From positions 124,001 to 188,000 of the forward strand of contig CAMPDV010000268.1 of assembly GCA_946699065.1 (NCBI GenBank): a DNA stretch of 64,000 nucleotides. The letters run 5' to 3'. Positions 1 to 64,000 of this stretch are shown here, piece after piece. Every line of letters begins with the position of its first letter. The stretch's first letter is position 1. Made by a program: the position numbers and the translations under genes. Source of the DNA: Loxodes magnus (Eukaryota; Ciliophora; Karyorelictea; Loxodida; Loxodidae). The notes under the pieces are model-generated. The model had not been told where the DNA came from and did no database searches. It was given only the letters and a program-made list of their open reading frames with translations.

Positions 1-1188
1 CTGGTTTAGATAAATATTTGGAATATACTGATGAAAATTGCTATAACATGTAGCATAATTGGCATCTTTATCTAAGCTTTGCAAATATAGAGTAACGTAA
101 TTGAACTGGAATTGCTTAAACATATAACTAATGTGAGTTTTATCATTTTGACTGAAGAAACAAAGAAATGTTCAAACACGTGCTTTGAATTTTGACAGTT
201 AAATATGGGTGCAATTTCAGAAACGAACTTTATGAAATTACTAAGTTCTGAGTTTAGAATAAATTTAATTTTGAGTAATAATAATAATAGTAAACTAAAA
301 GTAATTAAAGTTTAGCATTCCCTGGATTTTCAACCAGGTTTTTGCTACCATTTTTTTAGCGTGGATGGATACCACGCCATTTTTTTATGTGGATGGAACC
401 ACAGAGGATCTTCCGTCTTTTATGTGAATAGTTTTCTCTTGTAAATCCCTGTTTAGGTTATTCAGAGTCTGCTGAGTATGCTTAACGTTCTTTATTGTTC
501 TTTTATCTAAATTTATCTTCACTAATCGCAATTTTGTAATAAGTGTCACTTTGATTTGCAATAATAGCATTGTTTGCCTTGTTTTTTCTTGAATCTCTTC
601 AGAAATACTTTTTTTTCAAGTTAATCGATTCTTTTGATTAAATCTATATTAATCTTTTAGTCATTCTATTTTTCTTAAACGTTTGCTTATGTAGAAACAT
701 TTTCGATAATCATATTTTGTTCTTGCTTAAAATTCGATTGAGATTATTCATATAGTTACTATTCCGTGACTAGATTATTCTAAATCAATTATCGTCTAAT
801 TATTAGAAGCTCGTTATTTTAATCTTCGATAGTATTCATTAGTTCTCTTATTTTTTCCCCTTGGTTGTAAATTGTTTCCTAATAATTTTGTATTATTGTT
901 TTCATTTGTCAAGCTATATTTATATTTCGGATTATTTTTATACCTTTACTGGATTCGATTCTATTGTTCCGATTATGATTTTTCCTTCAGAGGAGGAACT
1001 TGATTTATCTTCTTCTTGTTGTTGTCTCTGCATTTGTTTTGCAGCTTTCCTTTTTGCGTTCTTAATTTGGTTTTTGGAAAGGCGAATAGATTATTCCATT
1101 TTTTTTTAATTTTGAGTAATATGAAATAAAATATGATGAAGCAAAATACTGAGACGATATTTATAATTATATAAAAAAGATTAAATGA
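1..1188 (+). pseudogene. 3' end of glycosyltransferase-like gene, split by retroposon A
   Basis: Frame 3 of the first 279 bases, resumed at base 1121, encodes the C-terminal region of the same protein as the intact minus-strand gene at 34362-36095. Shared blocks are CYNMQ, TYNQCEFYHFD, ILTVKYGCNF and, after the insertion, YWDDIYNY. Reading needs TAA/TAG as Gln and TGA as Trp. At bases 60-62 this copy has TGG where the other copy has TGA. Four more TGA codons (before TG, after FD, before IL, after KF) are TGA in both copies. The frame is identical on both sides of the insert once one copy of the target duplication is removed, so the gene was whole before element A landed. A TGA at 1186-1188 is a candidate stop. 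The 5' part lies outside the window. Enzymatic role is inferred only from the intact paralogue. Confidence 0.75.
280..1106 (-). mobile_element. gag-only retroposon, copy A
   Basis: Insertion of about 0.83 kb flanked by the direct repeat TAATTTTGAGTAAT at 266-279 and 1107-1120 (up to 16 bp if shared T's count). On the minus strand it begins with an oligo-A run directly before ATG (1099-1097), encodes a Ser/Gln/Lys-rich start, then in another frame a long Gln/Asn/Glu-rich coiled coil, then a CCHC zinc knuckle at 569-528 (CYYC, three residues, a TGA codon, His, LLQN, Cys). One frame change separates start and coiled coil, so this copy is probably dead. The 3' end holds a perfect hairpin (arms GCGTGG and CCACGC, 359-377) and an ATT-repeat tail next to the target duplication. 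No reverse transcriptase or endonuclease is present, so movement must have been in trans. Confidence 0.8.
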
Positions 1189-2218
1189 ATAAGAATAAAA
1201 TATAGGAAAACTTTTAAAGGAAAATAGTAAAATTCTCTAATTTTAAGAATAAACTATAATATTATTTAAATTAATATATTTTATAATAAATATCTATAAG
1301 TCTTAATTCTCAGTAATTAAAGTTTAAATATTTAGGATTTTTATTAATTAAATTATTTCTAAATAAATATTAATTAAATATATTCTAAATAAAATAACTT
1401 TTTTATATTATAATGCTTCAATAAACTATATTTAGAAAAACTTATTTAAATGTCTTTAAAATAATATATTCTTTAATATAGTATGCTAAGTAATCTTTTA
1501 ATAATAAGGAATCAAACTTTATATTTTTAAATTCTATAAAATAAAGGCTGAATAAACTAGAAAAATAAAGTTATAATTTAATTAAAAAAATTAAAAATAT
1601 TTGAAGAAATAAAATAGTTTAGTTTTATATAAACTAATAATGATTAATTTTGTACAAATAATTTGTATAATATAGTTCATATTTAATTAATATCCAAAAA
1701 TTATAATTAAAAATTGCTTTGATAACTAATAAAATTAAAACTAATTATTTAAATATTTTCTTTAGAGATTTTTTCTCCTTAAAATAGTAAAAAGTAATTA
1801 ATTTACTTTAGTTTAATTTATGCAAAGAAACTTAAATTTATAAAAATAAAAAAATAATATACTTAAAACAAAATCTATTTATTTAAAAATATACGATAAA
1901 GCTATTAAATTGTATTGATATAGGTTTATTAATTAATAAGTTATCTAAATATTTAATTAGTATTATATTCTAAAGTATTTTTAACAATAATATTAAAATT
2001 AAAATATTCTTATTTAATTTAAGAGACTCAATAAGAATTGATTTAAATTAAAAATTAATGATTAGTATAGAAATGTTTATTATTTTATATTAAGAAACTT
2101 TTAATTAGTAAATATTTAACTCTAGTATTAAAGTTAATAAATGTATATCTTAAATAAGAAGTATAAACTAAATTTAGGATATAAACTTAAATAAATATAT
2201 TCTAATAAAGGTATAATA
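1189..2218. other. A/T-rich intergenic DNA, nothing recognised
   Basis: Almost pure A/T with no motif, repeat boundary or protein-like segment I can support. Confidence 0.5.
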
Positions 2219-3664
2219 ATACATAACCATAGTTATTTTATTTGTCTATTTAACTTAGTTAAATTATTAATTTCAATAATCAAATAAATACAAGTTAGTT
2301 ATTATAAAGAAATAATTAAATCCATATTAAAACAAAATTAATTTGTATATAAGTTTTACTAAAATTAATATAATTAAATATTATAATAACTAGAATTAAT
2401 AAATACTAATTTATTTAAAATATAAGCAGACTATAAAGTTAAAAACTATATATAAAATGCAGCTTTAAAATTATTATTATTTTAAATATTTAATTATCTA
2501 AACCAGATAATTTAATTGTATAAGTAAATAGCAACTATTATCTCTAATGATAAATCCTTATGTTTAACTTTAAAGTTATAAATCTAAAATATTTCATAGT
2601 AAATAAAATAAATGCTATTAAATTATTATTAACATCAAAATCCCTAAAATATTAAGAAAGATAAAATTATCTATAATTAATAAGTATAAATGAAGAGTCT
2701 AGTATTTAACGATTCCTCTCTATTAATAATATTAATATTAAAAATTAAATATTTATAATTTATAGCAATCTTAGCAAAGAATTATTAAGCTAGAATTATT
2801 TTTTCAAAATGAAAAATGAAAAAACTAAGTAACTGAGAGATTTATTTAGACTTAAAAATCCTTTTTATTATATTACAATTTTTATTTTAAAATATAATTT
2901 AAACTAAGAAAATTGCATTATTTTTTCTATAATAAAATTTTATAATAAAAATCTACGGTAAAAACTAAAAATGCATAAGATAAATAATTTTAATTTTCAA
3001 TAGAAATGATTTATGTTAATTATTTAAAATTTTATCTATAAATAAGTTAAATCAATATAATTTTAACAAATGTTTAAAGTATATTTAATTTTTGTCTTAA
3101 GGCTTTATCTTAATTTTTATTTTTTATTTAGTATTTCTTTGGTATTTATTATTTTTGCTATTTTAATATTATCAGTCCTAATTTTAAATGAAATGCTATT
3201 ATTTTTTAAATTAAATATAGTTTTTTCTTTTAAAAAAATATTATAAAATTTGGTTATTTTACTTAAAATAGATTTGAAATAATAACCTCTTAGTTGCAGT
3301 ATTTTAAAAAGTTACATTATTTAAAATTTTTAATAATCAGATCTTAGAACTTGATTTTAAGGTATTTTTTAATTATCTATTTTTTAAAGCTTAATTAAAT
3401 AATTTTATAATATATTAATTAAATAAAATGTAAATAGATCTTATATGCAAATCCTGTTCTGATCTGATTATTTAGATTTTAAAATTCCTTTAGTATTATA
3501 ATGTGGTCATACTGCTTGTCACTTATGTTTAATTGATGAATTCAGATAATTCAAGATTAATAAATACAAAAAATGCCAAAGCATATAGTAAATAAGTCCT
3601 TTAAAGCTGTAAAAGAATTTTTTTATGGTAAATGAAATCCTAAAGCAATTAAATATTAGGCAGA

Positions 3665-4640
3665 AGAAAAAAAATGGTTGAAGGTTCCAAGTCAGGCTTC
3701 TATACCACCTCTTCCTAAGCCAAAAAGGAAGGGAGGAAGCAAGAAACCAAGTCTTAATAATCTTAACAATCTTCTCTATCACAACCTTAACCAACACTGA
3801 ACTAACAACTTGGAATCTAACAAAATGAAGGAAAGCCAACCTTGAAGAATATAAACACGGAAACTCCAACCTCAAGCGAGAAACCGAGGAAACAGATGAA
3901 GTCTGTTCTCCATCAGTAGGTATCAGAGTTCAACCCTTCTGGCCAGATGAGCATGGAGTAGCTCATCAAAATGGTACTGAACCTCCAGGAAGAGGTCAAG
4001 AGATTGAAGAAGGACAATGATATGCTGATGGCAAAGCTAGACCTAGCAGAAGGAATTGAGTCAAGACTTATGTCCTTGGAAAGAGATCTTAACGCCTTTT
4101 GGAATATCTCACAAAGTCAGACTAACGAATCCTAAAATTAGCTTTAGAAACAGACCGAACTGGATAACAGACTCGGAAAAGTAGAAGAGAAATTGTAAAC
4201 TTTTAAGAAAGAGTAAAGCGAAACTGGAGCTATACAAATGGAAATCGAAGCCTAGAAAGAGCAAATAAATCTAGGAAAATAATTAAAAATAAAAAAAAAA
4301 TGTTTCTACCGTGGAAGCGTATGACATTTTTATCGGAAGTGTTAGAAATTCTAATAGAAATAAAGAAACTATTGGATAAAAGAACAACAAAAGAAGAAAA
4401 AAGAAGAAGCAAGAATGAAAAAAATGTATTGAAACCCAGATGGTTCAATATACAAGATTAAGATGGAATCAAGGCAAGTTAAAGGAGGGAAAAACTGGAA
4501 AAATCTGAGTTCCCAATCTCGCTAAAATTGGGCGACCCGAACTTTTATATTTAACAGCAGGGAGTATGAACTGCTGTCTTCCTGACGGGGTTGGAAATCC
4601 CTAAAACGGAAAACTTAAAATTAATATTATTATTATTATA
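3665..4640 (+). mobile_element. gag-only retroposon, copy B (best preserved)
   Basis: A 976-bp insertion flanked by perfect 14-bp target duplications AAATATTAGGCAGA at 3651-3664 and 4641-4654. The duplicated locus at about 28703-28716 keeps the empty site with one base different, so both ends are known exactly. The element begins with nine purine bases before ATG 3674, carries one gag-like frame, a 3' hairpin (arms CAGCAG and CTGCTG near 4553-4575) and ends in an ATT/TAT simple repeat. The start so close to ATG and the simple-repeat tail fit target-primed reverse transcription of an mRNA-like RNA. It encodes no enzyme. Confidence 0.9.
3674..4585 (+). CDS. gag-like protein, coiled coil plus CCHC zinc knuckle
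   Basis: One continuous frame with TAA/TAG as Gln and TGA as Trp. Residues 1-80 are basic and Gln-rich (starts MVEGSKSGFY). About 85-205 is a coiled coil with LQEEVKRLKKDN and ESRL...ERDLNAFWNIS. A zinc knuckle sits at residues 210-223, encoded by 4301-4342. The second Cys is Arg here (TGT to CGT), and a TGA codon precedes the His. A Lys-rich stretch and a GKNWKNL motif follow. Trp143 (4100-4102) is TGG here and TGA in copy E; the NYW Trp (4373-4375) is TGG here and TGA in copy F. Such proteins bind nucleic acid in LINE ORF1 and retrovirus-like gag; that role is inferred. The stop is unsure: TGA at 4430 or 4583 are candidates. Confidence 0.75.
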
Positions 4641-5046
4641 AAATATTAGGCAGATTAATAGAAAATTAGAAGAGCTAATTTAAAATAGAAAGTCTATATA
4701 AGAAATAATGAAATAGATATTATTAAACTAAACTTCTATCTTATATGATATCTTGCAGCTTTTAAATTAACTACTTTTCCAGAAAGTAAATAAGTAAACG
4801 AAAAACTTTATCAATTACTATTAAATTTGGACCAAAAGATAGATACAGTTAAGATTCTCTCTCAAGATAATCCCAACATTAAAATTTAAACTCAAGATCT
4901 AAAAGTAACTGTTGATCTTAATTAATTTTAAAGCATTAAAAATCTTGGAATTTTAGAAATTTAATATTTACAATAAAAAAGACTAAAATTTCAAAGTTTT
5001 GTGTAACTTTTATCCTAACTTAAAAGAAATTAAGTTGATTAAGTTG

Positions 5047-5604
5047 AAACATTAGAATAAATAAAAGTTAAGTGACTCATTCATAAATATAGTAATGAAT
5101 TTTAGTTAAATTCTATAATTATTTTTTTCTAAATATATACTCTTTGATCTCTTTTTTTCTGATTAAAGCATTAATAGGGAATATAAGCTCAGAACAAATA
5201 AACCATTGAAATTTAACATCAGTTTCTTAAAGTTTTAGTTATTTTAAAATTATAAATCTTAATATTAGTTTTTTAATTTGTCATAAACGACTTCAATTAC
5301 ATCCTGCCTATAAAAGTTAAAAAATAGACATGTTAATAGAGCTATTTTTAAAATGAAAGATAAAATTGACAATAATTAAATAACTCAAGATAAGTATAAT
5401 TAAGTAATTTTCGCTCTTATAAGAATAGAACTTAAATCGTTAAGTAATACGTTTCTTAAAATAATAAACTTTATTTTAATTTTCTTTATTCAATTATATA
5501 AATTTTAGTGAATTAAGTTTCGAAGCATTTGAAATAAAAAATTGTATTATTTTATTTGAATTGAATATGAAATAAATGCTATAAGCAAAAATAAAAAAAT
5601 AATT
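5047..5604. other. intergenic, 3' flank of the Myb-like gene
   Basis: Between the end of duplication copy 1 and the 3' end of the minus-strand Myb-like gene. The part near 5541-5604 still resembles the 3' flank of the paralogue at 50635-50700. No gene seen. Confidence 0.4.
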
Positions 5605-7149
5605 TCACTTAGTACTTTAGTAGTTATTGCTAAATGCTAATTCACTTTCAGCTAAATAAGTCTTATCACAGCCTTTTATCTCATTAATACCTTTATCCTA
5701 TCGAGAAGGTTAGAGTTTCTCGTTTAACAACAAATAAGGAATTCAGTGATCTTGAACTATTCTTTCTTAAAATTCTTGCTCTTTTAAGCAAATTTGTTAA
5801 TTCACCAAAGTTTTTACCTTCTCTTTTTCTTTTAATATTAACTCTTCTGCGGCTAACTATTAATAATTTTCATAATCTTAATATTTAAATGGAAATTATA
5901 AAATTTGGGAGAATTAATCTTCTTTTATTTATTTTTCTTCTAAATATAAGATTTTATTTGTTTCTCTATTGCTTTCTTTAAAGAAAATTTCACTATTCGG
6001 TATTTATGAATATTAGGACTTTTGTTTTTCTTAAAGTTTCTAGTTTTTTATTTTAACTTTATCTTTCGTTTTAGTTTTCGAAATGCTATTTAAAATAGTT
6101 ATTTTTGATTCTTTTTTAAAGTTTCTTTTTTTATTTTTATTTTTTTCATGTATACTGCTTTATTCATTTTAAATTCCCAAAGCTTACTATTCATTTCGAA
6201 CTTAAGAATGACCACTTAAATCTTGAAGTGATGATAAGCTTTTATCTTCTCTTTGTATTTTTTGTTTCTTGATTCTTTCCGTATCTTCTTTACTCTCAAT
6301 ATCTTTTTAAATTTTTAAAGTTTTTTATTAATTAAGATTGAGTTTTTAAAGACAAGCCATTAAATTTACTCGATTTATATCTATTCCATTTTTTTTTAGT
6401 TAATTCAGCAAGCTCTTTCCTCTATTCCTTGTTTTATGTTCATTTCTTCCTTTCAGAGATTTCGAAATAAGAGTCCACTTCGATCCTACATTTAAATATT
6501 ATTACATCAAGATAATATCTTCTTCTAAACTCCAAGGTCCTTTATTGATAAGAGGGTTTAAGTGATTATTTCACCTTTCCTTTACTTGTTTACTCTTTCT
6601 TATCCGCTTCATGTTGTGAATTTTTTTATTTAGAATTTAGCTTATATCATACCAAGATTTTTTCTAGCTATCTAGCATAATCTTCTTCGTAATTTCATCT
6701 TCCTCATTTAACCATTTGATTTGATGTGTGAAACGATTTTCATTGTTATATTGGCTTTGATTTCTTTAAGCTTTGATAAAAATTTAATTTTATAAATTTT
6801 ATTAAATTTTATTAGATTCTTTAATTTAGTCTATTTAAAGTAATTACGGGTGAATTTTATTTCAGTCGATTATATGAACTTAGCCATTATCAAATTTAAT
6901 ATTTTTCAAGAGGATCAAGGCAGATTCATCTATAACTCTAATTTGTTCAGTATTGTTTGTAATATCTTCACAAATATCCTGTTTTCGATAATCGTATAAA
7001 TCTGTATTATAGTCATCAAACTATAAATCTTAAAAATCAAGTTAGTTTGACAGCTAGAAATTGTCCTCATTAAGCTATGATGAAATGATATCCTAGGATA
7101 GATGGTTCTCAAGTTAATAGTTAGCTTAACTATCTATTATTTCTTCCAT
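5605..7149 (-). CDS. R2R3 Myb-like DNA-binding protein, copy M1
   Basis: A single frame of 514 codons from ATG 7149 to TGA 5607-5605, using TAA/TAG as Gln and TGA as Trp. Residues 1-140 are acidic and Gln/Asp-rich. Two Myb repeats follow: first IKWLNEEDE...SWYDISQIL...QVKERWNNHLNP, second KGPWSLEEDIILMQ...SKWTLISKSLKGRNEH. The remainder is Lys/Gln-rich. The Trp of ERWNNHL is TGA in all four copies in the window, exactly where Myb repeats have an invariant Trp. It aligns over its full length with M3 (49102-50634), including the C terminus, so selection has kept it. It probably binds DNA in the nucleus as a transcription regulator. No transposase domain is visible, so I take it for a multicopy host gene. 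Confidence 0.85.
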
Positions 7150-8838
7150 TTTTATTATAAAATATTTTCTAAATTTTAGCTTTTATTTTAAACAGTGTGT
7201 TTGCTTATGATTAATTAAAGCATCAAATAATTTATTCAACTTTTTTCTATTTTTTGATTTTAAAAACTATGAATCAAAGCAAAATTTAAGCTTATTATAT
7301 TTCTAATTTTGCTAAAACTTCTTCTAACAAAGATTTTTAAAATTCTCATGGTTTAGATATTTTATAATAAACTATAAGGAAAATTTAAAATAATTATTAT
7401 TTCATGCCTAAGGAAAAAATAACTCTAAGTATGACAATAATACATGTCATATTTACTTAAGATTAAAGAGAAAAAGTGTTTCATAACTATAATTGTAGAT
7501 ATAATTTATTTTAGTATTTTTGAAAGTTATACATATATAAGTCTATTAATATTTATAAATTGAGAACAAGTATAACAAAAATTATTTAAATTAAGAGTTA
7601 TAGAACAATGAGATTTTCACCAAGAAATATTGATAATTTAATTACTTAAAGACTTAATTATTTATTGTTTAGTCTATTATAAGAAAATAAATGCAAATAG
7701 CTTTTATAAATTGCTTTGCTTTATTATATCAATCCATACTTTATAGCTAAGCAGCTAGATAAAATAATATATTAAAAGATCCAAGGAGTGTGTAAATATG
7801 ATGCTAAAAAATTAGAAGCATCTAATTTATGCTACTTAGAATAACCAAGAGTATATACTTTGATTTGCTTAATTATTAGAAACAAAAACGTATATCTCTT
7901 GCCTTCTTCATTTAAAATTATTAAGTCACACAATTTTAAGCTATATTCGAAATGAAAAAGTCCTTTATAAAGTTAACCTTAAAACTTTTACTTCAATTTT
8001 ATCGCTAAATTAAGAAATTCCCTATGCTTGGTAATTTTCTCTATAATATAATTTTTTATAATGTAAGTTAAGTATATTAGTAAAATATAGTGATTATAAC
8101 ACTTTTGAGAACATTTTTAAAATCAAAGTTTTTCTCAAGCATAAGTAAAGAAATAAAATATTATCAAGCGTATAATAGCTTTAAGTTATAAAATATTATT
8201 TCTATAATCTTGCTAAAATAACTTTATAGAATGGTTATTAATATTTTACTGTAATATCTTATAATTTAATAAAATTTACTTAGTTAAATCATTTTAAAGC
8301 GCATCTAAAAAAACAGTAGAAATAAGTTTCGAATTCCCATACTTTGTATTATCAGCACAGTACTTAAGAGAGTTAAGGCCCACTTGTTTTATTTTAATTA
8401 TTATAGTCATAAAATGATAAATTACTAGTCACTAATTTTTAACCCTTTTAATTTCACTATTTATTAGCTTTTTAATTTAATTTTATTAGATAGCTTTTGT
8501 TTCTAAAATAAACTAAAGCCTTTAATTTCTCTATTTCAAAATAGGTATTATTACAATTTTCAAAATTATTATAAGTTGTTCCAACTTAAATAAAGATGTT
8601 CCTAAGTCGAAAATTAAATAAAGCAAGTTTAAATTTAAATTTTATAACTAAATTAAAAGCTATAGCAATAATTGTCAAATTTATCTTTCTTCTAATTTTA
8701 TTTAGATATAATTAAATAAATAAACTTATTACATTTAGTCAAATAAGATATAATTTAAAAATCAAATCTCTTTTGTAAAATTTTATAAAATAAAAAAAAG
8801 AGAAAAATAGTGAATATTAGAATTCATTTTTATAGAAG
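7150..8838. other. intergenic, nothing recognised
   Basis: A/T-rich DNA upstream of M1. Its promoter should lie at the left end, but I recognise no defined element, repeat or protein-like segment. Confidence 0.4.
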
Positions 8839-9170
8839 ATGGCTCCAAAGAAGCAAACTTTTCAAATCAAATGAACAATCAATAATAAGATCAACTCATT
8901 GAAATTTACTTTTTGATAGCTGATAATAAAAATTTTAAGATTCAGTTTAAGACTTAACCTAAAGAGTTAGTTCATTAGCTAGTACTATCATCCAACTTTA
9001 AAACGAAAGCACTTGGCTAAAAACGGAAATCTCTCTCAAACCTTCAATGCTCTAACTTAACCAAGAAACGGAAAAAACGGAGCATAAAATAATACAAATT
9101 GAAAAAATCAGTCATAGCAATCAACTCATTTCGAATCCTCAATATGATCCTTTGAGTAAGTTATTTAAAA
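8839..9170 (+). mobile_element. gag-only retroposon, 3'-truncated copy C (MAPKK subfamily)
   Basis: Starts ATGGCTCCAAAGAAG (MAPKKQ), the same start as copies D and J. After a frame change it continues QDQLIEIYFLIADNK, matching QNSLIEIYSQELK in copy D, and ends near NPQYDPL, matching PHNDPM in D. The zinc knuckle and 3' end are missing. Several frame changes show a dead copy. I saw no target duplication. Confidence 0.6.
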
Positions 9171-10984
9171 ATTATTTATTTTAAATATTAGATAAAATTA
9201 AATTAATTTACTATCTATTTTCTTTATAATGTTCGGAATATAAAATTAACTAAGATGAAAAATTTTAATAAATTTAAGTATATTAAAATAATATTGCGGA
9301 GTATAATATTCTCTTTTAGTTTGCTTGCTTTTATAAAACTCAAACACTTTATATATTTATAGTTTTTATTTAGAATTAATTGCAATTGCTTATAGAAATA
9401 GCAAATTAAATGGATCTAAAATTAATTTTTATTTATTTTGGCTTTGCTGATTTATTTTACATTTGAAATATAAATAAGAAATGTTTGCAATATCCATCAC
9501 ATCTATAAATGTGCTTACAAAATTATAAATAGAAATTTAAAAGAGTAAACAATCATTTAACTATTTAATTATAGAATTAACTATATAGTTCATAGTTATT
9601 TTTATTTATCTAAAATTAAGTCCACATTATTACTCTAAATAAATGATTTAAAGCTTTCTTTCTCAATTTTTCTATTTTTTCTATACTCATAAATAAAAAA
9701 AGGCTACAACTAAATAATTTAAGTTTAATGTTTTCATACTAAGATTTTAATTTTAAAGCTTTCTAGTAAATTATAAAACTCACATTAATTTGATTTTAAA
9801 AGTTTAATTTAAACAATTATTATAACTTTACGCCTAATTTATTTTTGTACTAGGATTATAATTTATTTATTATATTTTTATTAATTAAGCTTGTTAATTA
9901 TAGATATAATCAATTATAGCCTTTTATTTTTTATTATTCACTAAGAAATTTTAAATCTTAACTCTAAGGTTTTTAATTATTCTATTTTTTAGAATTTTAC
10001 TTTGATAAATGCTATTAAGATTATTACACTATAGCAATCAAACTAAATTTTTCGCATATTATAAGCATAAAGTACTGAGTGAAATCTTAGAAAAATAAAA
10101 ATAAGAAATTTCCCTAGTGGTTAAATAAAATTTAGTAATGACTTTAAATTTAATAGCAAAGAACTTTATCATTTCTTTATATAAAAATAGTCACTTTAAA
10201 TTTAATTTTCAAACTTTTTAAATCGCATAATAGCCCTAAATCAATAAGTTTATTTATTCCTCTTAGTTGTTTCAAACTCAAAATGTAAGAAGTTCATTAA
10301 TGCTAAATCACAATTAGAGTATAATGGATTCTTTATAATAGTTTTTATGCTATAAGGTTTTTAAATTAATCCCTTTTTATATTTGGCATGATTTCTTTTA
10401 AGAGTTTTAACTAAAATAGGTTCCATCATAAAATTTTATTAATAAATCATTAAATGGAAGCATAAAGAAAGGTAAAGGCATATAGTAAATTAAAGAGATA
10501 AAAAGCATTATATCATAATTAGAAAAATTTAAATTTAAGATATTCTTTTATACTTTATCTTCTAAAGACAAATTAAGTTAAATTTTTTCAAATAGAGAAC
10601 TTATAAAAGATTTGATAAAATTAAATAAGTTCATGTTATTTTCAAAATAAATGTAAAAGAGGCCTTACATCTGCTATCACTAAATATGAGTTTTGCTTAT
10701 TTATCAACTATCAAGTTCTTTATTCATTTCACTTGAAGTGCTTAGAAAATACGAAATACTAAAAGAATTTAAAGCAAATATAATTACATAAATAAAAATA
10801 TAAAGAGATATATTAAACCACTTTTAGTTAAATATTTTTTATATTTCTTTCATATAAATAAATTAAAAAACTTAGTAAGAAAATAAAGAATCATAAAGAT
10901 TGAAAAAGATATTCTAATAAGATAAAATTATCTTAACCATCTTAGAAATAATCAATTAACCATTAATATAGTTCGACAATCGGC
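9171..10984. other. intergenic, nothing recognised
   Basis: Low-complexity A/T with no supported gene. The TGA-poor stretches here carry no information under this code. Confidence 0.4.
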
Positions 10985-11866
10985 TTAAAAATAAAATTTT
11001 ATTTGTTATTATATTCAATTCTTCTCTTAATTTCTCCCACCCTGCATTTAATCTCAAATCTTGCTTCTTTCTCCAGATTTTTCCATTAGTGAGGGTTAAA
11101 ATTCATTAGTTCATTCTTTCAATTCCTAGAAGTTAATATTTTGTCAGATGTTACTTCTTATCCCTTTAATTTTGGATATTTCCATCAAATTTTAGGATTT
11201 TTGCAAATATAGAATCTTTTTTTGGTCTACGAAGTGTTCTTACATGTCTTTCTATTTTCATAGGAGTTCCTTTTGAAATATTTTGCAATTTTCTTCAATT
11301 TATAGGAATCTCGAATTTAATTAAACTCAATTTTTCTCTTCGTGCTCTCTTATTATTCAAATATCATTCTCTAATTATGTTATTCGCTCATAGACTCCGA
11401 TTTTAGCTGTTTACAATACGAACTTCATCATCATCTTCATAATTTATGAGTTCTTTTCTTATTTTGAATATTTCCTTCTCATATGCATTTAAGTCCTCTT
11501 CAAGTTTTTTATTTTTTATGAGTTGATATATTAACTATATCATATAATAAGAATCCATTTCTTTTATTTCAATATTTTCTAAATCAAAAGCATCATGATT
11601 TATAATAAATTATCATATTTTACCTTCTTAATTTATTTTTCATTTCTTAGTTAATACTTTAAGTGATTTTTTTTCAATGGAGGCGTTGAAAATTGAATTA
11701 ACTTTTATGTTCTGAATTTTTTTTATAGTTCATCTTTGCTGGTCAATTGTTAGTTTGAAGAAGGTTGGACCTGTCGAAGTTGAGACGCGGTAAGAGAAAA
11801 TACTTCTGACTTTCTCTCATGCTCTGAGGAGATGGTAAAAAACTTCTCGAAGCTAGCCATTTTGTT
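10985..11866 (-). mobile_element. gag-only retroposon, copy G (degenerate)
   Basis: Close relative of copy H at 30395-31435. It starts ATG 11860 (MASFEKFFTIS) and shares with H the blocks FNASIE, KKLEEDLN and the acidic NYEDDDEV. The zinc knuckle is destroyed: the first Cys has become Phe and the His and last Cys are gone (RFYICKNPK). Beyond it the WKNLEKEAR block resembles the WKNL motif of copy B. The 3' ends of G and H share a GCCGnnnGnCGAAC motif near 10976-10992. Several frame changes. No clear target duplication. Confidence 0.65.
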
Positions 11867-12435
11867 AATTTTTTAGAATCTTAGAATTAAAATTTTTTTA
11901 ATCTAATAAGTTTTCCAAAAAATAATTGTTTTATTGCTAAAAAGGAATAATTCCACATACTTTCTCATTTATAAAAACTTATGTGATAAATTACTATGAT
12001 CGAAATTCGCTTAGTGTGGATTAATGATTGTTTTTACTATTAAATCTATCAAAAATAATAATTATCCATAAATAATCTTCATAAGTGAAATTTCTATTTT
12101 TTAAGAATTCATTTTTAAGGTTATTACATTAAATCTTTAAAAGTTAAAAGAAAATAGCTTAGAGCCAATTTCTTAGTCTAATTTTTATGATAAATGTATA
12201 GAATAAAATATTAAATTTAATTAAAGCAAAGCAATGTTTCATAAAATCTCTAGGTTTACAAAAAAGAAAATTTTAAGAATTGTGTATTTTAAATGTAAAT
12301 TTGAATAAATAAAAGAATAGAATGCTATCTAATTAGCTTTTTTATAATATTTTTAAATAAATATTTAAAAAATTAAGCATTTTAGCCTATATTAAAGGAT
12401 TTAAGTAAGTTTAATAATTAATTATCTTTTCATTA
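11867..12435. other. intergenic, nothing recognised
   Basis: A/T-rich gap between copy G and the purine-rich minus-strand frame of 12436-13380. Confidence 0.4.
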
Positions 12436-13380
12436 TTTTCTTACTTTTCTCTCTTGTTTCTTTCTCAAGTTTTATTAGTTTATGTTTTAAGTATCTTATT
12501 TGCTCTCTTTACTCTAATTCTTTTAACAAATTTAAGAATCATACCTTAACTAGATCTCATCTTTCTTTCTAGATTTATATTTAAATCCAGATTTTATAGA
12601 TTTTTAGTTTTCTATTTCTTTGATACTTAGCAATGTTCAAACTATTTATTTATCTCTTTTGCATTCAAATAATTTAAGAGTATCTTATTTCCTTCTGAGA
12701 ATATTCAATCCTTTGATTCATGAATGGCTATTTTTAGATATTTTTCTAAAAATATAATTTAAGAGTTTATTCATTTTATGTTAAAAGTTATTTTGCTTAC
12801 AAATGATTCTTTATTTATTTTATTTTTGCTAAATTTTTCGTTTGAAACTAAGTCTAGGTTATGTAAATTTTAAATCCAATTTATTTTATTATTAAGATGT
12901 TTTGTATTTTACATCTAATACATGTTAATTTGAGATATTTTCTCCTGGATTTATATATTATGTCTTTTAAACTTCTCTTGAAGTGTTATATAAATCAGGA
13001 GAACTCAATTTGTAATTCTTTTCGTGATTAATAAATTAGAGATATATCTTCAAATGCTTTATTGTTTAATCTCTTTTATTAGATCGTTGAGTAACTTATC
13101 ATTTTAATCCAGATTCCTTAGTCTAATAGTACTTGATTGAAAGAAAATAGCTTACTCCTCTTCAAAAAAGTTCCCTGGAATTTTTTATTTTTAGAGTTTA
13201 TCCTACTTTAGGACTTCTATTAACTAGCTTTTAATCTCCTTTTTCCCCTTATTATATTTAAGTTACCTAAGCTTTAATAATATATTCTGATTAAAAGAGC
13301 TTAGTGCTTTTTTAATTAAAATAATCCTTAATTTTTGTTTATCTTTATCAGCTTTTTAACTTGATGCTTTATATTATATA
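12436..13380 (-). CDS. possible protein of unknown function
   Basis: The minus strand is purine-rich here, as in the proven genes of the window, and one frame gives a coherent Lys/Glu/Gln/Ile-rich protein of about 310 residues. It contains stretches such as QNDKLLNDLIKEIKQ and SKDWIFSEGNKILLNYLN. TGA would be Trp at five places. I see no known domain; parts look alpha-helical or coiled coil. No ATG is found before retroposon D, which starts at 13391 on the other strand, so the 5' end may have been cut off by that insertion. Because all stop triplets can be sense here, an open frame is weak evidence and no paralogue was found. Confidence 0.35.
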
Positions 13381-13390
13381 ATAATATAAA

Positions 13391-14240
13391 ATGGCTCCTA
13401 AGAAATAATCGAATAAAAACTAACAGGACATCGATTAATAAAACTCTCTAATCGAAATATACTCCTAGGAGCTGAAAATAAAAAATTGTAACAATCACTT
13501 CTAGACTTAATTTAACGACTAGATTCTCTAACTTTTACTGTACAACAACTATAAAATGTAAATCAATTACTAAAAATGAAAATCAGCACTAAAACATCCA
13601 ATTCTTAACTTATCTAATAACTGGAAAAAATGGAGTTAAAATAAAAAGATAACAACAAGCAAAATAATTCTGAATAACTTATTTCTCCTCATAACGATCC
13701 TATGGTAGTGGAATAGCAGTATTCCAAAACTTTTTCTAATCGAAAAAATATTAAAAATGGAAAAAATGTTGAAAATGTAAAATTAGGACATATCTCCAAA
13801 AAAGGCACAACAAGATGTTTCTTTTGTTAAAGAAATGGACATATATTTAAAAACTGCTGGCACTTTTAGAGAAAACAGAAATAAACAAGTCTAAAGTTAT
13901 GAAATGATATATCTAAGTTATGCTGTTCCCCAGAAGGAATACTTTATAAGAAAAAGGCATACGGTGGAGATTAATTACTATTGGATATAGTAAACGCTCA
14001 AAAAAGAAGAACGAGATAAATGTTTGGACCTAATTGAGATTGAAACAAGATTCCTACTGTCAAGAAGGGATAAATTAGCTTGAGTCGATACGTGATAGAA
14101 AAATGTGAGTTTAATAATTCGAGAGAAGAATGGAGCGACCCCATGAGGATTTGAGAAAACTTATAAACTAATTCCGTGACTAACCTAAAAAAGGAAAAAA
14201 TCACGTAAATAGATTATTATTATTATATATATTATTTTTT
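13391..14240 (+). mobile_element. gag-only retroposon, copy D (MAPKK subfamily)
   Basis: Starts ATGGCTCCTAAGAAA (MAPKKQ). After frame changes a PHNDPMVVE block leads into an intact CCHC knuckle at 13816-13857 (CFFC, QRNG, His, IFKN, Cys) followed by Trp encoded TGG (13858-13860), where copies F and L have TGA. The 3' region carries a hairpin (CGTGA and TCACG arms near 14171-14206) that the non-coding element at 25786-26255 shares, and ends in ATT repeats. The 0.5 kb repeat N1 abuts its tail. Target duplication is ambiguous because both flanks are TATTA-rich. Confidence 0.7.
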
Positions 14241-14735
14241 TAAAACCGCCATAGTAGTTCGAAGGTGAGCAACAAGGTCATCTTCATCAGAGGTTAGGGA
14301 AGTTAAGTACCCATAATCGACGTTATGTCTTCCTCTGCTTTGATTTGGCCTCTAGACATAAGATTCTTAGACCTTCGGCACTGGCTTAGTTTATATTTAA
14401 TTCTGGAACGAGAAAGAAATAATATTGCGAGCTTCATCAGAGATGGGGAATTTAAGTACCCATAATTGACACATGTCGTCCTCTGCTTTGGTGATGCAAT
14501 GAGACACAATCCTGCCATGTCCTTGGACCTCCAACAAGTAGATAAGAATACGAGTATTCTAAAATTATATCAGTATTGAACATTTTTATCAGTATTGAAT
14601 AATTATACCAGTATTGAACAAGGCTTATCAATATCTGATAATTTCATCAGTATCAAACATTCTTGTCAGTATGAAACATTTTTTTTAAAGAGCTGCGCGC
14701 CAACGAGAGTGCTATGCGCTCTATAATCAAATTTA
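14241..14735 (+). repeat. 0.5 kb repeat N, copy N1
   Basis: About 490 bp also found at 24731-25226 (inverted) and 37794-38290. Three parts occur in order. First, two direct copies of a roughly 55-bp block around TTAAGTACCCATAAT, each framed by TCATCAGAGGT and CCTCTGCTTT. Second, about six degenerate copies of a 19-bp unit built on ATCAGTATTGAACAT. Third, a terminal hairpin with arms AGAGC and GCTCT at 14689-14722. Its GC content exceeds the surroundings. Frames in the two directions are not kept between copies, so I read it as non-coding. Element O2 carries the same terminal hairpin. Confidence 0.85.
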
Positions 14736-15309
14736 TTTATTTATTATTTATAAGTAATTTGATTGCTTCTTTATTTCAAATCACTATTACATAGTCTTGT
14801 TAAAGGAGTAATTGAAGAAAATCTTAGTTAAAATTTGTCCGTCAGTTGGAGTGCAGATGCCCTCTTCTTTAAAATAACACTAGGAATAAAAAATTTCTTC
14901 AACTAGAATACATTAATTCTACTACATCCATTGATAATCATATTGCATCATTTGCTATTTATTTAGAGTGAACTAAAAGTTGGAAAGAACTTTTTCCAAT
15001 AAGATATGTTTATAAAGTTGCGAATGAGCATAATGATTAGAATAATTAAGCTATTTAAACATTAAGCTCTCTTTAAATAAAAATAATGGTAAAATGTAAT
15101 TTTCATTAAGTTAATAGCTGTTTATTAGTTTCTCTTGCTAACTACTAGAGACTTTATTTAATTTAATTAGCTATTTATTAATTTATTTAACTTTTAAATT
15201 AAAACATTTTTTGGTTAATTAACTAATAAACTAACTGTAGCAAGTGAAAGATAAGCTATCAGATAAACTTTTAAATATAATTGGAGTTGTTATAGCAAAA
15301 TAGAGAATA
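14736..15309. other. intergenic, imperfect inverted repeat only
   Basis: Contains an imperfect inverted repeat around 15118-15260 (TTATTAGTTTCTCTTGCTAA against a rough reverse complement near 15225-15250). No gene recognised. Confidence 0.35.
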
Positions 15310-15336
15310 GTTAAAATATTAATAAAAATTAAAAAA

Positions 15337-16040
15337 ATGTCAGGATTCAAGCCAGGATTCTTCGCGGCTCCTAAAAAGTAGGATTTAACGACATCCTAGA
15401 AAGGCTAGGACCAGGAAAAGGGTAACAAAAAGGTCACCCATCAGGATGAATCTCCACCTCTGAAGAAAAGCCTAGGAAATAGGCTAAGAATATTATGCGC
15501 TCGGAAGTCTCTAATCTCACCACATAATATTAAATAAGCTATGATTAGGTGTTTAAAATGGTGCTAGACCTCCAGGAAGAAGTAAAAAAGTTGAAGAAAG
15601 ACAATAAGAAATTAATGGAAAAACTTGAACTTGCTGATGAAATAGAGTCGAGACTCAGGACCTAAGAAAGAGACCTTAACGCATTTTGAAATATATCGCA
15701 AGACTAAAGCAGTTAATCTCAAAACTAACAATAGAAGCAGAAAGAACTGATTAGCAAATTAGAAAAAATAGAAGAAAATCAGTATAAATTGCAGCTTTAA
15801 ATGGATTGGAAGAATAAAGGAATGATCCAATGATAATTGAAGGTGAAAATAACTCAAAATTTAAACCTAAACTACAAGCAAAAAGATGTTATTATTGTAA
15901 CTCTCAAAAGCATCTGTGGAAAATATGCTAGAAATTTCTCAATTTCAAGTAAGAATATTGAAACTATTAGAAGTAGTTGGAGAACAAAAGGAAGAAACAA
16001 TAATAAATAAAGCTATCAAGAGAAAGATAATTTTAAAAAA
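15337..16040 (+). pseudogene. gag-like protein, unit E
   Basis: Starts MSGFKPGFF, changes frame near 15556 and continues as the same coiled coil as copy B (VLDLQEEVKKLKKDN, ESRLRTQERDLNAF). The next codon is TGA at 15687-15689, where B has TGG. The CCHC knuckle at 15887-15928 is intact (CYYC, NSQK, His, LWKI, Cys), and EYW with TGA follows. At least two frame changes make it a pseudogene by strict reading. Likely an RNA-binding gag, by motif. Confidence 0.65.
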
Positions 16041-17000
16041 ATGAAGCCCGGGTTTTTTACTAAATAAATTTAGATTGGTAAAAATTAAGAAGAATCAGAA
16101 GAGAAACAAATAAAAATTAGTGAAGCCAAGAAAAAGAATGAGTTCTCCTTCAAAATAAGAAACTAAAATTTAATAAGATTTTTAAGAAATTATACAGCAA
16201 GAAGTATCAGAATTCAACATCTAACAATGAATAAGCTATGAAAAGCTTATAAAGGTGGTGCTTAACCTCCAATAAGAGGTTAAAAAGCTTCGAAAGGAGA
16301 ACGCCAAGCTGACAGAATTAGTGACTGGAGGACTCTAAGATTCTATTGACCTAAGACTGAACAAAAAGGAAAGAGAAATCAGCGCACTCTAAAACTATCA
16401 ACGTGAACAGTTGAACCAGACAAACTCTCAAGTCTAAAGGATATAGGACTAAAATTAACAGCTTGAAAACATTCTTCAAAGTTAAAACCTTAACTCCCAA
16501 CTTAAAAACATGGAAATAGAAAAAGAATGCAATGAATAATAGTAGTGAAAAATGAAAATAAGTAAAAGGAAAAGTTACTACTACTGTAGTAGCTAATAAC
16601 ATTTATATAGAAATTGCTGAAAATTCTTAAAATTTAAAAAACAATATTGAATCTAGGTAAAAAGAAAAAGAGAACAACTTTATTGCAATCAAGAAAGATA
16701 AATCTAGAAGAAAAGAAAATTAATAACTGCTGTGATTATATTAAACAGGACCTTAAAGTAGAAAACTTTATGATATTCAAGATCGACCTTCTCACAAATT
16801 TATAAACTTCTTTGAGCAGCGGTCATGAACTACTGCAAATTATTTTTAATTATTTAATCAAGAGAAAGAGAAAGATTATACTGTAACAAGTTTGGGGAAA
16901 TTTAAAAGAAAAAAGACATCTAGCATCTAGATGAAAGAAGAATTAAAGGACAATATGCATGGCAAGGAGAAGAGTTGTAGAGATTTTCGGATTTTTATAT
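16041..17000 (+). pseudogene. gag-like protein, unit F
   Basis: Starts MKPGFFTKQIQ, the same start as copy I on the minus strand. After a frame change comes a long coiled coil (VLNLQQEVKKLRKEN, then QLENILQSQNLN). The knuckle at 16576-16617 has lost its first Cys (TAC for TGT) but keeps CSSQQHLYRNC. It is followed by TGA (16618-16620) where copy D has TGG, and by YW with TGA (16648-16650) where copy B has TGG. Close relative of E and B, and probably dead because of the Cys loss and frame change. Confidence 0.65.
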
Positions 17001-17101
17001 TAAGCTTCTAGAGCAATCTAAAGGCTGGCGGGAAAGAGGTTGAAATACTTCCAAGAACGCCAAAAACTTAATTTTGTATTTGTATTTGTTAAAATATTAA
17101 T

Positions 17102-18244
17102 TGCTTAAGTAGTAGAAAGCATTAGTTAATTAAAATTAAATAAGTCTATTTGTCAATCTTAAAGGAAGTTTAATATAGCTTAGATATTAATTAGCACTTA
17201 AAATATTAAAAATTCCTTAGCTTATTTAAAGAATCTATAAGAATAAGCATGACTATATAATATTTAAATATACAATTCAGATAACGAAGAAAAGACTAAA
17301 TTTAAAATAAAATGCAATATCTAAAATATTCCTTAAAATAAAATAATTCAGTTTATTGCTAATTAGAGTATGAAGTAAAAATTTAAATTAGTCTATTTGT
17401 TTTTACAATAAACAATAGCTTAATCAATCTTTATCTTTATAAATCATTAGATATATAACCTTTTTAATTTATCTTAGACTTAATAACTTACTAATTGTCA
17501 ATTTTTAACTTCTCAGATTATTATTTTTCTTTGTTTCTAGAGTTTTTAGCCCCTTAATAAATATATATTCTTAGAAATACAAATAGAACTAAAAAAATAT
17601 CAGAGAAGAAAAGTATTCATGGATAGCTTACAAATTAAAAACTACATTAAAGCAAGTTAAAGTTAGTATAATAGGAAATATTATCATTTTGGTAAGAATA
17701 AACAATTAACTGAAGCTGTTAACACTAAATTAAAATGAAAAAGACTCTAATGAGTTAATGAATTATCTTCATTAAATTTAAAATAATAGAAATATTTAAT
17801 TTGGCTTCAAATTTTACACTTCTGTAGCAAAAATCACTAAAGACTCATTTAAACTAAGAATTATAAATATTTATAGAAACAGCTGAAAAGCTAAAGTTAT
17901 ATTCTTTAGCAACTGAAAAGTATTTAGCCAATATAGGATTTAACAATATTTTAAAATATCACTAAAATATATATGCTTTTGCATAACTTTTAGAATTAAA
18001 ATCTGAAATGATTCATTAAAAAGGTTAAAATATAAAATAATAGTCTAAATAGCTTTGAAATAATAGATCTAATTCATAACTATAATTTAAATTAGCTTTG
18101 CTTTTTCTTTTATCTTAAATCCAATAAGATAAAGTGAAGCCTATATTGTTCTTTGATGAATCATAATTATCATTTTTAAAGTTAAGATAAGCATTTAATA
18201 ATAAATAATTTATAAACTTTTAGTTAAGGGTAAATAATAAAATA
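17102..18244. other. intergenic, nothing recognised
   Basis: A/T-rich flank between the E/F insertion and the Myb-like pseudogene. Confidence 0.4.
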
Positions 18245-19850
18245 ATGGATGACAATAATTCGTAAAGTATACATTCATTAAACTTTGAAAACTTTTATTT
18301 TGAGAACTAAGATAATCAAAACATATTTTAGGGTGGCTTATAATTAAAAAGATGGTGGGAGCTGAGATTGACCTTCTAATCATACTTTCTGATTTTATAG
18401 CTAGGAACAAGTTCCTTTCCTGTCGCTGAGAAAGTCCCTGGTCAAAGTCAACCTTTGCAAGGGAACGCCTTCCTTTTGATTATCCACTCCTGGTAGGGGC
18501 TTGAAGCCTGGCTGCCCATAGCGATGGAGCTCCCTGGCAACTGCTTTTCGAAAGCAACAGGATATTCCCGTTATCCCATGAAGGGAGTGTTGGGGTCGTT
18601 AAACTGCAAGAAGTTGCAGTCCAAAACTCTTTAAGTTAAAATTAATTAATTTAGGCTGGCTTTGATGAAAATTGTTTCTTACTACCCAACTAGCATGATT
18701 TCTAAGAATCGCATTTTGATTTTTAAGATACAGATTTATATGAATTGGGAAAGCAGAATGTTAGCGAAGATTTTACAACAATTGTTACTTAACTTGGAAA
18801 TAATGATAATCCAGACTTCTATAAATGTAAAAAAGAGCAATATGAAAATAGCTAAAGCCAAATACTTGATTAGAATAAAATCCACCAGCAAATAAAATAA
18901 GCAGACTAAAGAGAAGAATTATCTTAAAATAAATCAGAATCATAAAAGCAAATCCTTATCAAAGCTCAAAGGAATCAAATTAAGTACAATAATGAAAACC
19001 GCTTCACTTTACAATCTAAATGATCAAAAGAGGAAGGTTAGCTTCTCTTGGGTATTATGTAAGATAACTAGGAGCTTTCTTGAATTTAAATAAGCTAGAT
19101 TCTAAATGAAAAGATTCACGACAGCTAACAAGTGAGGAAGACCAAATATGTAAAGGAACGATGAAAGAATCACTTGGATCCTTTTGTCAACAAAGGACCT
19201 TGGACTTTAGAAGAAGATATCATCTTGATGTAGAAATTTTAAAGCGAAGGACCTAAATGAGCTCATATTTCAAAGTGTTTGAAAGGAAGAAATGAACACA
19301 AAACAAGGAATAGAGGAAAGGGTCTTTTGAAATAACTAAAATAAAACGGAGTTGATATAAATCATGTAGATTTAAAATAATTTCTACAGAAATTAAATAA
19401 TTAAAAAAAGAAAATATAGCAAGAAAATACAAATGAAATACTTGAAAAAAACGTAGATAAAAAATTAAAAAAAGAAGTAAACAAAAAATTTCGAGTAAGA
19501 AGAATCTTAAAAAAATATTAATTTGCCCACAATGCAAGAAGTGAGATAGTAACTTTTAAATCATAATCAATAGGCATTTAATACAAGTAATGAGTAAAAC
19601 GCTGAAAAACCAAGTATAAAAAGGCAAGGAAGAACCAAAAAGAAAACGAACAAATGTAAAAAATTAAATTCAATTTAGTTAAGAAATCAAGAGAATAATT
19701 GAAGATTCCAAAACAATAAAACAGATGAATAGGAAATCTCTAGTAAGATTAAAAACAATTAAAAGAAAGAACAAAAAAGAAGATGAAAAATTGAAAATGT
19801 TTAAGTATAGAGCAATGAAATAATTTAAATACAAAAAATTTTATTTTAAG
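18245..19850 (+). pseudogene. Myb-like gene, copy M2, broken
   Basis: Starts MDDNNSQSIHSLNFEN, of the M4 type. It is interrupted by a 309-bp GC-richer element at 18340-18648 and resumes at AGFDEN. Both Myb repeats are readable, and four conserved Trp positions are TGA: 19021-19023 (M3 has TGG), 19081-19083 (M3 has TGG), the ERW site (TGA in all copies), and 19258-19260 (M3 has TGG). Position D-x-NKIH is TAG here but TGA in M1, M3 and M4. The C-terminal tail shares NLPTMQEV with M4 after a frameshift in an A-run near 19485-19495. The insertion plus the frameshift make it non-functional. Confidence 0.8.
18340..18648 (+). mobile_element. SINE-like GC-richer element inside M2
   Basis: Flanked by TTTAGGGTGGCTT (18327-18339) and TTTAGGCTGGCTT (18649-18661), a 13-bp target duplication with one mismatch. 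The M4 paralogue shows the uninterrupted reading. The element starts AATTAAAAAGATGG, much as the gag elements do, is far richer in G and C than its surroundings and ends with a perfect hairpin (arms CTGCAA and TTGCAG, about 18603-18618) and an A/T tail. It contains GGTAGGGGCTTGAAGCC, resembling a pol III B box, and related cores occur at 25786, 60165 and the window end. It is probably non-coding. Confidence 0.65.
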
Positions 19851-22800
19851 AACTAATTAATACCTAAAAACTAGGAATAATTGTCTTATTATTTGAAGGC
19901 TTTTGCTTAGTATTAAGAGGATAATAAATAAAATGAAATATCTGAGTCAGCAGTATATGCAATGATAATTATTTGTAGCTATCATTAATTTTTAAAATAA
20001 AATACAATTTCTTAAAAATGATTTAAATATATGTGTTTTAAAATTGATGATAGCTTAAATTAGATGTGAAATTCTAACTTTTATATTTTTTATGAGATAT
20101 ATATCTACCTTTGTATAATTAAGATATTAGTTAATCTATGACAATATAATGTTTATATTTCGTAACTATAAATTTAGATTATAACTATCTACTTTTAAAA
20201 TTTCATTAAGTTGAAAGTTAAAATAGTTACTTAAAGCTTAAGCTATCCATTAAATTATTATAACTATTTTTATTTGGTGTAATCCCAACAATTCTAACAA
20301 TATAGCTAATGAATTAAAATTTAGCTTTAGAATATCTTTTAATTTCTCTTACTATGTTTTAATAATTTTTAACTTTTAAATAAAAATAAGTTAAAAAGTT
20401 CCTTTGGAGCTAAAATTTATCCATTACTAATCTCAATAATTTTTCATTTAACTCATAAAAGTAAAGAGATGAACAATAATTAAAAGGTTTTCTTAATTTA
20501 TCTAGGTAGTTTATTCCTTTATTGTTGAAATATTAGCTAATCTAATAGTAGTAATTTATGATTGATATATTTCTTATTTAAAACTAAGTTTATTTAAAAT
20601 TGATAGATGATATAATCTTAAATACTAAAGAGAAGCTATTTATTTTATATTTAGATATTAAAGTCTATATATTTATAAAATATAGGAAACTTAAAATTTT
20701 GATGTAATAAAAGTTAAAAGTACCTAGGCAAGGTATCTACAAGCATCTGCTTATCTATTTTAATTTTTAATTTTTTTAATTTATTTTGCAATACCATCAA
20801 ATAGTAACCTTTTTAAATGTTTTCAATGATTTTACTTGGAAAAGTATTAATTTTTAATTATCTTAGAAAATTAAAATGTACTTATACATCTTGATACTAA
20901 TTTTAATTAATAATCTTATACACATTTTTAAAATACAATCCATAAAATAGATATATTTGTTTTTAGTTATCTTCACAAAGCTTTTCATTTAAGGAAGATC
21001 ATACCATAGTTTTATCCTTATTAATAGCTTTTTATTTCGTTTGAAAGTTTTTGGATGAAGTTTAATAAATTAAAGTAAAATTAGTCAAAAATAATTAAAT
21101 TACTTCAATAGTTATTTAGTAATAAGTAAATTATGCAATAATATTGAAAATAATTATAACTAAGTCTGTCCTTACACCTTATGATATTAATTTTATTTTA
21201 TAAGTATTATAAAAGCTTTTTAGTTTTAATTTATGTTCATAGTATTTAACTAATTAATAGCTTGCTAGATGTTTAATGAATGCATGTGATATAAACATTA
21301 ATTTGGTTAATTAAAATAAATATCTAATTTGAAGAATATTTAGTAATATAGCTTTAATTCAAATTACTTAGAAGTTTAAATTTTTTTAAATGTTTAACTT
21401 ACTAACTTAGTCATCAAAGAATCGTAAAAGGACTCTTTGATGAGAGTGGTTTAATAATAATTATAATAAGTTACCTAATATAAAAGAAATGCTTAATTAA
21501 GATGATTTTAATTTTACTTAGTAAAAGAAAGACAGGTTTGATATAAATGTTAAATAAGATTTTCTTAATAAGTCAATGCAGCACTTTAAATGTATAAACT
21601 TCAATAAGTTAAAGACTACTAATCTTCATAATTGTATATATAGCTTTATTTCTTTTCTTTTTTAGTTGCTTAAGCTCTTGGAAAATACTACAGAACTAGC
21701 TTTTCATATGAGGGTGAAGCATTTATTCTTTTTTATAAAATCTAAGCTTTTCATTTAAATTTAATGATTAAATAATCTTTTGCAAAGTAAAGACATTTGA
21801 TTTATTTATCGGTGCTCTTAAAGTAGTTAGCTAATAGCCATATCTTAGTAAAATAATAAGTAATTAAATAATTTAATTGTATAGCCTAGCTATATAGATA
21901 GAATAATTTAATTAAACGTATATCTTTTAAATTTATATTAGAATTTATAAAATTTACATCAAGCATCTTACTTCTATTAAGTATCTAGCTTTCCTTTAAT
22001 TGAAAGATACTTAATAAGAGTAGCTATTTTTTAACGAAAATAAATAATAAATTTTAAGAAAATTATAGAAGATTGATTTATCTTCAACTGTATAGATAAT
22101 AAAAATTATTTATAAAATTGGAGTTTGTTAATAGAGTAGCAGAACTTACTTCTGTATATTTTTAAAAATATATTTCATACAAATGTTCTATATTTATCTT
22201 ATAACTAAAATAGTTAAGCGAAAAAACTTGCTTTGCAAATTAATATTTAAAAACAAAAAAACCAGATCTAAATTACAGGAGAGAAAAAGATCCTATGAAT
22301 GAGTTTCTAAATGCTGAATTTCTTTAGATTGTAAATTTAGATTAACTTCTATCAGAAGGGTTAAATTTATAAACATAAGAGTATTTATATATATGAGTTT
22401 ATCAAATCTTTAGATTAAATAGGATTATTTATCACTTTTAAAACCTTTAAATTTAAATTAATTAATAAAGGATTATGTATTTATTGTCAATCAGTCTAAT
22501 ATCTCATTCAATTATTTCCAAACTTAGTATTTGCTTCCATAACTTTTGATATAATAATCACTCAATAACCATATAATTATAATAGTCTGCTTGTTATTAG
22601 ATAGACATAATTTAAAATTGCTAATTCTATTTCTTCTATCTTGATAAACAATATGTTAGTTATAAATTTAATAGCAGCTAGTTTCGTTATTTAGCTTATA
22701 TAAGATAAAATAATTAACTTTAACCACATTAATTTTTAATCATTTGATTGACTAATTTCTTTAATACTTAAAGCTTTTTAGAGATAAAATTGACTTGATA

Positions 22801-23744
22801 GTTTATAAAAGTAAAGGAAATTATAGGTAAAGCAAAGGGTTTTAATTAATTTATATAAGTTGTTGCATCTTATTAATAAATAAACAATAGGAGTGAAGCA
22901 GAAAGATTGAAAATATATAAGATAAACATTTTAAATTACACTTTTGCTAGTAAGTTGATTCAATAGAGAAACTACATATATTAAGAAAATTATAAAGATA
23001 TTTCATCACTTATTAAATAAATATTTGAATGAAGCAGATATAACTGGAACCTTCCTAATCAAAAATACAAACTTAGCTTAGAATGAAAGTAATGCTATAA
23101 ATTACTTAGACTTACTTTTTAACTCTTAAATATTTTAAATTCTTAAGAAGAAATACAAAACTAAAATTAAAATTACATCCTATAAACAGGGATTTTTCTA
23201 AGTAAATAGTTATTTTGTTGGTAAAATACTATAAAAATATATTGATAATCAAATAAATTAAGCAAAAAGTATACTAACTCTTTTAAATTTCTTAAACAGG
23301 TTTATCTCTATATAATACAAATAAATAAATATATTTCTCAGCTTAAAATAAGGAGAATTGTAATATAGTTAAAAATAAAGAATTAGTAGGTTTAAAAGCA
23401 TTATAAAGTAAGCTTTAATAGCTATTTAATTAAATAAGCTATTATGCCTATTAATTCAGTTAAGATTTTAATTTTATTATTTTTGCAAGCCTTTTATAAA
23501 TAATTTTAAGTATTTTTCTATTAATATAAACATTTTATACGCATGCAAGTTCAAATGAGTATAATGAAAATTTATTTTTCTTTGCTTTAAAACAAAAAAA
23601 TAGTTTCCTCAAATAAGCCAAAGCAGAAAAAGTTTCATTTTTGTATCCAATAAATTGAATAGCCATAATAAGTTAATTTAATAAAGCACTTAAAATTTAA
23701 ATTGATTAAAAAAAGGATAAAAGGATAAAAATTAAGTTTATAGT
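19851..23744. other. long intergenic stretch with two hairpins
   Basis: About 3.9 kb of A/T-rich DNA without a gene I can support. A perfect 10-bp inverted repeat lies at 21411-21443 (TCATCAAAGA and TCTTTGATGA). A longer imperfect one lies at 21969-22024 (arms containing CTATTAAGTATC and GATACTTAATAAG). A stretch near 22259-22450 can be read as protein but has no paralogue or motif. Confidence 0.4.
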
Positions 23745-24572
23745 CTTAGAAAAGAGCTCCAGGGTTCACTTGTTTTTGTTCCTGCTCTTTCCTGAACTAA
23801 AGGACTGCGTAGGACTACATTAGTCCGCCATCCTTGTCTCTCCCTCATCCACTAATTATCTTTATAGTTTCTTCTTCCATTTTTATAAAACTCGTTGATT
23901 CTTGAGTTGTAGAATTTCTTTCTGTATACTTATCCTGTTCCTGTTGGTCATATTCTGAAAAGTTAGTCTAATATTTATTACTTGTTAATTTTTTCAATTT
24001 CTTGTTTCTTCCAGCATTTTTTCCAGCAATTATTTTTCTAGCATAAATAGCACCGAATCTTTTTGCGATAATAATTGATCTTATTTATTTCTTATTATTA
24101 GAATTCCGATTCGATTTCCATTGGGATATTTGATTATTAATCTTATTAATCTTATAATTTTAAAATTATTACTTGTTATTATTCTTGTTTTTCTTAATGT
24201 TGCTTTATTTTATATTCAATTAAAAAAAATGAAATTGGAACATTTGAGGGACTTCGTTAAATTATTTATCAATTTATTCCAATTTAATTACTATTTACGA
24301 TTAGATTTTATTTAATGATTCATCTATGGATGGGAATTATAGGTTTAATTATTCCATTAATTTTTCTAGTAAGTTTTCTAAATTTTCTATTTTTTATCTT
24401 TGCTTTTTCAAGTCATATTGGATATTTGATATCCTTTGCTGAACTAATTATGCGAAGGATTTCTTAGATTATTAATCTTTATCTTATTAAGGCTATTCTT
24501 CAATTAAATTAGGTTATTCTTATTTTTTCAAGTATTCGTTAATAGAAGTCTATTATTTCTTAGGTGCCATTT
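23745..24572 (-). mobile_element. gag-only retroposon, copy J (MAPKK subfamily)
   Basis: ATG at 24570 starts MAPKKQQTSINEYLKKQEQ, and a Gln/Lys-rich coiled coil follows (KKQRQKIENLENLLEKL). After a frame change a degenerate knuckle is encoded at 24052-24014: CYLC, QKNN, Cys, WKK, Cys, then Trp as TGG. The expected His appears replaced. The 3' end has a perfect hairpin, arms GGACTA and TAGTCC at 23812-23826, within a larger motif that matches the 3' module of copy K and element O2. Frame change and His loss suggest a dead copy. Confidence 0.65.
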
Positions 24573-24730
24573 TATATATATATAATAATTATAGCAGTGA
24601 TAAACGTAATAAACAAATTGGAGGAACTTTAAAATTATTTAGAAATTTATATACATAAAATTAGCATTTAGATTGAAACATTTATTGATAGATTGAAAAA
24701 TCCAGTTAAAAGTTCAAATTAAATAAATAA

Positions 24731-25226
24731 ATTTGATTATAGAGCGCGTAGCACTCTCGTTGATGCGCAGCTCTTTAAAAAAAATGTTTCATACTGACAA
24801 GAATGTTTGTTACTGATAAAATTATCAGATACTGGTAGACCTTGTTCAATACTGGTATAATTATTCAGTACTGATAAAAATGTTCAATACTGATATAATT
24901 TAAGAATACTCGTAATCTTTAATATTTATTGGAGGTTCAAGGACATGGCAAGGTTACGTCTCATTGCATCACCAAAGCAGAGGACGACATGTGTCAATTA
25001 TGGGTACTTAAATTCCCCACCTCTGATGAAGCTCGCAAAAATAATTTCCTTTTATTTCCAGAATTAAGTCCAAATTAAGCCAGTGCCGAAGGTCTAAGAA
25101 TCTTATGTCTCGAGGCCAAACCAAAGCAGAGGAAGACATAAAGTCGATTATGGGTACTTAACTTCCCCAACCTCTGATGAAGATGACCTTGTTGTTCACC
25201 TTCGAACAACTATGAAGGTTTTAAAA
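24731..25226 (-). repeat. 0.5 kb repeat N, copy N2 (inverted)
   Basis: Inverted copy of 14241-14735, with the terminal hairpin at 24741-24773 and the two roughly 55-bp blocks near 24970-25030 and 25110-25175. It lies just upstream of the 5' end of gag copy J. The plus strand can be read as a protein (starting at 24942), but the frame is not preserved in the other copies. Confidence 0.85.
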
Positions 25227-25785
25227 AATATATAATAATAAACTAATTAGTTGAAGATTAAGTAGATAAATATTAAAATAAATTTATTTAATTAAAATTT
25301 ATGTTTAATTAAGATTTTTCTAAAATAAAAACTATCTTTGAACTAATTATTTAAAAGTTATGACAAGACTAGTGGAAAATTATTTGCTCTTGGTATTATA
25401 TTTTCCTTATAATGTTTTTATGAAATATTTATTAAAGCAAAATAAATAACTAATGAGATGAAGAATCATTAAATTTTAGTTTAGACAATAATATCTAATA
25501 TATTCAATAAAATAAAAAAATAGGAAAACATTGAAATAATTTGTTTCTTTACTATTACTCAAGTAGGAATTGATAATTAATTTTTGGATTAACATTTGTT
25601 TGATTTAATCTTATCAAAAAGTAAGAATTAATAATTGAAAATTTTAAGAAATATAAATAAACTATTAAATTTGTTGATAATAAATAAAATACAAATTCAT
25701 ACAAAATTATATTAAAATAAATAAATAAAATCTTATTTTCAAAAATTTAGCAGCCTAAACTAATTATTAAATATATATATTAAAT
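25227..25785. other. intergenic, nothing recognised
   Basis: A/T-rich spacer between repeat N2 and element O1. Confidence 0.4.
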
Positions 25786-26255
25786 ATGGACGACGACCAC
25801 TGTCGGTAGGGCTTTCAATCTGGATGATGCCACGGATAAAGGTGGACGGGCCCTTTTGGGAGATGCCTAACTTATTCGGGTTACTGCTAGAAAGAAGTTT
25901 CGACTGACGATGGACTATTAGTCAAAAGCTCCTGGTTTTAAATCTTATCTCTGTCTTCCATGTTAACTAACAAGGTGGTAGATTCAAGAAGTAGAAGAAA
26001 AGACATGGAGGAGTTCCATTATTTTTGATTTACTATTCTGTTATCAAAATCAAAGAATATGATTATTTAATCAAGATTCAAGAATTTAGAATTTACAAGA
26101 TGTTCCCATTTGGAAATTACAGTGTCTCGAGATTGCGTCGTAAGAAATAATAGTCGTTAAGAGAACACTTTTAGTTTTTTCTTTAAACTAAATTCGTGAA
26201 AATTTGTGGTTAACCTATCAATGGGGAAACCACGTAAATTAATTAATTAATTAGA
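25786..26255 (+). mobile_element. short non-coding retroposon-like element O1
   Basis: A GC-richer block starting ATGGACGACGACC right after A/T repeats. It contains GGTAGGGCTTTCAATCTGG, related to the core of the element at 18340. It ends in a hairpin (GTGGTT and AACCAC arms near 26205-26232) followed by AATT and CATT repeats. The last 60 bases match the 3' end of gag copy D (AAACTAA, TTCGTGA, TAACCT, CACGTAAAT), which suggests both use one reverse transcriptase. O2 at 26425-26835 is a diverged inverted relative. No protein is supported. Confidence 0.55.
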
Positions 26256-26424
26256 TCATTCATTCATTCAATTAATATTTTAAAACTTTTGAAAAGAAAT
26301 TATTATTTTTTTACAATTTTTTGGTATAATTTGCCAAAATGTTTTATTCTGATTACAAAGATTGTAAATAGTTACTAAAAAGAAATGAGAAAATTAAAAA
26401 TTTCATCATAATAAAAGAAAAAAA

Positions 26425-26835
26425 ATAATTATAGAGCGCGTAGCACCTCATTGGTGCGCAGCTCTTTCAATATTAATATTTAATATTAAGAAAAATGTTC
26501 TCATGTTTCATGTTAAAAATATAGAAGTCCAATTAATCATGTCAACTTCTCCAAATGGGGAATCTTTCTTATTATAAATTATTTTTGAATCTTGAGTCAA
26601 ATGCTTCAGTCTTCTTGAATAAAGTCCAAATAAGAATTAGTTTTTAAGTCGGTAATTAGAAGACCGTCAGTCAAACTTTCATACTGCTAGAGAGAATCCT
26701 TGGAGTAAGTTAGACGTGTCTCAACGGAGCTTATCCACCCTTCCCCGTGGTGGCATCTAGTGGGAGATTAATCGCAATGCAGTATACACTGCACCAGATT
26801 ACCTTCTAGTTTTTCGGACGCGGTCGACATCTATT
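26425..26835 (-). mobile_element. short non-coding retroposon-like element O2, inverted to O1
   Basis: On the minus strand it begins ATGTCGACCGCGTCC and shares with O1 blocks such as GATGCCAC, GTTTGACTGACG against GTTTCGACTGACG, and CCCATTTGGA. Its 3' end is the AGAGC/GCTCT hairpin module at 26433-26465, the same that ends repeat N and, diverged, gag copies J and K. O1 and O2 face each other with about 170 bp between them. Confidence 0.55.
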
Positions 26836-26849
26836 TTTTATATTACAAT

Positions 26850-29111
26850 AATACATAATTTATCATAGATATTTTATTTGTCTATTTAACTTAGTTAAAC
26901 AACTAATTACAATAATTAAATAAATACAAGTTAGTTATTAATAAAAGAGATAATTCAATCCATATTAAAGCAAAAATAATTTATATATAAATTTTACTAA
27001 AAAAAGGAGTTATAAGACCGTCAATATCATATGAAAGTCCTTAATGTAAATGTGGAAAGTATGACACTTTTGATCATATAATGATATGTATGTATTATAA
27101 ACACTTAAAGGGACTGATTTTTATAACAGGTTGGGAATCTTGATATTAGGAAATTAATAATTTACGATCAAATATATATTAATTAATTTCCTAGGAAGTA
27201 ATTAGATTATTTAGGTCTTTATATAAAAAATTTGCACATAAAGCTTCTATCTTTCAGAGTGCAATTTTTGGATGTGATAGATGGAATTGGAAGAGTAGAA
27301 TTAAAGTTTAACAAATTTAAAAAGAGAGAATAATGATTTGTTTTTTTAAATACTTTTAAAATGTCTTTGATTGAAAGAAGTATTTCTTACAATTAAAGAT
27401 GTCCATATACACTTATAGTTAAAATTAATTATAAATTAGACTAAAATTATAGATTATATAATTAAATATTAATAATAATTGTAAATATTAAACATAATAT
27501 AATACTAATTTATTTAAAATAATAAGCAGACTATTAATTAAAAATTATATATAAATATAGCTTTAAAATTATTATTATTTTAATATCCCTATTTAAAAAA
27601 GATAATTTAATTTTATAAGTTATTATCAAACTATTATAAACCTCTAATGATGAAACTTTAAGTTTAACTTGAAAATCAAAAATAAATAAAATAAATGCTA
27701 TTAAATTATTATTAACATCAAAATACCTAAAATATTAAGAAAGATAAAATTATCTATAATTACTAAGTATAAATCAAGAGTCTAGCATTTAATTATTTCT
27801 CTCTATTAATAATATTAATATCAAAAATTAAATATTTATAATTTATAGCAATCTTAGCCAAGAAATATTAAGCAGAGTTATTTATTTCATAATAAATAAA
27901 AAATTAATAAAATTAAATTTCTAATAAATTTATTTAGACTTAAAAATCTTTTTTATTATATTACAATTTTTTATTTTAAAATATAATTTAAACTAAGAAA
28001 ATTTCATTATTTTTTCTATAATAAAATTTTATAATGAAAATCTAAAAATCTAAGGAAAAAACTAAAAATTTATAGTATTAATTAAATGCAATTTTCAATA
28101 TAAATAATTTATGTTGATTATTTAAAGTTTTATCTATATGTAAGTTAAATCTATATAATTTTAACAAATTTGTACGAAATAATTTAATTATTATTTTAAG
28201 CTTTATCTTAATTTTTATTTAATAATTCTTTAGTATTTATTATTTTGATATTTTATTATTATCAGTTCTAATTTTAAATGAAATGTTATTATTTTTAAAA
28301 TTAAATAAATTCTATTATTTTCAAAAGCATATTATAAAAGATTGGCTATTTCACTTAAAATAGATTTGAAATAACAGCCTCTTAGTTTTGATCAAATCAT
28401 AATATTATACTTTAATTTCTTTTTAATTATCTATTTTTTAAAGCTTAATTAAATAATTTTATAATATATTAATTAAATAAAATGTAAATAGATCTTATAT
28501 ACAAATCCTGTTCTGATCTTTATTATTTAGATTTTAAAACTCCTTTAGTATAATAATGTAGTCATACTGCCTGTCACTTATGTTTAATTGACGAATTCAG
28601 ATAATTTAAGATTAATAAATGCAAAATATGCCAAAACATATAGTAAATAAGTCCTTTAAAGCTGTAAAAGAATTTTTTTATGGTAAATGAAATGCTAAAA
28701 CAATAAAATATTAGGTAGATAAGTTGAAAATTAGAAGAGCTAATTTAAAATAGAAAGTCTATATAGGAAATAATGAAATAGATATTATTAAACTAAACTT
28801 CTATCTTATAGGATATCTTGCAGCTTTTAAATTAACTACTTTTTCAGAAAGTAAATAAGTATACGAAAAACATTATCAATTACTATTAAATTTGAACCAA
28901 CAGATAGATTCTATTAAGATTCTCTCTCAAGATAATCCCAACATTAAAATTTAAATTTAAGATCTAAAAGTAACTGTCGATTTAAATTAATTTAGAAGCA
29001 TTAGATTCTTGGAGTTTTAGAAATTCAATATTTAGAATAAAAAAGACCAAAATTTAAAAGCTTTATGTTGCTTTTATCCTAACTTAAAAGAAATTAAGTT
29101 GATTAAGTTGA
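26850..29111 (+). repeat. segmental duplication, copy 2
   Basis: Partner of 2219-5046. It keeps the empty insertion site of retroposon B (AAATATTAGGTAGA about 28703-28716) and carries its own insert, a LINE 3' end at 27004-27439. Unlike copy 1, the gene continues past the duplication edge into a Kelch domain, so copy 2 is likely the ancestral arrangement. Confidence 0.85.
27004..27439 (+). pseudogene. 3' fragment of a non-LTR retrotransposon ORF2
   Basis: Present in duplication copy 2 only, bounded by ACTAAAA-like sequence at about 26996 and 27440. The frame starting at 27006 reads GVIRPSISYESPQ, then CKCGKYDTFDHIMIC, the Cys/His motif found at the C terminus of R2-like LINE reverse transcriptases (C-x-C-G ... 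T-x-x-H-I ... C). A basic tail with IFGCDRWNWKSRIKV follows, with TGA read once as Trp. The 5' end is missing, as is usual for target-primed reverse transcription. It is the best candidate in the window for the family that supplies the enzyme to the gag-only elements, but I see no shared 3' end with them. Confidence 0.65.
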
Positions 29112-30013
29112 GAATGTGGTTAGAAAATTCTTACAGAAAGAGTAAAATAGTCTAAAAAATTATAAAGAAAGCAAATTGCTTTCAGTTAACTAAAAGAAAA
29201 ACTTCATTCATATATTTGATGATTAAAGTAAATATCTTCATTTATTCGACCTAGAAAATGAAGATTACAAGAAAGTTAAAGTACAATAAGCTGTGCCGAA
29301 ATATTATAGAAGTATAGATTATTAAGATGAAATATACATTGTGGGAGGAACTGTATAAAATCAAGTTTATAGAACTACCTGAAAATCATCATATGAAGGA
29401 GTTTGTAAAGCGCTTGGAGATTTAAATTATGCTAGATAATTATGTGGAATAACTGCAGCTAAAGAAAATATAATTGTAGCGGGAGGGATTTGCAATGAAT
29501 AAGTATTGAAATCAGTAGAAAAACTACAAATTTAAAATGATGCATGAAATAAATGCTCTGATATGCCTTTTAAAGTTTACTTATAAACATTATAAGTTGA
29601 CAAGTCTGAACAGAATATTTATTCCTTTAAAGGTAGAATAAATAAAAGCATAACATGGATAAAATTTTTCAGTATAATAGTTTAAATGATTAGCGGATAA
29701 TAATGGAATTCAGTATTCCTTAAGCTTTAGCAACTTCAGCCGTAATTATAGATCCTTTAATAATTTTTGGAGGTTATAATAAAGAAAATAAAATTGACTC
29801 TAATAAAATATACAAAAGAAAATACTCCGAATGAGAAGAAGGCTAACTTCCAGAAAGATGTTGAAGTTGAACAACAGCAAAAGTAAATGGAAATTTTGCC
29901 TATTGTTGATGTATTCTAAAGAATAGAAAGATTCTTTCTTAGTTGTGAAAACTAATGTTGAAACATTGGATTCTGAAATTATTAGAAAAGTAAGACAGTA
30001 AAAATAAAACAGT
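28482..30013 (+). CDS. RING finger, coiled coil, Kelch repeat protein, copy 2
   Basis: From ATG 28482: RING-like CSHTACHLC then KCKIC (28545-28630), but the first pair has lost a Cys (YKSC; copy 1 has CKSC). A coiled coil follows (LEELIQNRKSIQEIMKQILL), then Kelch repeats: EIYIVGG, NIIVAGG, NDAWNKCSDM, IIFGGYN, EWEEGQLPERCWSW. Kelch Trp positions are TGA at 29380, 29545, 29832, 29862 and 29868. A candidate 53-nt GT-AG intron lies at 28851-28903. Another frame change near 29100 is unexplained, and one missing base in a T-run at about 29665-29669 shifts the last blades. RING plus Kelch suggests a substrate-binding ubiquitin ligase. The Cys loss and frameshift suggest decay or a sequence error. 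The 3' end is approximate. Confidence 0.7.
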
Positions 30014-30394
30014 ATTTGAATAATTATAAAATAATTTTTTCTTTATAATTATGATATAAATAAAATATTGTCATTATTTTATTATTATTTTAAATAAAGC
30101 CAATTTTTTAAATATGATGAAAAATAAAATTTAGCAAGCTAAAAAATAAATATTAATTTGATAAAAAAATTCCAAAATTTTTAAAATCTTTTAAGCTAAT
30201 AAATAATAAAATTTTTTTAAGTTAAATATTTCAATTTATAAATCTCTGAAAAACTAAATATTATGTCATGCTTAAATTTATCTATGCTGTAGGTTTCATT
30301 TTGTTTATTTTCAGCAAAAATTTATGAAATTTTCTTCAAAAATGATATAAAAATCTAAAATTTTGAACTTCAATATATTATTAAATCATTAAAT
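30014..30394. other. intergenic, nothing recognised
   Basis: A/T-rich DNA between the Kelch gene and the 3' tail of gag copy H. Confidence 0.4.
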
Positions 30395-31435
30395 CATTAA
30401 AATAACTGTTCGCCTTCCGGCTTAATTGAAGTTTTAAATGTATAAAATCTCCTTTCCTACATGTTCATTCCTTGTGCTCTTTTTCCTGGACTTCTCTCTT
30501 TTTAATAGTCTGAGTTAAGAATTTGTTTTTTTTTCCAGATTTTCCCATTTCCCGATGGGAAGAATTCCGTCGCTCGCCATTTCAGTTGCTAATAGTTAAT
30601 ATTACTCCAAATATTCATTCTTATTCTTTTCTATTGGGGGCATTTTCGCCATAGATGTCAAGTGCTGTTGCAAATGTAACATCTTTTCCTTGCTCTAGGA
30701 AATATCTTTTCTTGTTTCTCTATTTCCATTGGAATTCCTTAAAAAGGCTTCTACAGGTTTTCTTCTATTAATTTAAGTCTGGGATCTAATTTTACTCAGT
30801 TTTCCTCGTCTTGCTCTTGCATTACTTAAATATCATTCTCTGAATTTTAAATTGACTCATAGACTCCGACTTTAGCTCTTCTGTCTACCATATGGACTTC
30901 GTCATCATCTTCATGGTTTATCAGATCCTGACTTATTGTAAACATCTCTTCCTTCTGGGAGTTTAATTCCTCTTCAAGTTTTTTTATGTTTCTAATAAGT
31001 AGATGAATCAGCTGTTTCATCTATTCAGAGTTCGTTTGTTCTATTTCAATGTTGTCTAAATAAAAGGTAATAGGATCTATATTAAATTATCGTACTTTAC
31101 CTTCTTTGTTTATTTTTTATTTCTTCGTTATTATTTTTATCGATTCAGTTGAGTTGTCTTTTTTCAGTTTCAATGGAGGCGTTGAGAGCTGTGTCAACTT
31201 TTCTGTTCTGAATTTTTGTCTTAGTTCCTGCTTGTCCTTTGATGGAAGAAGTCCGCTTTATTTTAATTTGTAGGATTTAGTATTTTTTATTAGTTCTTCT
31301 AATTTATTTTGTTGTTCTGGTTATTTTTATTAAGAAGAGCGTTAAGTTGAAGAAGACGTGGTGAGAATATTTGCTTCTGGTTTTCTCTCCTGTTTTGAGA
31401 AGCTGGTAAAAAATCCCTTCTTGAAGCAGCCATTT
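30395..31435 (-). mobile_element. gag-only retroposon, copy H
   Basis: ATG at 31433 starts MAASRRDFLPASQNRREN. After a frame change one long frame follows: FNIDPITFYLDNIEIEQTN, a coiled coil KKLEEELNSQKEEM, an acidic block NHEDDDEVHMVDRR and an intact knuckle CYIC, NST, TGA(Trp), His, LWRK, Cys. The region after the knuckle (FFPSGNGKIWK) resembles the end of copy B. The 3' end has a GCC/GGC mini-hairpin shared with copy G and a tail of TGATTTAA-like repeats (30388-30412). The acidic block is specific to the G/H subfamily. Confidence 0.75.
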
Positions 31436-34361
31436 TATATCTCAATATCTTATAGAAAAATAAAATATATTTTAAGTATTTATTTAAAGCCTTTAATTTT
31501 CAATTGTCATATAATAAATTTAATTAAGTTTTAACAATCCTCTTGAACTTTAACTAATTGTAAATATTAATTTTTAATTAATAAATTTCATGAATGAGTG
31601 CTAAATATATAAAAATTATAAAAATTTTTAATTTATTTAATATCTCATTTGAACCATTTATTGTAGTTAATGAAAAATTATAATATAATGACTTATTTTT
31701 ATTGTTTAAACAAACATTTCTAAGTTAAATATCCATATTAAAAACTTCGTATCAGTATTTTAAATATAGAATAATTAAAAAATAAAGGAAGTTTAATTAA
31801 TTTATAATATCTTTTATAAAATTTAAATTATTTAATATTTATTATTTATTTGTCATTTTTATTAAGCTTTTTGCATAAGTTAAATAATTAATTGTTTAAT
31901 AATTATAATTATTAATTGGTTTTTAACAATAAGATTTAAATATTTTAGTAATTATTAAAAAGTTTAAATAAGCAATAGTTATTTTAATTATAAAAACTCT
32001 TATATAGAACTTAATTAATAATTTTAATTAACTACATAGCTTCACTTGCAAGATATTTCAGCTTGCAAGCTGATATTCTTCGCTCATTCTTATTAACTAA
32101 TTAACTCTAAAGAAATTATTTGATTTCTTAAGAGCTTTGTAAAGATATAAATTTGAATTAAGAATAAAAATAAACGTAAATTGATATTGGAATTTTAAAG
32201 ATAAACTAATATACGATATTTGATTTATTTTATCTTATAGCTAATATTATAATTTTTAACTTAATTATTAAAATAATATAATATCTTATATCTTTAATTA
32301 AAATTAACTAAAGGATTTAACTTTTAAGAAAAGAAACTTCTCTAATAAAAGATTGCTATATCAACACTTAATCTATCTATATTATATCTTCAATTTATTA
32401 GTTTAAAAAGTAATTTTTATAAGATTATAATTCCTAAAATCTAAGAGTTGTATTAATAAATCTTTGTTCAATTTTTTACAAATGTTTTAAATATAAAGTT
32501 AATTTATGAATTAGATTTAATATACTTAAATGCTAAGCAAAAGTTTAATTTAAAATTATATTATTAATTAAAGCTTTTATCTCATTTATTCTTTGCTTTA
32601 ATAAACTTGAACTTTCATTTCATTAATAAATTAATTTAATAAATTTAAATATATTTATACTTAAGTTATTCTGAAATAAAAATTAAAAATTTGTAATTTA
32701 CTAGCATTTAAATCTTAAATTAAAGTATGCCTTTCAAAAAAATAAAAATATGAAACCTAATAAAAAAATTTATCATGATCAAATAAGAAAGAGAATTGAT
32801 AAATGGAAATAATTTAGATATTAAATATTAAAATCTATTTAATCATTTTTTATTGTTTTATTTTTAATTATTTAATTATAAACTTTTGCTTATAACTTTA
32901 TTTTTCTATCTTTTATTATCTTTTAAGTAATTGACTTTTAATTTTCCTTATATTAAGAACTTATAATACAATTGCATAAAACTTCTTTCATATTATATTT
33001 ATTAAAATTAAAAATAAATAAATACCTTTTTATTATTTCAAATTTCTTTACTTATTTTAGTCTAAATATTAGCTTAGGGTTAAGTTCTTTTAGAATAAAT
33101 AAATAATTTTTATGATATATATGTTTTTATTATTTAAAAGAAGAAGTAAGTCTATTTCGAAATAAGAAATGTACTTAATTAATTTAAAATTAAAAAGTGT
33201 TATCTTAGGAACTAATAATTTCTTATTTATAAAATAGACAAAGTATATACTCAGCTAATTGAATTCCAGAGTTATCTATTGAATTAGATATATAAGTAGC
33301 CATAAGAAATATAAAAAACCACAAAGTTAAATTTCTTTAAAATTATAAATAAACTAAGATATATTTTAAATTAAATATATCATTTTAAATATATAAGTAA
33401 TAACTAAAAAGTTAGGAATTCATAATTTTATTAATAATTAAAATTAATATACAATTAAGAAATTTTAATCTATTTTTAAATAAATACTTACCCATAGTTA
33501 AATGGACTACCTAAATAAAATTAAATAAAATCTATCTAATTGCTTATAAAAATAATCTTGCTGCATATAAATATCTAATTTCTTATTTATTTAGATTCAT
33601 ATTTATTTTTACATATTTTATTATAAAATTTAATAAACTAAAATAATAATTTTAATTAGTTAGCCATTTTGGCTATAGTTATTAGATAAAAATTATATTC
33701 AAGAGATTTGTTCTATTTAGTTTTCTCATGTCTTATGAAGGATTTGAAAGTTTTTTCTTTTGAATCTATTTAATATTAGATTAAATTTTTCTAAATGATT
33801 CATAATAATTATAAATAAATAATTAATTTTTATTATAAATTTATTATATTACAATGCTTTTATATTTAATAAAATAAGCATTTAATACTCAAATTAAACT
33901 TAGCATATATAAAATATTAAATACATTTCTAAGCCAATTATATTTATTTTAAGGGAATTATAATATTTTAAATATATAGATTAAATACTTTTTCTAGATT
34001 TTTAATAAAACCTTCTATAAAGCTTTATTAATTAAATAGCTAGTTTGATTATTTATATTCTCTAGTAATTGATAATTGTATTAGTATATTTATTTTAAAA
34101 TTTAATAGCTTCCTATTGCAAAAAGCTTAGCAAATAAATTAAATCTTTAATATTTTTAAGCATCCATATACTTTTAATTATAGTTAATTTTGGCTATAGT
34201 TAATTTGAGGGTATAGATAATAAAATAATATTTTTATAAAAATCTATTTAAAATAAGTTTTTAAATTTATAGTCACTCAAGTTAGATTTTTCTTTTTTAT
34301 TTCTTTAGAATGCTCGATTTTTTTCTTTATACTTTGATCTATATGAAAAATTACCTCTTAA
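31436..34361. other. long intergenic stretch with one palindrome
   Basis: About 2.9 kb of A/T-rich DNA. It holds a 14-bp perfect palindrome at 32059-32072 and two copies of TTTTGGCTATAGTTA (about 33668 and 34187). It also contains the possible 3' extension or untranslated region of the glycosyltransferase-like gene. Confidence 0.4.
32053..32078. repeat. palindrome
   Basis: CAGCTTGCAAGCTG (32059-32072) is its own reverse complement, and the ATATTT/GATAT flanks extend the symmetry imperfectly. It is unusually GC-rich for this intergenic DNA. It could be a dimeric protein site or a cruciform; nothing nearby decides. Confidence 0.5.
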
Positions 34362-36095
34362 CAAGTAATTATAAATATCGTCTCAGTATTAAGCTTCTTT
34401 ATATTTTATCTAATATTAACTCATGTTGAAGCTATTATTCACTCAGAATTTAGCAATCTAGAGTAACTCTTATCTAAAATTGCATCCATACTTAACTGTT
34501 AAAATTCAAGGTAAATGCTTAAATATCTCTTCATTCTTTCAGTCAAAGTGATAGAACTCACATTAATTGTAAGTTTCTCCCACTCCTGTTCAGTTGTGCT
34601 TTTCTATCAAATCAAAACATAAATAAAGATGTCAATTAGCTTGCATGTTATAACAACTATCCATTATGTAGTTTTTATTCTTTTCTAATCCTCCAATAAG
34701 CTGCTAAAAACTAGGTTTTAGTTTAAATGTTCGATAGATTTAGAATAGTTTAGTGATATTTCCTTATTTTTCAAACCAATCTTGTGTTTTGTTTGATATA
34801 AAAAGTTCATCATACCCAATTCATAAATCTTAAACTTTAAAAATTTCATGCATCTTATTTATTATAAATTCTTTCTTTTTCTCTATCGACCAGTCAAATA
34901 TGTCAGCTTAGTTAAAGAAGAATCTAGCAAAATCTTCTGCATAATATGACATAAAATAAAACAATAATCTTTGGTAAATTTTTTTTTCTTGGAAAATGAA
35001 ATTTTTTTTTCTTACTTAATAGAAATCTTTCCAAGTATGGAAAAACTTATATTTAAGCATGTCATGCTTGTAGAAATCTAAACAGTTAAACTGAATAGTA
35101 TCAACATCTCCTTATAAAATGAAATCATAAGATTTGAAGAATATAGGGATGAATAATCTCAATATCTAGCTCCAACTTTTAAATTCCGTAGAATTTTACT
35201 CAAAAGAAACTGGAGAAGCTATTTCAAGAAAATTTATTTTAAATCCCTAACTTTTTATCCAGTTTAAATGTTCTCTATAATTAGGAAGCTTTCATTCGCT
35301 ATTAGTTCCTTAGAGAAAATATACAGGTTCATATCCACAAATTTTAGATTAAATTCCAGCTAAAGGTAAAAAGAAGGCGTAAATAGAGGGAGTTGCTGAA
35401 ATAGTTTAGTATCTTTCTTCTGGAAAGTTTTCTTTTTTCTGAAATCAATTTTTATTTATTTGCTTACATTATTAAATTTGATCATACATTTCCAAAATCT
35501 AACTAGGCTTTTCAATTGTGTCGTTACCTTCTCTTCACTAGGAAAAAATAATGTCTTTTAAATAAGAGAATCCAAACTTAGAAAGAATTTCTTCAGTTGT
35601 TAAATTCAAATTAATTCCTTTTTTCTTTTTATATCTTCTCTAGCTTTGAAATAATTATGATTTTTTATTATAAGTCTACTATTTTTTTTACTAATTTTAA
35701 GCATTAGATAATCAAGTTACTGAATTTATTTTATTTCTTTTAACTTTTTAATCCAAAGTTATTTTCTATTAGATTTATATTTAAGCGCCTTCTTTTTGTT
35801 GTTACTCTCTGTCTTTTTCTTTTTAATTCATTTTTAAGGATTTGTTGAAATAGTTAACTTGCTAATCTTATTGTTAGCTATTTTATATAATGCTCCTATT
35901 TAAGCTTCTTTCTAAATCATTTATATATTTAATATGATTCTATAGCTCTTAACTTTGTAATCTTTAAGTCATCATAAAAATAGGATCTGAGTCTCTAACA
36001 ATTTGAGGAAGATTTTCTCTACAGGAAATAAAGACAATAAAAGTAATAATAAGTCCGAAAAAGCATATAATGGCTATATCTCTTTTGGCATTCAT
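34362..36095 (-). CDS. type II membrane protein, glycosyltransferase-like
   Basis: A single frame of at least 577 codons from ATG 36095. Residues about 8-24 form a membrane segment (IAIICFFGLIITFIVFI) right after a short basic start, as in type II Golgi enzymes. A Gln/Asn/Lys-rich stem follows, then a globular part with ICGYEPVYFLQGT, HLNWIKSQGFKINFLEI and FILQGDVDTI. D330-V-D332 looks like a DxD metal/nucleotide-sugar motif. The C-terminal block ANWHLYLCF...HNWTGVGETYNQCEFYHFDW is shared with the fragment at 1-1188. TGA serves as Trp eleven times and TGG five times, with no frame damage. Family assignment rests on topology and DxD only, so it is tentative. The stop is not identified; the conserved part ends near 34362. 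Confidence 0.7.
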
Positions 36096-37793
36096 ATTTA
36101 TTTAGTTTAAGATAATAAAATTTTACGACTTAGATTAAGTTAGACACAAATACTAATACTAGAAGCATTTAAATAATAAATTATAAAGATATATTTTTGT
36201 TTTAGTTATTTCATGTTTATTATCTATTATAATTTTCTATTTTTTTTCTTAAAATTTATTGTCTTTTATAATCTTCATCTTGAATATGAATGTTTATTCT
36301 TAATTAGTTAGATATACTTTTCATTCTGTTGAAGGATATAAACTTAATAAATAAAAATTTATTTAATTGTTTTTGCCTAAATTTTTAAATGCTTTTTACA
36401 TATGAAATGATAAAGATTATATTATATTAATTAGTTAAAATTTTAAGATTTAAATAGTTTGAATACGCTACTTTTATGATTTTCTTAAATATAATAATTT
36501 TAGTTCTGATTTATAGCTAGAATATCATATAAATTTTGTTTGCTACATTAACGCTTCTTAAATTTATTAATTACCGTATTAAATTTATTTATTATAATAT
36601 ATTTTTAATTTTTGCAGCCAAAGCTTTTTTGAATAAATTAGTTTTATTATAACTATCTTAATATAAAATTATAAAGATCAAGTTTATTCCTTTCCTTCTT
36701 TAGGTATTTTTATTTAAGATTTAGCTTTATAACTACATTTCTTTTAAAATTAATTATTAAATAAAAAGTTTAAAGAATTTAATAACTAACTTAAAAATAT
36801 CCTCTTAATAAGCTACTTTAGTATTACAAATATTCTTTGACTGAGTTGTTTAAATAAATTAAAAATATTCATTATATTATAGACAAGTTTGCTTCTATCT
36901 TCATTTATCAAAATACGATTTAAGCTTTTCCCCTTTTTATTTCTAAATAAAATTAAAATTTTCATTTTAAGAATTCATTTAGAGTATATCTTATAAAATA
37001 AAAAAGCTTATAATATTGGTTTAGAGTTTTGGAACCTTTTAACTAAAGCTATTAAATATAATGGTTAAAGAATTAAGAATATTTAAGCATTTAATTAGAT
37101 TTATAAAAACTATATAAAATATTAACTAATGTAAAAACTTTTAAAATAATCATTATCCTATAATAATGATATAGATGAGAATAAATTATTTCATTTATAG
37201 CTTTAATACCTTATCTGTAATAAATTTGTTTAAGGTAAATATCAAAATCTAAAATGTAATTATTTTTCAAAATAACTAATAAATCATTATACATTTGCTT
37301 TTATTAGCAATATTTGAAAGTTTCATATCTTTTTTATTCTTTACCAAATAAAAATAATCTATATAAATTCTCCTTTCTTGCTATTATTTTCTCTGTTATT
37401 TGAGCAAACCTAAAAAGAAAGATGAAATAAACATTAGATGAAGTCGTTAAAAAGTTATTTTATCAATTTTGCTTGTATAAAGCACTACTTTTCAATTTTT
37501 ACTTATAACAATAATAGATAAATAAAGAAGAGAATTTGCTCTAGATCGAATTATCTCTCCTTAATAAAATTGGTTATTTTATAATTATCAACTTTAAATT
37601 TTTAAATTTTAACTATTTATTCAATTTTATAAAAAAGAAGAAAGCAATCTTTAACAGAACTTTTGCAATAATTTAATATAATTTATTTACTATTCTTTAT
37701 TAATATTTCTATTTTAAAATTTTATTCTGACTAAGTTTATTTTAATCAAATAGTAACTTTAATTGAACAAAATAAAATTTTATTATATTTATT
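36096..37793. other. intergenic, nothing recognised
   Basis: Upstream of the glycosyltransferase-like gene, whose promoter should lie at the left end. No other supported feature. Confidence 0.4.
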
Positions 37794-38290
37794 AAATCGC
37801 CATAGTTGTTCAAAGGTGAAAAACAAGGGACGGCTTCATCAGAGGTCGGGAAAGCTAAGTACTCATAATCGACTTTATGTCTTCCTCTGCTATGGCTTGG
37901 TTTCGAGACATCTGCTAGTTTGACCTTCGGCACTGACTTATTTTAATTTTTTAATTCTGGAAATAAAAGGAAATTATTTTTCCGAGCTTCATCAGAGGTG
38001 GGGAATTTAAGTACCCATAATTGACACATGTCATCCTATGCTTTGGTGATGCAATGAGACGTAACCCTGCCATGTCCTTGGACCTCCAACAAGTATTAAA
38101 GATTACGAGTATTCTTAATTTATATCAGTATTGAACATTTTTATCAGTACTGAATAATTATACCAGTATTGAACAAGGTTTATCAGTATCTGATAATTTT
38201 ATCAGTAACAAACATTCTTGTCAGTATGAAACATTCTTTAAAGAGCTGCTCACCAACGAGAGTGCTATGCGCTCTATAATCAAATTTACT
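37794..38290 (+). repeat. 0.5 kb repeat N, copy N3
   Basis: Same orientation and internal order as 14241-14735: the two TTAAGTACCCATAAT-type blocks (the first altered to CTAAGTACTCATAAT), the degenerate 19-bp ATCAGTATTGAA array, and the terminal hairpin at 38242-38275. It is followed by A/T repeats related to those flanking N1 and N2. Confidence 0.85.
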
Positions 38291-41279
38291 TATTTATCTT
38301 AATAAAAGTATGAAATAAACAAATTAAAAAAGCTAATTTTATATTTAATTGAAAGAAAAATATTAATAAAACAGTGAATTTCTAAATTAGTTAAATTATA
38401 TATAATTAGAGAAATAAGAGATAAATTAAATAAAAAGTTTCAACTATCATTTAAATAAAATAAATTTAAAATATTTTAGAAGTTTAGTTCTAAAATATTA
38501 ATTACAAATAAATTTTAACTAAATAGCCATATAAATAAATTTTAAAAAATTACTAGAATACAGTCAAAAGCTTATAAATAAAATAAATGTTTTTAGAACA
38601 AATTTTAGAGATAAACAAAATAATAAAGAAAAACTGAAGTTGTATTTTAAAAAGAACAAAACATTTAAGGATTTTTAAGATAAATTACAAATAAAAGAAA
38701 TACTGAGAGAAACTTAGAAGCGAGTAAATTAAAAAATACTTCAAGACTTTAAAATCAGAAAAAGAAAAATTAATTATGGTTTTAAATGAATGAACAATAT
38801 AAAGCATTTAGCTTTTGACCAAACATTTATTTTATTTAATTTCATAAATAGTTATATTAAATATCATATAAACATATGGCTTTTATTTTGAATAAAATTT
38901 AAATTAATTATAATCTTTTAAACCTATAAAAACTTTCATTAAATATTAGAAGCAGTCGTTATTTATTTTTACATAATAAAATTATAACGATCACTCTTCA
39001 AAAATTTGATGCTTCTACGAATTTATTTAATTAAGTGTAAAGTAGTTGTTCTGTTATTCACTATATTAAATCTTTTTAAAAATATGATTAATAATTTTGG
39101 ATATCGGCATATAGCAGAATCTGTTGCTATACAACAAATCTATATGTAATAAAAATAATACCTTTTTATGTTAAAATTTTATCTTATATTCCTAGTAATT
39201 ACTCTAAATAAAATTTCAAACAAACAAAAAATATAGCAAATTTCTCCTATAATTAATAATTAATATCTTTAATAAGGCTACCAAAATGATTTATTAATTA
39301 TTGTAATTTATAATAATTTGAATTATAATCCTTAAACTTATTTTTTAAATAGGTATGTTAAAGTAAAAATTTAAAATATAAATCAAAAAAGGCTAATTTA
39401 TTTGGAAAAATATTTAATTTTATTAAATTTAAATTTTGCTTTAAAACTTTTATATGATTTTTGAAAGTTGTTTTGTATGATAAAATTTTCCTGAAATCAA
39501 CTCAAATTTCATTAAAAATATCTTTAAAAGTTCTAGAATAAATCTTTTTAATAAAATAAATATTTTAATTTAAAGCTATTAAAAACTGTAAAAATATAAT
39601 ATTTAATAAATAAAAATAACTAAAGGAATATTAGCACATTGATTGGTTCATAAATAGAGATATATTATTTAATAAAAAATTTAAAAGTCAAAGAAAAACA
39701 AAATAAAACTTAAAAATAAATTGAGACGTTATTTACAAAACAGCTTATAACTAAATATAAAAAGTTTAATATTTTTAAAAAAGAATCAAATTATATAAAA
39801 TATCAAATCATATTATATTAAAGTTAAATCATATTTTATGAAATTTAATTAGTTAGGTAAAAAATATAATAATTAGAACACTTTTTAATCTAGTTAATTA
39901 ATTAAAAATATTTTAATATTTGCATGAAATTTGAGTTCAAAAATAGATTAATTTATGAAATTAATTTAAATTCAAAATATTGTAGAATTAAAAAAAGTCT
40001 AGAAAATATTATTTAATCATTTAAATAAAAAATTAAAAAAATAAAATTGATGAATCTTGATGATTATAAAAGACATAAAAAGATGTCTTACAAGAAACAA
40101 AAAAAAATTTTCATTGTAAAAATAAAATTTATAATGTAATTAATCAATGATAAAATTAATTAGTTAACTTAATTTACATATATATTAATAAAATAAACTT
40201 TTTCATAAAATATCTGAATATATTTTTAAACAGTTTGTTATATATAAAAGATAGTTATAATAAAATATTTTAATACTAATAAAGCTTAACTAATAAGAGC
40301 ATTATGAATTAAAAAAGACATTTATGAATAGCGAATTAAAATTAAATTTTTACTTTAGCACGTGAATAAATAAGAAAAATAAAAGGAGTGATATGTCGAA
40401 TATATTATAAATAAAAAAATAATCAAAAAATTAATTTAAAGTTTATATTTAAGTTAATAATTTTACAATTTTAATTAATAAAATTATATATGAAACTTAG
40501 ATTCAAGTGAGTAGAATCAATTTATTTTCTTATAAAATTTATTTAAAAATTAGATTTAAAATAAATAAACAATTTCATTAAATTTTCATAACTAATTAAT
40601 AGCTATTTTTAAAGAATATCTTTAATAAATGATTGCATAATAAAAATTAAGAGGATTATTTTTTTATTTTTATTTGTTTTTAATCTTAAAACTTTTTCTA
40701 TTTCGTAGCTATTGAATTAAGCAATTTATTCGTATCTTGACAAAGATTTAAGTCATTTTGATTAATGATTTTATTTAGTGGTATGAAAAGAATTTAATTT
40801 AATTTTTGATAGAAATCTTTTAGTAAACTTATATGGCTACTTTTTAACAATTTTTTAATTTATTTAGCAATATTTTCAAATTATAGTACTAAGAGCTCCG
40901 ATAATAAGAAAATTAAAAAATTTTAGTATCAAAATAAAATTTTTTTATGTATTACAGTGATGCTCTTCCTTAAAAATATATTATAGAACCATAAAAATAG
41001 AATGAAAATATTAACGTAGCATAAAATCGTTTCTTAGTGTGCAAATGTATTTATGCATTATAAATGTATTTATTATATTTAGTAGATAGAATTAAAATTT
41101 CATATTTTACTTCTTAGGCTTTTTATTTTCTTAAAAAAATTAAGTAACTACTTTTATTAACTTTATTATAGATCTAAAATCAAATTTGTTCATTAAAATT
41201 GAAAAGATGCTTTATGAAAGAGATATCCATCATAAAAATACTTTAGATTATTTTTTTTTATTATTAAAATTATAAAATA
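38291..41279. other. intergenic, nothing recognised
   Basis: About 3 kb of very A-rich, low-complexity DNA. No motif or paralogue seen. Confidence 0.4.
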
Positions 41280-41865
41280 TCAAATATCTACCTTTAATTC
41301 TTTCTTTATTGCTCAAATGCTATATCTCTCAAAATTTAATACCAACTATATTTTTATTTTTGTATAATGTTTCGTTTGGAGTGCATATTAATTACTAAAC
41401 GATTGTCATAATTTTAAATTTTCTTGCTATTATTTTCATTCAAAATATCTGCAGTATCTTACAATATGACCAAATCTTCTGTAGCATAATCATTACTTTT
41501 TTCTCTTATATATAAAGAAATTTTTTCTTATCTTTAAGTTCCTCATCCATAGTATCTTTCATGGATACGCTTGAAAGAAATATGCTTTCCTTCAACTCTA
41601 CGAATTAATTAAACTTTTTTTTAATTGTTCGATTATCGAAATTACTAAAAATCCATTTTATTTTTTATTCTAAAACGTTAGAAATAAATATATGATTTTT
41701 CCTTAGAGTTCTTATACATGTCTTTAAGTTTAAGATTTTCTCTTGCTTATTTTTAAATTTTTTAAGTATATTTTGATAATTTTATTCTGGTTGAGATGTT
41801 TCCTTTTTTTTTGAGGAAACTTTTTACAAAAAATTTTACATTTTATTATTATATTAAAGATATAA
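41280..41865 (-). mobile_element. gag-only retroposon, copy L2 (minus), head-to-head with copy L
   Basis: The minus strand from about 41850 carries a Lys-rich coiled-coil frame (SSKKKETSQPEQNYQNIL, MKDTMDEELKDKKKF), then in another frame a knuckle whose second Cys is lost (LCYRRFGHIVRYC). The next block ENLKL-TGA-QS is also found, with the same TGA, in copy L. Similarity to L includes the untranslated start (AAAATATACTT). Two sister copies back to back make an inverted repeat. No 3' hairpin or target duplication found. Confidence 0.6.
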
Positions 41866-41929
41866 AAAATGAAAAATTTCTTGCTAAAAGTCTCCTCTAA
41901 ACAGGATCCATCCAAATCAAATTATGATT

Positions 41930-43490
41930 AGCAAAATATACTTTAAGAACTCAAAGTAATGCAAAAGGAAAATTTTAAATTTTTAAGAAACGTATAAGAC
42001 CTTGAAGGAAAATTACATTCCTGATGTCTAACACATAAGGAAAAAATGAAAATAGATACTCAGCAAAGAAAAAATTGAATAATTAGAAAAAAATTCTACC
42101 AATTCCCAGAGCTGATTGAAAACATATTCCTTTAAAATATGTCGAGGAATGATCCGACTGATTTAGAACATATAGATCGACCAGAAAAAATTTCTTATAA
42201 AAGTTAAAGTTAAAGTTAAAAAGCTTTATTAAAGCCTTAGTAGTCAGCCATCTGACCTATTCTATCAGCTTGTCTCCATTAGTTTGTCTTGAATTTCTAC
42301 TAGGCTTAGTTAGGCGGTGTAGCACTTCATTAGCGCACCATCCTTTAATATTCTGAATAGTTTTCATCTTGCATGTAGCGTTCCTAATTATTTCTCCAAG
42401 GATTAAGATTTGAATTAAATAATTTTTTTCTATAAATTTTTCCGCTTTATGTTGGATATATCCTAAATAGTTTTCTAAAAATATCTTATTTATTCTTTCT
42501 TTAAATTTCGCTTTGTTAATAGCAGTATTTTCATTGGTGTTATTTATTGCACACGTAGCATTTTATTCTTCTTTTAACCTATTATTCCTGTAACATTTAT
42601 TTAATTTAAATTTACTACTTATTTTAAATAAACGTTTACTGTTTATTTTAATTTGAGGCTTCATTTTATATTTCCATAGGATCTGATTAATTCTGTTAAA
42701 TCGAAAATGGCGTAACCTGAATTTATTATTAAATTTAAAGAATTCTTTGTTCCAGTTTGTCTTCTATTTCTTATGATGATTAATATTGTTTCTCAAGTAA
42801 AGACGTTATTAGTTTTTCTAATTTTTCTACTTTATTAGTGAGGTATCTATTTTTAAACATAAACTCTTTTAATAACTTAGATAATATTTCTATTTGAGTT
42901 TGTGTCGGAAGTTTTTTTAGTTCTGGATTTCCAAGTGGTTAATGTTCGTCATATCAATCATATTTCTCACTTTCACTCATTGTAATTATCTCCCTTTTTT
43001 ATTTTTTAGAGAATTTTCCTGTTTAAATGTTTTGTTCAAAGTTCTGTTATTTCTTAGAAGCCATTTTATATATAATATAATAGAGAAGAAAAAAAATGCT
43101 AATATTGCAGGAGATTTTACATACGCTAAGATACTGCTGATATTTCAAACGAAAGCAATAACAAGAAAATTTAAAATTATGATAATCTGTTAGTAATTTA
43201 TATTGCACTCCAAAATTGCTATTATACAGGGGAAAAAATGTACAAGAGGTAAATCTTGATGGACATTGCTCGTGCTCAGGAAAGAAGAAATTATAATATG
43301 ATTGGAATTGAACTAGACTGAAACAAAATATCTTTAATTTAAAAGGGTTAACCTAGTACATCCAGATATGTATTAAAAGAAAATAATCCTGAAGAAGACT
43401 TAAAATGGAATTATTTAACAAAACTAATAAACTTTACAATGATGAACCTGATTGAGAGGTTGAATCATTATAATTCATTATTATTATTGT
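41930..43490 (+). mobile_element. gag-only retroposon, copy L, split by copy K
   Basis: The left half (41930-42195) gives a coiled-coil frame (MQKENFKFLRNVQDLEGKL, SRNDPTDLEHI). The right half (43080-43490) resumes with the knuckle KKCQYCRRF, one missing base, HTLRYC, then Trp as TGA at 43138-43140 (copy D has TGG). It continues KRKQQQENLKL-TGA-QSVSN and a C-terminal region with TGA at further positions, and ends in ATT repeats (43468-43495). The two halves join in sense if the minus-strand element K (42200-43066) is removed. I see no clear target duplication around K. Confidence 0.6.
42200..43066 (-). mobile_element. gag-only retroposon, copy K, nested in copy L
   Basis: ATG at 43064 starts MASKKQQNFEQNIQ. 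After a frame change there is a coiled coil (LKKLPTQTQIEILSKLL, NKVEKLEKLITSLLEKQ), and the knuckle lies at 42560-42522: CYVC, NKQ, His, Gln, TGA(Trp), KY, Cys. Copies E and H have TGG at that third post-His position. The 3' end contains a hairpin module at 42313-42342 (GCGCT and AGTGC arms around AATGA) matching those of J, O2 and repeat N. The tail is AGTTAA repeats at 42197-42222. Confidence 0.65.
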
Positions 43491-46400
43491 TAATTAATAA
43501 AATCTAAATTTTATTTCGTCTTTGAACTAATTTTGGTGAGTGCATTAATAATAATTTAAAGATATTAATAATTGCTTATGTAAATTTAAAAGATGTTTTA
43601 AATTTATTTGTTTTTATAAACTCTTAAAAACATTGAGACTGTTAAATCTATTTATTACAATTTAACTTTAAATAACAATTAGTTGTAAAAATATTTTATT
43701 TTTAAGTAAAATAAATTATTAACTATTTAAATTTTTATGAATATTTCATTTATTTTTATTTTTTAATCTAAAATTTAAGAAAAATATTTTCTTTTATTTT
43801 AATTTTTTTAATTTTTTAATTTTTTTTAATTTTTTTAATTTTTTTAAGGGTATTCATTATCATTTACACTTTAATTTAATTTAATTTAATTTTCTAGATT
43901 TAAATTTTTTTTAATTATTTAATTAATTAATATTTTCTAAATTCTATTTATATTTTAGATTTTTAATCTATTTATAAATTAATCTAGTTTTTTCTTAATC
44001 TTAATCTTAATATTAAATTTATTTTTTATTTTTTACTTAAGTTAGAATTTTAAAAATTAATAATCTTACTTTTAATTTTGAAAAAAATTATTAGAATTTT
44101 ACTTTTATAAAGGAAAATAATCATTATTTTATTAAAAAAATAACTAAATTTATTAAATAAATTCAGATATCATTTGATAATCTTAAAGTTTTAGCATATT
44201 AATCTTAATTTCATAAGTTAACTTCAACATACTATTTTAAAATTGTATTTTATATTTAATTAGTCAAATATAAATAATTTTTAAGAAATCTCAAAACTTA
44301 AACTAAAAAATAGGAATAAGTTCAAACAAAATTAATTAATTATTTTAAATTAATAAAAACTATTTTATTATTTAATTAATAAAAAGTGCTAAGTAAAACT
44401 GCTTCGTTAGATTTTTAGTTATAATTTTAGATTATGAGAGAAAATAAGCAAAGAACAAAGTTTGCTCAAAAACATACTTAGTTAAAGTTGCTTTTAAATT
44501 AAATTATATTTCATGCGCTTTAAAATATTTGGTTTACTTATTTTTAATTTTTTGAAAGAGTATTTAAAATAATTTTTAAATATGTAATAAATTTTAAATT
44601 TTCAACTTCCCTTCTCCAAAATTTATTTAGATGTTCAAAGAACCTCTTAATTTTTTCTTTTAAGTATGATTATAATAAACATTTAATATTTATTTCTTTT
44701 ATTAATTCTTGATTTAATATTTTATAATGATTAATAGTTAATCTGTCATAATGAACAATTAAGAATTTTCCAAATCAAAAGTTAGAAGTTAATTTTTAAA
44801 TATCATTATAAAATTGATTGTAAGCTGCTAAAAGTATGATAAATATATCTTAAATGTATATATTTAAGTTAAAGTAGTGATATATTCAACAATCTATTAT
44901 AATAACTAAAGCTATTTTTATCAATTTATTTAAAATTATCTTAATCTAATTTTTTCGTTAATTGATATCCTCTAGTTAAAACTCGCATAATTAATAATAT
45001 TAATTAGGAAAATAAGCAAAAATTCAAGTTAGAAATGAAAGATTCAAGTAAACAATTAAAAATTAAAGTTTAAGATTGAATAGTAAACATTATACTTAAT
45101 ATCATACAATTCATTATAAAGGAAGAAGGATAATAAATAAATAATATAATAGTGATAATAAAATAAATAAAACAAAAGTTTATTTATAGCAGCATTTATT
45201 TAGTAATCATTTAAAGAAATTTATACATAAATTATCACAATTTTTAATTAATTTTAGATGGAAAATTTAGAAATTAAAGAATGAATTAATATAAATTAAA
45301 ATAATAATTTAAAATTTAGTTATTTAAATATAAAAATAATTAAGATAAAGAACTAAGTATTTTTTAAATCAAATAATTTATAAATAAATATATAGTATTT
45401 AAGCAATTATTATATTGAGCTATCTTAAAATGATTATAATTCAAAAATTAATTCTTATAAATTTCGAAGAATTGCTAATAAAATTTTGCTTTAAAAGATA
45501 GGATTTTAACCTCTAAACAGTGGGATTTAATTTATTTTTATAATTTTATTTAAATAAGCTTATAAAAAAAATAGACTATTATGAATTGAAATAGTTCTAA
45601 TTAATATCCAACTTTAATAATAAACTAGCTGGTTAATATTAATTTTAATAATTAAATCACAATCAGTTAAGATTATACTAAGCAATATCTAAAACTTAGA
45701 AAGCTCTAAATATAAAAATAAACTTAAAGTTAAATTTAAATTAAAATTAATGTATTATTTATTCAAAAGTAAATGAAGGAAGAGTAAATCTGAAATATAT
45801 CATCTCAAGTTAAATAATCTACAATGAAATTAGAAAATAAAGTTTATAATTAAGAGATAAAGAAACAGATGAAGTTAAGAAAATAAATTTATTATAATTA
45901 ACAAATAATAACTTTTAAGTAAATAAAATTAAAAATACACTAATGAATCAAACTACATTCCATTAATTAAATTCTCTTTTAGTTAAAATAAAAAATCATT
46001 GGAGTAAAAATAGCTTCAGGTAGAAAATTAATTTTAAAGCATATCCCATAAAGTATTCAATAAAAACATATGATTTTTTATTTATTTATATATAAATCAG
46101 ATTACAACTCTACAATTTAATTTATATATCTAATTTTATAAAAATTATTATATTATATGAATTATAATGAGATGCTTGCATGAATCATTAATCTTAAATA
46201 ACTCAAAAGAAGCTTTATAATAATTTGATATTTTAAGTTAAGAGTAAATTTTTCATATCTACTTTTATTTCTATAACTAAAGTTATTATTTTAATAATTT
46301 AATAGCCGTCAGTGATGATATAAGTTAAAAGATATTAAAAACATAAAAAATTGATTATTAATAAAAGCTTTCAAGTTAAAAAAGTAGATTATCCTTTTAA

Positions 46401-46639
46401 ATATTTTCTTACTATACTTAAATTTACTAAAATTATTCAACTATTTTAATTTTATTTTCCAAGTGCTTCAAAGCAATTGATTCTAAATAAATATAATTTT
46501 ATCAAATATTAAAATAAATAAATTAAAAAAACTCATTCAGAGAAAGAATAGTTAAAGAGGTATGAAATCATAATCAATTTTTATATTTAAGTTTAAATTA
46601 ATAATCTAACTAATGCTATAAATATAAAGTTGTTTTTAT
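43491..46639. other. intergenic with simple repeats
   Basis: A/T-rich DNA. Apart from the simple repeats at 43791-43900 I recognise nothing. Confidence 0.4.
43791..43900. repeat. simple repeats
   Basis: T-rich tract of (T)5-8AA units at 43791-43850, followed by five TTTAA units at about 43870-43893. Confidence 0.8.
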
Positions 46640-47352
46640 ATATTAAACTTGAGATTTCATAACTTTTAAAATAATAAACTTTTTTAATTGAATATCAATG
46701 AGCATTGAACTGATGAATAATAAATTTGATGAGATAATTGTTTGACTTAATTTAAAAATAATAGTTTTAAAAAATAATAATGGTCAGATAAACTTATTTT
46801 TTATATCTTTATTTCATTTTTTTACATAAAACTCTTAAATTTATTTAAAATCTACTATTTGATAATTAGATATATCATCTAATTTAGAAATTTTTAAGTT
46901 ACATAATCAAAATGATCAAACCTTTTGACTATTTTATTTCATTTATTTTTAAATATAATTGGATTTTATAATTATATAAGATCTATGTTTTGTAATAACA
47001 ACAATATGATAGTTGCAATTATATAAAGCCTAAAGTTAATTTCAGCATTATGCTTTATATTAAATTAAAGATAATTAGTTGTTATCTTTCTTTCATAATT
47101 TTTCTAAATTTTAATAATTTTTACTCTAACTTGATAATTTAAATTTAATTGAAATATCATCATTAAGATTACATTTAAATTAAAATAATTTAAAATTTTA
47201 AGATTTTCAACTACTAAGCTTATGCATACTTTAGTCTTTTTCAAACATTTCATAATTGTAATAGTTAAGCTCTTTTTTCTACAAAAGCGGGTAATTAAAA
47301 AAATTTTTAAATTATTTATCCATGAAGTTTTGCAAAAATAAATAGTATACAT
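46640..47352 (-). CDS. doubtful protein-like stretch
   Basis: The minus strand can be read as a protein with segments such as TSWINNLKNFFNYPLLQKK, DQSMHKLSSWKSQNFKLF and YNCNYHIVVITKHRSYII, with several TGA read as Trp. There is no paralogue, motif or strand bias strong enough to confirm it, and open frames are not informative under this code. The boundaries are arbitrary. Confidence 0.2.
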
Positions 47353-49101
47353 TTAATTTTTTAATTTACTTACTATAAAAGAAAATTTTAATATCTAAAG
47401 TTTCTCATTTTGCCATCATTTTAATAAAATGTTGTAAAATAAATTAAATTCTTAAGTTATATCTCATCTTATTATAACTTTTATTTAAAATTTAAATAGT
47501 TAAATAAAATTCTAATTATGAGTAAATAAAATTTGGTAATTATAGCTGTTGCTTTAAATTTAGTAAAAAATTAAAATTAGATATTTATTTTTTTACTTAT
47601 TTAGTCTAAAGAGTGTTCTTATCTTAGTTGAACTAACGATAGTTTTTTTTAATTGTAATAGATTAACAAAAAATGAAAAGAAAAATTTAAAGATATGGTT
47701 ATTATAGAACTAAAAGCTAATTAATAAAATGAAATGAAAAAACTAAATAAATATAAAAATTAAAATAAACCAAGGATGTCTAACTTAGCTTTTTTAAATA
47801 CTTTGCTAATAATGCAGAGGTTGTGAGTTCTAAATTCATTTTTACCTTTTTTGTAAATAAATTTTAAAATTATATAGCTATTTAATTTAATTAAGTTAAA
47901 GATAATTCCACATAAAATCAGTAATCAATCAATAAAGCTATTTTAATAAATTTATAGAACTTAAAACTATAATGCACTTGATATCATTTTATTGTTTTAT
48001 TTAAACTTGGCAAATATTTTAATTAAAAAATAGTCTCTACAGCATTATAATCACTTTGCTTTACTTTATGATAAATTGTATAAATAAAAAATTCATACTA
48101 TAGAGAAAATTGTCAAGCATACAAAATTTGACTTAAATCGGCGATAAAAATGTGATTATTAGCTTTAAGGTTGCTTATAAAGGATTTTAATATTTTTAAT
48201 TATAATAAAAAAAATAAAAATTATGTGATTTAATCATTCTCAAATAAAGAATGTAAGGGATACTTGTCAAATTCTAATAATTAAAGAAAACTAAGTTTAT
48301 GTTCTTGATTTTATTAAATCACTTTTATAAGATACTTCTTTGTATTATCAATTTTATAATCATTAGATCTTATAATTTATTATTTTATCTAGCTAATTAT
48401 CCAAAAAATTAGAATTTTTATTAGAACAAAGCAATTTAAAGCAGCCACTTGCATTTATATTCTTATAAAAGGCTAAAAAATAAGAAATATTTAAGTTTTA
48501 AGAAATAAAATCATCATAATTTTTTGTTTGAAACTCATTGTTCTATTATTCATACCTAACTAATTTTAATTACATTCATCTTAAATTTAATAAAGCTAGA
48601 AAAACTATTTATGTTTAGCTTTCTTAAATACTTAAATTAAATTAAGTTTAAAGATAGTCATTCAATAATTACTCACTCTTTTCTCCTAGTAGCAAAATTT
48701 GAAACTTAGAAAAAGGTATAATTAAACAATATTTAGATTGGAAAAATATAACTAAAATGATATATCACAAGGCACTTCTCTATAAAATTAAGTAAACATG
48801 CAAATTATTTTTATCATACTTTAAGTGTTATTTTTTATTTAAATATTAAGCAACAATTATTTTAGATTATGTTTACAGTTTATTATAATATCTATGCATA
48901 AGAGTCTTAGATAACCTTTGTCCCAGTAGGAATATTAGTAAAATCAGAGTTGTAAAAAGATTGGATGTTGTTTGAATTCATAATTTTTAAATTAAATAAA
49001 AAAGAAATGAGAAAATCATTTATTTTATGATTTAGTTAAATTTAAGTAAATGCATGTTTTTAATGTATAAATTCGAATTTAGGATAGATTTTATAATAAT
49101 A
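47353..49101. other. intergenic, possible tRNA relic only
   Basis: A/T-rich DNA upstream of M3. A weak tRNA-like fold near 47772-47845 is listed among the rejected items. Nothing else seen. Confidence 0.4.
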
Positions 49102-50634
49102 ATGGAAGAAGCAATAGACAATTAATCTAGTTATTATCTTGAAGACCATCTCTCTCATGATATCATCAACTCATAGCTTCATGAGGACTATTTCTAGTTG
49201 TCAAATTAGCTTGACTTCTAAGATTTATAATTTGATTACTAGGATACAGATTTATATGATTATCGAAAGCAGGATATTTATGAAGATATTACAAGCATTA
49301 CAAACTAAGTTGGAGTTATAGATGAGTCCGATTTCATTCCCTTAGAAAATAGCCAAGTGGATACTAACTAAGTTCAAATAACTGACTGAAATAAAATCCA
49401 CCAGTAATTACATTCAATAGGCTAAATTAAAGAATCTAATTAAATTTAATCAAAACCATAAAAATAAATCTTTATCAAAGCTTAGAGAAATCAAATTCAA
49501 TACAATAACGAAAACCGCTTCACTCGTCAGACTAAATGGTCAAATGAAGAAGATGAACTTCTGAAAAAGATTATGTTAGATAATAAGAAAACGTCCTGGT
49601 ATGATATAAGTTAAATCTTAAATGAAAAGATTCACAATATGAATCAAGTAAGGAAGAGTAAACAAGTAAAGGAAAGATGAAATAATCACTTAGATCCTTT
49701 CATCAATAAAGGGCCTTGGAGTTTAGAAGAAGATATCATTTTGATGTAAAAATATTTAAGCGTAGGACCGAAGTGGACTCTAATTTCTAAGTTTTTAAAA
49801 GGAAGAAATGAACATAAAACGAGGAATAGAGGAAAGAACCTGCTGACTTAATTAAAGCAAAATGGAATAGATATAACTCAAGAAGATTTAATTGCTTGTC
49901 TTTAAAAACTTAATCCTAATTAATAGAAAAATTAACTAATTGAAAAAGATATTGAGAATAAAAAATCTACGAAAATAACCAAGAAACAAAAAAATTAAAG
50001 TGAAGATAAAAATTCTTCAACATTTAAAGATTTAAGTCGTTATTCTTAATTTTTAAATGAATAGTAAGCTTCGGGAATTTAAAATGAATAAAAAGAATTT
50101 AATTAAATTAAAAAAAATTAAAAAAGAAGCTTTAAATAAAAATAAAAAATAGTTATTTTAAATAGTGCTTCAAAAACAAAAGAAAGAGAAAGCATTAAAA
50201 TCAAGAATTATGTTTTAGAAAAAAAATAAAAACCATAATATTCATAAATACCGAAAAATTAAATTTTCTTCAATAAAAACAATAAAGTAGATAATAAAAA
50301 CTCGTTCATAGAAGAAAAGGAAATAAAAGAGGAATAATTTTCGCAAATTTTATCATGTCCATTTAAATACCAAGATCAAAAACATTTCTAATTGTTAACC
50401 GCTGAAGAGTATACTTTAAAAGATAAAGAATCAGCAAAAAATTCGATGGATTAACGAGTATACTTAAAAGAAGAAAAAACAGTTCAAGATAATTAATTTC
50501 CTTACTTTTGGGTAAACGAGAAACTTTTAACTATTGTATAAGATAAAGATGCTAAATAGATTAAAGGTAGTGATACAGCTTATTTAATCGAAAGAAAATT
50601 AGCATTTAGTGATAGCTATTGAAGTGCAAAATGA
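49102..50634 (+). CDS. R2R3 Myb-like DNA-binding protein, copy M3
   Basis: One frame of 510 codons from ATG 49102 to TGA 50632-50634. The acidic N-terminal 90 residues (LDFQDLQFDYQDTDLYDY) lead to two Myb repeats: W146 (TGG), W166 (TGG), W193 (TGA, in VKERWNNHLDP), then KGPWSLEED and W225 (TGG). Another TGA codes residue 96 in TDWNKIH. The C-terminal half is Lys/Gln/Asn-rich and matches M1 to the end (LAFSDSY against LAFSNNY). A TGA at 50620 aligns with TAA(Gln) in M1, so it may be sense; the next TGA is shared with M1. Beyond it the two loci differ by a 2-base indel, so coding stops there. Probably a nuclear DNA-binding regulator; targets unknown. Confidence 0.85.
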
Positions 50635-53600
50635 CATTGTATTTTTTTGATTTTAGTCTATAGATCTTTTTTATATTCAATTAAAATAAAATAATAGCAA
50701 ATTAATTTAAATTTTTAGACTATTAATTCATTAAAAAATTATACCTTTAAATGAAGGAAAATTAAAGCAAATTTAATTATTTTAAGAAATGTAATACTTA
50801 AATATTTTACTCTTAAGCAATACAATTTATAAGAGAAAAAATTGCATATTTATACTTGATCTTAGATTATCTTTTGTCTATAGTTGGTTTTATCATTCAT
50901 TTTAAAAAATAACACTATTAACATGGTTATTTTTAAGGCAACAGAACGGATATATTTGGAGTGACTTAGGAAAAATTAAAAAATTAAATTTTAAATAATC
51001 ATAATTTTGAGACTTAATTCAAATTTTATGAAATTGAAGCTAAATTGCACTGAGTAATTTTATTCGAAACTTATATATTGATAATATTTCAACCAGACAA
51101 AAAAAAACTCAAAACTAAATTTATAAAGAAAGTTGATAACCTTAGATATGGATTATCTTTCATTGTCAGATATCCGCATGAGTATTTTAAATTTAAATTA
51201 ATTCTACTACTTTATACGCTTCTTTAATTATAATCTCTTTTTGATAAATTCTTTTTAAATCAAAATTTATTTTTAAATTTAATTATTAATGGTTCTTGTT
51301 GAAAGTTCTATCATTAATAAAAATAAACTGACTTAATCATATTTTCTATCATTATAGTTATGAAATTTTTTAATTAATCTGCAAAAAGAAAATAATCTAC
51401 TTGCAAGCTTAGCACCTTTTATTTCCTTCAAACTTTTTAAAGCCCCAATCATAATTAATTAATATTTTAAAAATTTTCTATTTTGAGAATATTTAATAAA
51501 AATAAATTTTATAAAAGATAAAAATTCTAGATATATATAATGGAAAAAGGAGATAATTAGAGATTTTAGTTTAGTCTTTATTTTAATTTAGATTGATTGT
51601 TAATTTAATTTTCTGAATCTTTAAATGTTAATAAAATTTTAATAATAACTTTATTAATTTTTATATTTATTTAATGAAAATATGATTAAATAATCATAAG
51701 TCTTTAATAGTTTTGTGTAGCTAGTTATCATTATTTAACTATAAAATAGAAAATTTTATTTATTAATGGTAAACGAATAGAGAGTCGAGATTGTTTTTAT
51801 CAATAAAATTAAAAAATCATCAATTTTTATTTAAAAAATTAATAGTAAACTTATTAGTTCGAAGCAAATTAATAGAAATCAACACAAGTAGTGCTAGATT
51901 TGCTATTTTTTATGTTTTAGGCTATATTAATTTTTAGTTAATCAATAGGTAAATATTTATTAATGATTTTATTAAAGATATTTAGTAGACTAAATCCAAT
52001 AATTGGTAGAATATTTATTGATTTAAAAATATTTTTAACTAATAAAGCATGTTATATTATCAATAATAAATACGCTTAGAATTATTAATAAATAAGTCTT
52101 CGCATTTATTAGGTATTTTTATCTTATTATGCTTTTATTGGTTTTACAATAGAGGCTATTTTATAAAAGCATTTAGTGTTTATGTCTATGTATTGTTAAA
52201 ATAATAAAAATTTTGGACTAAGGAATTATTTTTATTTGGTAATAAGCTGAGCAAAATTTTCAGATAATATAAGTTCTAATCAATTTTTAAAGTTTTTCTA
52301 TTTTTTTCTAGTAACATGATTGAAAATATGAACCTTAAATAAAAATAAGGTATTACACTAATGTAAATATTACTAAATAAAGTTATTTCTATTATTATTT
52401 ATTTCATTTTAATCAACTGACCTATCTAGTTTATTTTTTCAAATATTTTAAGTATGTTTATATTTGACTAGAAATCTTCAAGACATATATAGAAGTTAGA
52501 AAAATTTAATTTATAAACTTATTTTATAATTTTTTATCTGAATCTATTTTATTAAGATGAATTTGTTAACAATAATTATAACTAAATCATTTTAAGGTAG
52601 GCAGATTATAATTAAGTATTGTTAAAATTATCTTCTCTCTCATTGGCTCTACAAACTTGCTTGTAAAGTTTATTATTTTCAAAATATCCTTCGAAAAAAA
52701 TTATTTTTATGGAATTTTTTATTTCATTACTATTATTTAATTTCTTTATTCATATAAATTTTTTATAGTAAGCTAACGATTCTTTTATTTGAATCTTTAG
52801 TTTATTATCTTTATCTAATAAATTTTATTTTTTAATTATTGCTTAATTCAACTCATAAGAATTGAAAATTAATATAAATAATAATTTAACCTTTATTTTT
52901 TAATGTTTGGCTCACCTATTTTTTCGTTTCTATCTTATTCAAAAGTTTGGTATGGCACAATTTAGATTTTTTAATTTTTTAATTAATTTCTTATTTCTAA
53001 AATACTAATTTATCTTAAAATTGCACGTATTCTTTACTTCTTCCACAATAAAATTTAACATTTTAATTAAGTTTTATATAATTGAAGAAAGAAATTATTT
53101 AATAGATTTTAAAAGCAATCAATTAATTAACTAAGTAATTAAGTTAGAAGGGATTCAGATAATAATAACTTCATATTTTCTATTCTATTTTATATTTAGC
53201 TTAGTAAAGCTTTTAATTTATACAAGCATTATAAAAACTTATTTAGATTTTTTATATTAAAAGATAAAGCAGCATCTTTTGAGTCCACTAATTAAAGAAA
53301 ATAGATTGTAATTAGATTTAATAATTAACTACTAAATTTAGTTTTCTAATTTATAAAAAAATTTAAATTGCTTAATCTAATATTCTATTATAATGAAATT
53401 TTGAGTAAAATATAAATAAATTTATTTATATTTATTAATATGATATAGCTTAGTTAAATAATATAGCTAATATTCGTAATTATCAAATCTTTATCCTTTA
53501 TAATTAGGATAATTTTATATAGTGATATTTTCTATTCTACTAGCTCTGAATTTTTGCAGTTAAACAGCTTAATACTAATTATTTTAAATAATCTTTGCTT

Positions 53601-54194
53601 TGAATTTTTCTTAATAAAAATATTTTTTATTGAAAAATTAATTTTCTAAATTTTTTTAATTAGCACTTTAGCAGCGAATTTTTTAATTTGGATATAAAAT
53701 AATAAAATTTACATAACAAAGTTTCTTTTGAATATGATTACTTTTAAAATTATTATTAAAGAGCAACTTAATATATATAATTATATAAATCTTCTTATTT
53801 TTTTAAAATGTGAACATTTATAAAATCTTTATTTCTGAAATATTTTCGTATTACATTATACTTCTTCGTGTTTATATTAACAATAATTATCATATTAATT
53901 AATAAGATAGTTCATAAAAATTAAATTTGTATATTTATACTTGAATTTTAACTTAAGTCATAAGAGGATATAAATATAATAAGCTTTATATACCTATTAA
54001 GATAAAAGAGAGAGCGAATTAAATTTTATAAGAGTTGACTATAATTATGTTTATATTCTTCAAGACAAAATTAAATTATTAGAGATCTTAATGTATAAAT
54101 TTATATTTCATCAAATTGATTGTAAATAATTATAAAATTAGCCCAACAACAAAAGAGGGATGAAAACTTATTTAAATCTAAACTAAAACTAATA
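50635..54194. other. long intergenic stretch, nothing recognised
   Basis: About 3.6 kb of A/T-rich DNA. The first 60 bases resemble the 3' flank of M1. No gene or repeat supported further on. Confidence 0.4.
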
Positions 54195-54285
54195 ACTTGT
54201 CGACTCAATCACGTAAGTGGTTGAATAGCAGGTATTAATGTTTAAATTTAATTTGAATGGGTTCGATTCCCCGCTTGATAATGTT
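54195..54285 (+). tRNA. tRNA-like sequence, probably a relic
   Basis: Contains a canonical TGGGTTCGATTCCCC T-arm/B-box segment (54257-54271) preceded at tRNA distance by ACGTAAGTGGTTGAATAGC, which resembles the D-arm/A box of a Leu or Ser tRNA with a long variable region. I could not form a matching acceptor stem, and the T stem has mismatches, so this is likely a pseudogene or a tRNA-derived fragment. Confidence 0.3.
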
Positions 54286-57200
54286 TACAATATGGTTGCC
54301 AAAGTGCATTATTAAATTGATATAATTTCAATTTTATAAGGAATATAAATAATATAAATAAAATAATAATAGTAATATTGATTATTTTTAATTTATTTAT
54401 AATTTTGCCTTACTAAGCATTAATAAATTTTATCTTATTTTGAAAGTATAAATAAATCAGAATATTAATATATCTTTCTTCATTTGGATTTAGTTTTTTA
54501 TCGTAAAAACGATTATTCATTTGATTATTATTTTTTAAGTTTGATTTGATTTTATGTTATACCTTGGATGAAAAATTCTTATCCACTTATAACTATAAAT
54601 AAATCTAAAATTGTGAAAATAACCTTTAATTCGTTTTCATAAAAAAATAAATTTTGACTGTCTTTGCACTAAATAAGCTTGATATAGATCGATTTAGTTT
54701 ATTATGTTAAAGTTTTAATTATTATATTTTAATTTCTTCTAAAAGTCTTTATAAATATCCTTTATTATCTATTAAAATAAATTTCTATCTTTTATAATTA
54801 AATTATTTAAAATGTATATAAGTGTCTACTCTAAATAAAAAATAATTAGTCTTTACACCTTTAAATTTCTTAAGAAATTATTTTAATATATTTAGTATTT
54901 ATTTTTAGGTGTGATTTTATAGTTTCTATAAAAGTACATATTTTTATAATATTTTTAATTATTTTTTTATAGATTTTATTTAGATGCATCCAAGATAAAT
55001 CATTATTAAATTATAAATTCTAATATTTAAGCTAATAATTCCTTTATTTTTATAACTTTTTTAATTAATTCAAAAAAGAGATATACGTAATTTAAAGCTT
55101 TAGTATTTTCTAAAATATAATTATATAAATCAATTTAATAATAATAAGAAAAGAACTTATATTATAAATTTCTGGAACATATATCCTAATAACTTATTTT
55201 CATTTTTTTATAAACTAATTTTCTAAATAAAGCTTAAAGAAAAATCAAATTACTAAGAAAATATTCATAGAAAACTAGGTAATCTAGATAATTTATCCTA
55301 AAATAATTTTAAATATAAATCCTTAAATCTAATCTTAAGCATTTTTATTTATTATAATTAGTTAATTTTAAAAGTTTCTTATTCTTTATTCTCAGTTTTC
55401 ACATTGCTAAAAAATTAGGATTTGCTTATTGTTGTTTTTTTAATTATGTAGAATAAAAATTATAAGAAAATTAAGAAAATAAACTTTCTATAAAGTAATT
55501 CTATAAGAGAAAGATAAAATGACTAGCACTCTTAATATCTTTTAACTATATAAACTAAATTTTGAGCAATTAATATAAATAATTTTTAAAGAATAGAAAG
55601 AAGATAATAAAATGAATTTTAGGATTCAAATATCTTTAGAAATAATTTAAGTTTAAGCTTTGAAATTAATTCTAAATTTTTATTAGTACTAACTAAACTA
55701 TCAAAATAAGTTGCATCATCTATAATTAAGTTCATCTATAATTTAAAATTTGATTAAGAATTATTAACCTGATTTTAAATATTTATATCATCCTAAATTA
55801 AAAAATGAAATTATATAGAATAAGAGAAAGTTTTGCTTTATAACTAAATCTTAGACTCTATAAATTAATAGAGGAGAATCCATCAAAAATAAAAAATATA
55901 AGGTTTTGTTGATTATTAAATTACCATCAACAAAATAAGAAAAATTATTCTTATCTTCTAAAATTATTTCATACAATAGAAACTTGGAATGCTTCGAATA
56001 AATTATTTCAGCTTGTCTATTAATAATAAATAATTGATTAAGTTTAATTTTTAATTTAAGAATTACCACTTATTTTAGTTAACCACTTAAGTCTAAATTT
56101 AATTAAATTTGAAAGATTAAATTTTAAATTTTTAGATAGTAGCAGTCTATTGATATTGAAATATTTAGTAAATTTAATTATTATTTTTCATTATACTTTG
56201 GGTTTTTTGAGTTATGCATTTAATATTGATTTTGTAAGAAAATTAAAAACTTAAACTTTATTTTTTTTCAGTATGTTATAATAGAGCCTTTATAATCAAT
56301 CTCCAAAATTGCTTAGATAAATAATATTGTGGTTATCATTTAAATTAATTTAGGAATGCTTTTATTTTTGAAACTCAATACTTAACTAAAGAAATTATTA
56401 TCTCTAACTGTCTTATAGAGTATAAATAGTTAAAATGATTAATGATTTAGCATTACATTAGTAAAAATAATTAATATCCTGAAGAGAATAGTCCAACTTC
56501 AAGAAATGAGAATGTAAATATTCGCTTAATTATAAAGAATCTTATTTTTTCTTTATTCAAATTCTTAAATCAAATATCATTCTAAAATGGAATCTTTAAA
56601 TCGAATATTTGTTAAAATATTTTCGTTTACTTGAGTAAAAAATAAAATAACCACTAAAAATAACTCCTTATTAGAAAATAAATGATGCTAAGCTTCTTGC
56701 TAAATTTGAAGACTTTTTCGTCATTATTAATTTAGATGTCTATTGCTAAATGTAAAAATACTTTTTTAACAGCAAACTTTGATTAAGATAATTTTTTAAA
56801 AGGAATTAAATTAAAATTATCAGGCAAAAATATTTATAAGTTATAAAATTACTAGTGTTAAAATTAAATAAACAATCCTAAATTTAAAAACCATACAATT
56901 GTTGAAACAAGTATTCCAACTAAAATAAAAGAATTCTTTAAAATCCTTTAAATTTTTAACCTTAAAGACTAGATTTATAAACTAAGGATTTACATTTGTT
57001 TATATAAACTTCTAATCTCTTTAACTAAAATTACGCAATAAGCAAAATGAAGGTTAGTAATAATAATATATAGATATCAATTTAAGATAGATATAATATT
57101 TGAATTGTATAACCAAATAGAATAATAGTAAATCTGAATAGGATGATTTAGTAAGAAGCAATAAAATAAAGATATAAATTTAATAAAATGAGAGGTTTTC

Positions 57201-57403
57201 TTGGACAGATTTGCAATAATTTTTATTAATTAGAATTTGTTATAAATTTACACTTTCTTTTGTCTAAGAACCTTCCAAGATAAATACAAATTGATTTAAT
57301 TTTTAATTTAGCAGATTTTCTCTGTTCTAACTTTTGAATTTAATTGTAATAAGTACAACTTCAAATTACTTATAACCTTTTAATTTAAGAAGATAATAAA
57401 ATA
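54286..57403. other. intergenic, nothing recognised
   Basis: A/T-rich DNA upstream of M4. No supported gene. Confidence 0.4.
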
Positions 57404-58690
57404 ATGGATAGAGATTTAAAATAAAATGTAAATTCAATAGGCTTGGAAAACTAAAATTTTGAGTAGCAGCTCACTCAAAACTCAATTTAAGCTGACTTTG
57501 ACGAAGATTATTTCTAGTTGTCAAATTAGCTTGACTTCTAAGATTTATAATTTGATTACTAGGATACAGATTTATATGATTATCGAAAGCAGGATATTTA
57601 TGAAGATATTACAAGCATTACAAACTAAGTTGGAGTTATAGATGAGTCCGATTTCATTCCCTTAGAAAATAGCCAAGTGGATACTAACTAAGTTCAAATA
57701 ACTGACTGAAATAAAATTCACCAGTAATTACATTCAATAGACTAAATTAAAGAATCTAATTAAATTTAATCAAAACCATAAAAATAAATCTTTATCAAAG
57801 CTTAGAGAAATCAAATTCAATATAATAACGAAAACCGCTTCACTTGTCAGACTAAATGGTCAAATGAAGAAGATGAACTTCTGAAGAAGATTATGTTAGA
57901 TAATAAGAAAACGTCCTGGTATGATATAAGTTAAATCTTAAATGAAAAGATTCACAATATGAATCAGGTAAGGAAGAGTAAACAAGTAAAGGAAAGATGA
58001 AATAATCACTTAGATCCTTTCATCAATAAAGGGCCTTGGAGTTTAGAAGAAGATATCATTTTGATGTAAAAATATTTAAGTGTAGGACCGAAGTGGACTC
58101 TAATTTCTAAGTTTTTAAAAGGAAGAAATGAACATAAAACAAGGAATAGAGGAAAGAACCTGCTGTCTTAATTAAAGCAAAATGGAATAGATATAACTCA
58201 AGTAGATTTAATTGCTTGTCTTTAAAAACTAAATACTTACTAAAAGAATACATGGCAAGCAAATAAAACTTAAATAATTCAAAAAAATGTAGAAAAAATT
58301 AAAACAAAAAGAATAAGTAGAAAGAATAAAAAGCTTTAGTAATAAGAATCTTAATTAGATGTAAATTTACCTACAATGCAAGAAGTTAATTAAAAACTTT
58401 AAATTTGGAGTTAATAATAAACATAAAATATTAGTAATGGATAAGATGCTGAGCAAATGAAAATAATAATAGATAAAAGTGAATAATAGACTTAAAAATT
58501 AGAAAGTTAAATATAAATTTTAAATAGGACTGAAAAGGAATAATCTAAAATTTCAAATGAATAAAATAAAGAAAGAAATTATTCTTAATGTAATAATGAA
58601 TAACTAAAATTAAAAGGAAAAGAAGATATATTTATTACCAAATATTTGTAGATCAAACAATCAAATATTTAAATATTTTTAAGATTATGA
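57404..58690 (+). CDS. R2R3 Myb-like DNA-binding protein, copy M4, mosaic
   Basis: One frame of 428 codons from ATG 57404 to TGA 58688-58690. The N terminus (MDRDLKQNVNSIGLENQNFE) and the C-terminal tail (with NLPTMQEV) are of the M2 type. The middle, 57509-58230, is almost identical to M3 49189-49910: the same 722-bp length, no indels, about ten substitutions seen. That block holds the end of the acidic region and both Myb repeats, including the TGA-coded Trp of ERWNNHL and of TDWNKIH. The gene looks intact. The pattern fits recent gene conversion of the DNA-binding part from M3. The terminal TGA is the first one after the two internal Trp codons. Confidence 0.8.
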
Positions 58691-60164
58691 TATCATTTTT
58701 ATTATCAATTAAGTATATCTTTCAATTGTCAAAAATTTCTCTTTCTTAAAAATTAAAATTATTTATAGTAATAAACTTGTACTTGACTCATCAAAAAGAT
58801 TAGATATAATATATCAAATTTTCTATTTATATCTAAATCAAGTTTTTTTTATTATTTTTAATTGAAAAATGATAAGAGTTCATATTATCAAGTAAATTCG
58901 TAGATTTTTTATTCTTTTATGAATAACCATCAATTATAGAAAGCTTAATTCTTAGATTGAAAATATAAAATGCTTTTATTGATTTTTTAATATATTCTTC
59001 TTACCATTTATTTTTATTTCCTTAAATTAGAATACCAAGAATTAGGCTTATAAGCATTTAAAGTATCTCATTGGATTTCTATAAATTATTTTTCTTAAGT
59101 CACTTAATGTATTATTAAAAATAGCTGGTTATAATATCTATTTAATTAAGTGTAAATTTCAATATCCTTTAAGATCATTAATCGTTTTAATGAGTCTATT
59201 TACATTTTCTTTTAAACTTATAATACAAACAAGATAATAATTTGATTTTCTTAGCTTATTTTTACCAAACTTATCTCTTAAATTTTTGAGTTTAAGAGAA
59301 AGATATATTATGTAGTACCTTCAAATAATTTACTCTGTAGTTTATTACTCTCTTCGAAGTAAATTTAATATTTATCTTGATAGTTTTAATTCAAATTAGT
59401 TTCTTTCTCTTTCGAATTTCAGTTTAATAAGGGAAATTTATTAGGTTAACTATTAATAGATAGAAAAAATAAAATAATAAAAAGATTGAATACTAGAGTA
59501 TATATATGATGTAAATTAATAAATTTAGCCTTCTTAAATTAATTTAACATCAATATCCTTAAGAAAAATATTATATAACTATATCCAATCTAACTAAATA
59601 CATAAATCTTAAAAGGTTAAATTATCCTATACTACTCAATTATTATAACTATTATAATTTATCCTTTCTTTAAAAACTTACTTGTGGGTTTAGAATAAAT
59701 TATTTGAAATTTAAGTAATTTGCTTACTTTAATAGAAAATATTTAAAAATGATTTTGCGAATTTTACTAGACACAAGAAAAATTTATATTTATCAGAAAT
59801 TTTGGGAATAGATTATAAATAATAAAATAAATTACTCAAGTTTTAGTTAATCCCAATAAATTATTATAAAATGATAATTACATTTTAGTTGTAAATTAGA
59901 AAATATAAAAGAATGTATAAGTACTCTGACTTATTTTATTCCACTTTTAGGAATTAACTCTTTTTTAATTCAAATTTTTTTCAAAAAAATTTTTAAGTTT
60001 AATAATTTTCATATAATTTAGTTCTTTTACAACTTATTAGATATATTTAAGTTTTTTGCTATTAGAAGATTCATTTTATCTACTTCAACTCTGACGTAGA
60101 ATGATAACTTAAATGAAGCTTCTTAGAAATTATTTATAAGTTCTATTAATTTATTAATTATTAA
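58691..60164. other. intergenic, nothing recognised
   Basis: A/T-rich 3' flank of M4. Confidence 0.4.
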
Positions 60165-60420
60165 TTTTAGAAATTTACAGTTTTCGGCAAGTCTAGTTCT
60201 TGCCGTGCGGCATTCTCTAAATGTCCTTTTTATGGACGTAGCGGGTACATTTTATTGATCAGTTTCTATAAGCAGAGGCTACTATGCTATTGAATGCATA
60301 CTCTGTGATCATAGATTTCAAGCCCTTACCAAGGCCAACATATCTCCAGATGCATTTCCTTCATGACTTCCCGAAAGATTGTAAATGTAATAAACTCATT
60401 CAAAATCTTACTCCCATCAT
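60165..60420 (-). mobile_element. SINE-like GC-richer element fragment
   Basis: A GC-richer island. On the minus strand it contains TTGGTAAGGGCTTGAAATC, related to the core of the element at 18340-18648, and ends in a perfect 7-bp hairpin (CGGCAAG and CTTGCCG arms, 60185-60205) followed by AATTA repeats. This layout, core then terminal hairpin then A/T tail, is that of the other short elements. The 5' boundary and target duplication are not clear. Confidence 0.45.
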
Positions 60421-61072
60421 TCTTTTAATTATTTTTAATCTCTATTATATATCTAATTATATAGTAATTTTTTATAGTTGCTTCTAGTATTAATAAGAAA
60501 GGTATTTAATAATAATTATGATTTTATCTTAAAAACATTGCTTCATTCAAATTTATTTTATTTTATTTTCCTCAAAATAGCCTAAACAGTAAGAATTATT
60601 ATAGATAACCACATTTAATTTTTTTTGAATACTTGGATAAGTTGTAAATAATAATTAAGTGCTAATGGCATGGTATTCCTCTGCTACTTTTAAATGAATA
60701 CTTTTATTTATATTATAATTTTATATATAACTATAAAAGGAACTAGAAATAATTAAATCTATAAAAATTATTTTTAAGAAAGGTTTTTTTATACCTTAAT
60801 TTTAAAGAACAATAAACATTTATTTTCTAATAAAATTAAAGCTTTACATCATTTAAACTAAATAAAACATTTTTATTTAGTTATGAGTAACAAAACTCTA
60901 GAACTTTCAGAAATTTATTTATTTTTAATTTTACTCAATAAACATTTTACTCGACTTGATTAATGAAGTATAACTTTTCTAAATTATGAAATAACTAAAC
61001 CAGCTAATCTAGTAAAAATATAATGGGCTTAATAGAGATAAAAATTTACTTTATTATTGATCCTTAAATTAA
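60421..61072. other. intergenic, nothing recognised
   Basis: A/T-rich spacer up to the target duplication of retroposon I. Confidence 0.4.
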
Positions 61073-61087
61073 TATAATTTTAGTGTA

Positions 61088-61970
61088 ATAATAATAGATA
61101 AAATTGTTTAGAAGTCTTCTTGGATTTTCACTAATTTCCCTCTTTCCAACCAGAATAGTCTGGTGAATAAAAAGAAAAGTTTATTGTTTCATTTCTATTT
61201 TTTCTTGTCTTAAATCTTGTATTTCTCTTCTCTCTCCATCTTTCATCCATCTACCTTGCTACTATTCTTTTAGCACTTGTCTCTTTAATTTGCTAAATAG
61301 ATCCTCTCTCAGTAATATATATTCTTTCTGTCAGCTTCTTAACTCTCTAATTAAATTCATTCTTGAATACATAGAAATTTCTACACTTTTGTATTAGTGT
61401 CCTTTTTTCTTGCAGTAATAGCACTTTCTACTCTTCATTGTATTCTGATAAATTTTTGGTCTTTTTTTCAATTTCCATTTGACGACCTTGCTAATTGTTT
61501 TAAAATTATTCTTAAATTTGATTTTGCCCCAATATCGCAATTGGTTCTAGCTATTATGCACGTTCTGTTTATTTAATTAATTATGATTATGAGTCAAATT
61601 TCATTTACTATATTTACTAAGAGCAATCAGTTTGAATATTTCAATAGGCATCCATTCACTTTTTTATTTAATTAATCTATCTTCTACGTTTTCACGATTC
61701 TCTATCAATATTTGATTTTACTCCTTAAGCTTTTTAACCTCATTAAGCAAAATTTTTACTAATTCTGTAAGTTATTCAATGCTGTTTCGATTCTCACTAA
61801 GATTAATTTCTGAAAGATCTTAGTCAACTGGAGTTTCTTATTACTTTGGAGGTGTGGACATTCTCTTCCTAGGTTTTGATTGTTTCTACTTTTTCTCTTC
61901 AGATTCTTATTAATTTTTACCTTTCTAATTTTATTTGGTAAAAAAGCCAGACTTAATTTTTTTAATTATC
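61088..61970 (-). mobile_element. gag-only retroposon, copy I
   Basis: Flanked by 15-bp duplications TATAATTTTAGTGTA at 61073-61087 and 61971-61985. The minus strand starts KSGFFTKQNQKGKNQQES, the same start as unit F, but the ATG has become ATT. The first internal ATG is 61861 (MSTPPKQQETPVD). A coiled coil follows (IEQLTELVKILLNEVKKL), then after a frame change a knuckle CYYC, KKKG, His, QYKS with one missing base before the last Cys (61423-61383), then FYVFKNEFNQRVKKL. The 3' hairpin ACCAGA/TCTGGT (61149-61164) and an ATT tail complete the element. Start loss and the one-base gap make this copy inactive. Confidence 0.8.
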
Positions 61971-61985
61971 TATAATTTTAGTGTA

Positions 61986-62849
61986 TGCTATATAAATCTT
62001 TCTTCTTATTTATATTATTTCGTTAACTATTCCTTATACAGTGAACTGCTAAAAAAATTTAATGTTCCTATACAAGAGAAAATAATAATAGATAGTTATC
62101 TATAACTGACTGATTAGTCTCTGAATATCTAAAAGATAATAAAATATATAAAAGAGATAAAAGTTAAATAATATTATGATCTTATTTATAATTAAACTGT
62201 AATTATTTATATATATTCATTCAAGTGGGAAATTATTATTATTAATGCTTCTCATTAAGATTATATATACTGAAGACTTGCTTAATAATATATAGCCTAT
62301 AAATGAAAAATCAGTATCATAATTTCTAAAGCTAATGGGTGAAACTTAAAATAATCATTTTAATTTATATTCTAAACAAAGCTTTTATTTCAAAATTGTT
62401 TAGGTAAAATGGACTTTTAAAAGAAAGGATTAAATAAGATTATGATTTGAAGCATAATATTTAGTGATTTTTTAATTTATATCTAGAATTTTTAAACCTT
62501 AAAATAAAAATATAATTCCAGTGTAATCAACTAAAGTTAAACAATTTTGATTTATAATATAGTAATTCAAGTCATTTCTTAATTAAACAGTCTAATTATT
62601 TTTTACAATTTAGATTCAAAGCATAAACGTATGAAATATCTATTTTAATTAATTATTGCTATAATAGACAATTAACAAATTGGCACGATATTTTTAGAGT
62701 TTCTTTTGTATTAAATAAAACTTATTAATTATAAAGGCATAACTATTAACCTACTATTTTGACTTTAAGTTAGTATAAATTTTAGAAAAATAATCCTTTA
62801 ATAAAATGATTTAAATATTATTTATTTAGGAATTTATTGTCCAATGTGT
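61986..62849. other. intergenic, possibly degenerate LINE sequence
   Basis: Lies upstream of the reverse-transcriptase fragment and could hold decayed endonuclease sequence, but no endonuclease motif is readable. Confidence 0.3.
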
Positions 62850-63110
62850 AGATAATAATTCATAAATATTAAGTCAAATTGCTTATTTAGAAAATACACT
62901 AAATTAGGATAAAAAAGATCTTAAGGCAAATAAATTTTAGATTAAATAAATTAGAGAGATTTAAATTTTTGCTACTGAATCTTTTTATGATAATTTATGC
63001 TGATAAAGATCTTCTGAAGAAGAAACCAAATTCTTATTTAATTTAGAAAAATCAAAAATTAGCTAAAATAGTTTCTTTATGAAAAAGAAGATAAATACTT
63101 AATGAGTAAG
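62850..63110 (+). pseudogene. LINE ORF2 fragment, N-terminal edge of reverse transcriptase
   Basis: The frame around 62866-63100 reads QIAYLENTLNQDKKDLKANK, then FYDNLCWQRSSEEETKFLFN and LEKSKISQNSF. This is the segment that precedes the RT fingers in many non-LTR retrotransposons (consensus W-x-Q-R-S then D-x-N-T-K-F-F then R-x-x-N). The conserved Trp is TGA at 63001-63003. The catalytic motifs are not found downstream, so it is a remnant. Together with the fragment at 27004 it shows that LINEs existed in this genome. Confidence 0.55.
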
Positions 63111-63924
63111 GCAAAACATTGTAATAATTTTAAATAATATAAATTATTTTTAATTTATTAATTAAATTTAGAAATAAAATATTTATAAGAAAATAAAGAT
63201 AATGAGGATTCAACACTTTTATTTATTGGATTTAATTTATTTAAAAAAGACTAAAGCTATATCTGCCTATTAAATATAGAATATAGAAATAAAAATAAAT
63301 TAATGCTTCTAAATTATTTTATATTTCTATATATGCTAAAAACTAAAAATTTAAGAAATTTATTTGAAAATATATTTAAAATTAGACTTTGTCTATTTGG
63401 TATATTAAATAGATTTTATTTATTTGCTTAAATTTAGAAATGATGTAAAATTTAGATAAATACCAAATAAATTTAAAACATTTAAATTTATAAAGATAAA
63501 TGAACTTTAAACTATTTGTTTGAAATTATAAATACCGTAAAAATAAATTAAGTGCAGCTAAGAATTATATTTAATTTACTGTTTGATCTTTCTCTTCATT
63601 AATATCAAGAAATTCACCTTAATTTTTAAAGATATTTTAAAACCGTACATGAGTGACTGGAAAGTTGCTTGAGATCTCAGTCTTATTTATCATTAAATCA
63701 ACTAAAAATTAGAATTTTTATTTTTTGAGTTCAATAAATATAAAATGTTTAATAACTAGAAAAAATAAAAATTCTTAAATAGCTTAATATTAAAGATTCT
63801 TAAGCAAAATATTAAAAATTAAACAGAAAAAAAAGAAAAAATAAAATTATAGAAGATTACAATTTACCAATAACACATTAAACTAAATATTCTAATAAGC
63901 ATATTCATTAAATTAAATTTAAGT
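63111..63924. other. intergenic, nothing recognised
   Basis: A/T-rich DNA after the LINE fragment. Confidence 0.4.
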
Positions 63925-64000
63925 TATTCAGAGAAGGGATTGTTTTCTTAATAGTTTCCTATTCCCTATCCAACTGATAGGTACTTGAACTCTTGGTGGT
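63925..64000 (+). mobile_element. start of a SINE-like element cut by the window end
   Basis: The last 40 bases contain TATCCAACTGATAGGTACTT followed by GAACTCTTGG, aligning with TATCCACTCCTGGTAGGGGC followed by TTGAAGCCTGG in the element at 18340-18648. The G+C rise relative to the flank supports the start of another copy. Confidence 0.4.

Follow-up and report, generated by a model that had tools for sequence, protein, structure and literature searches.

A single codon that means both tryptophan and stop within one nucleus is among the strongest departures from the standard genetic code. Condylostoma magnum (NCBI table 28) is the species in which all three of TAA, TAG and TGA can terminate translation; in the Loxodes DNA described below, by contrast, only TGA was seen in this role, at the few gene ends examined. 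Condylostoma resembles our case in that all 64 of its codons can be sense and in that a tRNA-Trp(CCA) with a 4-bp anticodon stem has been reported from it (excerpts of PMC13092985). Such codes were described for Parduczia and Condylostoma, with UGA assigned to tryptophan by mass spectra and ribosome profiling, and one or all three codons also stop in two species described there (PMC4967479, in part). Karyorelicts, Loxodes among them, use table 27, in which UGA is the sole stop and also encodes tryptophan; the same source reports that coding UGAs are depleted for ~20 codons ahead of the stop and gives the macronuclear (MAC) assembly of Loxodes magnus as 706 Mbp and rich in retrotransposons (excerpts of PMC11441545). 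Blastocrithidia nonstop and Amoebophrya sp. ex K. veneficum, which belong to other lineages than Loxodes, likewise read TGA as tryptophan with a 4-bp-stem tRNA-Trp(CCA), while Blastocrithidia differs in using TAA and TAG for glutamate and TAA as its stop (PMC12153298, in part).

Here, we analyzed a 64,000-nucleotide stretch of L. magnus DNA (the window; contig CAMPDV010000268.1) together with the whole assembly (705,730,643 bases in 7,843 contigs). It is almost certain that this nuclear DNA is translated with table 27, that is, TAA and TAG as glutamine and TGA as tryptophan and as stop, most likely with a 4-bp-stem tRNA-Trp(CCA) at work and presumably with eRF1 acting near the 3' end. A previous sequence-only reading of the window had claimed that TGA is tryptophan alongside TAA/TAG as glutamine. 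This claim is supported for internal codons by paralogue pairs, by alignment to solved outside relatives (Myb and DNAH1 structures) and by dynein columns across the genome, but it overlooked the stop role of TGA, at which Myb M1, Myb M3 and both eRF1 genes end. The code is thus ambiguous, and it is better described by table 27 than by one in which TGA always means tryptophan. We found no difference from the karyorelict code of Parduczia sp. and Loxodes. Since the dual meaning of TGA in karyorelicts, including Loxodes, is already published, our result is a correct rediscovery, and its present use is to confirm the code from raw DNA alone. Gene finders miss genes in ambiguous codes unless told of them, and real genes are truncated if table 6 or 11 is used to translate the window.

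Tryptophan at internal TGA codons

The sequence-only reading listed TGG codons that face TGA in paralogues, and all seven TGGs and eight TGAs were found where it had placed them. The letters were confirmed for the glycosyltransferase-like (GT-like) pair (TGG at 60-62, TGA at 34634-34632) and for gag B 4100 (TGG) against gag E 15687 (TGA). They were likewise present for gag B 4373 (TGG) against gag F 16648 (TGA) and for gag D 13858 (TGG) against gag F 16618 and gag L 43138 (TGA), but similarity is low in the flanks of the 4373/16648 and 13858/16618 pairs. When seven paralogue pairs (six Myb and one GT-like) were compared codon by codon, TGG was the partner of 10 out of 31 discordant TGAs in the coding frame. 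The corresponding counts for the remaining five frames were 1/41, 1/115, 0/40, 2/50 and 3/56; coding-frame pairing of TGA with TGG exceeds chance. The remaining 21 partners (7 Gln, 3 Lys and 11 others, a count that includes diverged 3' ends) weigh against the table 27 reading.

With TAA/TAG read as glutamine and TGA as tryptophan, a Myb gene with two repeats is present four times in the window, and all four copies exceed the cut-off of a Pfam Myb model; a protein search returned one weak match only. M1 (5605-7149, minus strand) runs from MEEII to STK-TGA, M2 occupies about 18.5-20.1 kb (plus), M3 spans 49102-50634 (plus; two Myb repeats, TGA at codons 96, 193, 507 and 511) and M4 is similar to M3 in part (57440-58606, plus). 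Three TGAs of M2, at 19021-19023, 19081-19083 and 19258-19260, align with M3 TGGs at 49537, 49597 and 49774, respectively. As the sequence-only reading had claimed, the invariant tryptophan of the ERW(N/K)NHL motif is TGA in each of the four copies: at 6571-6573 in M1, at 19162-19164 in M2 (ERWKNHL, 19156-19176), at 49678-49680 in M3 (ERWNNHL) and at 57998-58000 in M4 (ERWNNHL), which has a further TGA in DWNKIH at 57707-57709. The preceding arginine codon varies (AGG/CGA/AGA/AGA). For comparison with solved structures, TGA was translated as X, hence its reading could not bias the alignment. The ERW TGA of M3 aligned with tryptophan in all five solved Myb chains printed, among eight matched. 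Selection is purifying in most Myb pairs with internal TGAs (three of the four measurable), with dN/dS of 0.29 for M2/M3 (275 codons), 0.33 for M1/M3 and 0.36 for M1/M4; the value for M3/M4 was 0.70.

A GT-like gene at 34383-36095 (minus) forms one open frame under table 27, with 10 coding TGAs and 5 TGGs. The label is that of the earlier reader; neither a protein search nor Pfam returned an outside relative, and the PDB match was at chance level. The 3' part of a paralogue lies at 3-284 (plus) and extends upstream of the window; it is frame-damaged or intron-bearing. Synonymous sites of the pair are saturated (pS 0.91, pN 0.20, 94 codons). Four of its five tryptophan positions are TGA/TGA and one is TGG/TGA. 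With the pair extended upstream and all overlapping frame alignments counted, there were 7 TGA/TGA, 3 TGG/TGA and 14 other pairings, including three positions that are TGA/TGA in one frame and non-Trp in another.

Next, we turned to conserved genes across the genome, in which the sequence-only reading had proposed tabulating the residues aligned to internal TGA; the tabulation revealed an enrichment of tryptophan. When the assembly was searched for the dynein linker family (PF08393), 46 matches were returned, and exons from the 30 best-scoring ones were aligned with TGA as X (12,127 codons, 52 TGA and 249 TGG). Tryptophan was the commonest residue of the column for 44 of the 52 in-frame TGA cells, where 2.2% is expected; a simple binomial gives P of about 9e-65, a figure that ignores the kinship of rows and is best read as very small. 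Mean tryptophan frequency was 0.72 in TGA columns; TGG columns, for which each codon's own row is included in the count, gave 0.68. The eight TGA cells in non-Trp columns count against the table 27 reading. Columns of TAA/TAG resemble those of CAA/CAG in residue profile (583 and 257 cells), and the frames with internal TGAs follow the family along about 400 of its positions. For one dynein (L064), three structural alignments were printed among 75 matches: all seven TGAs fell on tryptophans of the DNAH1 chain 9fqr_X1, six of seven on those of 9d2f_U (the last lies at a ragged end) and six of the six covered on those of 8j07_g6, where the alignment ends before the seventh. Collectively, internal TGAs at tryptophan positions in dyneins speak against TGA as a stop only.

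tRNA-Trp genes and the reading of UGA

The genome has two kinds of tRNA-Trp(CCA) gene. A 73-base search gave 131 candidates, 40 of which were scored, and 34 of the 40 lie in tandem on one contig (C148, 155434-165068), mostly at ~241-base spacing. The four copies sampled from this array of 34 (L077-L080) are all tRNA-Trp(CCA), and in each the uppermost pair of the anticodon stem (27:43) is replaced by a U x C mismatch, which leaves four pairs. The unpaired U26 and C42 of Amoebophrya match this mismatch (PMC12005148, in part), and excerpts of PMC13092985 and PMC12005148 describe the 4-bp-stem tRNA-Trp(CCA) as raising UGA readthrough in reporters and as occurring in Loxodes. TAA and TAG are read as glutamine, and TGA inside coding sequence as tryptophan; in our proposed mechanism, the latter reading is most likely due to this shortened-stem tRNA. 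Full 5-bp stems also exist, in three tRNA-Trp(CCA) genes on contig C110 (L071, L072 and L074), and count against decoding by the 4-bp stem; a further gene, L073 on C7736, has its stem broken at another pair. We consider it rather unlikely, though conceivable, that there are two functional classes, in which the array reads UGA and UGG and the 5-bp genes UGG only, and in which the relatives described below may show identity switching; if so, the frequency with which UGA is read would be determined by gene dosage.

We also considered whether a dedicated tRNA-Trp(UCA), including UCA genes outside our search pattern or a tRNA imported from mitochondria, decodes TGA. Such a tRNA is the simple expectation, and the sequence-only reading had asked for its gene, but one UCA pattern found no match genome-wide. 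Its CCA twin matched 5 of 10 tRNA loci tested, including all four array copies, so that the pattern misses some tRNA-Trp relatives; on this evidence a UCA decoder is improbable.

The same region of C110 (361709-473962; L071, L074, L075 and L076) carries tRNA-Trp relatives with CAT (Met-like) and CCT (Arg-like) anticodons, which adjoin 5-bp-stem tRNA-Trp(CCA) genes and are 85–86% identical to the tRNA-Trp genes there; identity switching or pseudogenes are possible explanations. In a genome-wide RF00005 search, 63 of 42,786 candidates were scored. These 63 best matches (C64, C78, C103, C158 and other contigs; L009-L038) are partly in tandem, at spacings of about 527 or 1,753 bases, and many share one identical score. 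The 12 loci scanned held no tRNA-Trp; all were tRNA-Lys(TTT), two of them also with tRNA-Ala. For the window itself, no tRNAs or Rfam families were reported.

TGA at gene ends and eRF1

M1 and M3 are alike up to STK-TGA and SAK-TGA, respectively, after which similarity vanishes; the shared TGA lies at 5605-5607 in M1 and at 50632-50634 in M3. M3 has an additional TGA four codons upstream of this shared end (50620-50622, codon 507), where M1 has TAA, and M3 may therefore end four codons early. Two eRF1 genes lie on one contig, L082 identified as such and L083 so named from its near-identical translation. Both reach DEDFL-TGA, with further TGAs just behind, and the stretch translated holds 19 TAA/TAG codons and no internal TGA. 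This end presumably corresponds to where eRF1 ends in other species. The best PF03463 match (L081) proved to be Pelota rather than eRF1; its one in-frame TGA may weigh against the table 27 reading. All four gene ends examined against a relative (M1, M3 and both eRF1 genes) are TGA, and neither TAA nor TAG was seen as an end among these four. Compared to human eRF1, the Loxodes protein has GRAQNIKSR for GTASNIKSR, alanine for a nearby glutamate, and FLCENTF where the human YxCxxxF motif reads YLCDNKF; we take these altered sites, beside NIKS and in YxCxxxF, to be ones that contact the stop codon. Near the mRNA 3' end, eRF1 would win over the tRNA and TGA would terminate; this position-dependent choice between tryptophan and stop is adopted from published work.

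For the GT-like gene, the sequence-only reading had counted eleven TGAs and five TGGs. Both counts hold, but the eleventh TGA (codon 571, 34383-34385) is probably the stop, which leaves ten as coding. Past codon 571, the sequence is AT-rich (19% GC vs 25%) and the frame, which was read for 700 codons in all, shows no other TGA; the nearest coding TGA lies exactly 20 codons ahead of the probable stop.

It is very improbable that TGA is always tryptophan and never a stop, with ends marked by some other signal, or that TAA and TAG also stop as in table 28, although a minority of genes may still end at TAA or TAG. Many frames do read through TGA, yet M1 and M3 cease to resemble each other after one TGA, each eRF1 copy terminates with DEDFL-TGA and has TAA/TAG inside, and the published rule has TGA as the stop (excerpts of PMC11441545). 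The weakest alternative, a table 6 code in which TAA/TAG are glutamine, TGA is a stop only and internal TGAs have arisen by nonsense mutation as copies decay, can draw on the divergence of M2 toward its 3' end, where TGAs are unmatched to tryptophan, on the frame shift in the GT-like copy at the left edge of the window and on the fact that, in this AT-rich genome, one transition turns TGG into TGA, but it may be discounted almost entirely against dynein-linker TGAs that fall on tryptophan columns in family-matching frames and on tryptophans of mammalian DNAH1, an ERW TGA common to four Myb copies despite differing arginine codons, and dN/dS of 0.29–0.36 in three of the four measurable pairs.

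Other features of the window

Two further placements of TGA in the sequence-only reading fared less well than those in the Myb genes. It had put TGA at Kelch-repeat tryptophans. In the Kelch frame at 28900-30300, whose match is weak (E about 2e-4) and contains two TGAs, the TGA at 29545-29547 (plus) does align with a Kelch tryptophan in three of three matched PDB chains, but the second aligns with a non-Trp residue. TGA at a tryptophan of a LINE reverse transcriptase was not confirmed, there being no reverse-transcriptase Pfam match in the parts of the window scanned, that is, all except 1-3,811, 4,577-5,320 and about 27.1-27.9, 31.8-34.4, 44.6-49.1 and 50.6-57.4 kb, with some stretches covered on one strand only. 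Gene finding by codon usage was too weak to tell frames apart. We also noted a weak SIP1/Gemin2 family match at 41000-43500 (minus), with E of 0.0005, below the cut-off. Lastly, a dispersed repeat family at 14236-14745, 24699-25228 and 37788-38300 shows similarity across several frames and in either orientation, and is probably non-coding.
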